From positions 189,902,067 to 189,966,066 of the forward strand of contig NC_134569.1 in NCBI RefSeq assembly GCF_050947875.1: a stretch of DNA of 64,000 nt, in the 5' to 3' direction. The notes under the pieces were generated by a model. It did no database searches, was not told the origin of the DNA, and was given only the letters and a program-made list of their open reading frames with translations. Shown here in pieces: positions 1 through 64,000 of the stretch (position 1 is its first letter; each line of letters opens with the position of its first letter). The translations under genes and the position numbers were made by a program. Origin of the DNA: Dermacentor variabilis. Its lineage: Eukaryota > Arthropoda > Arachnida > Ixodida > Ixodidae.

Positions 1-1099
1 CGAGCTCTTCCCAAACGATGGAGGCGTTCGATGCGAGGACATTGAATACGAAGACTCTGTTGAAATAATTCAGATATTTTGGAAAGAAGGGAATCGTGAG
101 TTTCATCAACAGTTTCTAATAAACCATGTAAAATAATGTTGTTCCGCATAGACCAATTTTCTAGATCTTCATTCTTTCCAGTCAACTCAGAGACTGAACG
201 CTTCAGTGCGCTTATTTCGTTATGTAATTGACCATTTTCAGGCCGTGAAGCAGGGTTGGCCAATGCCTTTTCAACAGCGGAAATGCGCAATTCAAGTGCC
301 TCGAAGCGCATACCAACAGAACTTCTTATCTCCGCAATGTCGCGAGCCATGTTCTTATTGTTAGTCAATATTTCAGTCAAAAGTTGTACAAGCACAGGAT
401 TATCGGAGTTCGACAATGCTTCCTCAACCACCAGCTCTCCAGTAGGATTAGAAGCCCTCGGCGAATTAGCACAGCCGCTTGAATGGCCCAAAGAAGCGCC
501 ACCCTTTTTAATAGATTTAGTCGACCGGGTTCCCGTAGTGGGTCCAGGGTTAAGCTCGATATCACCCCTCAAGAGAAGGCGGTTGAGGGCCGTCAACATA
601 ACAGAGCATACATCATGAAAAAAAAGTGGCTGTGGGCAGCACAGCAACAGCAAAAAACGATCGTCGGACTTTAAACAATGAGCATTTTTGCGGTAACATA
701 CCAGCATAAGCAAGAAACAGTTTTTAGGCGGCATTCCGTAGCTGTTGCCAAGATGCCCACTGATGAGGGGAACCGCACACAGGGCTTTTAAACCCCTGCC
801 TGATGGTGTCGCTGAGCTGGGAGGGTTGCTGATTGGTTTGTCAGGAATGGCAACGTTGAGGGCGGTGTCTAGCGGCAGAGATGAGCGGATCGATGGCCCG
901 CACCCATGACACACGTGGGCGATAGTGCAGACCTGCGCAGCTTCCTCGATCTCAGCCACGTGCAGTTGCACCGGTGATGGTGCAGTCAGCCGCGTGAAGG
1001 CAGCAGCAGGGACGACGGTTCCGAGGAAAAGACTGGCAAACTGCATAAGCAAGAAACAGTTTTTAGGCGGCATTCCGTAGCTGTTGCCAAGCTGCCCAC
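1..1099 (-). mobile_element. CR1/L2-like LINE, 5' part (copy of LINE A)
   Basis: On the minus strand this is the 5' UTR and ORF1 amino-terminal part of the element seen more fully at 33467-38047. It runs off the window start inside the ORF1 RNA-binding region. The 2A-like motif DIELNPGP lies at 563-540, followed by a charged linker and a predicted coiled coil. The 5' end is placed near 1099, where a repeated 5' UTR motif stops and spacer begins. Whether this copy has an RT downstream cannot be seen here. Confidence 0.85.
704..1099 (-). repeat. LINE 5' UTR direct repeats (about 57 bp, twice)
   Basis: A motif of about 57 bp occurs at 704-760 and again at 1043-1099 in the same orientation, 339 bp apart, with one clear difference (agatgccc versus agctgccc). 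The same pair sits at 37652-37708 and 37991-38047 in the second copy. Being at the extreme 5' end of the LINE, it looks like a partial tandem array of 5' UTR units, which in LINEs often carry the internal promoter. The promoter role is inference. Confidence 0.7.
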
Positions 1100-1369
1100 T
1101 CACTTGATTTTGATGTAAGGCCAAATCGACAACGGAAGACAGGTAACTTGTAAGCATCAGTCGAAAAAGAAAAAAAAGGGAAATTCCACTAGGAAGATAA
1201 AAATAACGGCGTTGGGAACTGGCTATAGGGTGTGTTCCGATAAGGACATACTTAGGGGAGTCCCGGCTATTCTTCTTCAGCGAAAATTTTCGTGTAAGCT
1301 GGGCAAGTGCCTCTGTAGAAAATAATCAACCTTTGTTTTGCGAGACTCGGTGCGGATTTTGAGAAAGTC

Positions 1370-2876
1370 TAATCGCGGGCCCGCAGGGGCGTCTGTGTCA
1401 GCACGCGTTTGGTGTGTTGCGGCGCCACGTACCCGAGCACACGAGGGTTGGCCCCTCCCGCGCCTAGCCGGAAGTGGCTTTGCCGTGTCCGGGGAAAAGG
1501 GGATCCCTGGGGTTCAGCTGACGCTGAATGTTTGGACCTTTGTGGCCCCTCCGCGGAGGCAATACAGCCCTTTGGCCTCTGCTTCACGTAGACGGCACCT
1601 CCGGACTGACCCTCCCGGGAGAAATCGGCAGTGACCTTTTCCTGCCTTCTTCCACCACACGCTTTTTCTTTACCGTCTTCTTTCAGACTTGTCCTGTCTT
1701 GCATCTTCTATTCACTTCAAAGTTTCGTTGGTGGCAAGGGTTAACCTAGTGTGGCGAACCTAACTTGGTTATGTCGTATTACGTTATTGTATGGCTGTAC
1801 AGCTGGCGTGGGCAGGACTTGTTCGCATGTTCTTGTCCCGTCCCTCGCTGGGCTGCCTCGTGGGCTGCTGGCACGGTGGCTGAACAACACAACTTATCTA
1901 TGGCTCCTCCTTTCACCCAAGAGAATCGCCCCTCTTATAGAAGAGGGCGAACCGAAGCAAGTGATTTTCTAGAAAAGAAGGTAGCCTTCCCAAAATACCA
2001 GGTAATACATATTGAAGTAGAAGAAAAGCTAGCAAGAATCTTGCCCCCATTCACAGTATCCAAGTCGTTGACACAAGGCCTCGGCCCTGGCTACAAGCTT
2101 TTAAAAATTTCTAGCGGCGATTTGCTGCTCGAAATGCACGACAATGTGCAATACACAAAACTGTCAAACATTGTGTCCATTGGCGACATTCCTGTATCCG
2201 TTACATCCCACCGATCCCTCAACACTGTCCGCGGTGTAATATCAAAAATCGATTTCAAACAAGACATGCTTGAAGGGCTCACCAACCAAGATGTCATAGA
2301 CGTTCATCGGATCAAGATCCGGGAGGACAACAAAGAAATCGACATGAAACACCTCATCCTCACTTTCAACAGCAACACAGACCCTGAAAAAATACAAGTC
2401 GCCTACTTGAATATAAGTGTAAGGCCCTACATTCCCAAACCCCGGCAGATGATTCAATTGCCAGAGGTTCGGCCATGGCTCACAGAATGGCCGGGGCTGC
2501 AAAAGTTGCGCAAAATGTGCTTCGAAAGAACATGCTTCCGAAAACTGTGACGGTGCAGCGCATTGCGTAAACTGTGACGGAGAACATGCCGCGTACTCCA
2601 GGGCGTCTCCGTCCTGGATAAAAGAAAAAGAAATAATCACATTGAAAACCAAAGAAAACATTTCATTCAAAGAAGCAAGAAGGCGTATCGCGCTAACAAA
2701 CACATTCCTCGTCAATGGAAGAAGCAACTTCGCCGATGTATTGCGACGGAGCATAGCCGCACAACAACTATCGGCGCCAGCTCAGGCCACGGTTACCGGG
2801 CCTCCGGCAGAGTCACCCGCGCCCCAGGCAGAGGCAGCACAAGCTGCCCTGCCACCTACTAAGCAGTGCCTGCACG
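1370..2876 (+). mobile_element. Jockey/I-like LINE, 5' UTR and ORF1 (copy of LINE B), truncated
   Basis: A GC-rich leader of about 500 bp (roughly 1370-1890) is followed by ORF1. The exact 5' end is not fixed. The sequence is the same as 38318-39824. This copy loses its ORF1 carboxyl terminus and all of ORF2 at 2876, where a gypsy fragment begins, so it cannot move autonomously. Confidence 0.8.
1900..2876 (+). pseudogene. LINE B ORF1 (gag-like nucleic-acid-binding protein), frameshifted and truncated
   Basis: The reading frame from ATG 1900 encodes a gag-like ORF1 amino-terminal region up to about 2445 (VRPYIPKPRQ, the usual run-up to a zinc knuckle). It then leaves frame. In the next frame, 2450-2640 encodes the CCHC-type knuckles: CQRFGHG, then CKSCAKC and HCVNCDGEH. 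A TGA sits at the junction, so the copy is broken by a small indel plus a substitution. The tail from about 2642 is open until 2876. The same lesions are in the right-hand copy, so they predate the duplication. ORF1 proteins of this kind coat the element RNA; this one is probably dead. Confidence 0.8.
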
Positions 2877-3320
2877 ACCGACCAGCAGCAGCACCACGAA
2901 TAGATCCAGGACGACCACCCTTGCGCCACTCCTTTCCTTCCTGGAACACTCGTATCATTGTATGTACCACTGGTCTGTGTTGCGAACTGCTCCCAAAGTA
3001 TGATGGGCCCTACCACATGGTCGACCGTACATCTCCTGTTAACTACGTCATCGAGCCTCTTACGGCACTTGCTGATCTCCGCCGCCGTGGACGCAATATC
3101 GTACACGTAGAGTGCCTCAAGTCCTACTTGGACCCCCCTGTGCCCACCTCTTAGATCGCCAGGATGGCTCCTGCTTATTCCAGACAGACAATGGTAATAA
3201 AGACGAGGAAGCCGAAGCGCGAGCAGGATCGCCAGCGCAGCGCGCGAGACTGCGCTCGACTTGAAACAGTGCTCATCACTGCAAACCATTCTGGATTCAC
3301 GACCCACGTCCAGTAAACAT
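2877..3320 (+). mobile_element. Ty3/gypsy integrase carboxyl-terminal remnant
   Basis: The open frame to TAG 3152-3154 ends with a typical GPY/F module (LLPKYDGPYHMVDRTSP, then NYVIEPL) and an integrase tail (RRGRNIVHVECLKSYLDPP), as in Ty3/gypsy LTR retrotransposons. The following 170 bp is GC-rich and may be the start of an LTR, but no LTR pair is visible. Upstream catalytic residues are absent. The frame is continuous with the truncated LINE ORF1, giving a 170-residue chimeric ORF (2642-3154) that I take as accidental. Confidence 0.75.
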
Positions 3321-5508
3321 CTTTTTACATACAAACCTAGATATCAGTGCTAGATTTCAATACAAATAGCGATGTCATCCTTCAAAAGTTGCTTAAACGA
3401 ATAGCGTGATGAAGGTAACAGAACTAACGATGGACTACACAAAATGCGGATGCTGCACGAAGTATTTAAACCACCTCAAGAAGAGACAGACAACAGATAT
3501 AGCATTCGGGAGCAACTGGCTACGCAACTTCATAAAACTAACAAACTGCGAAAAAAGGGGCAGGTTCGAATTACGTGACTACCGCAATCGGACATAGCTA
3601 CAATTACTGCTAGAATGTCGTCGTAGTGCAGGTCGAAAATGGGCATTTTCGATGACAGATGACGTGCGTTCAATGTGTTCACTGTCCTTAAGCGTGCTAA
3701 GACAGACGCTCAACGGGTCAGCTATAGGGTCTCCATAGATTTTGAGTTCTTAATGCCATTTGGCCCCAGGCACATCATCCCTAACACTTTGGCTCAGCAC
3801 ATGGCCAGGTTTTGGTTTCGTCATTTTTCCAGCTGTTCTTGGTCGGACGGCAGAAATGCGTACCGAACCTCTCGTTCGGCGAGGTCGGCGCCTTGCCAAT
3901 CTTGTTGGTTGTACCCTAAATTTGTTGCCGTGCCTGATAGGCTTTCGCATGGCCTTTAGTCTCAACATGTATGCAAACACAGCGCTTCTGGTATTCAACT
4001 TTAACAGGTCTTCTGTTATGAACTAGATAACAGCAGCCTATTGAGGAATGCATTCACCAAGTCCATGGGCGCGCTGGTATGCTGCATTGAATGCAGCACA
4101 CTTTCTTTGTGGTCCTGCAAAAAGTGAGGTAAATTAACATGTTTGATCTTGAAAGTCCTTTAAGCCAACTTGAGATGTTTTTTTTTGCTTTGAAGGGACG
4201 CGTGTTAAAGCCAGGACACTTACAGATGCGTTAAAATAAAAGGCTATCAAAATACACTCCTTTGATAAGTCGTTCATGATATGTTCTAGCTTGAGGACAT
4301 TTGAACAGAGTGCATTTACTATAAAGGTACAAGATATGTCTAGATATTGGATATAAGCAACTTAAAATATATATTAAGCACCTAAAAAGGCACCTAAAGG
4401 TGTTTGTTAGGTGCTCTAGGGGCCACAATATGCAGTACAAGCTGTTTGCACACACGTAAGCGAATCCATTCTAAGCTCTCTCGCAGTGCCGCTTGCATTC
4501 CTGGCATGCTTCACTGCATGGCATATATGCTTCACCGCATGAAACTTTAGTGTTGCGACGAAGCGGAATCAAAAAGACAGATTATTGCACATTGAAACAC
4601 TTTCATTTTTATTGCAAATATATTATTTCAAAAATTCGAATACTGGCACAGCCCTACATTTCATACAGTAAATCTATGTCTCATATCTATCTTAATGAAA
4701 GCACACAAGCCTTCACTTAGGGCAGGAACCAGTATTGTGCAACTCTTCATAATCTCTGCACTTGGTCGGATTTATTATAGGCTACCACATGGACTAATAG
4801 AATGTTGCAGCAAACCTATAATTTGATACAGTTCCTGATGCAATAGAGCTATAATAGGGTAATAGAGCTATAAGGGCTGCACTTTTACTGCTTACAATGC
4901 ATGAAGTGCCACTTGCTTGCACAGAAGTAATATAGTTGCAGAAATGCTGAGCAGTTCATTGAAAGTGCCGAAATTCGTGTGTCACCGTCCTAAAACATTA
5001 TGACAACCTTATCAAGGTTTGTATTCAGGCTCGAGATGGCGCCTATGCTTGCTCAGGAGAAATTTCCAGCGTAAGAATGTGGCGTCCATGTCTCCAGTTT
5101 TCAATCATATCTTGGGTGAAGCAAAACCGGACAGACGCTGGTGCCTGGTGTCCCCAAATTATATTTTCGGCCGAGCCCGCTCAATCAGGCAGAATCCGGC
5201 TTCTGCCGATTCCACTTATCGTGCATGGTGAGCGTGCTAGGCGTGTCCTCGTTCTCTTTTGTGACCGGACCATTATGGCACGTAGTTGTGTGCTAGAATA
5301 TCATGCCAATACATTGTGCATGCATTTCGTTGTGTGTGACAGCTTCATCCACTCCGAAGTCCTTAGTTATAGCTGGTGCGACCACCCGGCATTCTTAAAA
5401 CTTCCCTACTGTTTGGTGATGATAGCCGACTTCAAAATGTGCAGAGGCGCCAGCGATGTTGACCTAGTAGTCCTCAGTTTTCCAAATATGGACAGGGCCC
5501 AGTTCCAC
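3321..5508. other. No gene recognised
   Basis: AT-rich sequence with short open frames only, none resembling a known family. I saw no splice-supported exon chain and no long repeat. Confidence 0.6.
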
Positions 5509-5512
5509 TTAA

Positions 5513-5541
5513 AGGGACACTAAAGGTTACCAGAAAGTCAA
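5513..5541 (+). repeat. Left terminal inverted repeat, 29 bp, with TTAA target duplication
   Basis: Begins AGGGACACTAAAGG directly after TTAA (5509-5512). It is the exact reverse complement of 20241-20269. Identity ends at base 30. Confidence 0.95.
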
Positions 5542-5981
5542 GTTAAAGTGGTAGAGCAATGTTCTAGAACGTCTAAGGCGTCAATATAATCGCGAACAGA
5601 GCTTTAGTAACCGAGAAATTGAGGTAAATGCATGACACGATTTGAGACCCCCCAGCGACATTCCGGTACTAACCCGATGACGAAAGGACTCCCCATAACT
5701 TATGTTACTAATACTCAACTACTCGTATTAAAAATATCGTTTCATTCGATTATAAGATGGAAGAAAATGCTACTTGTCTACGTCTACTCGATTCTAAGAA
5801 AAAATAACATTTTGACGTTACCCTTCAGTAGTATGGGTGGTCGAAAGGTTTCGTTTTCGCTCGACTCTGCGCGCACGACTCTGCGCCCCGCACGCTTCGG
5901 AGTTTCAGTAGTTTCGTTATCGCGTCGTGCTGTGCGGGTTCTGCTGGCTCGTGAAACTTTCATTTGGAACAAGCAGCGAGA
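5542..5981 (+). promoter_or_regulatory. Left subterminal region and presumed transposase promoter
   Basis: 440 bp between the left terminal repeat and the transposase ATG. The last 150 bp is GC- and CpG-rich (CTCGACTCTGCGC and similar), as in many TATA-less promoters. There is no clear TATA box. Promoter assignment is by position only. Confidence 0.35.
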
Positions 5982-8900
5982 ATGCCACGTCCATGTGATG
6001 GCGTGGGATGCCCGAACGGTTCGCGGAACTTGGCCAAGGGCAGTCGCAGCGGCGAATCCAACGTTACTTATCACTGTGTGCCAAGGAGTGAACCTCTCCG
6101 TTCGAAGTGGTTAAGTGCCGTACCTCTGCTACAACTCGTTGGCAAAGAGCCGAAAAATCGCGTAGTGTGCTCGCTGCACTTTCGTCCAGAGGATTACGAG
6201 TTTAACGCCGACTTACTGAAGTCGTCTGGAGTGCCTATCAGAGCAATGCTTTCCCGTAGCGCTGTTCCGTCGGTCTTGCCTGCATTCTCCGAAGCGCAAG
6301 AACAACTGCAGGACGAAGACGGGGCGGTGAGTGCGGCATTTTGTTTCCACGAAGGAAAAGCTAGAAATGTGCGAATATGTACAGCCATGACATAAAGTTG
6401 CTTGTATTTTCAGGCTGAACGTAGCGAATCGCAAGCCAGCGCTTCGACAGTCGACACCTCCTACAAAAGCGACGTACAGGTACGCAAAATGCGCGAAAAC
6501 TGGCTATTACTGGCGCTCTCGCTCGATGACTGCACTGACAGAAGTCACTGCACAAACTGGTTGCACCTGACGTGTTCGTTATTTTCTAGGCGACTCGTGA
6601 CGCGGGGACAGATGCAAGCCTCTCGTCGAGCACTGCCGAACAAAGTTGCAGTAGCGTTGGAAATACGAAATCTGTACAAGTTCGTCTGCCCGGCACGAGC
6701 ATTGGTGAGTTTGCTTCTGGTAATGTTGGCATCAGCACTTAAATTCAAGGAATGTTCATTTTGATCACAGGTAGTCTCATTTCCATTTACAGTAATATTT
6801 AAAGCAATCCTCACCTACAATGGTCAGTTGAATAGCTTTTTTCCAACGTGACTTTTATTGCAGGAGTTCAAGTTAACACAACAATGAAGGAAACAAAGGA
6901 AAAGGGAACGCAGGTTTGCAGGAGAAGGAAGCCCGTGACATCAACACCTGTGAAGAGGCGTTGTAGTGCTCGAAGAGCTGATGGAGCCAAACGACGGCGA
7001 CAAACATCTAGACAGGAGGCCAGCTTTCTCGCCTCACCTGATGCATCACCGGTAGCTTGCAAAGCTGACAGGCATGACACGACATATGAGCCAGACAACT
7101 CGACTTGTACCTTGGATGCAACATTAGCTGATGAGTGAGCAGGACTCATATTTTACTACATAGGAAGCCATGCTCAAAAATAGTGACATGCAATGATAAA
7201 GACATGGAGTAGCAACTCCCGACACTAATTCCGTTTCTTAGAACCATTCCCCTTTGCAAAAAAGAGCTCAAATGCCATAAGTCTTGGAGCTTGACTTTGG
7301 ACAGTGTTTTTTTGCAACTTTAATCAACACAAATTAGAGAGCATGGTTCAAGATTACCGTTAGAATTTATAAGGAAAAAAAACCCTCACAATCTGGATGA
7401 AACTTTCACAAAATTATTTCTAGCGCTTTCTATTATGAGTGTCATCACAAGAAGTGTTTCCTGGCGTGATTGGTGCAGCATAACTTATGGAACAGTACCT
7501 CCCAGATATAGTGAGGCAATTTATTAATCATGGTGTAAACAGTGTATATTGTCAAATGCATATATTTGTGAAACCTGACAGTGAGCACTTCCTTTTCCAG
7601 AAGCGACGAAGATGCGCATGCAAACCGGAAGGACTACTTCCTTGTCCGCAGCACCTGCCTAGTCCCCCTTCTGAGTCAGTGCCGCACTTGTTTGTCAGCT
7701 TCATGCACAGTGAAGCTGTTTTACACTGGCACACGCATTACAGCAGAAACTGAATGTCCACACGCACATGTGCATACGTGGTCCAGCCAGCCACTTGTTG
7801 GAACCAAGCCGAGGGGCAACATCGACCTGGCAACGGCTCTGCTTTTTTCCGGCTCAAGTCCTACTAGTGCTCTCAGGATGATGCGGCTGATGGGTGTGCA
7901 AGTCATGAGCGACCAGGCTTTCTTCAATTACCAGAAGGCATACCTTCTTCCTTCAGTGACCATGGTAATTGCACAGCTTCCACTTTTCATAATGCCAACC
8001 TGCAGTACCTCTGGCACCATTCAAATATGCTCAAAAGGCACTTTATTTCGAACCTGAGTATTAGTTCTGTGCTTACTTTCACCAAGAGAGAGAGAGAGAG
8101 AAATTTATTTACAGAAAGGTAGAGAGGTCGGCCTGAGCTATAACTTGCTCTGGCCTGCTACTCTACACTGGGGAGAAGGGACGGGAAGGGAAAGGGCTGA
8201 TGATGGTATAAGGAAGAGATGCGTATAGACAAATTCACAGAGTTGTGGCATCTCTAAAGCCGTGCGTCCAGCTCAGTGGCTTGGAGAAAAGCTATAGCGG
8301 CACTTGTTACCACGGCTGCGCTGTTTGCATTAGGCCACGGACCTAAAAGAAACTCGTCTGATAGCGGTCTCTTATGGATCGCTGCAATGGAAGAGACAAG
8401 TTGCTGTCGTTCTTGCGTGTACGCAGGACACACGCAAAATATATGTTCAAGTGTTTCTGGCACCGCGCAGTATTCAGTTTGGGCTAGTATCACTGGCACC
8501 TATCGTATGTCTATAACAGTTGGTGAATGCGACACCAACGCGAATCCGGTGCACCATGCTCGTGTGGCTTTTTTTGAACTTGTGAGGCATACGAAATTTC
8601 ATTTCTTGGTCCCATTTGTGTAATCGCTTGTGTCGTCGATCTGGTTGGGTCCAGTGTTTTAACGTACGGTTGCGTATTACTTTCACCAATGTGAACATAC
8701 ATTATTATGATGTTGTGCAGTTCATTGCATCAGTAATGAAAGAACAGTAAATTGGGTTGCCATTTTCATTTTATTCAGAACCTCTACATCGCTGACATTA
8801 CAGCTTTTACAGACTTCGGCATTCCACGCCAAGGGAACCAACATCAATTTTTTCCCTTTCTTTTATTGCTGCCAGGAATGTAACTGAAAAAAATTGTAAG

Positions 8901-11900
8901 TGTTGATTGTTGCAGGAAAGTATTTCCTTCAGCCAAAGGATATATTTTTTTCATAAGGCTATTCGGTGAAAACTGGTCCTCCTAGTACTGTGTAAGCTAA
9001 TGTAATGCATTGGTGGCTCAGATGAGTATGGCTGAAGAATATAACTTCGTAACGTCAGAAATTCAGCAAGTTTGTCCTGCATAATTGAAAATCTAACTGC
9101 ACTACTTGGGACAAGAACAAAAATCAATGAGTAGGCGAGGACAGGCACTGCCTTTCTGATGGGTCTCTGTATTATACATGTGCTACACATGTGCATGCCG
9201 TATGCTAGAAACAAAGAATTGAAGAAGTGCAGCATAGATAGAACACCAATGAAAACATGACAAGCTTATGTTTCTGGTTGTTAGGCGGAAAGGGTAACTT
9301 GCAAGTATGACAAGGTATTACTAACACCCTACATGCATCTTGTTTCCTGCCTTAAAGAAATATCGAACAGCATGTAGGAGTGCAAATAGTTACCTTCCTC
9401 CATCCCGCATAAACACTATATTTCCAATGCAACATAAAAGAAAATGCAAATGTGTTGCCAAGCAGCAGATGCATTGTTTAAATGACTCTCTGCATGAGCA
9501 CAATAACAATGATGAACTAGGCATTTTAGTGAATCGTTGTCATGCCTGTGGGGTGCAATCTTTGAAGAAGCCCAGATAGTGTGGGAAGGCACACTGTGAA
9601 TGAGCAATCCACCTATCTCATTACTGCAGAAATAAATGCTGTGTTCGACGATCATGGGCACGCTGTGCAGGCAATAGCAAGTCATGTTTTCACTGGTGCT
9701 TAATTTATCTGTGCTGCACTTCATTATTCCTTTGTTTTTAGTGTACAATGCATTTACACTCTCGTTTGTAATAGACCGTCTCAATGTAATGTCAAAGGAT
9801 GGCCTTCTCTGCTTGTCGACTTATGGTAATGTGCAGCACAAACGATGAGGACAACAAACTGTGCGGAATGATCCCTGATATAACTACATTTAATTCCCAG
9901 AAAACGCCTGTTGGAATACAAACAAAAAGTTAGTAAACCCAGCTATTACACAAGAAGTAAATCCAGCTATTACAGAAGATGCACAAAAAGACAGATGGAA
10001 ACAAACCGCAAGGACAACACGGATTTAAAGATATGAATAACTTATGTGTGGACACCAGGTACATGAAAATGTGAGAGACTAGTTGAAAATCACATGCTCA
10101 AAAACTATGCACCTGACCAGTCCTTGTGCGACAAGGTTACTTTGGATTGTAAAACTGATATTGATGTCTGGCTGACACGCATGATTCCTCTTTTCTTTAT
10201 GTTGCATGCCTCTGCCAGCTTGTGGGTCCTCTGATTTCCGTGCTGCAAAATCACATCAACATCACTAAAAATTCGCATGTGAACTAGTCGAGGCATAGCA
10301 CATACATAAAAGAGGGATCGCGTGCATCAGGCAGACATAGGTATCACATTTAGAAAGCAAGTAACCTTGCATAGTTTTTGACAAGCAATGATTTTTAACT
10401 AGTGTGTCACTTTTTAATGTACCTGATAAGTTTTGTTGCATTTATAAGTCTGTGTTATCCTCAAGGTTTGTATCTCTTCCTACTGTCGTTATCATCGTGT
10501 CATAGCTGGGTTCGTGTATCTTCTTTTCTATTAAAACAAGCAATTTCTGTGAATAAAGTGCAGTTGAAGCTCAGTGCTCATCCTGCGCAGTTCTTTGTCC
10601 TCATCGTACGACCTGCCCGTTACCATGAATGCAACCAACTTGCCCAATGTTCCATTCTTTCAAGCATCTATTTATGTCCTCGTCCCCAGTCACATTTTGA
10701 ATCACTCTGAAGCACACTCATTAGGACATTCTTGCTAACTAGTTGGTTCACACTTGAAGGAAGGTTAAAACTGCATGAAAAAACTAGGGGAAGCAAAGGA
10801 ATACACAAGTCTGCATTCGTGATGTATTGTGTGTTCCTTCTACTTGTATTTGTTTTTTTGCGCAGTTTTAACCTTCCCATGCTCATTAACAGCGTGAATT
10901 CTTTTAGCAAATCTCTCTGTCCCCTGTGCCACTTTTGTGCTTGAACTCTACTCGTGAATTCCTTACAGGTCTTGGATGACCATCAGAAAACTTTGCTGAC
11001 AGAGCTCAGCGATACCAGCCTGCAGCTTTGCGGGGATGGGCGATGTGATTCCCCTGGCCACAGCGCCAAGTTCCTCTCGTACTCCTTCCTGTGCCCTGAA
11101 AAGAGAAAAATCATACACACAGAGCAAGTTCAAGTGAAGGAGGTAAGTCAAGCAAGGAGCAGTTCAGATGCTTTCATGATAGGTCTTATTATACAAGCAA
11201 TATTTACCCCAGCCAACTAAAATATGGCATGCAACGTTGACACGCAATCCGAGCCGTTCAGTGGCATATCGCAGTAAAGAGGTGGTCCTTCTTTCGAGAT
11301 TTCTAAACTGGGTATTGCTACGATTATATTTTTCAGGCTGTGTAATAATACCGGAAATACCAAGGTCTGAATAAGAAACACCAATGTATGAAAGCCTCTA
11401 ACCCTACAGCTAGAAAAGAACTAGCAGAACTTTCCAAGTTAATCAACAAGCGAAAGACAGCTGACATAAGGAAGTGTAATATGGATAGAATTGAAGATGC
11501 TCTCAAGAACGGAGGAAGCCTAAAAGCAGTGAAGAAGAAACTAGGAATAGGCAAGAATAAGATGTATGCGTTAAGAGACAAAGCCGGCAATATCATTACT
11601 AATATGGATGAGATAGTTCAAGTGGCTGAGGAGTTCTATAGATATTTATACAGTACCAGTGGTACCCACGATGATAATGGAAGAGAGAATAGTCTAGAGT
11701 AATTTGAAATCCCACAAGTAACGCCGGAAGAAGTAAAGAAAGCCTTGGGAGCTATGCAAAGGGGGAAGGCAGCTGGGGAGGATCAGGTAACAGCGGATTT
11801 GTTGAAGGTTGGTGGGCAGATTGTTCTACAAAAACTGGCCACCCTGTATACGCAATGCCTCATGACCTCAAGTGTACCAGAATCTTGAAAGGACGCCAAC

Positions 11901-14722
11901 ATAATCTTAATCCATAAGAAAGGGGACTCCAAAGACTCCAAAGCAGGGGACAGCAGAAAGTTAGGTGGGCAGATGGGATTAAGAAGTTTGCAGGGACAAC
12001 ATGGCCACAATTAGTACATGACCGGGGTGGTTGAAGTATAGGAGAGGCCTTTTCCCTGCAGTGGGCATAGCCAGGCTGATGATGATATCAATACCAGCGG
12101 TGCTTTCTGTGCATTCCTGTTTTGCAGAGTGACAAGTGCAGGCAAGTGCCCAGATGGAAAAAGAGGGCCTCGTAAGAGGTCTCAAATTTCTTTCTGAGCA
12201 AGGCATGTCTGTGAGCTCATTTACTACGGACCGCCACTCGGGAATTAAGAAGCACATGCGGCTGCAACGTCCGGAGATCAATCATCACTTCGATGTGTGG
12301 CATGTTGCAAAGGGTACGAAGAAATTCATGTTGTTCGCCTGCAACAGATGGCCTGTGTGTAACCTAGTGCACTTACTGAATGGACATGCAATTGTATAAT
12401 GGATTGTTCAGTGGATACGTATGCTAAGACAAGGAAATTCATACAATCACGATTATGCCACTGCTGTGATGGTTATTGCAACATGGTCATGTTTGTCGTA
12501 ATATGCTCATTATACTGCTTTCGTCACCCCATCGTGATCATGATACTTTCATTGTACTGCCTTCATCATTCCATCGGCATCATTATTCATAATTTCATCG
12601 TCCATGTCTCATGAGTGTCGTCATAGACTTGTCATGCGATCATGATCATGGCTAACCCTGGTGATGAAACAAATTTCAGTACGAAGCATAAATTCTTTAG
12701 CATGTCAAATTTTACCAGAAAAGGATTTCGGATAAGGAGGAACGATTGTGCTTGGCCCATTTGTCTGCGTTGTTCTTTACACTATATTAAAATTTCCTGA
12801 AACTGAACTAGTCCATAAATAAATACTACTACATGCCTGTTGTGTGCGCATTGTTCGTTCAGCTCCTACAGGAAGTTGATTTGGGATTTTGAAGGAGTGT
12901 TATGGCTTTTATCACGGTAGGCTATTCACTGCCCTCCTGGCTCCTCTGCTCATACCTCTTTAGTATTCAAGCTGTATCAGCCTTCGTTAGATTCTTAGGC
13001 AGATGATTCCTTTAATGAGTTTGCTTGCAACCTTGGTTTGTACAATGCCTACCAGTGCTGCTATATCTTTACGAGGCTTATGGTACGCAAAGTGCAGATC
13101 CACCTGATATGGAGCAATAGTGTATTGTGCTGTTGCCTTGTTGCAGGCATCAGGAAAAAGCTGACTGCAGCTTCACGGAGGGCTGGATGCAGTGCCATTA
13201 CGGAATGGACACAAGCCATCACCAACCACCTGTACTGGTGTGCATGCGCTTGCGGTGGCAACGGGGACATGCTGGTGGCGGCATGGAGTAGCATGCTGAA
13301 CCACATTAAGAGCGGACATGAAGGACATGGTGGCCTGTACCCCCGCTGTCCTCACGGACAATCCCGCCGCATGCAATGGCTCACTGCTGGTAGGCATAAA
13401 TAACCAAAGAGCACCAAGATAAAGTGCATAAAAGAGCTGTATTTATAATTCCCTTTCTTGTCAGACTCTCCAGCCTACAAGCAAATTGAGCGCATTGTGG
13501 CAGCACCACTGTTGCTGAAAGACATCCGCCAGTTGTCACCATCTGTTCAGACATACAGCCTGGAGTCCTTCCACAGTGTTCTAAATGGTTTTGCCCCAAA
13601 GTCGACTGCATTCACATATGAAGGCCCGGTGAGTTTGCATAAGCTGATGTTCTAGCAATGAAACTACAGTGGATTATTAATGCTGAGACAAAATAATTTT
13701 CTAGCACACTGATTGCTGCGCTCCACTTCAACGAGAACTCCCAGCGAGAGCAAGCAAGGAGCTGTGATGGTGCAGAACAGTGGCGCATAAAGTCCTCCAA
13801 GGTCAGGCAAAGTACCTCGACAGCATGTGCACTCAAGGAAGCTCCCACATTTGGCAAGTCAATTTGAAAATACTTGCTGTGCTATGCTTTGCCTATTATT
13901 GCAATATGTTATGCAGCAATGTTTGTAAAAAAGGGAATGTTTTAGTCCTCCTGTACTGTCTACCAAAAGCATCGCTATCTTTTGCAATGGAGAGTGAAGT
14001 CACTGCGACAGCTGTCTTTAAGACATTTTCTGAACCTTCATGACAGCCTGTCCACTGAAGACATTTTGCCAGATCAGTGGAATTTTGCTCAAGATTGCCA
14101 TGTACTGCCAAAAGCTATACATCATAGAGATGTCTCACTGAAAGGGTGCAATGACAGACACTCCACGATGCAGAACGTGGAACATTTGAATGGCCAATGC
14201 CTCCGGAGCGACGATGAAGTCAAAGAGGTGAAACGCTTCCTCAACGGGCTGGCGGCGGAGGTCTATGACATTGGGGTCCAGAAATTGGAGCAGTCTACAA
14301 GAATACGTAGAAAAAAGATGGCGATTATATAGAAAAATAGAGAAAAGTTTCACTTTTCCAATGATGTTAATTTTTATGAGATTAAACAATGTCGTCTCTT
14401 TGTGAAATTGATGGTAACCTTATTTCTGGATCAACTCTAGTATATGGAGTGTTTGTATATGTCATAGGACATCCCCCCTTTTAGGTGTGTGCAGGTATGA
14501 AAGGGAAGAAATGCAATAATCTGTTGAACTTTTCTTTTTTCAGACTATGTGAAAGACCTGCACAAGAAAGTGATGGAGCTGTGCGCACAGTATGAAACAT
14601 TCTCCAAAGCACTTGCACAAGTGGAGGAAAGTGTTCCAGCTGCATTCTCATCTCGGGATGACCAAAGAGTGCCCAAGAGAGACCTTGTAGCTGCACAAAA
14701 AGCACGGTTCCTCAAGTTCTGA
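5982..14722 (+). CDS. THAP-domain DDE transposase, 11 exons (Kolobok-like)
   Basis: Exons read by phase and splice sites: 5982-6326, 6414-6479, 6590-6704, 6864-7134, 7601-7964, 10969-11142, 12128-12313, 13147-13389, 13465-13628, 13705-13853, 14544-14722 (about 750 residues). Exon 1 encodes a full THAP zinc finger: C5, C10, C63, H66, W43 and the closing AVPSVLP. Exons 3-4 form a basic linker. Exons 5-10 hold the catalytic core, with GDGRCDSPGHSAK (about residue 410), TDRHSGIKKHM, FDVWHVAKG and LESFHSVLN, a plausible D-D-E set. Two problems: exon 7 needs one extra base after 12128 to stay in frame, and exon 10 is one base off. Acceptors at 12141 and 13744 would restore frame while dropping conserved residues. 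So it is either slightly broken or alternatively spliced. Confidence 0.85.
8085..8700 (-). mobile_element. 5'-truncated Jockey/I-like LINE, 3' end, in transposase intron 5
   Basis: On the minus strand the frame 8499-8254 encodes a reverse-transcriptase-element carboxyl terminus with HIFCVCPAY and LLGPWP. Upstream pieces (KFRMPHKFKKSHTSMVHRIR) belong to the same ORF in another frame. The 3' tail ends in an AAATTT region and a (CT)n run, seen as (AG)n at about 8088-8101 on the plus strand. Broken and 5'-truncated. Confidence 0.65.
11362..12090 (+). mobile_element. RTE-clade LINE fragment with internal deletion, in transposase intron 6
   Basis: 11388-11935 matches the linker and early RT part of the RTE element at 53733-56052 (MKASNPTARKELAELSK, then PQVTPEEVKKALGAMQRGKA). 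At about 11945 it jumps to the element's 3' end (VRWAD/KKFAG-type terminus) and finishes with GATGATGAT. So most of the RT is deleted. A short aatacca motif near 11355 and 12093 may be the target duplication. Confidence 0.75.
14140..14440 (+). mobile_element. Tc1/mariner-like transposase carboxyl-terminal scrap, in intron 10
   Basis: The frame ending at 14332 contains SDDEVKEVKRFLNGLAAEVY and DIGVQKLEQ, resembling the end of mariner-type transposases, followed by a 3' UTR-like NDVNFYEIKQ segment. No terminal repeats are seen. The call rests on remembered family resemblance. Confidence 0.4.
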
Positions 14723-15370
14723 TGTGGTGCAGAGATCGGCATCACACATTTTCTTGACTCTTCCCTGACCGTTAACAATGTGCTCATTTTCAAAGTGATC
14801 ATTTAATTCCAAAAAGCACTAGCCGCAACCCATACGATACAAAAATGTTAACTTATATGCTAGTTAGACGGGCAAATTTAGCTTCACATTGAGCGAGTGC
14901 ACCGTTAGTGTGGTTGTAAGAAATGACTTTGTTGTGTCGCTTTAGAAAACAATGCCGAAACAAAGGGACCAAAACAATGCCAAAACCAAAAACAAAGGAA
15001 ACGGCCAGACAGAAGAGAACATTATTTCCTGTTCTGATGCAACGTGTAAACAATATGTCAAATTGCTTGATTTCCTAAGGCCTGGTAAGAAAAGAGTTAA
15101 ACATGCACACATGATTCTTCCTACTCTGCCATATCGCTGGCATTCTAGTCATCACTAACTTTTCCATTATGTCTTCAGTGACGAAACACATCATCAACAA
15201 GAATACAGAATGTTTTACTGCTCAGCACTTTAGCTTTAAAAAACTGACAACCTTGTGACTAGTGATACCTGCTGACAGGTAAGCAGAACATTTTTCGATA
15301 TCTGATGAGGAACTCAAATGTGCACGGCGATTTATCAATGACACCGCTGCTTCCACAATTTTCTTTCCCT
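14723..15370. other. Intergenic space between the two convergent transposon genes
   Basis: 648 bp between the stop codons of the plus-strand transposase gene and the minus-strand accessory gene. AT-rich, with short adenine runs. Both transcripts probably end here, but I could not place either poly(A) signal with confidence. Confidence 0.5.
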
Positions 15371-18300
15371 CTAAGACTCGGGGTACTTGAACCCTGTGGG
15401 CGTTTCTGTGGGGAACGTCACCCGAATTTTCGCGACAGCACACGATGGCAACACAAAACGTTCGCCTTTTCGAAGCCGCCCCCACAGCCAGCGCACAAAT
15501 TGCCTGTATGCTGTGTACCGGTACCTTCTGTAAAGAAAAAAAAACAATTATTACACACTTGCATTTAGAAACATTGCGTGAATTGAAGGCACTTCACTTG
15601 GTTGGATGGATTGATGCTGTGAGTAGCCTCTGTGGAAGAGGCTGCAGGCTATGGCCCCCAAGCATGTTTGTATTGATATTATTAAGACAATTTTTTGTGG
15701 CCTCAGTTAAACTTGCATCCCATGTTAAATAAGTGCCCACCAGGCACTGAAAGTAAACAAGCACAGTTGTAGATCTATTCGTCAACCAGCTGGACTATAG
15801 TGGCTTTACTTCACAAGCCTAGCTGGGGGTGCTCTCTCCCTACAATTATTTTTTTACATAAAACTGCTCCATGTTCAATGTAATACATTTATAATGTCTT
15901 TTTAAGCAGCTAGTTCCCTGCTCATATATTACCTTACATAATGTGCCATAACTTTACTTCAACATTAGGTAGCAGTCGACAGCCAGTGTACAAATCCAAT
16001 GTGATATCAGTTTTTCATTGTTTGTATGTTTACTATAACATGAATGTGTTGCTCACAGATGTATTAGGAGGTTCCTGTTGGTGTCAGTGAATCCATCCAT
16101 GTCAACCATGTGTATTAGTAATTTTTTAAAAACACGAACTACCTATTCTTCTACCCATCCACTACATCTTGTTGCCACCCATTTTGCCACTTTCAACCCA
16201 AAGATATTTTGTACGCATTAACCTTGACCTCTTTTGCTACATTACTTTATGAATGAGCATACTCAACTATCCATTTGTATTTTTATTTTGTATATCTAGC
16301 ATTGTAACTGTCATTCTGGATCAATAGTCCTTGTAAATAAATACAGACTTATCTGCTGTTTGTTGGATTCCTTCTTAATTCCTAAGCATCCTGAACTGCT
16401 TCCATCACTGCATGAATAAACAAAGTGTTTTGCCAAACAGCTGTTTTAACATCTATTAGCTTTGCTGTTGGGATATGTCATGCAGTATGTGTACATCAAG
16501 AGGCTTAGTGGCACAATGTCACAATGAGAAGGCTGGCTAAAAAGAAAATAGAAAAATGATGCCTACAGACAAACCGACTAAGTATTCCTGAGTGAACGTT
16601 TGACAATTCCAAAGTGTGTGATGAGGCCGCTATGGCAAATAATGTTAATAAAACAGTATGCATGACCATTATAAATGAGACAATGCTTTGATGTGCAGCT
16701 GTTTCTTAACCAATGCTGAAATTAGGTGCACCAGAGGAGTAACAATGTGGGTGTAACAACTGTATGCAATATGAATTGCATTAAAAGCATCGAAAACATA
16801 TTTGGATTCATTTGGAAGATCAACTTTACAACAAAAAACTATACACGTCTCCCCGATGGTACCTGCGGCCTCCTGGATGAGCATCAGCTTGATCAAACTA
16901 TATGTATGCCAGGCACATAACCGGAATTTTCTTTTTCCGTAGGGGGGGGGGGGAGTGGGGGGCAACCCCCAAGGTTTCTATGCAAAATCGGGGGCGGGTC
17001 GACTTTTACTAGTACAAACTTAAAAATTTTCCATCGCTCACTATAAAGGCGCGTCGCAAACCCACAAAATGGAAAAGAAACAAGGTGCATCTGACAAGTA
17101 CGCCTGTGGTATACACCTCTGCTTTAATTGGCAAGCAAACAAGGAACCACATCACATTGACTCACGCAGGAAAGAGGCACAGAAAGGGCACTGCCAAGAA
17201 CAAGCAAAATGAAGATTTCTAGTAGTGTTTTTCTATGTTGCTCTGGATGAATTATAGTGAAAGATGTGTTTGCAGAACAATCGCAGTTCTTTTAGGTCCC
17301 TCGTTTCCTGCTCTACCAAGTGAAGTACTAAGGCCCTTGGAGTTTCATACAATAATTACTAGATAGAACTCTGGCGGTAGTGTCTAAGGGAGCTGCAATA
17401 GGAGCAGTTGAGCCAGCATGGCAATTATGGGAAGTACACGGATTTGCCTAAACTTCATTCTTTCGGCTTCATACGGCTTTGCAAACTCATCATTTTCAAC
17501 AATGTACCGCACAGTAAATAATTAAACAAACAAACATTATTAAAATTGTCCGACCGCAGGACTCAAACACAGGACCGCTAGGCATAGACGTCCGATACTG
17601 AAATCATTATGCTGCGGTCGCCTGCGTCGACACGTGACAACGCCCTTATGAATTTATTGCGGGCACGCCAGTACTTTGAGATGGTAGGCGCGTTTCGATT
17701 TGGCCACCTCGACAAGCTGAACCGTTGCAATTAGCAGTGATTGTTTGCGTTTGTAGCGTCTTCTGCACTTGGAAAAGTATACATTGCTTTGAAATTTATG
17801 ACAATGAATGCATACAAGGCGTGGTAAACAAATCCACAAGCACGAAGATCAGACAAATACGTGTACTTCCCATCATTTCCATGGTGGCTCAACAATTGAA
17901 GCACCAGAGTTACTTATTGTTCGAAACTCTATGTCAAAACCGTCTCGTAGTGTTATTTGGGAAGTTGTGTAATGATGCGTGGCCGCTAGTCCCATACAAC
18001 CGTGTGGAGCACAGGACACTATGGTTCTAGACATACTGCGCCCACCGTGGAAAGTTATTATTATGGGGTTTTTATGTGCCAAATCCACTTTCTGATTATG
18101 AGGCACGCCGTGGAAGGTTAGAAAAGCGCCCACATAGGCACAGCAAATAAGTGCCTACATTGGGCGGCTTGACTGATAACTGCAGAAGCGCAATTCAAAA
18201 CACACGGAATCATTCTCCACTTCCGGCGGCGTTTTCTCTACTTCCTTTTTAAATAAAAAGATTTTCATCCATAAATATTTTCATAAACAACGGCTTAATT

Positions 18301-19907
18301 TTTCCATTTTTGCAACTCTTGTTTCCCGTTGCCACTTTTCCACGAAAAATACTCTACATTTAAGGGAAAAACCAGACGAGGTAACGGGTGACATTCATAT
18401 TGCTTATGGGTTCAAGAGTTATTGCAAGGTTTGATTCAAATTTTGAAATTTTTAGGGATGACTAGGAAATGTAGATCGTTGAAAATATATCAATGGGGCC
18501 TTTCTAATGGCAGCACCTTCAGATTTCGAAACAAACATCGAAATAATGAGAAAGGCGAAAACATTCCGCCATTCTTTAGGTGGGAGAATATCAGTCTATT
18601 TCACGCCCTCAGTTCAGTGACATTTACCTTTCCCTTGACCTGATCAGGGATCGCTTCTATGCCTTGGCCATAACAATACTGTAACAGCAGCCCAGTGTTG
18701 ACCACGGAATAGCTGGCAAGTCTCAAGATTGATTTGGCGGTGTTTTAGGCGTGGCCGGGAGGAGAAAGGGGGGCACCCCCCCCCCCCGGTCCCCTCCTTG
18801 GGTACGTGCCTGATGTATGCTCTCCTGCCCTACACACACCTAGAGATTTGATGTGCACAAAATTTTCATTTCTGATGCCAACAATTATCGACTGGAAGTC
18901 TTGACCTTGCTGTGTTTGCAAACTAATTCTGTTAACATACTGAAAGGAATACTTCATGTTCTCTGTTTGTCCCTTCCAAAACAACCCGAGTAGGCGAACA
19001 GCATTTAAAAAAGTTGACGTGTTTGCTTGTTTAATAAGCTATGTGTTTTAGCGATGCACGTTTAATTCATTGGTCCAAAGAAAGCTGTGCAAGAACAAGA
19101 ACTTACTTGTGCATTTCATCGTCCATGGTGTGCCCCCATGAACGAAGTTCCAGGTAGGCCACACGGAGCACGGCAATGTTCAGACACAGAATACTGAAGT
19201 CTGGATGTTCCGTGATGCAACCCTGCGGTTGCGCGAGACTTACGGGTGCACCCATCTCGCGACAGCACAGACATTCGTGCTCAAGGAAGTTCGCGAGCAC
19301 CTGGCAGTGTCCACATTCGCACCTGTAATGTGTAATGTAAAAGTAACAGTAATGCACGAACCAGAAGCCGGTACAGATTACACACGCAATTCGCAATGTT
19401 GCGTCCGGCACTGTTGACAGCTCGACTCATAGGTCCATCCAACACGAAGCTACAGGCACCGTGCTTGTTTAGGGCTTGGCCCTGAAATGCTTTCAATTGT
19501 TAAAACACGAAAATGACACGCCGCGTCATAGCTGGCCGCGAAGGAGAAAACGAGCAGGTTTCGATTAGATTAACCTGCGCATTGCGAATTGCAGGTAAAG
19601 TTTCTAAGCGACCGATGCAGCACGTAATAACAAGCATCTGTACGTACCAGTCCGTGCTTGAGAGTCGCGACGGCATGTCCAGACTGTCTTCTTCGCCCGA
19701 GGTCGCATCGCTGCTCCCCTCGATGCTTTCCTGCTCCGGAGAGCCGGTGTCGAGGGCGCCGTCGTAGTACGCAACGACGCCGGCAGCGCGAGCCCTCAGC
19801 AGCAGGTCGCGCTCGTCAGTGCTCAAATCGCTGAAGTTGAGCCCAGCATCGCGAGCCAATGTGTCGTTGTCAGGGTCCATCGCGACAAGCGTCGAAGTTT
19901 GCGTCAT
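15371..19907 (-). CDS. P2X7 C-terminal-domain-like zinc protein, 3 exons, 210 residues
   Basis: Exon 1 is 19907-19648, exon 2 19322-19107 and exon 3 15527-15371 with TAG at 15373-15371. Donors are gtacgt and gtaagt and both acceptors end in cag; phases match at both junctions. Residues 1-86 are acidic and low in complexity (Ser/Glu/Asp), with a second possible start at codon 10 (19880). The first junction completes W87 of WCECGHC, the signature of the cysteine-rich cytoplasmic domain of P2X7 receptors. It is followed by HECLCCRE, CITEHPDF, CLN, then RYRYTAYRQFVRW and LPSCAVAKIRVTFP in exon 3. No transmembrane or channel part is present. The frame has no lesion, unlike its partner gene. In P2X7 this region binds zinc; its role in a transposon is unknown to me. 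Confidence 0.88.
17530..17660 (-). repeat. tRNA-like SINE remnant (tentative)
   Basis: On the minus strand GTTTGAGTCCTGC resembles a tRNA B box, followed by a short AT tail. No cloverleaf-grade A box was found. It lies in intron 2 of the P2X7-C-like gene. Confidence 0.3.
18064..18115 (-). repeat. Ruka SINE 3' fragment
   Basis: About 50 bp matching the 3' end of the SINE found complete at 35589-35820 (CACTTTCTGATTATGAGGCA core), in reverse orientation, 5'-truncated. It sits in intron 2 of the P2X7-C-like gene. Confidence 0.7.
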
Positions 19908-20240
19908 ATAATGAAGTACCAGCTTATTGTCGCGCGTTTCTCGTTCCGCTAGCCATCATACTGCTTTCGCTCTGCTGTTGGCTCTGTCTTGGCTCCGTTT
20001 CTGGACGCGCGTTTGCGTTTTGCGCAGAAAAGCCGTAGCGCCGTCTGCGGACGCCGTTCTACTCACCGACGGCGCAACGTCACTATGAGACCGTGATGTC
20101 AGTACTCCTGGATCGGAGGGCGGGCGATTTAAACTGCGCTAGAGGTACGCGGACGCTTCAGAACGCATTTTCTCTTAAGTCTCTCCTTGGCACGAAACAA
20201 GCGTTTCGAGGTTTCTGGGGTGGTATTTCAACAGTCCACG
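19908..20240 (-). promoter_or_regulatory. Right subterminal CpG-rich region, presumed promoter of the P2X7-C-like gene
   Basis: Unlike its surroundings this stretch is rich in CpG (ACGCGCGTTTGCG, CCGACGGCGC) and lies between the gene's start codon and the right terminal repeat. It mirrors the CpG-rich leader of the transposase gene at the other end. There is no clear TATA box. Confidence 0.4.
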
Positions 20241-20269
20241 TTGACTTTCTGGTAACCTTTAGTGTCCCT
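20241..20269 (-). repeat. Right terminal inverted repeat, 29 bp, with TTAA target duplication
   Basis: Exact reverse complement of 5513-5541, ending ...TTTAGTGTCCCT directly before TTAA (20270-20273). Confidence 0.95.
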
Positions 20270-20273
20270 TTAA

Positions 20274-21596
20274 TGTGTTCGGTGTGTTTTCTGCCTATGA
20301 TCAAGCAGGAGTTTGTGCATATGTGCTCAGGAATGTGCTTGAGGGCACCGCATAGAAAAGGGTGCAGCGCAATCACTTAAGGAAGACGTTCACAATGTTC
20401 TGAACTGACTGCAGTACGGTGTGTCAGCTTGTCCGACTAAGTGCCCATCAGGATCCTAGCTGAGGACACATCACATGTTCTAGAATATCATCATCAACGG
20501 CCTGTATTATATCCACTGCAAGACAAAGGCCTCTCCTATCACTTTCCAGTGTATTCTATCTTCCCCCAAATGAGCCCAGTAGTCATTGCGTCCGAACGAT
20601 TGAAGTTCATCTCTCCATTCACTTTTGTCTTCCAGTCTTATATCTACTTAGAAATGCTTCGCTAAATTATAAAACAGAGCTACAAGTGAGGACCTTTCTC
20701 AGTTATATAATCCTCTTGCAAGCAAGTACAAGATACACATTGTGATACACTTTTGCACGCTAGAGCGTGGCTGCCCTAACATGCTCCACACACTAAAGAC
20801 GGTGTGAAAGAACATCATTGTCAAGATTCATTGCCGGTTTTTCGTAATTTTCATAATCATAAATAATGGTGCCTTCTATACCTATACAACAGAAAAGAAT
20901 TTGTATGCTAAAATTCGAAATGGCCTCTATAGGCATGCACAATAGAAAATTGGCAAGTCATTGGAACCATCAAACCTGCTAAATTTCTTCATAACCAAAA
21001 ATTTATGATCTGCCTTTGATTTGAAGAAATAGAGATATAACCCAGTGTCTGGCCATGAATGCCAGCTTAATGATATTCTTCAAAAGTTGTAGGCATTTTA
21101 CTGTATGCCAAAATATTAGTTGTTTTTTGTTAAAAAGCCGCATGAGGTTGCCACTGTTCCCCCTCCTACAGCCTAAGCTGTTAAAGTGAATGCCTTTCTT
21201 TGTATGTGTTACCCATCATTGATGTTCGGGCACCAACTGGAGCTGACCATGTTGAATAAGCTGAAAGGTGGAAAAGTTGTATGCAGCCTTAATCGGATAT
21301 ATTAAAATGTTATTCACATTTCTAGATATACTTAGTATACTAAACAGCTCTATACTGCTACACTTAAGCAGTGAGGCAGAAGCACTGAGGCAGAAGGAGG
21401 TAAGGGCCATGCATTGGATGCCAAAAGAAAAACTGTAGTGTATAGAAAAAAATTTAACTTTCAAATCAATACTAAGATGAATTGGATCAAGACAAGTCGT
21501 GTAATGCATAGTACTATAAGTGGTGGTATAATTGTGAGGCGGACGCATCTTTCCCATGCGGAGAGGGTAAATCAAACCTGTTCAGAATTGAGGCCG
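20274..21596. other. No gene recognised; short LINE-derived scrap at 20486-20560
   Basis: 20486-20560 (ATCATCAACGGCCTG, then ACAAAGGCCTCTCC) resembles the 3' end of RTE-type LINEs in antisense, as at about 53735-53780. The rest is AT-rich without recognisable coding. Confidence 0.5.
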
Positions 21597-24500
21597 TCAA
21601 ACTTTATAGAGGGAACTGCTATCAAAACCTCGTACCAGATGTATTTGGCCCAAGTCAGCCATCACATCTTGTACCTCTGGCTCTGTGGAGATTATCTGCG
21701 TCTCCTGTCCTACTTCGAGTATAGTGTATGGTCCTGCTTCGCGTACAGATGAGGGTGCCAATTCGGGGTCATGTGCAGTCAACGGCACGAAAAAGCCTGC
21801 TGCTGGACAACGCTCTCCGAGGGCAAGCTGGCCAACCTCTGTGCGATCTGCAACTGTGAGCTCGGGGCTGTTCGGGAAAGCACCACCAAAGGCTTGTTGC
21901 ACATCTGCCTGGTGCTTACAGAAAGCACCCTGGCTCGCTGCCCTGCAGCTGCATAGCCCTATGTGTACCCATACCTATGTCCCAGTTCCAGAAGAATTAG
22001 GAACATGGTAGCGATTTTGTTCTACTTCTACAATTTATTTTTTTTTGGGGGGGAGGGGATTCCGGCATTTTTTGCAGAAGGTGCTCCTAGCCAATCCGGG
22101 GGGTTGGTTCCTGATTGTGTTTGTGGCGCAGCAGCCGCATTTCGAAGTATTTCTCCCAATTAGTAATTAATAATTCAGTTAAAGCTACTGCATTGTAGGC
22201 TTTTGTTCTGTTTAGGATGATCTTTAGAATACGGACAGAAGCCTCCGAGTAGTTATTTGTGTTTTGTCCTCTTCTAGAAGAGCACCCACTCACATTGGCG
22301 GAAAAGAAACATGTTCGCTTTCTGAACATAGGGCATATGAGGCTGGGACCGAAGCTCTGCAATGGCTGTCTCAAGCTCGTGCTCCTCCTTTGCATAGAGA
22401 ATCTGAAACACAAGTTCAAGCATGCATTTCTGTGTTAGCATTTTGTTTTCACCATATATCTCATCTGCTATTTGCATTTTTCTGGTAAACCAGAGCACTG
22501 CAGCTATTGAAAATTATAACCTTTCCAGAAAAGACTTCCACGAGTAAAAAGTACAGTATCATGATTTTCTTCGTTTCATTGAATGTGTCAGTGATAGCAG
22601 GAACTTAACTTTCAGCATGAGTTCTCTTCGGCTACATATTTTTTTTTATTATAGAATCACTTGTATGCTGTGTTCCTTTTATTATTTTATTTTGTCATTG
22701 CTAAAATATTTCCTAATTTAATGCTAATTTGCCACTACTTGCATAGGCCTTTTGGAAAAGGCAGTAAAATGGGTTGCGCTTTGTTGGTTATCAATTATCA
22801 AAAAAGACATTTAAGTGGTGATAATTTCGCTTGAAAATAAGTTATTAGAAGATACTGGAAACTCGATATCCAATTCTTAGTGCGGGTTTGTTCTGTGCCT
22901 ATCGGCATGGGTCATGTGCGCTCACTGCTTTGTCCCTCCAAGTATGCTCTGTTTCTGCCTTTAGATGGGAATATTCCTAAAATATAGTACTTTTTCTAGT
23001 AATGTGTGTTTGTGAGTGCGTGTGTGTGACATTCGCTTCTGTGCTATGTGTTCTGATTCATGCTAGCCCAAGAAAAGTCATAGCCAAAATTTTCTGGCTG
23101 CTCTTATTAATCTTAATTGAAAGCCGTTGCCTTAAAAGTGCGTAGAGATGGTACGGCATGCGCGGAAGCATGAAAATAATAATTTTTGCCACTTTCTTGC
23201 TCTAATTATGAATAGATTACTTGGTGTGGAGGGACAGGATTGCTGCACTGTTTTGGTATTTTATTTGTATAAAATATGCAGCAAACAAGAACAAATTTAA
23301 AAATAACAAGGGTATGAATACACTGGGAAGATTGCTGAGTTTAGAGTGACACAAGAGGCCTTCGCTGGAATGCGAAGGCTTGTTTTTGAAAATATTTTAC
23401 GTTCTTACCTCAGACAGCGCTCCCATGAATGTACAAATTACGTAACTGTGAGAGACGTGACAGAGCACTACAAGCATGAAAAATTTGGATTAGCGTGCTG
23501 GGTGGCATGAGGGTCCTCCCGTGGTCTGTTTTTGTCGACTGCACATTATGGTGAAACAGTGCCGACAGGTCGTCTTGTCCTGTCCAGTTTTTAAAACGTC
23601 CCGTCGTCTGCACTGCTTCGGCATAATGCTGTGCTGGTTGTGTTTTGATATTATGGTAGGGTCTACATTGTAATCGGAGTGAGAGAGTAAACAAGGTCGT
23701 TCACGTTACCTCTGGGATGATGCACGCAATTAGGTCAGCTCAATTATTCCAACAGTAACAAAGACATTTAACTTATTCTTCATTTCTTTCGCAGGCAAGT
23801 TGAAGTGTGAGGTACATGAACGGCGTGTTACTTTTTTACAAGTTTAGCTGCAAAGAACTCATCCTATTTCAATAAAGAAGCGCTAATAGATTGAACCCCA
23901 GCCACAAAATAATGCATAGCATGCGATCACATGGCAAAATGGGCCTCTGCACCTTATAGCGGCGCACACTTGCTCCCGACACCAATATTTCAGCATGTGC
24001 ATCCTTCCACAACTGCAAACATGAATATTTTTGGTGTTTTTGTCACGGGCGCTCGAAGTATGCCAGTTTTTGTGGGAGCTGTCGCTTATCTCTTAGAATT
24101 CCCGCAAGTTACACGGCTTAAGGAATAAAATGAAGTTTGCGCTGTTCACGGTGTTTGCACTCTATCACTAATGTGACAGCACATATCATGTGTGCTTCGT
24201 AACAAGTGCGCAGGGGTTCTTCCTTACTTTCATTTCTTTCTTACCTAGCTTCATTTGTTGTCCCCTTTCCGCCTATGTGCTTTTTCACGCCTTGGAACAT
24301 GCTAGAGAATTCGTAGTGTAGAACAGACTAACCAAATATTGTAGTTTCTAAACGCACTGTGCATGCACATTGTTTAATATCAATGCCTAGTCGCGTGACC
24401 CTGTCGTAACACTTGGTGTTCTATTGGCCTATGGTGCATTTCTGTGCATCATAATGTTACACTGCATAGCACTCCGCAACGTGCAAAGTACTGCACACAT

Positions 24501-27500
24501 TGTAAGGTGCAGAGTACTTGAAACAGGAATCCTTGTTACGTAGGCATCGTAGGGCAGCTGTTCGATAAAGGTTCTGCCGCCAACATATTCGTAATGTGAA
24601 GAGTTCTCACAAGTGCCGATAATGGTCTCGTTGTTTGCTATAGCTGCTTATTAATTATTGTGCCGTATTTAATATGCCATGTTTAGTGAGCAAACTAAAG
24701 CATCCTGAAATCCAAGCGTTACGAGCCAATGTACACCTACCAGTCTAAGATGAAAATAGAGCACAAAAAATATTTAAGCTGACAAAAACTTTGAGACTTT
24801 ATAAATACATAACTGCAGTAGTTCACACTTTCATTCCAGAGGTTTTGATGACACTGCGTTAAGTCTTCTTAAATATTTTAATGCCTTGCTGCATAGAGGG
24901 CCTCTGAAATTGTTCGAACAAATTTTCTAGACGCATAGGGTTCAGCTACGGTACATCATTTGCATCACAACTTGCCGGAAGCGCCTAATACTTAGATAGC
25001 TACGGACGATTACAAGTTGCCCTTCTCTATAGCCATGCATTTTCACCCCAACTCGTCGCCGAGTGATTGGAGCGACGTTTCCCCTTCACTGGCTCTGTGT
25101 CACGATGGCACGTCGTGTCGTCCATTTCCGGTTGTCAAGGAGGAGGCGAATGAAGCCTCTCCAAACTCTCAGCCAGCCGCTTGGCAGCATTCTATCGCAG
25201 CGCCAAGCGTGTTCAGTATTCCGTTAACCACAGGCGGGATAGGCATTTCGACGGATGGGTGGAAGCATAAACTCCAGCTGACAAACCAGCTATAGCGTAG
25301 ACGTATGTGAGCGGCCAGACCGGTCTGCATGGTCCAGCCACCTGGTGGCTCAGAGCTTAGCCAAACAAAGAGGTAATGTTGCTCTAGCCAAGTGTAAAAT
25401 ATTTTAAACATTCACAAAAGCAATACATTCACGATTACGCTCCTGAAGAAAGTTTACGCCAGGAGTAAAGTAGAATAGACTTCGTTACATCTACTGTGCT
25501 TGGTGGAGCTTTTGCAAGCAGGCGGCTGCACCATGCAGACCTTTCACCTTTGCGCTTCTGCTCATCCTGTAAAACGGCAGGGTCAAACGCCCGTGTTCAG
25601 TCCGCTTGCGCTTGAGTTTACCCAAATAATGGACGCTTGAAACACTGTGTGGCAGTAATCCTTAGGCGTAAAGTGACGGCCGCAAACGCACAAATCCTGG
25701 CGGCGATCGCATAGCGACAGCCTGATGCGATGTAGCCACTCCGCTCGTCTGCTACCTCGTAGAGGGACGCCAGGTCGCACCTTAAATATTACCAGTCGCA
25801 AGGTTTGCGGTTCCCAACATGAGAAGGGCGACCAACGGTGCTTGCCAAAATAAAGATCGAGATCAACACTGACCGCGCAGCTAGAAATTAACACGGAGCA
25901 CGTTCGAACAAGAGCAGACACTTCCTTTCTGCCGGAAGTGCTTAAGTGTAGTGAGAAATTGTCCTGGTGCATTCTCTTTCTGTTACCTTATTTTTATAGA
26001 AACAATATAACTAGCATTCCAACTATGGCGAACAACATTTGTTCACCACAAAGGTCGAAAAATTATCGATGACGCGCCCTGGGCAGCCTATCGGAGAGCT
26101 GACCTACTGGCGTCAATAGGACAACTTGCGACATATGCTCAGGGGAGGATGAAAATTCAGCCGAGTGACGTGCTGCGATTGGTAGCGATGTACGTTTTTT
26201 ATAACCTTATAATAAATTACAGGCTTTGCGCGGAGCACTTAGATGCGTCAATTGACGGTCAGAAGGACTTACCTTAACAACTCAGTACGTTTGTACAAAA
26301 TCAGCAAAATCGTTTCAGGGTACCTTTAATACTTATCGTAATTTACGCAATAAATATTATAATTATCTGAAGCATTACTCTACCTTCTTTAGAGCTGCCA
26401 TCAGCTGATGTCTTTCTCCTTTCGCTATGCTGTTCTGTGCTTACTTGAACCAGCGCCACTCTGCTTGCAAAACATGAAAATGGCATGCCTGGCGGAGTGC
26501 CCCACATCACGCAGGGCTTCTTTTTCCGCTCTGGCATTGTCCGACATGAACGCGCAGGGTTTTTCCTGCGCATGGGAAAAATACCATCTGTTAGTAGTGT
26601 TATGCAGCACTTTATTTTGTATATTATGACCTATTATGCTGCAACAGCTCATTGGTCACCTTGGAGTGCAAGTCATAATGGGCACATATCGGCAAAAAGC
26701 ATGCATGCACTAGAGCGGTTATTTTTCATTCGAAAGCACGCTCTGTAAGCACAGAATCGTTGCTTGCGCTAAACAAAGGCACCTTTGAAAAGAGTGCCGC
26801 CACCCTCCTTTACCCTCTAAGAAAATGATGTTAAGATCATTCTAGCCCACAAAAGAAGACAGGCCATGAGTGAAGGGAGTCAGAGGCTTTAAGGAAAGAC
26901 AACAAAGTAAATGTGAAGACAGAAATGTATCTGGAAATTATCCTGCCAGTATGCCACATTACCCTGACGTGAGTGCGTACCTTTTTAACGTTTCTAATTG
27001 GTATGTTAGCTCGTTTCTAGCTAGCAACATATGTAGGAACATTATCATGTAACAATGTTCTACTTCGCACTTCGTCAACTACCCTTCTAGTTATTTATTT
27101 ACGTGTTTCACCTTGGTACATGTTGTGTCATGCTTTATTTATGGCCTATTAAAACTTTGCTCCCACTGTACTTGCACACCGTAAACTCAAGGTCATCAGT
27201 ATAATTCAAGCAATATGTCATTGCTGCCCTGATAGATGAATTACTAAGTGTCTTTATGAACCTGTTCGATGTAAAGAAACATGTTGTGTAGTGTAGGCTG
27301 CAGTTTCCATATTTTTGCTTTACAATGCTAATTCATAGCTGAACAGTGAATAAAATTCAGCCAGATTATTCATATAAAATATTCCTTTAGAGCCTGCCTC
27401 TGCACCCCTCCTATCCCTTTTCTTTCATTTATTTGTTTGAAAAAATCTGGTTCGTGAGGGGGAAAATAAACTGACAAATACTTTGTATTGAATATTGTGC

Positions 27501-29650
27501 CACTTCGTGGCTACAGTGACAGCATGGTGTCAGTTTCTATAGCTTTTTCGCCTTTGTGGAATAAGATGAGGTGAAGTTATTCGCCCGTTACCCTTTAGGT
27601 ACCTTGACAGGCAGTGTAGCCCTTTAAGATCAAACAGGTCAATAAATTGAAGAAAAATAAAAATAAAAACGGAATTGCAAGACTACGTCGCTGCTCCCTC
27701 AGGTCTTTTAAGGTGCACCATGTGCTAATAATTTGGTACTTGGTATTCGAAAAGGTCCTTAAAAGCATTCTAGCTTAACTCAATGTCATAAGTAATGATG
27801 TCATTATATGTGTTTTGGCCTAACTATCTCTGCCGTTCTCATAACAGGCGCAGATAATGTACCCGAGTCAGTGCCCTTTGTGCCCCCCCCCCCTTCCCCC
27901 ACTACAATGAGCAAGTTCTGCCCCTGCTGTGTGCCCAGTCCGGTTGTCGCACTATGTTCCCTTTCGATGTTTGTTGGAGCTTTCGGACGTCTTGGCCTTG
28001 TGGTGTTACGACTGTTCTGCTTTTAGAAGTTGCACATATACCAAAGCATTTGAACTGCTGTTCCATGTTAGTCTCACGTGTTTTCGTTGAAGTACAATGC
28101 CGAGGCAGTTGTCACCTTGCTCTATTCAAAGGTACCTAATTGGCTATTCATACAGCTGCTTGCCGAGTGATGACTACCAGGTTTTGAACGCAGTGCCTAA
28201 ATTTCACTAAAACTGAGATTTCAATTTCACAGTTGCATTGGATTTGCTTTGACATTGTTAGGAATAAAATGCTTTAAATAAAATACAAAAAGGGTTGTTG
28301 CCAAAGCATTTGGGATAGTTCTCGAGAAGCTCAAAGGCAAGCCGATAGGCTTCTCTGCTCTGACTGCGGTGTATAAGCACAGATACAGGAACTGCGCCTG
28401 CTTTGGTTGCTGTCAGAAGTATTGTAGCCGTATTCCCATCCATATCGCACGATGAAGTCGAATCTACAAGAAATATGTTCTGCGCAGATTCCAGGGACTA
28501 GACACGGCGCATGATAGACGTTACGACTAGCGCTGCCCAGCCACTATCTGATGTTTGGCAAGCGCCTTACGTAAGCTCCTGCATATTTGCCACAAAAGGT
28601 GCAAAGTTAACGGGGGGGGGGGGGGGACTAAGTTGCATTGATAGAAGCAGAACATACAAGTTATGATGCTTATTTTTTATCATAGGGAACTGGCTGAAAG
28701 GATTTCTGCTACTTTTTTGTTTCATTAGTTAGCGGTCAAGCGTTTTTTCTGTCTTCTTTTTTTGCAGCCTCAATTCTTCCAGTAAAGAAGACATTAAATG
28801 CTCGTGTTTATCATATGCTGGCTAGATGTACATGAACAAAATTCTCGAGCAGTGTTTTACCGCAATATTTGGGTGAATCATATTCTACAATAGCGTTATG
28901 TGGTCCACTACGCGCAAATGCATCAGCGTGACCAATAGATGGTACCGAAATCGTCAACGCCGCAAAGGGTAAGAACACGTGCAAAAATGCTCGGATTGAC
29001 GCCGCATTTGTGAGGACGGTTTCTGTAAACAAGGTAAATTAATGGGTTTGAAAGGAACATTATGTAAATTACGGTCTGGGTGGCAATGGAACCCCGGGCT
29101 TCTGGGATGCGAGACAAGCGCTCTTCCCCGACGCCACCGCGGCTCCACGGTTCTGGCTGTGTAAAGTGTGCATAGTGCGTGCGTGATTGCATACGTGACG
29201 TGGCAGCGACTAAAGATGTTTCACCAAGGGGACTACACTGCTTTTGAAATCCTAGACGTAAGCAGTCTCAAGTTTGCCTGCCAAAGTTTTATATCTTTTA
29301 TTGCATTAGGAGCAGTTCAGCATTTTTATTACTGCTAAGAAATCACCTTCATGAGGAAGCTTACCTCCAGCTGCATATTCATCCACTTTCTCCGGTAGCT
29401 TTGCCACAGGATTCCCTGCTGGTCCGTATTTAGCCTTTCTCCACTCTTGATGCCAAATGTAAACACTTCCTGTCGGAGAAGTTCATGATGCAGGATTGTC
29501 TCTGCCGGTGTCATGCTCTCCTAAAAGTACTCGGAGAAGCCACTTCTTGCTTCAGGGCTTGCCCGTAGTAGACGGAGGGCATCAACAGACTCAGTGCTGT
29601 GGTTGTGCTTCTCGCTCAACTTAAACACAGCAGGCGATGGTACCGCCTTG
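21597..29650 (-). pseudogene. MULE-type transposase gene with SWIM zinc finger, decayed
   Basis: Five exon-like blocks lie in the right order on the minus strand. About 29650-29365 has KLSEKHNHS and a gtaagc donor but an internal TAG. 28479-28300 starts after a cag acceptor and gives FLVDSTSSCDMDGNTAT with TKAGAVPVSVLIH, matching the first catalytic region of MULE-like proteins in my memory. 26565-26345 reads PCAFMSDNARAEKEALRDV and then shifts frame into CHFHVLQAEWRWF. 22429-22090 gives LYAKEEHELETAIAELR, a stop, then NTNNYSEASVRILK in another frame. 21985-21597 carries a SWIM finger, CSC (21953-21945) to CKH (21920-21912), then FPNSPELTVADR. Stops and shifts make it a pseudogene. Terminal repeats were not found. 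The long gaps between blocks hold nothing else recognised except a possible THAP-like block at 25583-25972. Confidence 0.72.
25583..25972 (-). pseudogene. Possible THAP-like domain fragment
   Basis: A 129-codon frame contains LVIFKVRPGVPLRGSRRAEW, then LHRIRLS and LCVCGRHFTPKDYC. This resembles the middle and end of a THAP finger (W, then C-x2-H-F). The amino-terminal C-x-C pair is not in frame, so it would be broken. It lies inside the span of the MULE gene but fits no part of it. Tentative. Confidence 0.4.
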
Positions 29651-31103
29651 CGCAAGAATTCATGACTTTTTGGCGCCTTTATTCACTTTCTTATTTTAAT
29701 GTCAACTCTTGTCGGACAGTCACTATTGCGTCCTGCTGCAGTTTTGTTGCGCTTACTGTACTGGCAATGGCATGCCTTGTAATAGTAATAGACCATCCTG
29801 CAGGTGAAATGTAATTGCACACATATGGTGGAAACATTAAAATACTCTCCACCACAAACCTGGTGCGTGGTGAAATTGTAGAGAACATAAAATGCGTCAC
29901 ATTTAACCAGTCTCACATAAGCTTATTACTCGAAGTGAATTCAATATTATTTGCTTCATTTCTAAGAATGGAAAATGGTGGCAACAAAGCATAGCTTAGT
30001 GGAGTTTGCCATACGGTTTAGCTGGTGCTGGACCATATAATCTGTTGCTTTCGATTACAAAGGCACTAAACAAGTTTGGTCCAAAACAAGAAGAATTCTT
30101 GACATCTATAAAAAGCTGTCGTGAGCAGACGAACCACATTTTCCCACTCATTGAAGAGGGAACCTCCAATTAAGATTCCTCACTTCCTCCAGAGACTTTG
30201 GAACCCCATACTTCTTCTCATGCTTCCTGAGACACTAGAAGAGAGCCTGTGCTTAGAGAAGAGCGGTGTGTTTGTGGCATGGTTCTTTCGAATCAGTAAT
30301 TGTCATGTATCTCCAGTGTTACACTAGTCGCATAAAAAAATTCAAGTGAAAAACATTCTTTTGAAGACACTTTACAGCCACCAATTGATAGCACAAATTC
30401 CCTCCTCGCTCTTGTGCGGGGCCTTGAAGTGTTGATGTTCCACTTTGAAACCAGCACTTCTATTCATAGTTACAGCCACATTATCGTGGTATTGTGCTCA
30501 TATGCATACGCAGTATTTATTGTAATTGAACACCAGTGCTTGCTCGTGCAAACATATCGATTTAATGTTCGCTTGACATGGCACTGTAGTTGATAATTAC
30601 CTACAATGTCGTGATGTGTTGCAATACATATATGACGTCTTACCATATTGGCCTTTAGTTTTATATAAAACCATATAGCATATGAACGCAGTATATGTAG
30701 TGTACATATTCCAAAATTGAAGCAAAATGCAAGAGTGTCATAGCTACTTTCATCATGCTGTGTATAATGTGCACACTTGTATAAAAGTAACTGGGACATA
30801 TCTGCATTTTGCCCCACATATTATCTATGCATATCTGAAAAGTAGTGCTAATTAAAGAACTTGATGGAAACAAAGCTCTACATCTACAACAGGCCACGAT
30901 TATTTCAACGTAGTACGAGCCGTGATGTCGTGAATTAAATATATTTATTTTGTGTTTGCAAAGGTGCTAAATGTTAGGTGCGATGTTTTAAGTAACGCGT
31001 GTCTGACACTGTAGGCATTGCAGATGCACATACCATAGTTTTATCTCGCCAGTCATTTACCTCGGAATACTATTGTGCACGAATACACAACATTTAGCAT
31101 AAA
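29651..31103. other. No gene recognised
   Basis: AT-rich sequence. The short ORFs do not resemble known proteins. It may include upstream exons of the decayed MULE gene that I cannot identify. Confidence 0.5.
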
Positions 31104-31115
31104 AAAAAATATTGT

Positions 31116-31362
31116 GGAACCGCCGTGGTTGCTCAGTGGCTATGGTGTCGGGCTTCTGAGCACGAGGTCGCGGCATCGAATACCGGCCACGGCGGCCGCA
31201 TTTCGATGGGGGCGAAATGCGAAAACACCCGTGTACTTAGATTTAGGTGCACGTTAAAGAACCCCGGGTGGTCGAAATTTCGGGAGCCCTCCACTACGGC
31301 GTGCCTCATAATCAGAAAGTGGTTTTGGCACGTAAAACCCCATAATTATGTATATATATTAT
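31116..31362 (+). repeat. Ruka-type tRNA-derived SINE
   Basis: The head GGTTGCTCAGTGGC resembles an A box and GGCATCGAATACC a mutated B box. The body and AT-rich tail follow the same order as the other two copies. Flanked by a 12-bp duplication, AAAAAATATTGT, at 31104-31115 and 31363-31374. This copy differs from the others at several positions, including the B box. Confidence 0.85.
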
Positions 31363-31374
31363 AAAAAATATTGT

Positions 31375-33466
31375 CCCGTTTACTACACAATACATACCAC
31401 AATTGCATGAGCGCTAAGCTACTATAGTAAAACGTGGCAGAAATAGGGAGATTTTGTCGTGTACTTTTTAATTTTTCATTTTCAACAACTCTTACTCTCC
31501 CATGAGAATAAAAGTTTGTCCTGTGTACTGCACAATAGGTAGCGCATTTTTCTGCATTCAGTGCATGAACAATGAACTAGTCAGTAAAAAATTACGAATA
31601 TATGGTAATTATGTATGTTAAAGTAAATGATTTAGGCATTTTTTCATATTTCTTTTTGTCTTGTAGACCATATGCGAAATTCCGTAAGCAGGGGAAGTCC
31701 CGCATGGCTAACGTTCCCTAACCAAGCTGGCCGTGTTCCAGCTAGTGCCATTGCTAAAATTGAGAGACGCGTTTTCAAAGATGGTGCGTGGGAGGGAAGG
31801 CAGCAGAAATGATGACACCTTGATTTACGATTCTAACCCGACGGCCACCATCGCGTACGTGGTTAGGTTAAACTAGGTGTACGGAACTCGCACGTGCGGA
31901 ATTTCGCATATCGCCCATATAGCTTCCCTTAAAAAATGTTTCGAAAGCTATTATAGCAGTTTCATTTTTGTACAGCACTGTTTTGCCAGACTGATACGAT
32001 GGTAATCACTTTGTGCAGTTCGTTTGGTAATATTTCATAATCAATGACGTGTTTGTCGCCGCCATGCACTGCTGCATCCATTCTTCCGCAAAATTTGGAT
32101 CTGCGATGTTCATTCGCAGGACTCTCACATCGGATGTCGACGCAGTCGGTGTTGCCGAAATTGTGACAGGAAGCTGATCCGGGCACCGGAAAGTTATCAG
32201 TGCAGCCCATATCGCACGCGATTTCCTCGGCCCCAACCTCTAATTGGTCACCAGATAGTTTGCACGACGTTGTCCACATGCGCCTTTCCTGCACCAATCT
32301 CGAACAAATCTTCACCGAAAACTCCAAAATAGATGCTTGAGGGCATTGCGGTCGCAGCTTAGCGCATTCGCTGGAACAACTTGGGAGTCTGGCCTTGACA
32401 GGTGGATGAACAGCGCCGGCGGCGCGCGCGCGCGCTTATTTATTCTCCCCTAACAGGTGACATGAGCGTACGTCTACTGTTGAGCTAAATTGAAACCAAA
32501 AAAATAAAGAAGCGACAGAAGCACGCGGCTGAGAAGGCGCATCGCTTGTCGTGCACTTTGTTTTCTTCCATCTTGGCAGTATTATTTTATTGAAAAGACG
32601 GCAATGATTTTGGTTTCGCAACTGACTGTTCGCGAATATTTTAAAGTTTGGGTTACGTTTTCGCCACACTTTGCGGTTGCGGGTGGTACCTTGTTGATAG
32701 TGCCACTTGTTGATGTGTTACGTTGTTTCGGGTGCAGATACGCCCGCCTTGGCCCCTCCTACTCTACAGTTACGTGTTCTGTGAAGGTTTTGTGGCTTAC
32801 AAGCGGGTGAAAGAAATGGGCTGACACGCAGAACAGTAGCGTTCCTAATAGAACCGGCTCTGTTTCGCTAACCGGTGGTGAATATTTGCAGCACACACCA
32901 CTGATCCCCGCAAGCTAGATTTGACAGACATTTACTATCGCCACCACACCAAAAAAAGCTGGGCGCAACGCGATAAGGAGGAATCGTTTTGGTAGAATCA
33001 AGGGAGGTTCCCACCACGTCTGCGACGAGGCAGTTTCCATTACTTGTTAATTCCTGTCACCAGATGCCACTGTAAAATGTTTCAAACGTGACGTCCATCG
33101 GTAGCATTCTGCGTGATTCGCATGGCAAGTCACCATGGTTTTTGTTCCCGGAAAGGTAAATGAAGTTTCTTTTTTGCAATGACTGCTTATATTGCGGTAG
33201 GATTTAGGAGCCCCGTCATGTTTTTGTTGCCGTGCATCAAATTTGTTGAATACACGTCTCTCATTCGAGCTCCCCTGTATCAGGCATGGTTGAGTCATGG
33301 CCTAATGGTTCCAACTTCCTTGATCGCTCTCCCTATTGTTTGCTTATTGTCCGTACGTAACATGGTGTTGAGAGCAATGTACCAAGAAAAACACGACCAA
33401 AGAGGTTGCTTGTTATGCCTGAGCGCAGGGAGGAAAGAGTCGATCTTTTCACCTGCTGCGGCTCTT
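31375..33466. other. No gene recognised; one unassigned 121-codon ORF
   Basis: A minus-strand ORF at 32327-31962 has a cysteine-containing sequence without recognised motifs, next to a CpG-rich GCGCGCGC run at about 32415-32436. It could be an exon, but nothing supports that. The rest is AT-rich. Confidence 0.4.
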
Positions 33467-33592
33467 TTATTTTTTTATTTATTTATACATACTGCAGCCC
33501 GTTCGGGCTATGACAGGAGTGGGTGTACATGCGAGGAAAACTGATTATGATATGCAGAAACAAGAACATAGAAATATAAAGATGTGAAGGAA

Positions 33593-35464
33593 CTATACAT
33601 CAGCAATAGCATTTAAAAATTGAGAAATGGGTAACAAACGAACTTCGGCAGGTAACAAATTCCACTGTTCAATCATGCGGGGAAAAAAACTGTATTTGAA
33701 AGTGTTAGTGCGTGGATGGAGTGGTCTGATATTAGAGGCATGATAAGCTCTAGTTGAAGTCGGGCAAGCTGGCATTAAAATGGAGGGATCTGATAGGTGA
33801 CAAAGAGAGTTCTTATAAGAATAGAAAATCTTCAGAGATTCTATGTGCCGCCGCCTAGAAAGAAACTGGAGGTTTAATTCCGTAAGAGCAGCTGATGGTG
33901 AAAAGTCTCGGTCGAAGCGACGGTAAACAAAACGAATAGCCTTCCTCTGGACAGACTCAATACAATTAATTTCACATTGTTTATGTGGATTCCATACGGA
34001 GGAAGCATATTCTAAAATTGGGCGAATCAGTGTTTTATATGCTACTGATTTAGTGTCCCTCGGAGCAGCAGACAACGTCCGGCGAATGTAACCAAGTTTT
34101 TTTAACGCTTTACTACAAATGTAATCTATATGTTTAGACCAAGACAAAGTGGGTGTAAAAATGACGCATAAATATTTGTATTGAAAAACTCGTGTTAGTG
34201 GTACACCGTGGCATATATAATCATAACATACGGGCATGTGTCTGTGAGTAAAAGACATTACAACAGTTTTATCAAAATTTATGCTCATTTTCCAAGTAGC
34301 ACAACAGTCACAAAATGAAACAAAGGAATCTTTAAGGCGCTGATGATCAGCTAGTGAATCAACTGGGCTGTACATAACACAATCATCTGCATAGACGCGT
34401 ATTTTTGAAGTAACATGGTCTGGAAGGTCGTTAATAAACAATAAGAATAGTAGAGGGCCAAGCACGGATCCCTGTGGGACTCCTGAGGTGACGTCGACTA
34501 AAGACGAATCCGCAGAATCATAGCATACGAATTGGGAACGCAAAGAAAGGAAACTGGAAATCCAAGACACTAACTGAGGGTTATTTAGAATATTATGGAG
34601 TTTCAAAAGCAATTTAGAATGTAGTACTGTGTCAAAAGCTTTCCTAAAGTCAATGAAAATGGTGTCAATCTGATTACCTAAGTCGATGTAATGGGAAAGG
34701 TCATGAGTGAACTCCGTAAGTTGTGTTACAGTACTAAAACCGCGCCTGAAGCCGTGCTGAAAGCTGCTTAATAGGTTATTATTTTCAAGGAACAGTATTA
34801 TATGCTTATATATTATGTGTTGTAGTATTTTACATGAGGTTGCAGTTAAAGAAATAGGCCTATAGTTAGATAAAAGCTGCCTGTCACCAGATTTATATAA
34901 AGGTAGTACTTTAGCTATTTTCCAGGAAGAAGGCACAACGCCACTATTAAGCGACTTCTGACATATAATAAACAGATATTTAGATGTCCATAGCGAGAAT
35001 CGTACTAAAAAGGAATTCGGAATTCCATCAGGGCCGGCTGGTTTTTTTGTATCTAAGTTTAGTATGAGATTCAAAACACCTTCTAGCCTAATGTTGATAT
35101 CATCAATTGCATATGAATAGCTAGTTGCAAATATTGAACGACTGGAATCATCTGAGGCGAATACTGACTGAAAATATGTATTAAATGCTTCTGAAATCTC
35201 TAATGGATCGTTAACAACACTGTTGTTGATATTAAAAGATGTGGAAGAAGAAGAGCCAGGAGATATGAAAGACCAGAATTTACGGGGGTTAGACTTGAGC
35301 AGTTTCGGCAACTGAACAGGATAGAAGAAATTTTTGGCCGAGGTAGTTTTTTTCTGAAGTTCATTTTTTACCTGAGCGTACAAAACGCATGCCTCAGGAT
35401 TATTCGAGCGTTTAGTGCGAAGTCTACCAGCACGTCGCGATAAGTGCAGCAGTTCTCGGTTCAT
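33593..35464 (-). CDS. LINE A reverse transcriptase region, intact frame
   Basis: 623 codons open to a stop at 33593. The RT signature blocks run in order: LNLDTKKPAGPDGIPN, YRPISLTATSCK, FQHGFRRGFSTVTQL, FIDFRKAFDTV, SGVPQGSVLGPLLF and YADDCVMY, the catalytic YADD box. The thumb follows, and a carboxyl-terminal WNLLPAEV-type block typical of CR1/L2 elements closes it. No lesion is seen. The first ATG at 35464 is not the real start: the frame belonged to one polyprotein with the endonuclease upstream before the SINE inserted. The enzyme primes cDNA synthesis from nicked target DNA. Confidence 0.9.
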   Translation of the reverse strand: MNRELLHLSRRAGRLRTKRSNNPEACVLYAQVKNELQKKTTSAKNFFYPVQLPKLLKSNPRKFWSFISPGSSSSTSFNINNSVVNDPLEISEAFNTYFQSVFASDDSSRSIFATSYSYAIDDINIRLEGVLNLILNLDTKKPAGPDGIPNSFLVRFSLWTSKYLFIICQKSLNSGVVPSSWKIAKVLPLYKSGDRQLLSNYRPISLTATSCKILQHIIYKHIILFLENNNLLSSFQHGFRRGFSTVTQLTEFTHDLSHYIDLGNQIDTIFIDFRKAFDTVLHSKLLLKLHNILNNPQLVSWISSFLSLRSQFVCYDSADSSLVDVTSGVPQGSVLGPLLFLLFINDLPDHVTSKIRVYADDCVMYSPVDSLADHQRLKDSFVSFCDCCATWKMSINFDKTVVMSFTHRHMPVCYDYICHGVPLTRVFQYKYLCVIFTPTLSWSKHIDYICSKALKKLGYIRRTLSAAPRDTKSVAYKTLIRPILEYASSVWNPHKQCEINCIESVQRKAIRFVYRRFDRDFSPSAALTELNLQFLSRRRHIESLKIFYSYKNSLCHLSDPSILMPACPTSTRAYHASNIRPLHPRTNTFKYSFFPRMIEQWNLLPAEVRLLPISQFLNAIADV

Positions 35465-35588
35465 CCAGGGAAGGTTAATGTTTTTTTTTTCTTAGTTTTC
35501 AAAGGAACGAATCGATATATACATGATTTGACTATGCTTTCAAAGCACGCCACGAGCGCATCAACGTCACTAGATAGTCCAAGTGCCA

Positions 35589-35820
35589 CCCGCCGTGGTT
35601 GCTCAGTGGCTATGGTGTTGGGCTGCTGAGCACGAGGTCGCGGGATCGAATCCCGGCCACGGCGGCCGCATTTCGATGGGGGCGAAATGCGAAAACACCC
35701 GTGTGCTTAGATTTAGGTGCACGTTAAAGAACCCCAGGTGGTCAAAATTTCCGGAGTCCTCCACTACGGCGTGCCTCATAATCAGAAAGTGGTTTTGGCA
35801 CGTAAAACCCCAAATATTAT
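35589..35820 (+). repeat. Ruka-type SINE inserted in LINE A
   Basis: 232 bp, with a tRNA-like head (GTTGCTCAGTGGC A-box region, GGGATCGAATCCC B box) and an ATTATT tail. A perfect 14-bp target duplication, TAGTCCAAGTGCCA, flanks it at 35575-35588 and 35821-35834. It lies antisense to LINE A and splits its frame. Confidence 0.95.
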
Positions 35821-35834
35821 TAGTCCAAGTGCCA

Positions 35835-36526
35835 AAAATGCGTCGAAATTATTGGATAGTTCATCTGTGATACGGACGTCATCAGCTCTGGAAAAAGTCT
35901 CGAAACGTGGACAGCGTAAAACTTTGGTTATGGATTGGCCGGTTTACAGATAGAAAAACAGCGTTGTGATCGGAGATACCATCAATTATTTCGTACTTGT
36001 AACCCGTCTTGGCAGAATCAGTGCTGAGAAAAATCAAATCCAGTACTGAGTCACCACGGGTGGGACTGTGAACGACCTGCTTTAAGCCAAGAGATAACGA
36101 TAATTCAACAAATTTCCTGTTTAATGCGTTACCATGATCAAAAAATGAGAGAGACGTCCAGTCGATTCCGGGAGCATTAAAATCCCCCTATAAGACGAAA
36201 TTTGAGGAAACTAAATTATCCTGCAGTAAAAGTTGGTCCAGGTTGTCAAGAGTTTCCAACGAACTATTAGGGGGAGGATAGAAAATGCATACGTTTAAGA
36301 ATTGTTTAGCGTAGTAAAGTCTACAGCAGACTGATTCTATGTCTAGCGGAGAGAAGAGGACCTTGAATTTGAAATCTGAGCGAAAAAGCAATGCAACACC
36401 ACCACCTCTTTGATTATGACGATCATTTCGCACGGTGACGTAACCTGGTGGTGTAAACTCCGAGTCATGAATACCTTCATGTAACCAAGTTTCGGTGATA
36501 CCAATAATGTCAGGTGAATAGGACAA
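35835..36526 (-). pseudogene. LINE A AP endonuclease domain
   Basis: The frame from 36526 reads IIGITETWLHEG (metal-binding Glu). A stop at 36188 just before the GDFN motif (GDFNAPGIDW) shows one mutation. Downstream ISDHNAV carries the catalytic SDH at about 35965-35975. Thus EN is nearly complete but has at least one stop. It nicks target DNA for target-primed reverse transcription. Confidence 0.8.
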
Positions 36527-36617
36527 AACAAGCGCAAGAAAAAGGGGAAATTTATTAGCTATTCCTTCTAGCGTTGATGTTCATAATGGTAAGGTCTCTT
36601 TGGGTTGTAGAAGAAGT

Positions 36618-37655
36618 TCAAGCTGTTGCTGACTGTGATGCGGGACATGTTGTCTTAGAAAAGTTGCGACGATTAGAGATTTTTACAAGAGAGTTGGTGG
36701 AATCGCACCAGTTATACCGAATGTTGTCAATGAAAATATGGTCAAACCTATTCTTAACAGAATACCCATTGTTGCGATGCTGACTGGACGCCTCCCATAG
36801 TTTCTTCCGAATTCCACGAACTCTGGGTGAAAAGTCATCAGAAAGCCTAAGTCCGGAATCCGTAAGCTTAAAACCATTCTTCAGCAAAGTAAGCTTATCA
36901 TTAAAATCAAGCATTTTCAAAATTACCGGGCGTGGATGATGGTTTTCACGAGCTCTTCCCAAACGATGGAGGCGTTCGATGCGAGGACATTGAATACGAA
37001 GACTCTGTTGAAATAATTCAGATATTTTGGAAAGAAGGGAATCGTGAGTTTCATCAACAGTTTCTAATAAACCATGTAAAATAATGTTGTTCCGCATAGA
37101 CCAATTTTCTAGATCTTCATTCTTTCCAGTCAACTCAGAGACTGAACGCTTCAGTGCGCTTATTTCGTTATGTAATTGACCATTTTCAGGCCGTGAAGCA
37201 GGGTTGGCCAATGCCTTTTCAACAGCGGAAATGCGCAATTCAAGTGCCTCGAAGCGCATACCAACAGAACTTCTTATCTCCGCAATGTCGCGAGCCATGT
37301 TCTTATTGTTAGTCAATATTTCAGTCAAAAGTTGTACAAGCACAGGATTATCGGAGTTCGACAATGCTTCCTCAACCACCAGCTCTCCAGTAGGATTAGA
37401 AGCCCTCGGCGAATTAGCACAGCCGCTTGAATGGCCCAAAGAAGCGCCACCCTTTTTAATAGATTTAGTCGACCGGGTTCCCGTAGTGGGTCCAGGGTTA
37501 AGCTCGATATCACCCCTCAAGAGAAGGCGGTTGAGGGCCGTCAACATAACAGAGCATACATCATGAAAAAAAAGTGGCTGTGGGCAGCACAGCAACAGCA
37601 AAAAACGATCGTCGGACTTTAAACAATGAGCATTTTTGCGGTAACATACCAGCAT
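36618..37655 (-). CDS. LINE A amino-terminal ORF (2A-like motif, coiled coil, RNA-binding region)
   Basis: I take ATG 37655 as a likely start; the open frame extends to 38105 but that part runs through 5' UTR repeats. A hydrophobic stretch (FLLLLCCPQPLFF) precedes the 2A-like motif. A charged linker, a coiled coil (EIRSSVGMRFEALELRISAV and onward) and an L1-ORF1-like RNA-binding region follow (RRM-like, with NNIILHGL and RLHRLGR). The frame ends at 36618, near where the endonuclease frame begins. Known 2A-bearing LINEs keep this order. The same coding sequence is partly present at 1-707. Confidence 0.8.
   Translation of the reverse strand: MLVCYRKNAHCLKSDDRFLLLLCCPQPLFFHDVCSVMLTALNRLLLRGDIELNPGPTTGTRSTKSIKKGGASLGHSSGCANSPRASNPTGELVVEEALSNSDNPVLVQLLTEILTNNKNMARDIAEIRSSVGMRFEALELRISAVEKALANPASRPENGQLHNEISALKRSVSELTGKNEDLENWSMRNNIILHGLLETVDETHDSLLSKISELFQQSLRIQCPRIERLHRLGRARENHHPRPVILKMLDFNDKLTLLKNGFKLTDSGLRLSDDFSPRVRGIRKKLWEASSQHRNNGYSVKNRFDHIFIDNIRYNWCDSTNSLVKISNRRNFSKTTCPASQSATA
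37488..37511 (-). other. Canonical 2A-like ribosome-skipping motif
   Basis: GDIELNPGP fits D-(V/I)-E-x-N-P-G-P exactly and follows a leucine-rich LNRLLLR segment, as in working 2A sequences. It would release a short hydrophobic leader from the ORF1 protein. The duplicate lies at 540-563. Confidence 0.85.
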
Positions 37656-38047
37656 AAGCAAGAAACAGTTTTTAGGCGGCATTCCGTAGCTGTTGCCAAG
37701 ATGCCCACTGATGAGGGGAACCGCACACAGGGCTTTTAAACCCCTGCCTGATGGTGTCGCTGAGCTGGGAGGGTTGCTGATTGGTTTGTCAGGAATGGCA
37801 ACGTTGAGGGCGGTGTCTAGCGGCAGAGATGAGCGGATCGATGGCCCGCACCCATGACACACGTGGGCGATAGTGCAGACCTGCGCAGCTTCCTCGATCT
37901 CAGCCACGTGCAGTTGCACCGGTGATGGTGCAGTCAGCCGCGTGAAGGCAGCAGCAGGGACGACGGTTCCGAGGAAAAGACTGGCAAACTGCATAAGCAA
38001 GAAACAGTTTTTAGGCGGCATTCCGTAGCTGTTGCCAAGCTGCCCAC
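37652..38047 (-). repeat. LINE A 5' UTR direct repeats
   Basis: Second copy of the repeat pair described at 704-1099. The distal unit marks the 5' end of the element at about 38047. Confidence 0.7.
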
Positions 38048-38317
38048 TCACTTGATTTTGATGTAAGGCCAAATCGACAACGGAAGACAGGTAACTTGTA
38101 AGCATCAGTCGAAAAAGAAAAAAAAGGGAAATTCCACTAGGAAGATAAAAATAACGGCGTTGGGAACTGGCTATAGGGTGTGTTCCGATAAGGACATACT
38201 TAGGGGAGTCCCGGCTATTCTTCTTCAGCGAAAATTTTCGTGTAAGCTGGGCAAGTGCCTCTGTAGAAAATAATCAACCTTTGTTTTGCGAGACTCGGTG
38301 CGGATTTTGAGAAAGTC
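38048..38317. other. Spacer between divergent LINE A and LINE B
   Basis: About 270 bp with no recognised coding separates the 5' ends of the two LINEs. It is duplicated at 1100-1369. It may contain host DNA or the distal LINE B leader. Confidence 0.5.
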
Positions 38318-38847
38318 TAATCGCGGGCCCGCAGGGGCGTCTGTGTCAGCACGCGTTTGGTGTGTTGCGGCGCCACGTACCCGAGCACACGAGGGTTGGC
38401 CCCTCCCGCGCCTAGCCGGAAGTGGCTTTGCCGTGTCCGGGGAAAAGGGGATCCCTGGGGTTCAGCTGACGCTGAATGTTTGGACCTTTGTGGCCCCTCC
38501 GCGGAGGCAATACAGCCCTTTGGCCTCTGCTTCACGTAGACGGCACCTCCGGACTGACCCTCCCGGGAGAAATCGGCAGTGACCTTTTCCTGCCTTCTTC
38601 CACCACACGCTTTTTCTTTACCGTCTTCTTTCAGACTTGTCCTGTCTTGCATCTTCTATTCACTTCAAAGTTTCGTTGGTGGCAAGGGTTAACCTAGTGT
38701 GGCGAACCTAACTTGGTTATGTCGTATTACGTTATTGTATGGCTGTACAGCTGGCGTGGGCAGGACTTGTTCGCATGTTCTTGTCCCGTCCCTCGCTGGG
38801 CTGCCTCGTGGGCTGCTGGCACGGTGGCTGAACAACACAACTTATCT

Positions 38848-40003
38848 ATGGCTCCTCCTTTCACCCAAGAGAATCGCCCCTCTTATAGAAGAGGGCGAAC
38901 CGAAGCAAGTGATTTTCTAGAAAAGAAGGTAGCCTTCCCAAAATACCAGGTAATACATATTGAAGTAGAAGAAAAGCTAGCAAGAATCTTGCCCCCATTC
39001 ACAGTATCCAAGTCGTTGACACAAGGCCTCGGCCCTGGCTACAAGCTTTTAAAAATTTCTAGCGGCGATTTGCTGCTCGAAATGCACGACAATGTGCAAT
39101 ACACAAAACTGTCAAACATTGTGTCCATTGGCGACATTCCTGTATCCGTTACATCCCACCGATCCCTCAACACTGTCCGCGGTGTAATATCAAAAATCGA
39201 TTTCAAACAAGACATGCTTGAAGGGCTCACCAACCAAGATGTCATAGACGTTCATCGGATCAAGATCCGGGAGGACAACAAAGAAATCGACATGAAACAC
39301 CTCATCCTCACTTTCAACAGCAACACAGACCCTGAAAAAATACAAGTCGCCTACTTGAATATAAGTGTAAGGCCCTACATTCCCAAACCCCGGCAGATGA
39401 TTCAATTGCCAGAGGTTCGGCCATGGCTCACAGAATGGCCGGGGCTGCAAAAGTTGCGCAAAATGTGCTTCGAAAGAACATGCTTCCGAAAACTGTGACG
39501 GTGCAGCGCATTGCGTAAACTGTGAAGGAGAACATGCCGCGTACTCCAGGGCGTCTCCGTCCTGGATAAAAGAAAAAGAAATAATCACATTGAAAACCAA
39601 AGAAAACATTTCATTCAAAGAAGCAAGAAGGCGTATCGCGCTAACAAACACATTCCTCGTCAATGGAAGAAGCAACTTCGCCGATGTATTGCGACGGAGC
39701 ATAGCCGCACACCAACTATCGGCGCCAGCTCAGGCCACGGTTACCGGGCCTCCGGCAGAGTCACCCGCGCCCCAGGCAGAGGCAGCACAAGCTGCCCTGC
39801 CACCTACTAAGCAGTGCCTGCACGTCCTCAAGTCGGCCGCCCACAAGGTTTCTCCCCAACGGGAAAGGCCTGAGAGACACACACCCGCGGTATCGCGGAG
39901 CTCCAGCGCTTCAGGAGAGGCCATGGAGGCCAGGAGATGCCAGTTCGCCCCCGCAACCGCAGAGGCACAACTCACTCGAAAAAAAAACAACAATGCCCAA
40001 TAA
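38848..40003 (+). pseudogene. LINE B ORF1, frameshifted
   Basis: Same sequence and same lesion as 1900-2876, but here the carboxyl terminus continues to a stop at 40003 (EAQLTRKKNNNAQ). It follows the usual order: variable amino terminus, RNA-binding core, then CCHC knuckles out of frame. Confidence 0.8.
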
Positions 40004-40064
40004 CGGGTCCTCAAAAAGGAGGAACCTATTTGTTTTTAGCCACATCCCTACAAAATAATTAAAG

Positions 40065-40277
40065 ATGGCGTTTCTGATACATTGCAATTGTCGCGGACTT
40101 ATTAAAAACTACAGCGACATAAAAGATATCCTAAACTCATTTTCTCCTGTGGCTTTGCGTTTAAAAGAGACAAACTTAGGACCAAAACATAAGAACATTT
40201 TAAAGAAATACAAGGTATTTTGTTGTGACACAGCAAGCGAGTAGGCTCTCTGGAGGTGTCGATGTTATTTATCAATT
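40065..40277 (+). pseudogene. LINE B ORF2 endonuclease, amino-terminal part
   Basis: Opens MAFLIHCNCRGLIKNYSD, the usual start of tick Jockey/I-like ORF2 (N of the WNCRG motif), then LKETNL where the catalytic Glu sits. A TAG after DTASE breaks the frame before SGGVDVIYQ. Cut at about 40277 by LINE C. Confidence 0.75.
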
Positions 40278-40387
40278 TTTTACTATACCCTCAAGACCCA
40301 GAGGGTGTTATTGAGGGGGTGGGTACAATGCAAATACAAAACAAAACAATAAAAGGAACTTACAGGAAAAAAAACAACAGTTTGCAG

Positions 40388-41784
40388 CTACATCAGTAAG
40401 TGTTTAGTAACTGCAGACATGAACAACGCTTGGTCCTCAAAGGCAGCGATGGAGGGGGGAAGGTGCTTCCACTCTCTACTTGACTTCGGAAGAAACGAAT
40501 GTAAAAAGAGATTAGTGCGGCACAAAGGGACGGCTACATTATATTGGTGGTCAACACGTGATGAAAAGTAAGGAGGTTCTGAGATGAGTTCCTGTCGAAG
40601 TACTTGATTATGAAAGAAAATTTTATGAAAGAGCAAGAGGCGTGAAGTCGTTCTTCTGCCAGGTCTGGAAGGTTAAGAGGGGATTTCATCAAGGGGACAC
40701 CGGCAGTACGAGCAAAATTATTGAGTATAAATTGAGCTGAACGGTTCTGGATCGATTCTAAGGTGTCGATTAGCGTTGATTGAGCTGGATCCCAGACGGC
40801 TGAAGCGTACTCGAGCTTTCGACGGATTAATGTTTGATATAGCTGCAGTTTAAGGTGTGCTGGCGCTTGGCAAAAGTTTCGGCGAAGGTAACGAAGCGTA
40901 CGACAAGCATTGTTAGTAATGTAGTTAATGTGAGAGTGCGATGATAAATCGTTCGATATGTAAACACCAATATATTTGTAAGTACTAACCTGCTCTAATT
41001 TAGTTCCGTTCAAGGTGTAGGTAAAAGGTTCAGAAGTGTTAGAACGCGAGATTGTCATACTTTTACATTTATTTACGTTAAGGGTGATTAGCCAAGTCTA
41101 ACACCAGACAGAGACGCGATTAAGGTCAGCTTGAAGAAGGTAGTTGTCGTTTTCGTTAGTTATTCGATGGTACATGACACAGTCGTCTACAAACAGTTTT
41201 ATGGATGACGTGATGTTACGCGGAAAGTCATTGATATACATTAAAAAGAGCAAAGGACCTAAAACTGAGCATTGCGGAACGCGAGATTTAACTGCACAGG
41301 AATGTGAGGAACAATCATTAGCGGTTACGTACTGCGTGCAGTTACTGAGAAAGCATTCTATCCATATGAGAATATTGGGCTCGATGTTCAGCGTGCTGAG
41401 CTTCAGTAGTAACAATTGGTGCGACACTTTATCAATAGCTTTTGCGAAGTCTGGAAACATACAATCAACCGGAATTCTATTATCTAGCGCTAAGGTGATA
41501 TCATGCGTAAAAGACAGAAGCTGAGTTTCGCACGAGTGGTGCTTACGAAAGCCGTGTTGGAACCTGCTGAAGGATGAGTTGGTTTCAAGAAATGTTATAA
41601 GGTTAGAATAGATAACATGCTCAAGCATATTACAGGGTATACTTGTTAAAGAAATTGGTCGGTAGTTTAAGGCAGAGTGTTGGTTACCGGATTTAAGGAC
41701 AGGAATCACCTTGCAATCAGGTGGCAAAGTAGAGCACTGGAGAGACTGCATGAAAATGTGTGACAAAATTATCGAAGAGTACAC
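40388..41784 (-). pseudogene. LINE C reverse transcriptase, broken
   Basis: The frame 41784-41098 has NYRPISLTS, FQHGFRKHHSCETQ, DFAKAIDKVSH (degenerate DF.KAFD box) and FVDDCVMY (catalytic DD, Phe-Val for Tyr-Ala). A stop splits it from 41058-40534, the thumb region (YKYIGVYISNDLS and LIRRKLEYASAVWDP), and from the tail 40636-40388. Confidence 0.85.
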
Positions 41785-42408
41785 TTCAGTGCTTTTCTGG
41801 AATTTCGCGTTTATCTCATCAGTTCCCCAGACGACAACCGAAGTTTCTGGAATAAGTTAATGACTCCTTCAAATTCAATCACGACAGAATCCATTGGAAA
41901 AAACCTGCTGTCGCATAGCTGCGGCACCGAAATCGCTCGTGAATCGGAAATATATTGCGAGAAAACGTCATTAAGAATGGAACAGCATTCTTCATTGCAC
42001 AGTGCACGCACATCGGAATCAGTGTTATTGCAGTGCCCTTCATTGGTTTAACACTTTTACAAGATGGTCAGTATACAATAGCGAGGGAAGCGTATTGTTG
42101 ACATAGTCACTCCTGGCGGTTTTGATGTAAGAGCGATATGCAGAAAGAGCTTCGCGTTTAAGGGTGCCAACGACAAGCACTGCTGCCGAGCTTTGCATAA
42201 CGGGAGAGGCGTTTTTTCTTATTAAGAAGCATTTTGAGGTTTGTTGTAAACCATGGCACTCGCTGCTTTTTTGGATATAACTTGTAGTGGTACGTGCGGG
42301 CCGATCAATGAAGCGACTTTGTGTCTAAATAGGCTCCAATTCTGCTCGATTGATCTGTCATAAAAGCCAGGCATATAATTATCGATTTATTGCTGTATAG
42401 TCCCCTTT

Positions 42409-43744
42409 CTAGTAGTTTCTCAGTGTCTTCGTAACGGTAGTTCTGGGTGAAATGTCGACGTTTAAGGTAAATGCAAGGCAGCAATGGTCGCTAAGACCAG
42501 GAAAATAAGTCAGTGAGTGCACTAAGTTTGGTGTCGTGGTCAGGATCAAATCCAACACGTTAGCAGACGTAAGGCCTACTGTTGGGTTGGGTAAAAGTTG
42601 GGTAAAATTGAAATCTGAAGATGAATTAACAAATAATTTATTCTCAACGGTCGTCTCAGTGTTCGTAGGGCCGGTACCTGACCAATCAATCTTAGGAAAG
42701 TTAAAGTCTCCTAACAGAAACAAAGGAGCACGCAGGAATTGTTGAACTAATGAGTTCAACGCGTCATGCATTAATTCACAAAGATCAGGTGTCGCGTTGG
42801 GCGGCATGTAACACAAAAAAGAGCGCTTTGATGACGGAAAGGGATGTTCGCACAAAGAAGCTCTAAGGAAGAATTCAGTGGTATCATATGTGACGCTAAG
42901 TTATAGGCTACTGCTATAATAACAGCTCCCCATTTTCCGGTGTGACGATCGCATCGATAGATGGCGTATTTTTATCGCAGTCAAATAGTTCACTACTGGC
43001 TGTTCCAGGAGAAAGCCACGTTTCTGTAAGCGCCACAACGTCAGCAGAGCATGAGTCAATGATAGCCGATAAAGTGTCTCTCTTATTGGTTATGCTTCGC
43101 ACATTTGAAAGCAGCAAGGATATGTTTCGTGGAACAGGGGGCGTAACCTTTGTTGTGCTAGAACAAGGAAGTGCACGACCTGCAGACGTAGAAACGGACG
43201 AGAGCTCGTTTGAAATTGCGGCACTGCCAGATTCTAGTTCACAAATACTATCGGTTGCTCGCGAGTAGACAAAGCACTTTTTGTGTATATATAGTTTGTT
43301 GTAACGTACCGTGAAGCGCTCCTTACTAGCTTTTCCGTATTCAGAAAGCTTTTGGCGCACACTTCTTCTAGCCTTGCTCAAGCCTTCATTAACCGACACG
43401 TCACAAGCCCTCAGTTTGGCTCTTGCGGCCAGAATGCCCTCGCGTAACTTGGAAGACGCAAGTTTGATTATGACAGGCCGGCACTTTCCCGGTGCGAATT
43501 TCCCCAGCCTGTGAGCACGAGATATGCGTTCGTTATCGGTACCCAGGTTAAGCTTTAACGCTGTATTAAGGACTTTACAAACCTTTTCTTCACACTGGGC
43601 CCATGTTTCGACAACGCTGTCTTCAATGCCATGTAATATAATATTATCTCGGCGGGAGCGATCTTCAAACTCGTTAAGACGTTCGGTTGAAGTTACAAGT
43701 TGTGGTGACACGCCCAAGCTCGCGTTTTCTCCAGTCAAACGCAT
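42409..43744 (-). pseudogene. LINE C ORF1 RNA-binding region and AP endonuclease
   Basis: The frame 43744-42914 starts in an L1-ORF1-like region (RRDNIILHGI, RAHRLGKF) and runs without a stop into the endonuclease opening (LLLSNVRSI, VVALTETWLS). In this family ORF1 and ORF2 therefore form one polyprotein. After a break, 42855-42409 gives LLGDFNFPKIDW and GLSDHCCLAF (SDH motif). 41811-42408 holds the EN-RT linker, with a short frame at 42011-41811. Confidence 0.8.
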
Positions 43745-43793
43745 AGTGTCTTCTACCAGAGAAAGCCTGCTGTGAATGTCGCAAATTTTTTCC

Positions 43794-44060
43794 TTAAGTC
43801 AATTCTGCCCTTCTTTGACAGAGATGCCATAACTTATTGTGCTTTGCATCAACGTTCTTGTGAAGTGATTTTATCAAAGAAATAAGTTCTTTGTGCTCTT
43901 TGCTTGGCTCCTTCCTCGGCGGCCCAGGGTTCAACTCCACATAACCGGCAAGAAACAATAACCTTGTTACATATACACACTCGCAACCAAGAGATAATAA
44001 TACTTGTGGGCATGGAAGCACTAACAAACAACGATTGCTAGATCTTTTACACTTCAGCGA
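43794..44060 (-). pseudogene. LINE C amino terminus with variant 2A-like motif
   Basis: The frame ends at 43794, just before the RNA-binding part, so there is a shift between them. At 43943-43920 it reads YVELNPGP after LLFLAG. The NPGP core is intact, but the consensus Asp is Tyr. Other CR1/L2 elements usually have GDVELNPGP here, so this copy may be mutated. Confidence 0.75.
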
Positions 44061-44090
44061 AGGAGAAGAACCCACCTGCACGATAAAGGA

Positions 44091-44431
44091 GAATGGCGAT
44101 TGAGGCGGCTGCATCACTGCAGTACTTCCATGCCCAATGAGCCGGGGCGGAGGAGGCCAGCTGCTGAAGAAGCCCTCTTGCGATGCATACGACAATGTCG
44201 AAGACCAGGTTATGGTGAGCACTGGTTGGTACTGGCGAATAAGTGAAGCGGGCCTATCCCAACAGGCAAAAGGTGTTGATGGCAGTCCAAGGGCGAACAC
44301 GGTGTCACATCGGAGAGACGGTCGCTCGGTTCCTGCGCTGCTTTGCTGGGTCCACGTGGTAGCAGTTATCAAAGCCAACAGTAAACCAGAATGGCGATTG
44401 AGGCGGCTGCATCACTGCAGTACCTCCATGC
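44091..44431 (-). repeat. LINE C 5' UTR direct repeats
   Basis: A segment of about 42 bp at 44091-44132 recurs at 44389-44431 with about one or two mismatches (core GGCGATTGAGGCGGCTGCAT), 298 bp apart. The position and spacing mirror the LINE A 5' UTR repeats, though the sequence differs. Confidence 0.75.
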
Positions 44432-44436
44432 GCAAG

Positions 44437-45720
44437 TGCAAAATGGTTTGGTTACTTATGAAATCAAGCTTCAAACGAAATATGAAGCTGCAGCAGTGAC
44501 CGTCCTTTATTGTAAAACCAGTACAATATGTACTGTGTATTTGGAACCACATCCAAATGTTACACTTCATGATTTAGAAGCGCTTTTTAAACAGCTACCG
44601 GAGGCATATTTAGTAGCAGGGGATATTAATGCGCACTCATCGTATTGCGGGAGTGACCAAACGGACACTAGAAGCCGTATACTAGAAGATTTTATTTTAT
44701 CAAATAGTGTCTGCCTGCTATATACAGGAAAGCACACATATTGCTCTCCGAGCTCAGGAAAAATCAGCTGCTTAGATTTACCTTTTAGTTCTCCATCATT
44801 TTTTACAGAGGTTAAATGGGATGTTGACAACCCCTCCGGAAGTTATCACCTCCCTGTAAAGATTAACTTATCATACACACCACAAATCATCCCAAGCAAA
44901 CCACGTCGTTGGAAGCTACACTTAGCAAACTGGGGACTGATTCAAGAACAGGCCAGCCTGGAAAAAGTTTTTTCAAGTAATCTGAATGTCGACGACCAAA
45001 ACAAATTGTTCACAACCTGCATTATTAATGCCGCGCGGCTAGCTATTCCTCAGTCCTCAGGAGTGGTTCTACATAATCACAAAATCTGGTACACACAAGC
45101 ATGTAGGGAAGCAAAAAAGAAAACAAAGCCTGGGGCATTTTCCGTAGCTATCCAACCCACAATATTCTTACAAATTTTAAAAAGGCGAAAGCCAACGCAC
45201 GCGACATCCGTCGCGATGCTGAGAAATTTCCTGGAAGAATTACATATCTTCTATCAGCATTTCAACCACATCCATAAATTACATGACAGCTGTCTCCCTT
45301 TCCACAATTTCGTCTTTAACAACTCCTGGCACACAAACAAGTATAGAGGAACAGGCAGACGTACTAGGGGAACTTTTCTAATGTTTTAAGTTCGTCACAC
45401 TACACTAAATCGTTCCTGAAGTACAAACATACAGCCGAAAAACAAAAACTGCCTACAAGTGGCTGTGCAAATGAGTTCTATAATGCATTTGCACTTCACT
45501 AAATCCAAAAAGTACTGTCCGCAGGTAAACAGGCAGCACCCGGCCTTGATGAAATACACTATGAAATGCTGGCTCACCTCTCAGATGCTGCCGTGAAGGC
45601 ACTTTTACAATTATTCAACAAAAGATGGCTATCGCGAAAAATACCGGAGGCTTGGAAAAAAGCCGTGATTGCACCGTTTCTGAAGCGTCGAAAACCACCA
45701 ACCACCCCTGGCAGTTTAGG
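44437..45720 (+). pseudogene. LINE B ORF2 endonuclease end and RT start
   Basis: Open to 45389: LQTKYEAAAVTVL, LVAGDINAHSSYCGS (GD-N-H motif), then SCLDLPFSSP and the GSYHLPV block. The last replaces the usual GSDH-P, so a catalytic Asp seems lost. After a stop the RT start continues to about 45715 (KQAAPGLDEIHYEML, IPEAWKKAVIAPFLK). Confidence 0.8.
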
Positions 45721-47300
45721 ATTATAGCGCTCCTGCTTTGCCCAGGGGGCGCTGCGAAAATGGTGCTGAAAAGCGCCCTCCGTCCTGAACTGGGTAGTAC
45801 AAAGCTCGGTCGGAAAGCACGTTTATGATATCGACCCGCCACTTTCGGTTGTGTTGTACCACAGCTTGCAGCGAATATCGGGCGCCGCAGATTTTTGCAG
45901 GGGTGGCATGCTGAGTAAAGGCAAGAAATTATGCAACGCCGAATACGTGCACGCCGTTCAAGAAATATGCGGCGACGTTTTAGCGCGTTGTCAATCGCAA
46001 GTGAAGCGTGTCGCTTACGAAGTTGAACTTCAGGTAAGGTTTGCACGCTGATAGATTCAGGCGCAAAAACGCGAGGAAATGTTTGCTATAAATGAATTCA
46101 CAGCAGCGATAAGCAGAAATCTTAACGGAACTGCTCGAGCGCACGATTCGTACGCCCCGCGACGGCATCGGTCTTTCCAAATGCTGCAATCTTCGTTTAC
46201 TGCATGCCGCTAGACAAGTAGTTATGCCTGCGCTGTAGTAGCGGCAATTTGTCCCTTTAGCAACTGATAAATAACTGATGCAATGCATATGAGCTTGCAG
46301 TAACGTACGTGCGAATCGCGCTGCAGCGCGAGCTTCTGCGCTGCTCCCTTGATGTAGCTTTTAATGACAGCGCTCGAACATCGATGTGTGGTAATCAATA
46401 CTACCTTGCTGCGCTGCCTCAACGTGCTGGCTTGAGGTCAAGGATGAGCACATTTAACTCTAACCTGTGCTGCTCGTAGTGGGGTAGTGAATTGTCACCG
46501 AATCAGCTCCACCACCTGTGATCATTTGCACATACCTGGTCACTTAACCTCTTCGCACCGGTCGAATTAGTTGTCGCTGTGGCCACGTCTGGAATCGTGA
46601 ATCACCAGCCATGTCTGCTACTATGTCAGTCTGCCATTTAATAGTCATTACCTGAAGTGAAATGTTGGGCTTGACCTGTAAATCATATACTGCATCTCTC
46701 AGTTTTGCTGCTTGCTGTGCTGTGTTGCCGTCGGGACTGTAAATGCAAAAGACCGAATTTTAGCAACGCCGATAATCAAGCAAGCTTCAAGACAGGCGAA
46801 GGAATCAGCATGGCGCGAAGTTTCGCTTACCCAGCGCGATGAACTGCAGTTATCCAACGCGCCCGACGTTCCGCTTCGTGAGGCCTTGAAGGAAAGCGGT
46901 AGAATGTGATGTTGGGATTTAGGCCTTCTTGTTTATGGCAGCCCACGACGCAGCATTAACGGCGGTGACGATTTTTCGAGGCTGAGCTACGTCTCTCCGG
47001 ATCGGCGTCACCGATTCCTTCTGCTTGCAGCATTACGTCCCACGGCACATCGAGAGTCCGTTTTCGTTAACCTGTAGGCTGCAGCCAGCTTGCAGCGTGG
47101 TTGGCGTGGTCTGCGAGAAGTGACGAGCCTTTTCGTACTCGCAACAGGGCAGAAAAATGTGCGAATCGACGCAAAACTCGGGCTAGAAACGTGCTTCGCC
47201 ACAGCCAGTGCTCAATATTACCCAAGCTGGTACTACCAAGATAACGTTTCTCGCAGCCACCAGGCGCCGCTACTATACCTCAAACTCCAGCGCAAGGCGC
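45721..47300. mobile_element. Unidentified 1.6-kb insertion in LINE B RT
   Basis: It separates PPTTPGS from PIALTSCLAK, adjacent RT residues in related LINEs. ATAGC at both edges may be a short target duplication, and the ends share a weak GGCTGCGA-type inverted similarity. On the plus strand 45908-46033 is exon-like: MLSKGKKLCNAEYVHAVQEI and on, with a gtaagg donor. I cannot name this protein. 46712-46909 holds another open block, also unknown. Confidence 0.55.
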
Positions 47301-48622
47301 CCATAGCTCTCACAAGTTGTCTCGCAAAATGATTTGAAAATATCGTGAACGTTAGGCTGATGTTCCCTCTTGAATCACGTGAACTCCTTGACATCCACCA
47401 GTGTGGATAAAAAAAAGCGTATTCGACAACTGATCATGTCGCCCGCCTAGAAAATACAGTCCGAGAAGCATTCGTACACAACCAACACTGTTTAGCAGTC
47501 TTTTTCGATATCGATAAGGCTTACGATACCACCTGTAGGTTTGGTATTCGCCGCCACCTAGCAGAACTTGGTATTCGTGTTAGGATGCTGAACTGCCTGA
47601 AAGATTTCATGTCCGACCGTTCATTTCATGCACGCCTGGGTGCAACCCTTTCGAAGAAATTTTTCCCGGAGAATGGAGTGCCGCAGGCTTGTATGTTATG
47701 TACGACACTTCTCATAGTAAAAATTAACTCCATAGCAAAACTCATTTCTATGTCCATTATGTATGCTGTACATGTCGATGACCTTCAAATAGCATGCACA
47801 TCCTCCAGCTTAGCAACATGCGAAAGACAGATACAACTCACATTGAACAAACTCGCGATTTGGGCAGACAAAAATGGATTTATGTTTTCACCACAAAAAA
47901 CAGTTGCTGCCCTCTTCTCACTCAAAAGAGGCCTACAGGTTGACCCCACACAACACCTAAATGAAACAGTACTTCCACTAAAGAGTGAACAAAAATATTT
48001 TGTTATAACTTTTGACAAATCGCTCACATTCCTACCTCACATAAACACCCTCAATATGAAGGCCTTCCATTCACTGAATATAGTCAAAGTACTGTCATAA
48101 ACATTGGGGGTCTGATAGAACATACCTTCCACACATTTATCGTTATTTAGTACGTTCCTCAGATTATGGCTGCATAGTGTATGGTTAAGACAGACCGACA
48201 TGCTTAAAATATTAGACCCAGTTCATAACTCAGGCTTGCGTATTTCATGCGGTGCATACAGAACGTCTCCTATAGGCGTGCCTTACGTAGAAGCAAACGA
48301 ACCCCCACTAGAAAGTAGAAGAGCCAGTCTAAGCTGTGTATGTATTCTTAAAATACAATCTCTACCCAAACACATTTGCTATCCCCTTCTAACAAAATGC
48401 CCTTCTCGAGTGATATTCAACAACAAACCACAAACTACAAGACCACTGCTCCAGGGATTTGATGAGATGTGCCGGAATCTTGGAACAGTGGACACATTAC
48501 TTGGCATTACCCGCAGACAAAATCCACTACGTCCATGGTTCATCTTTCCAACAGCTTGCGATCTCACTTTAGCACACTTCAAAGCACAAACCGACCATAA
48601 CACATTATTCAGGAATTCCTAG
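47301..48622 (+). pseudogene. LINE B reverse transcriptase and connection region
   Basis: PIALTSCLAK, a stop in HQCG*KKAYSTTDH, then CLAVFFDIDKAYDTT (catalytic Asp), GVPQACMLCTTL (degenerate GVPQGSVLSPTL) and VHVDDLQIA (the catalytic DD pair). The connection region (NSGLRISCGAYRTSPIG) is open from 48200 to 48622. Confidence 0.85.
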
Positions 48623-48639
48623 AAGAAAAATACGGCAGT

Positions 48640-49440
48640 ATCACAACTTTTATAGTGATGGTTCGAAAACAAATGACCATGTTAGAAGTGCAGTTGTCCA
48701 AGGGCATTGGGAAGAAACAGTAATACTTCCGCAGTGTATATCCATTTTCACTGCTGAATGTTACGCCATATCTATAGCCATAGGGGAAATAGTAAAGGAG
48801 AACCTTGCAAATAGTATTCCATACACAGACTTCCTAAGTGCACTCACAGCTCTTCATGCGAGAAATGCAGTCACATCATTATTAGGAGGCATTATACAAA
48901 ATTTATTAAAACCCACAACACAAGGACAGAACATTAAATATGCTGCGTTCCCAGCCATGTCGGAATTAGTGGCAATGAGAGAGCAGATGCATGCACGGCA
49001 CAAGCTCAGCACAGACATCACGAAAATAAAGGTACCTCCTAACGACTGCATGAGGTTAATACATTATAAACTAAGGAAAAATTGGCAGTCTGCTTGGAAC
49101 AATGAAGTGAACAACAAATTACACTTGTTTAAAGCCCGTGTTAGGCGAATGGAAATCTTGTACACACCAGGTACGCTTTAAAGAAATTCTATGCCGTCTT
49201 CGCATAGGGCACACACCCACCTCACACACACCTTCATTTTAACAAGGCAAGACAAACCCCAATGTGAATCTTATGGAGATGGACTAACAGTGAACCGCAT
49301 CTTATTTTCATGCAGAAAACTTGAACCACCGAGGACGAAGTTTTTCACCCTATTTTACAGTGGACACATTCCGTTTCACCGAGCTTTGATTTTAGGCGAA
49401 GATGCGCTTGTTAATATATGTGTTTTAGCTTTTTAAAAGA
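48640..49440 (+). pseudogene. LINE B RNase H and carboxyl-terminal region
   Basis: From 48648 one frame gives FYSDGSKTNDHV, FTAECYAISIAIG and YTDFLSALTAL, the three acidic RNase H positions. The VPSHVGISGNERAD block is present at about 48945-48990 in another frame. A degenerate zinc-knuckle-like tail (CESYGDG, RILFSCRKLE) ends at 49436. RNase H removes template RNA in I-group elements. Confidence 0.75.
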
Positions 49441-50189
49441 AGCAGGTGTTCTTATAAAACTTCAAAACCTCGCCGAGTGCTTCGCTATATATTACAGGAA
49501 ACGTCATCCACCTTATCTCTGAGAAGCCCGAGGTATTTAGTTGATTAGTTGAGACGCTCCGGGCTCTTGCCCAGAGAAGGACTCACTGAGGTGTCCCAAC
49601 TTTTTAAAGAATCTATACTTAGTGTTTGGCGCATGATAGACTTAGCTGCTTATGTGCCAATAAACTCAACTGGACTCTAATTGTGGACAACAGCATCTTT
49701 GCGACTTTCAGTTTTTGCAAACTTGAAGACCAATCACTACAAGAACAAAACTTTGTACACCACTAAACATGTATTTGGTAATATTAAACTATTGGAGCAA
49801 CTGGCCCAAGGAAACTCAGACTTTTGCCGCCCATAGTATATTTTTTTCTAGTTCCCAAACATTTCTTCTTCAGCAAGCGCCTCTCACTGACCCTGAGATC
49901 AGCGGTCATGTGGGGCCATTTTAGATAGGGCAGCGAAGCAGAAAATTTCCGGACAAAATTTCAAGGAAGTTTTTTGCAAGTTCAAGGAAAAAATGAGCAG
50001 CTAAATTGTGTGTTTATTTCGTAATAAAATGCCGTAGACACCAACATTTTACAGAACACCTTCACAGAAGTCATAAATCTAGTACTGTAAGAACATTCTA
50101 CATTATTTTATTCTAAGCAGAAAGATTGGTCCTATTCTTCAGAAACCTGTATGGTGATCACTATGGCGTGTGTAGTTGTGATAATAGAA

Positions 50190-50310
50190 TCGAAGTTACG
50201 TTCACATTGCATTACGAGCTCGCTGTTTTTCTGTTTCTAAAAAATAGTGAGCCATATTGTGTAGTTCTTGTCTCTTCTGAGCCACGAAATGACGAGCATG
50301 GCTTTTCTGG
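50190..50310 (+). repeat. Dispersed repeat, copy 1
   Basis: Shares interspersed identity (GAGCCACGAAATGACG and the preceding ACATTCACATTG-like part) with the reverse complement of 58139-58262. Family unknown. Confidence 0.6.
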
Positions 50311-50736
50311 GCTCCGGTATCAACATTTTACCTACGTTACATTAAGGCAGCAAGCACGGGAGATCGGGCAGAGCGAGCTGCTCAATAACCCTGCGGCATG
50401 GGCACCCGCAAAGTCTCTTTAACTACGTCATGTTTATCTCTAGGGAGGTGCACTGGGTGTCACATAGTCGCCATTCTGCCAAGGGAGTTAGATGTAGCTT
50501 TTGGTCAAAGGACATTGGCAAAACCTCTCGGTGGGTAAATGGAGCACTCTCGCGCCCAAACTGGTTGTTGTAAAATTGAGAATTTAATGAGTGTTTGCAG
50601 TAAAATTCAACGTTGTATGTGTGTAGGACGTTTCTATTGAATTAAATGAAAGTTCAAGCGCAATTCAGCAACAGTTATGCTTGCTGCTGCACAATACTCT
50701 CGACCATGGCGCCATGTTTTTCTCGTCTTTCAGGGT

Positions 50737-50810
50737 GTTTACATGAACCCCACTGGATCGGGTCGACTCGGCTTGTCGGGCTGGAATATGGCTGTCAAGT
50801 TCATGTAAAC
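50737..50810. repeat. Short inverted repeat
   Basis: GTTTACATGAAC at 50737-50748 is exactly complementary to GTTCATGTAAAC at 50799-50810, 50 bp apart. It could be a hairpin or the ends of a very short element. Confidence 0.6.
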
Positions 50811-52910
50811 ATTAGCCGGTTAGACTGAACAAGCGTCGAGTCGGGCTGCCCTACTCGTAGTTTGCAGCGTGTATGTACACGCACGCAGAAGGCTGCGTGG
50901 CTGCGTGCACAAGTCTTGGCCCGCCAGTGCCGACTTGTTCGGGAACACTGTGACGTCGCGATTTAGGTGCCGGATGCAGCAATAGAATCAGGATGAGGCC
51001 AAGACAAGCACTGCGCAGTACAACCTCATCGTAGCGATAACACCCGCGAGATAGAGCTGTTGCAGGCAGAAACGAACCAGAAGCTGAGTTAGAACGCGTT
51101 GGTGTCTCATCTAGACGCCGTGCGCCGTAATTGTCCTGACTCGACAGAAGGAAGTTAATGTATGCGCGGTCACTTTGGGCTGTCAGCGCAATTTCCGACT
51201 CTGCCTACTTGCGTTGGGTAAATGCAAATGTAGCCTTTGTCATGCTAGTCATTCACGCAGGGGTAGGTGTGGTCACTTGTGACTGACACCGGCCCAGTAG
51301 ACAAAAAAGCTCACAAGGTGACCGTTGCACGAAATGTTGCGTTTTTGTATAGTGTGCAGCCGTTTGGGTCGCAGGACGCCGAGCCTGCTCACCACGCCGC
51401 AAAGGAAAGCGTACATAGCCACAGGGTGGCTAGCGTAGCTGTCAACCATGCTATGTTTAGTGCATTTTGATTTATAACGAGGTGTATGTTTTGTGCATCA
51501 AATATATTGAATAATATTTTTGTGGCAGGAGCGTTCATTGTAATAGCTACAAACATAATTAGCAGGTACATTCTTGTACTGAATGCACCTCTCCTGGCTT
51601 TCTTTTATAAGCCGTGTGAGATGATCACAACTTCCTTGAGGTCGAAGTCTTTTACCCTAAGGAGGTCTGTGGGTGCCCGTATGACACGAGCATAAGGTTA
51701 TTCTGGGTAAACTACTCCTGCCACTGCTCTGTAAATGCACTTCATATCTGAAATCCTTCCCATTTATACGACCGATGCAGTTGCCTAGTGGGAAAGCTCA
51801 ATGATGCAACCGCAGTGGAGGAGTCAGCTGGGTGCGTTTAGATAACGCCAGACTGCAGGCTTGGTGCCAACTATTTATTTTAGACAGCAAAACCATTGCA
51901 CAGAATAGAACTGAGACTACTTTGTCACAGAAAAAATCTTAACTATTACGAAGTGCGAAAATCGCATTCTTCGGTCGCAAAATTTTGCTACTTGAAAAGC
52001 GCAGGGTATAGAGAGTACCGTTTTCTACACCCCCCCCCCCCCCTTTGAGGTTTTTACTATATATCTATTGAATTAACGTGAGAGCAGTATGCGGGATAAG
52101 TTTACGTTCTGCGATCTACCCAAGGAAAATCCTTATATATTGTGCAGTGTGCAAGCCCACATTCAAAGACGCGGTGAATGTGCGGTTTGCATGACTTACT
52201 TCTCTGAATCATTACTTACTGGGCACAATAACGCAAGTAATTACATTCCGAACTCCTAAACCTGAAAGTGCGGTTCCACTTTCATGTAACTTCATCACAC
52301 CCTCCTCTCAACCCAAGCTCTGAATGATAAATTAGTCACTCTCTATTACCCTCGTCATAGCTTCAAAACAGCCTTCTGTCACAATAATAATTCTCGCTGC
52401 CTGGGCATGATTGCCACCAAGTCCAGCTACTGTGAAATTTATTTTCTCGGAAAGAAGATTGGAATAAATACGCTGTTGACCGTGATAACTACCCCCATCT
52501 TTGAAAAGTGAAGTGAGTACCGTTGTATATGTAGCACATTTGTATCAGTAACAAAACATAGCAACATAATTTTGCAGGCAACTGATTACAAGAGATCAAC
52601 GTCAAGTAATTTTACAGAAATCGGAAATGATTTTTGTTATTTCAAAGGCAAAAATAGTCAGTATTAGGACTTCTCATTTTTTTAAAAAATTTACCACCCA
52701 GTTTCTAGAAATTGGGAAAAATTGGCAAACACACTCTTTTGTAAGTTGTGCAGCACATTACGAATCGAGCAAAAGAGTTTCCATGCGTAGCCATTTCTAT
52801 ACGTACCCAACCAGGAAACGTATCCATCCATGACTTAAGCGGAATCGCTATAGAGAAATTAATGTGTAAAACAAAATAAATTCGAAAGGAAAAACGTTGG
52901 CAGTAGAAGC

Positions 52911-53262
52911 TCTAAGAAAAGTTTACACCCTTTGGGATGTATATCTGCCACACAAGGACAATCGTTATCTGCCTTCCTTGCGTTTCCTTTCTTGAAAACG
53001 CCGCACCCGCTACTTTCCTCTTACTAAGGTATTCTCCATCAACTCTCATCCCCAATTCTTCCCAATCCAGGTCTCTGAATACCTCCTGTAAACGCGCTGT
53101 GAATAGCATTAGAGAGACCGTATCTAACTGCCTGATAACGCGCATGCCGTTCGTTACTGGGAAGTACCGGGTGCGCTGCGTTAAAGAAAGGAAATGTGTA
53201 CAAGACAGATGACGTTTATTGTGTGGCAAGATACGACCCAAAGGATGTAATTTTGTTTTAGA
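52911..53262. mobile_element. MITE-like element 1 carrying an RTE segment
   Basis: Imperfect inverted ends of about 44 bp (ACACCCTTTGGG and CTGCCACACAA on the left, their complements at 53219-53262). The centre matches the neighbouring MITE except for 115 bp of RTE sequence. No coding capacity. Confidence 0.7.
53021..53135 (-). mobile_element. Captured 115-bp RTE reverse-transcriptase segment
   Basis: Aligns without gaps to 54503-54617 in the RTE element next door, with roughly eight mismatches. It has neither LINE 3' end nor target duplication, so it did not arrive by normal LINE insertion. Confidence 0.75.
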
Positions 53263-53271
53263 GTGCACTCT

Positions 53272-53533
53272 CAGACAAAGGTACACCCTTCGGGGTGTAT
53301 GCCTGCCACAGAATAATAATCGTCTTCTGCCTTGCTTGCGTTTATTTTCTTGAAAGCGCCGCACCCGTTATTTTCCTGTCTGGAATGCTATGTTATGCTC
53401 ATAACGCGCATGGCGTCCTTTAGTGGGAAGTACTGGGCCCTCAGCGTTAAAGAAAGGAAATGCGAACAAGGCAGATGGCGTTTATTGTTGTGTGGCAAGA
53501 TACAACCCAAAGGGTGTAATTTTTTTAGAGTGT
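53272..53533. mobile_element. MITE-like element 2
   Basis: Same family and orientation as 52911-53262, about 10 bp downstream, without the RTE segment. Ends ACACCCTTCGGGG and the complementary CCCAAAGGGTGT. Confidence 0.7.
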
Positions 53534-53732
53534 AGTGAATTTTGAACTTGACACACTCCGAAGCTGAGTGTCTTATGCAGAGGGCTAAACAACCGCGCTT
53601 GCACAATATACCGGAATCATATGAATGTGTTACAAAGCAGTACAAAACAAATGTCAAAGGAGAGCAGTCCCTGTGAACGCTTTCTTGAAAGATTTGGTGA
53701 TGGTGGAATAAAAGCCATCTCTAGGACCACAT

Positions 53733-56052
53733 CATCAGCATCATCAGCTTGGTTACGCTACTGCAGGGCAAAGGCTTCTCCCATACTTCTCCAACTACTC
53801 CGTAGATGTACTAATTGTGGCCATGTTGTCCCTGCAAACTTCTTAATCTCATCCGCCCACCTAACTTTCTGCCGCCCCCTGCTACGCTTCCCTTCCCTTG
53901 GAATCCAGTCCGTAAGCCTTAATGACCATCGGTTATCTTCCCTCCTCAATAAATGTCCTGCCTATGCCCATTTCTTTTTCTTGATTTCAACTAACATGTC
54001 ATTTACCCGCGTTTGTTACCTCACCCAATCTGCTCTTTTCTTATCCCTTGACGTTACACCTATCATTCTTCTTTCCATAGCTCAATTAAAGTAGCACCTT
54101 TTTCGTAAGCCTCCAGGTTTCTGCCCCGTACGTGAGTACTGGTAAGACACAGCTGGTTATACACTTTTCTCTTGAGGGATAATGGCAACCTGCTGTTCAT
54201 GATCTGAGAATGCCTGCCAAACGCACCCCACCCCATTCTTATTATTCTGATTATGTCAGTCTCATGTTCTGGATCCGCGGTCACTACCTGTCCTAAGTAG
54301 ATGTATTCCATTACCACTTCCAGTGCCTGGCTACCTATCGTAAACTGCTGTTGTCTTCCCGAGACTGTGAAACATTACTTCAGTTGTCTGCAGATTAATT
54401 TTTAGACCCACCCTTCTGCTTTGCCTATCCAGGTCAGTGAGCATGCATTCCAGTTGGTCCACTGAGTTACTAAGCAAGGCAATATCATCAGCGAATCGCA
54501 AGTTACTAAGGTATTCTGCATCAACTCTTATCCCCAATTCTTCCCAATCCAGGTCTGTGAATACCTCCTGTAAACACGCTGTGAATAGCATTGGAGAGAT
54601 CGTATTTCCCTGCCTGACTCCTCCTTTATTGAGATTTGGTAGCTTTCTTTGCGGAGCACTACGGTGGCTGTGGAGCCGCTATAGATATCTTTCAGTATTT
54701 TCACATACGGCTCGTCTACACCCTGATTCCGTAATGCCTCCGTGGCTGCTGAGGTTTCGACTGAATCAAACGCTTCTCGTAATCAATGAAATCTATATAT
54801 AAGGGTTGGTTATATTCCGCACATTTGCCTTTCACCTCATTGATAGTGTGAACATGGTTTATTGTTGAGTAGCCTTTACGGAATCCTGCCTGGTCCTTCG
54901 GTTGACGGAAGTCTAAGGTGTTCCTGATTCTATTTGTCACTACCTTAGTAAATACTTTGTAGGCAACGCACAGTAAGCTGATCGGTCCATAATTTTTCAA
55001 GTCTTTGGCGTCCCGTTATGGATAACGATTATGTTAGCGTTCTTCCAAGATTCCGGTACGCTCGAAGTCATAAGGCATTGCGTATACAGGGTGGTCAGTT
55101 TCTCTAGAACAATCTGCCCACCCTCCTTCAACAAATCTGCTGTTACCTGATCCTCTATAACTGCCTTCCCCCTTTGCATAGCTCGCAAGGCTTTCTTTAC
55201 GTCTTCCGGCGTTACTTGTGGGATTTCATATTCCTCTAGACTATTATCTTCCATTATCGTCGTGGGTGCCACTGGTACTGTATAAATCTCTATAGAACTC
55301 TTCAGCCACTTGAACGATCTCATCCATATTAGTAACGATATTGCCGGCTTTGTCTCTTAACGCATACGTCTGATTCTTGCCTATTCCTAGTTTCTTCTTC
55401 ACTGCTCTTAGGCTTCCTCCGTTCCTGAGAGCATATTCAATTCTATCGATATTATACTTCCTTATGTCAGCTGCCTTACGTTTAACTTGGAAAGTTCTGC
55501 CAGTTCTATTCTAGCTGTAGGGTTAGAGGCTTTCATACATTGGCGTTTCTTGATCAGATCTTTCGTCTCCTGCGATAGCTTACTGGCATCCTGTCTAACG
55601 GAGTTACCACCGACTTCTAGTGCACATTCTTTAATGATGCCCATAAGATTGTCGTTCATATCATCAACACTAAGGTCCTCTTCCTGAGTTAAGGTCGAAT
55701 ACCTGTTCTGTAGCTTGATCCGGAATTCCTCTATTTTCCCTCTTACCGCTAACTCATTAATTGGCTTCTTATGTACCAGCTTTTTCCGTTCCTTCCTCAA
55801 GTGTAGGCTAAGTCGAGTTCTTATCATCATCTGGTCACTGCAGCGCACCTTGCTAAGCACGGTTACATCGTGTATGATGCCAGGGTTAGCGCAGGGTATG
55901 AAGTCTATTTCATTTCCAGTCGTGCCACTCGGGCTCCTCCACGTCCACTGTCGGCTGTCCCGCTTGCGGAACAAGGTATTCATTATCCGAATATTATTCT
56001 GTTCTGCAGTCTACTAATAACTCTCCCCTGCTATTCCACGTGTAGAGACACA
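53733..56052 (-). mobile_element. LINE D: RTE-clade LINE, 5'-truncated
   Basis: Perfect 13-bp target duplication TCTAGGACCACAT at 53720-53732 and 56053-56065. Minus strand: endonuclease end (MNTLFRKRDSRQWTWRSP, NEIDFI), linker (KASNPTARIELAELSK), RT (VTPEDVKKALRAMQRGKA, PISLLCVAYKVFTKVV, IDYEKRL degenerate, FADDIALLSNSVDQLE with FADD), thumb, and a carboxyl terminus WADEIKKFAGTTWPQLVH. It ends in GATGATGCTGATGAT. Broken into several frames by indels, so inactive. The 5' truncation is in the endonuclease. Confidence 0.92.
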
Positions 56053-56065
56053 TCTAGGACCACAT

Positions 56066-57224
56066 GTAGAGACAACTTGGAGCATTGTACACGTCACGAA
56101 AATTCCGACTTCGGGAATATGTAATGCCAAACACGGCATATTCCCAATGCCTTTCAGTGGTCACGGGCTGCGCCTTGCGTTGAGGGTTCCTTCACCGACC
56201 GAAATACTACTGATCTCTGAGGGCTCGTGTGCTTCGCATTTCGCAGCGCAGATAGACAAGCAGTCAATGAATTGACACGGATGATAAGGAGTGATGAGGC
56301 GTTGTGTTGGTCTACCCGCAATTGCTAATGGCTGAATGTGGGTGGATGAATTGTTTACAGTGACAAGGGCTTATAATGATCGGAGCAATTCTGGTAATGT
56401 TGATAATACTTGATAATGGCCGGATTGTGTCCCATAAGCACAGTTAAGTGTTGATAAGGATCGGATCGATTGCGATAACATTGATAATGACTCATAAGGG
56501 TTGGTAAGGGTTATGTAAGGTTGATAAGCGCTTATATTGACTGTTCGGATCAAGTTTGATAAGGTTGATAATGACACTGGGCTACACGGAGATGAGCAAG
56601 AGGCACAATGTTTATGCATACTGGGACAACTCCTGTGAAGTTTCTGCATGACTTCTTTGAAGTTCAAGCAATCATTTGAAAATGCCAAATAAGCCCTCAA
56701 CTTTTTCTTGCCTGTGAAAGTGGAAAGTTAACATGTTCGTTCATGCCGTGCTACGATTAAACTCAATTTACCTTAATTCTGTCAGAGGTTGTATAGATAT
56801 AGGGTAACGATTTCTAATGTGTACAAAACTGTATTCTCTATACTACGCGCTTTTTAAGTTACAACATTTTGCAACATGAAAACAGATTTTTGCACGTCTT
56901 AGTTAGGATTTAAGGACAAAGTCGTATGTGAGGAAAGTAGTGTCTGTTCTATTGTATGGAAAGCTTTTCCTGCCTAATATAAATTTTTAATTAGGAGAAA
57001 AAATATTTTGAGTTCTTTTGTGACTGTAGTTAACTGGTAACACACAAATTACTCCTCCGCTGCAGTGATGTCATTGTAATTTCCCACTGGCTGGTGCATC
57101 GGTCTTATATAAACGGGAAGCATTTTAGAGAGTAGTACCAGTAGTAGTTTCCCCATACCAGCATTAACCAGCTTGCTATGCGCTCGCCTGCGTGCTTGCT
57201 ACCTTAAGTTACGGTAATATTATT
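56066..57224. other. No gene recognised; GATAA-rich stretch at 56340-56580
   Basis: 56340-56580 has many TTGATAA or CTTATNA variants in one strand sense at irregular spacing, like a decayed short tandem repeat. The rest has no recognisable features. Confidence 0.55.
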
Positions 57225-58138
57225 ATGGTTGTGCCAATATTTGAAAATTTTGAATATTTTATTTTTAATCGTATTCTACTCGACAAAAATATCTGAGAAT
57301 TTTCGAATATTCTATTGGGTAGGAATATTCGTAACAAACGGAATATGTTTTCTTTCTATGCGGGAGCGAACATACTTCGTAGCGTTTATTTTATCTAATT
57401 TAAGTAAGCGTGTGAGTTTGTGCTGAATTTTGCGATCACCCGCCGTGGTTGCTCAGTGGCTATGGTGTTGGGCTGCTGAGCACGAGGTCACGGGATCGAA
57501 TCCCGGCCATGGCGGCCGCATTTCGATGGGGGCGAAATGTGAAAACACCCGTGTGCTTAGATTTAGGCGCACGTTAAAGAACCCCTGGTGGTCGAAATTT
57601 CCGGAGTCCTCCACTACGGCGTGCCTCATAATCAGAAAGTGGTTTTGGCACGTAAAACCCCATAATTTAATTTTGCGATAATTTCATGCTCATGGCAACA
57701 TTCTCTTTGTAAAACATGCTTAGCGGCTGGAAGTCTGAGCTCTGCAGGGAAGCTAGCCTCTTTGTGGCAAGGGACACAGTTTTGTAAACAGCGAGGTTGT
57801 ACTGTTTTGCAGGTTGCAGTCCTCAGCTTATTGCTTGTCAGCAAATTCGATGACTGACGGCAGATACAGTGTGAAATGCTTCTGAGTTTCCGGAAAATTC
57901 ATGCAGTATAACAACACACAGGTTGGTGAGAACAGACCACCATCGGAAATTATTGAATTTCCTAAGGATAACACAACCTTTTATTAAAGCGGCTTCCTAT
58001 ATTATTTTTGTACCAATGACAATGTAATCGCAGTGTTCCAACATGTTAAACCAACTTCATAATAAATGCATGTGCATAACATTATTTGATATTGAATGGT
58101 GAGTATTCGTACGCAAAAATTTCGATATTCGCCCACCC
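57225..58138. mobile_element. Possible MITE with a nested Ruka SINE (tentative)
   Basis: The left edge GGTTGTGCCAATATTTGAAA and the complement of the right edge (GGGGTGGGCGAATATCGAAA) are similar, suggesting imperfect inverted ends. The interior is AT-rich with repeated GAATATT. No coding. Confidence 0.35.
57437..57668 (+). repeat. Ruka-type tRNA-derived SINE
   Basis: About 232 bp with an intact B box (GGGATCGAATCCC). Flanked by an 11-bp duplication AATTTTGCGAT at 57426-57436 and 57669-57679. Very close in sequence to the copy at 35589-35820. Confidence 0.93.
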
Positions 58139-58345
58139 CTACTGAAAACCCAAGCTCACGTCATTTCGTGGCTCACAAGAGGCAAAAAAGGTGCGATATG
58201 AGCCGCTTTTCCTTACTAACAGAAAAGCAGCGAGCTTGGAATACAATGTGAATGTAATTTCTATTTTCTTATTATAAATTCCAAATAAAAGTTCTCCTAT
58301 ATTTGGGGACATAGAGAAACTGCTAATGCGGTTGTTGGCGACACT
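58139..58345 (-). repeat. Dispersed repeat, copy 2
   Basis: Reverse complement resembles 50190-50310, including the GAGCCACGAAATGACG core. Its right part may be the flank of the mariner remnant. Confidence 0.55.
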
Positions 58346-58419
58346 GCTGTGAGTGGCGCTTCCTCCAATCCCATTAAGCATGCGCGCGCTTTGCTCGGAC
58401 TCTCAGTCTTGGCTTGTCA

Positions 58420-59050
58420 CCCATTCAAAATAGAGCTCCTGTTGAACGCTACCGCGGTGCAGTTCAATTTTCGAATGCAAAAGGCGTTAAACCGATTGAA
58501 ATTCACCGGCGATTCACAGACGCGTATGGCCAGTCGTGCATGGATGTAGACAACGTTTGCAAGTGGTGTAGAGAGTTTACAAGCGGTCGTACTGAAATTC
58601 ACGACAAAGACGGAGCGCCAGGCCGTCATTTTCCGCCGAGACATTCGCGACAGTTGGACAAATCATACGTGAAGGTCCGAGGGTCACTGTGGATATTTTT
58701 TGCATTTTGGTTCCTGAGACTTCTCGAAGTACCATCCACAGGATTTTAACGGAAACTTTGCAATATTAGAAGGCGTGTGCAAGATAGGTACCATGGCATT
58801 ACATTTTACACCTGAGACAAAACAGTCACGCGTGTGGCGGCACCCCTCTTTGCCCAAGCCGTGAAAACTCAAACAAACATAGTATGCCGATAAAGTCATG
58901 GCAATTTTGTTTTGAGACTGGGAAGGGGTACTGTTCGTCAACATTCTGCCTGCTAGGACAGCAATAAACGGTGACAGGTACTGTGACACACAAAAACAAA
59001 CCTCAGAAGGGCAATGAAGAACCGGAAAAGACATCAGGACCACCTAAATT
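58420..59050 (+). pseudogene. Mariner-type transposase remnant (SETMAR-like)
   Basis: 58450-58640 gives a mariner helix-turn-helix region: AKGVKPIEIHRRF, DVDNVCKWCREFTSGRTEIH. After a deletion and several stops, 58830-59050 retains RVWRHPSLPKP, KVMAILF-DWEGVLFVNILP and INGDRYCDT from the catalytic core. Much of the middle is missing. Confidence 0.75.
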
Positions 59051-60809
59051 CGGTATTTAGCAGAGCACACTGTATATCTAACGATGTTTTGAACAAGGAC
59101 AAGTTCTTCTGTTAATCTTGCGTTAAATTGGTGCACATGTAGTCAGTCTGGGAGCGAACACGATTCCAGCATGTTCTTTAGTGTTTTCTATATTTTGAAC
59201 TTTACGGGGTCAAAAATTCTTCAATTTGTGCAGCCTGTAGACTTCTGCAGAGTAACGTTTCACTGTTCAACATTACTTTTTTCAATGGCGTTGCCAGGCA
59301 TGGTTTGTTCGAGACTATCATGTCCGTTCCTTGACATCGCGGATGCAAAATTAACAAGTAAAGAGGCAACGTACGCTGTGGTACAATCACAGTGGGTTTT
59401 GTGATGGTGAAAGCTTATATTTCCATTGTTCTACATTTTCCCATTGTTTTCTATATTTGTATTGTTTTTCTGTTATATTTCTACAATATGTAGCCACTGT
59501 GGAACTTTGTAGAAAGGAAAACCGCATTGACATTTAGCATGTACCAGGGATAAATTCTGTATGGCTTGGTAGAATAGTGTAACCATTAGCCAAAGAGGCG
59601 ACATCTATGCAGAATGCTTTTCGTATATCCAAGAATATTCGACCGATCTAAAAAATTATTTCGGGCAAATTATTTTGGACAGCGCCATGCGCTCGCCGCA
59701 GTACATATTTCAATTTCCATAGAAAGTATTTCAGGGCCCCTCAAGGTTTTTGTCGATACTCATGTATCGTAATATCAGTAATTACGAAGGCCATGTCAAT
59801 TAAGGCAATGAAAGCCGTTCTAATGACCGCGACGAGAATGAAAGTACCCTTAGACTGTCTAAATAATTCTCCGATGGGAAAAATGGGAAAATGCTGCCAT
59901 TTCGTTTCAGCATCTAAGCAAAGACATTTTCAGGTGCAAGGTGATCTGCGAAACACCATGTGCCGGGTTTTTATCTTGCAGGCTAGACCATCTGTCCTGT
60001 CAGCTCCTGAAAATTTGTTCGGCGAGTGGCTGGGTACGTAGCTCGCTGAAAATACTGCCTGTGGACATTGTTGAGAGCATAAGCAAGACAGCAGTACATC
60101 CATTATAATTTATTTCGATATAAGGTGACAGACTTGCAAACAACTGATCATTTCGGTTCAATTAGTAATAACGTTTGGTACCACTGTTCAATTTTGCATC
60201 CAAGTCTGATAAATAGAAGAAATTTAAAAAGTTAAATCTTCAAAATGCACTAGCATTATTCGTATTTTCCCCACTGTAAGCAACATGCTAGTTTCAGCCT
60301 TTCAACTATAATGCTATGGTTGATTTTCACTGGTGTTGATCAACTTTGTTTTTGGTGTGGAAGACAGCTATTTTTATTGCATCGTGTATTGCTGTTTTTA
60401 ACATCTCACCCAAGAAGTGGAGTAATTACTGTTCAAGTAGAGACATACCGAGATGCATATATACATTGATTCAAATTGTTGAATGTAATGTCTGGTTCTC
60501 GTTTCGGCTTTATACAAGTTCTGAGTGTTTCGGAAATCAAGTATCATTTCAGCAAGCACATATTTAACAACTGCACTGTAAAATACAGCTTGCACTGGAC
60601 CTATTGTATACACGTACACAACACACTGTAATTTCTTTAATAATTGAAAATTGTCTTACTGATAAAAATGGCATTCAGTGCCTTAATTTTCTTTGCACTA
60701 TGTGTTGCACTTGATTAACTTCAAATGATCTGGAGGAACTGTTCACTTTTGAATTATTGGCACGAGGTGGCTTCAAGAGATAATTCCCACAATGATTACT
60801 ATTTACTCA
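59051..60809. other. No gene recognised
   Basis: AT-rich, only short unassignable ORFs. Confidence 0.5.
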
Positions 60810-60960
60810 ATATACGTTACAGGCCGAAAGGGCATTGAGTAAGGGGGGTTATTACAGTGAAATTACAAGAAAACTACTAAGGAAAAGGGTTACTAAGCAA
60901 GTGAAGAAAAAACAACACAACAAAATACGTTTGCGAAATAAGCACTGAAAGAGCGTTGGA
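60810..60960 (-). mobile_element. Possible CR1/L2 LINE 3'-end remnant
   Basis: TTACAGGCCGAAAGGGCATTG followed by a G-run and TTATTACAG parallels the 3' ends of LINE A and LINE C (hairpin then G-rich stretch). No ORF remains. Confidence 0.4.
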
Positions 60961-62545
60961 CTGCAAGTGAAGAAGAAAATTCAACACATCACAATATAAC
61001 CAAATTATGGGCTTAAACGACTAATCCATCATAAAGAGCTATTGCAAAAAACTCACCTCAAGCTTGTGACGAAATTTATGTAGTATTATTATGTATTAGT
61101 GGCCATGTAACCCCCCTTACACAATGCTTCAGTGAAGAGTGTAACGTACAGTGAATAAATAAGTTGAGCTTGGCGTTATAGAGGCACCTGGGTCTTTTTT
61201 CACTTGTAACCAAGCCAGGAACCTGTTACTGTTAGTGGTTTTCTATCTTATGGAAACAAAATTCCTAAGGATTGCAAACTGTACCAAAGTGCAAAGATAG
61301 TGTCGTCTGTGCTGCAATGGATGCTGAACACTCTGGCTTTCTCAGGACCTCAGGTAGTATCCATATACTACAACCCTGCAGTGTCTCACACGTACCATGC
61401 GTTTCAGACAAGTAGATATAAAAAAAGAGTTCGCTATATTTGTACATTTCTTCCGGGAATCCATTATTTGCTGTGGTGGACATCATATGCATATCTTGAA
61501 GTTACTTATGAACACTTAAACAGCTTGATAATTAGAATTTTACTTATTACTTTTAGAGGCCATGTTGTAACTAAAGTCAAAGCTAGCCAGTCCAGGAAGT
61601 ATTCGGTACACTCTGAGAAAAAAGAGAGTAAAAAGCGAGTCACGGAACCTGGACTCTCTTTTATCTACCGAAGACGCTTTTTTGCGCGAGTAGAGTCACA
61701 AAATCAAGTCAAGATTTCTGCATGGGTCATTCGACTCTCAGTGGCACGCGAAGAGTCGTCGTGAAAGATCGCGACTCCTGTGCGACTGGAGAAGTCTCGG
61801 CAAGGGAAAGCTGAAACTTCAGGAGTCTAAAAGCTTGACAATTGTTTTTCGAAATTTTTCGGACTGTATAAACATGTTCCCAAATATAAGCTTTTAATTT
61901 ACCCATTACTTAAATTATCGTAATACACTTACCGTGCACACAGTTCTGCACACGTTTTGTTTTATTATTGAACCAATAAGAGATAGTCATTATATAATAG
62001 CACTTAAATATTATTCTTGACAGTGAATAGAAGGGCACCATGGCACAAATAACAATAAACTGTTCAAATATGGCATGTTCGAAATAACTGAAGAACCATC
62101 AATATACATCAAGAAAGTAACCTTATGCATAGAAACTTCTTATAATAAACCATTCCTTGTCCCTGATATCATCTACAAGCACACCATGTGTAGAACGTGA
62201 ATTCGGAGTTTGCATATCCATACAAAAACTACAGCATTTTCATTTGATCCACTTAAGTGCATGACAAAAATAATGATTTATTAATGGCACATTTATTTGC
62301 TTGTCAGTGGTCAGTGGTCCTTAATAAGCGATAAATGCTTGGGTTAGTTATTTACATAATAGCAGCAGAGGTAATGCAAGTTGAATGCATGTGCGTGCAC
62401 TTTTAAACTAAACTAAGGAACATTTTTGTAGACAAGATAACGAAAATATGAATTACCAGATACATAACGAAAGGTATAACCACAAGGACAACTCAGTCAC
62501 ACTGTCAACATCAACATTAACCAAACAAAACAATTTCACATCTTG
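60961..62545. other. No gene recognised
   Basis: AT-rich. 61600-61830 has several GAGTC/GACTC motifs on both strands and may be an old MITE, but ends could not be defined. Confidence 0.45.
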
Positions 62546-64000
62546 TTACAAGTTCTCCTCCAAAATAGAGGTCAAGGCATCAAGGCACTCTGAAATTACT
62601 TCATCTCCAGGTTTCGCAGCATACATTGTACCACACCTTGCGACCCAATAGGAATATCGGTGTCTTCTGAATTCTAGTACTTCAAATCTTTCGACCAAAA
62701 AAGCACCTTCATTGCTCACAATGAAGATGCAAATAATCTGACAAAACTCTGGATCGTCCCCTCTTCGCATCACAAGCACATTTTCTACTTTGTAGGTTAC
62801 CTACCGTAGTGTCACTGACTTTGCGTGCCAGATGACACCAACTGGCAGAGCCTCTTGAATGCATGGGTGAAGCTCAGCCTTCTCCACAGATTTTGCACTG
62901 TTCGTAGATAGCACAATGTCTAAAGATAATTCACTGAACTCAAAGCTTTGGAGCAGCTGGTGCCTCTCTGCAAGGGTCTTGCAGACATTCCTGAAATTTT
63001 TTACACCCGTTGCAAGGCTCTTAAAATATTGGTGCTTTGCCTCGATGCTCATGCACTAGAACTGCTTCAGTGATCCAAAAAGAGATATGATGCGGGGGTA
63101 ATGTATGAGATAGTGCATCTTTGGAATGAGACGGACAGATGGGTAGCGACTGACGAAGGAACTCTTGAACTTTAATTTCGAAGTATGAAAGGGACTGTGA
63201 TGGAAGGCTGTCTGATAGTAACATGTCTAAAATTTCTTTTAAAAGGAGGTATACTTCCCAGTCCTTATTTCCCTCTGGAATACTGGACCCAAATATTTGG
63301 GGCAAGAGTCGGAAAAGGCACCATTTTTGTGATGCAGTGCCCCTCAGGGCACTTTTGCCATGTACAAAGGCTTCACTTGGCGGCAGTGGTTTGTTTTTCA
63401 CATCATTTCGACCATACTGGAACTTGCTCACTTTTTCAAGGTCTGATGAGGTCAAAATATGCTCATCAAACAACCCTTTTAGCACATTCTGTATTACAAA
63501 TGGCAATGCTCCTTCAAACATATCACGCATAATATCCGGTGGCAACTGTGATGTAACATCAAAGTGTTCAAGAGAAGACATTACTGACTCCCAATTCAAG
63601 CCATACAGCCGCTTATACAATGCAGGGTTTATTTGAATGGCTCTCAGGTGGTTCTCATGGAGCTCTTTAGTTCTTATTTGGCATAAGTCGTCTCTTGTTA
63701 TTGATGAAAGGTTTTTAATTTGTGCCATGGAAAACCGGCAAACAGATCCATGAGAAAAATTGCAGGAGAAACCACATAAGCGATGCATGGACAAGTTCTC
63801 TCCACAGAAAGCTAAAACTACCACCTTTAAACACACTTCCTTGCCATCCAACATGACATCAAGGCCCCTATCCTGCAAAGTTTTTAACTCTGCAAGCAAT
63901 GGCCGGAGCACAACCTCTATGCCATGCTTTTGTACATCTACATACTTTGCCATGATTGCGAGATGCATCATTTTTAACTGTGAACGATAGGCAGAAGGTA
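62546..64000 (-). pseudogene. Transposase-like gene, partial and broken, superfamily uncertain
   Basis: The minus-strand frame 63971-63021 reads LDGKEVCLKVVVLAFCGENL, CRFSMAQ (a usual CRFC-type Cys is Ser), LPPDIMRDMFEGALPFVIQN and KPLPPSEAF. Around 63130 it shifts frame: KMHYLIHYPRII, then a TAG in place of W, then CMSIEAKHQYFKSL continuing to about 62801. A separate downstream exon-like block, 62779-62546, gives VLVMRRGDDPEFCQI and RHRYSYWV. I recognise the HYP...EAKH family as a widespread transposon-borne protein but cannot fix its superfamily. The amino terminus lies beyond 64000. Confidence 0.6.

Follow-up and report, generated by a model that had tools for sequence, protein, structure and literature searches.

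Terminal repeats, target site, and extent of the element

The locus analyzed here raises the question of what kind of mobile element occupies 14,757 bp of the genome of the tick Dermacentor variabilis and whether it is still able to move. The window, which is the whole stretch of 64,000 nucleotides of DNA that was analyzed, very probably holds a full-length, TTAA-inserted cut-and-paste element of the Kol0 lineage of the Kolobok superfamily, whose family would be moved by its transposase, would carry KolX as an accessory protein, and would have short derivatives mobilized in trans. The boundaries are as follows.

5509-5512, no strand: left TTAA target-site duplication, read from the sequence; TTAA lies on both sides at 17 of 18 further left-end loci, and a single TTAA is present at the empty sites of other copies
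5513-20269, + strand: Kolobok element, 14,757 bp, delimited by its ends, TTAA, gene content, and further copies at independent sites
5513-5541, + strand: left terminal inverted repeat, 29 nt, starting 5'-AGGGACACTAAAGG; complementary to 20241-20273 at 33 of 33 nt with TTAA included
20241-20269, - strand: right terminal inverted repeat, 29 nt, from a repeat search of the window
20270-20273, no strand: right TTAA target-site duplication, read from the sequence

The segment 5509-5541 is the exact reverse complement of 20241-20273 (33/33 nt, TTAA plus 29 nt), which bears out the perfect inverted termini and flanking TTAA described in the initial annotation; any inverted pair of 33 nt is expected about 3e-11 times in 64 kb by chance, with equal base frequencies assumed. 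When the window was searched with the 18-nt end, allowing at most three mismatches, both element ends were the sole matches (0.09 expected), and therefore no opposite ends of miniature elements (MITEs) lie near either end. The termini read 5'-AG...CT-3', in agreement with the 5'-RR...YY-3' termini given for Kolobok elements in the available text of PMC9587614. No direct repeat of the element ends was detected in the repeat search of the window, indicating that terminal direct repeats of the KolobokP type (about 450 or 660 bp) are absent. A scan of genome contigs with the 18-nt end matched two bacterial records, which were judged to be chance matches, and no relative was found in viral contigs when the queries were the end, two exon pieces, or the transposase alignment.

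The transposase gene

The transposase gene was modeled as 11 exons on the + strand, predicted from the sequence by reading phase, splice sites, and the proteins of relatives.

5982-6326, + strand: exon 1, THAP domain (PF05485, E 8.6e-11), GT donor
6414-6479, + strand: exon 2, phase-consistent, GT-AG, aligned to a 93% identical D. albipictus protein
6590-6704, + strand: exon 3, phase-consistent, GT-AG
6864-7134, + strand: exon 4, phase-consistent, GT-AG
7601-7964, + strand: exon 5, used for the genomic search below
10969-11142, + strand: exon 6, first catalytic Asp region GDGRCDSPGHS, in invariant or nearly invariant columns of a 10-sequence alignment
12128-12313, + strand: exon 7, second catalytic Asp (TTDRH) and DxxH motif (DVWH); an alternative acceptor gives a start at 12142
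13147-13389, + strand: exon 8, H2CH zinc-binding motif with H555, H560, C570, and H572 invariant
13465-13628, + strand: exon 9, catalytic Glu (SLESFH), from the 10-sequence alignment
13705-13853, + strand: exon 10, followed by a GC-AG intron, from the splice-site and phase model
14544-14722, + strand: exon 11 and stop codon, from the splice-site and phase model

The initial annotation of a THAP-DDE transposase is upheld by the THAP match of exon 1 and by three lines of evidence that support a predicted DDE-type domain. In an alignment with nine relatives, the residues D410/D414, D475, D496-V-W-H499, and E617 are conserved; the Pfam Mutator family gives a weak match to the DDE region (E 3.5e-4, below the curated cut-off); and a fold search with a relative found a resemblance to the DDE transposases ISCth4 and Hermes. 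The P element appears at E 0.019 in the Foldseek list and is not among the 50 rows of a second listing, which says nothing against a likeness to the P element. By eye, no CCHC cluster follows GDGRCDSPGHS in the alignment, a CCHC finger at this place being a mark of KolobokP, E, D, and 5.

Comparison with other family copies revealed two deletions in the transposase gene of the window copy. Exon 7 lacks 1 nt near position 12133 that is present in eight of nine other copies, with C6a also lacking that base, and exon 9 carries an 8-nt deletion near 13618 that removes one of two ATGAAGGC units, both of which are retained in all six other copies spanning the site (the C4a match ends before the deletion, and C6b and C4b lack exon 9). 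Spliced with the exon 7 start at 12128, for which the acceptor is implied by the proteins of relatives, the window transposase contains six internal stops; an acceptor 14 nt downstream (12142) bypasses the break in exon 7, with the deletion in exon 9 still shifting the frame. The suggestion that this copy might be autonomous is thus not supported, since its transposase is frame-broken as it stands, although its KolX frame is open. Both deletions are common to a tandem duplicate of the element. All 11 exons are whole in 6 of the 11 copies examined, window copy and duplicate included, and one of these six (C2b) has an open frame of 754 aa, so the tick Kolobok family may be autonomous even though the window copy is not.

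The KolX gene

The second gene, KolX, is a predicted model of 210 aa with three exons on the - strand (19907-19648, 19322-19107, and 15527-15371) and an open frame. The two intron-containing genes noticed in the initial annotation are therefore real as gene models, with 11 exons in the transposase and three in KolX.

19648-19907, - strand: KolX exon 1, alternative start at 19880; N terminus nearly as in the D. variabilis protein P0002
19107-19322, - strand: KolX exon 2, cysteine-rich start of the ballast domain; 21 genomic matches
15371-15527, - strand: KolX exon 3 and stop codon; the frame of the exon matches PF20478 at E 2.8e-9

KolX matches Pfam P2RX7_C (PF20478, the P2X7 cytoplasmic ballast domain) at E 5.9e-22 and a solved P2X7 receptor at E 6e-10, the latter over query residues 79-209 and in the C-terminal ballast part only. 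It keeps the cysteines that are invariant among its relatives, and its structure prediction, with a pLDDT of 42, was of too low quality to be of use. Homologs were found mostly in named ticks (14 of 16), and 13 of 16 carry PF20478 in precomputed annotation; a D. silvarum record is 86% identical to KolX. Six tick homologs bear the name "P2X purinoceptor 7-like" (P0001, P0004, P0006, P0007, P0009, and P0016), and they are 171 to 225 aa long versus 595 aa in P2X7 chains, which suggests that these records are KolX genes of Kolobok elements and not receptors.

KolX and the transposase gene occur together in the genome. Exon 2 of KolX lies convergent with exon 5 of the transposase and within 25 kb of it at 14 of the 16 same-family exon 5 loci, at a spacing of 6.3 to 22.5 kb, with about 0.003 pairs expected by chance, and it was found near none of the nine distant exon 5 matches. 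Seven of the 21 KolX matches have no exon 5 match within 25 kb. The KolX exons are whole in seven of the 11 family copies, and the frame is open in six of these seven, C6a having three stops.

Long copies, short derivatives, and empty sites

Exon 5 has 25 genomic matches, 16 at 87 to 100% and 9 at 69 to 77%, and 10 of the 15 same-family places besides the window copy were examined. Long copies with both ends and TTAA were found at other sites, namely, C11 (17,651 bp), C2b (14,803 bp), and C3c (about 14,750 bp). C6a and C6b have the same left flank and no recognizable right end, and C3a, C3b, C4a, and C4b show one end or none within the stretch examined. The places G000:C6:59304664 and C6:59345851 lie about 41 kb apart and have a common left flank and a degraded right end, which suggests a second local duplication.

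A search with the left 288 bp gave 1,828 first-look candidates. Forty of them were scored, and every one of these matched over the full length at 97 to 100%. Of these 40 loci, 20 were examined: in addition to the window copy and the duplicate, there were 18 further loci. Of these 18, 17 are elements of 1,026 to 1,348 bp with both ends and with TTAA on both sides, and at the remaining locus (L009) a long copy begins. At the left end the short elements retain about 501 nt and at the right end about 553 nt, and 16 of the 17 also have about 0.29 kb that is absent from the window copy. Three of the 17 have common flanks, leaving 15 independent insertions, and the pairwise divergence among the 17 ranges from 0 to 4.7%, with a median of 1.8%. 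These short elements are deletion derivatives of the long element. The expectation that other genomic copies would span both ends, which accompanied the first description of the locus, thus holds for long copies (C11, C2b, and C3c) and for the 17 short ones.

Joined flanks of 21 insertions (the window copy, C11, C2b, C3c, and the 17 short copies) were used as queries against the stretches retrieved for analysis, and uninterrupted sites were found for two of the 21. The C2b flanks match two neighboring repeat units, one at 99.0% over 200 bp and the other at 99.4% over 157 bp, and both units have a single TTAA. The flanks of the short copy L043 match three repeat copies at 89.8 to 91.3%, two of which read TTAA and the third TGAA (window positions 54271-54408). 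Empty sites with a single TTAA, which the initial annotation proposed to look for, are accordingly present for these other family copies, as paralogous sites; none was found for the window insertion in the stretches retrieved for analysis.

Tandem duplication and age of the insertion

The element lies inside a tandem duplication of about 36.95 kb, in which 34,084 aligned bases are 99.89% identical and both units carry the insertion; the 37-kb repeat is either a true tandem duplication or an assembled second haplotype. The duplicated sequence is seen at window positions 1-2879 and 36949-39827 and at G000:C2:189867985-189902066, and its borders fall at window positions 2874 and 39827. Over three segments, the closest other copy, C3b, differs from the window copy by 1.3, 1.1, and 0.7%. 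The age of the insertion cannot be read from its perfect ends, because the right end of C3b is identical in sequence to that of the window copy (its left end was not found), while the right ends of C11, C2b, and C3c are mismatched. The proposed recent insertion is therefore not borne out: both 37-kb units contain the element, the nearest other copy is 0.7 to 1.3% away, and the ends provide no clock.

Relationship to known Kolobok elements

The initial description as Kolobok-like and inserted at TTAA is supported by the ends, TTAA, THAP domain, DxxH motif, H2CH motif, and KolX. The narrower placement in Kol0 is a probable one that is based on KolX and on motif signatures, and every Kolobok or Kol0 feature tested agrees with it. 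As described in the available text of PMC9587614, the Kol0 lineage encodes a DDE transposase and KolX, the KolX protein has the P2X7 cytoplasmic ballast fold, and P2X7 is proposed to have arisen by fusion with KolX. The tick element shares with Kol0 (Kolobok-1_XT type) a DDE transposase that has DxxH and, between the second D and E, a finger, as well as the TTAA duplication, the 5'-RR ends, and a KolX gene with the ballast domain (PMC9587614, available text); the 11-exon transposase with a GC-AG intron is stated here for the tick element alone. The Kol0 hosts named in that text are vertebrates, annelids, cnidarians, and sponges, with arthropods listed under Kolobok overall, whereas the host here is a tick. 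As in KolobokP, an accessory gene lies downstream of the transposase and is read from the complementary strand (PMC9587614, available text), but the tick element lacks the long terminal direct repeats, and the His-Me nuclease of KolobokP was not found in the 10 reading frames and two spliced proteins scanned.

The XKol elements of Xenopus tropicalis, as far as the accessible text of PMC6004289 describes them, likewise have AG termini and a THAP/DDE/H2CH transposase. They are 6.8 to 13.9 kb long, slightly shorter than the tick element, and are flanked by TTAA at every end except one. Their 16-nt left end is unlike the right end in every row of Table 5 of PMC6004289, while the tick ends are perfect, and their transposase coding sequences are given there as longest ORFs (e.g., 2,595, 2,145, and 2,139 bp) and not as many exons, in contrast to the 11 exons of the tick gene.

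The ballast/ZCD animal proteins of PMC7016195 and the tick "P2X purinoceptor 7-like" records have a conserved cysteine-rich domain in common with KolX, and PMC7016195 also describes an Ixodes ORF that joins a ZCD to an N-terminal domain given as "TAHP" (read here as THAP). The ZCD proteins are not called transposon genes in the text available ("transpos" is absent from it), whereas KolX lies inside a mobile element. In the accessible parts of the literature, Kolobok is reported for all species investigated in PMC6327564, Ixodes scapularis included. Of the papers in which Kolobok occurs together with Dermacentor, one names a single "Kolobok-5" transcript in an Ixodes transcriptome (PMC7890033) and the other is about a pogo transposon (PMC9976928). 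No description of a tick Kolobok family was found in the open literature as far as it was accessible, nor was Kolobok found there together with Rhipicephalus. The statement that the family is poorly described in ticks is consistent with this literature at the level of the family, but the superfamily had already been recorded for Ixodes scapularis (PMC6327564). What is already known, as far as these texts go, is Kolobok in a tick at the superfamily level (PMC6327564), the Ixodes ballast domain (PMC7016195), and the link between Kolobok and the ballast domain (PMC9587614); what is new is a well-supported tick Kolobok family member with KolX.

Alternative explanations

Each end could instead mark its own short MITE insertion, the two being 14.8 kb apart and separated by host genes, and the abundance of short derivatives with the same ends (1,828 first-look candidates for the left 288 bp, 40 scored) would fit such an arrangement. 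The window contains no opposite ends, both internal genes travel together, and long copies with the same interior and both ends occur at independent sites; these independent long copies refute the explanation, which retains a negligible probability. Equally negligible is the probability of a piggyBac element carrying a KolX-like gene, for which the TTAA target and the few piggyBac families with a protein like the KolX C terminus (PMC9587614, available text) could be cited. The 5'-AG termini are of the Kolobok type, those of piggyBac being other than 5'-RR, and the THAP-DDE transposase with DxxH and H2CH fits the Kolobok descriptions; the KolX-like proteins of piggyBac lack most of the conserved cysteines according to the same text, whereas the tick KolX retains the invariant ones, and no piggyBac-type transposase was found in the 10 reading frames and two spliced proteins scanned, which are not all frames.

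It is very unlikely that KolX is a P2X7-like gene of the host which this one element picked up as cargo, even though its tick relatives are recorded under a receptor name and 7 of 21 KolX matches have no exon 5 match nearby. The 210-aa protein resembles P2X7 only in the C-terminal ballast part (residues 79-209), the same convergent layout recurs at 14 of 16 family loci, and KolX is the second gene of Kol0 in other, distant animals (PMC9587614, available text). A host P2X7 gene as such was rejected, since KolX matches the ballast part only and is linked to the transposase. It is improbable, if slightly less so, that the window copy itself is autonomous and recent, its frameshifts being sequencing errors. 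An open KolX and perfect ends agree with that explanation, but both deletions recur in the tandem duplicate, unless this is a second haplotype or assembly copy, and about 1% divergence separates the window copy from its nearest other relative in the family.

Proposed mechanism and activity of the family

For the Kol0 element favored here, the THAP-DDE/RNase-H transposase would bind the inverted ends and excise the element, which would then be joined into a TTAA that becomes duplicated. KolX, encoded on the opposite strand and containing the P2X7 ballast domain, may act as an accessory protein, to which no role is assigned here. The derivatives of about 1.34 kb, in which about 0.5 kb remains from the left end and about 0.55 kb from the right, may be moved in trans by the transposase of an intact copy, by analogy with the T2-MITEs in Xenopus, which XKol transposases are proposed to move (PMC6004289, accessible text). 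Precise insertion into TTAA, two genes, deletion derivatives, and one open copy elsewhere are established for the family, which may still be active. A further proposal, that the family is still moving in Dermacentor, with an intact copy feeding transposase and KolX to many 1.3-kb derivatives and with KolX needed for transposition, is doubtful; in that case, the seven unpaired KolX loci would include copies kept by the host. Against the main reading stand C6a and C6b, which have no recognizable right end, the 7 of 21 KolX matches that are unpaired, the nine distant exon 5 matches, all of them lacking KolX nearby, the broken transposase of the window copy, and the single open frame among the six copies with whole exons. 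The family gives ticks a representative of the Kolobok lineage that has been proposed as the source of the P2X7 tail (PMC9587614, available text), and because long copies, one open transposase, open KolX frames, empty sites, and short derivatives are all found in one assembly, the role of KolX can be tested.

Passengers and flanking repeats

Two repeats were delimited inside the element.

11362-12084, + strand: LINE-like fragment in intron 6, 89% to 55000-55562 and 86% to 53739-53883
17407-17893, no strand: possible nested inverted-repeat element, 63-nt arms, 81%

The initial annotation called the element large. Its 14,757 bp do exceed the published Xenopus maximum of 13,907 bp (PMC6004289, accessible text), but only slightly, and part of this length is the LINE fragment. 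Each of the 11 family copies checked contains the fragment, one of them in interrupted form, and it is an old, ancestral passenger of the tick Kolobok family. Related LINE-like fragments lie at 53739-55562 of the window, and LINE-type reverse transcriptase/endonuclease reading frames are present in the flanks at 33596-35491 (-), 41101-41856 (-), 47411-48097 (+), and 44385-45386 (+). A 233-nt repeat family, possibly a SINE, occurs in the window at 31117-31349, 35587-35819, and 57437-57669, with two copies at 93% and 96% to the third, and a 55-nt piece of this repeat lies inverted inside the element at 18057-18111.
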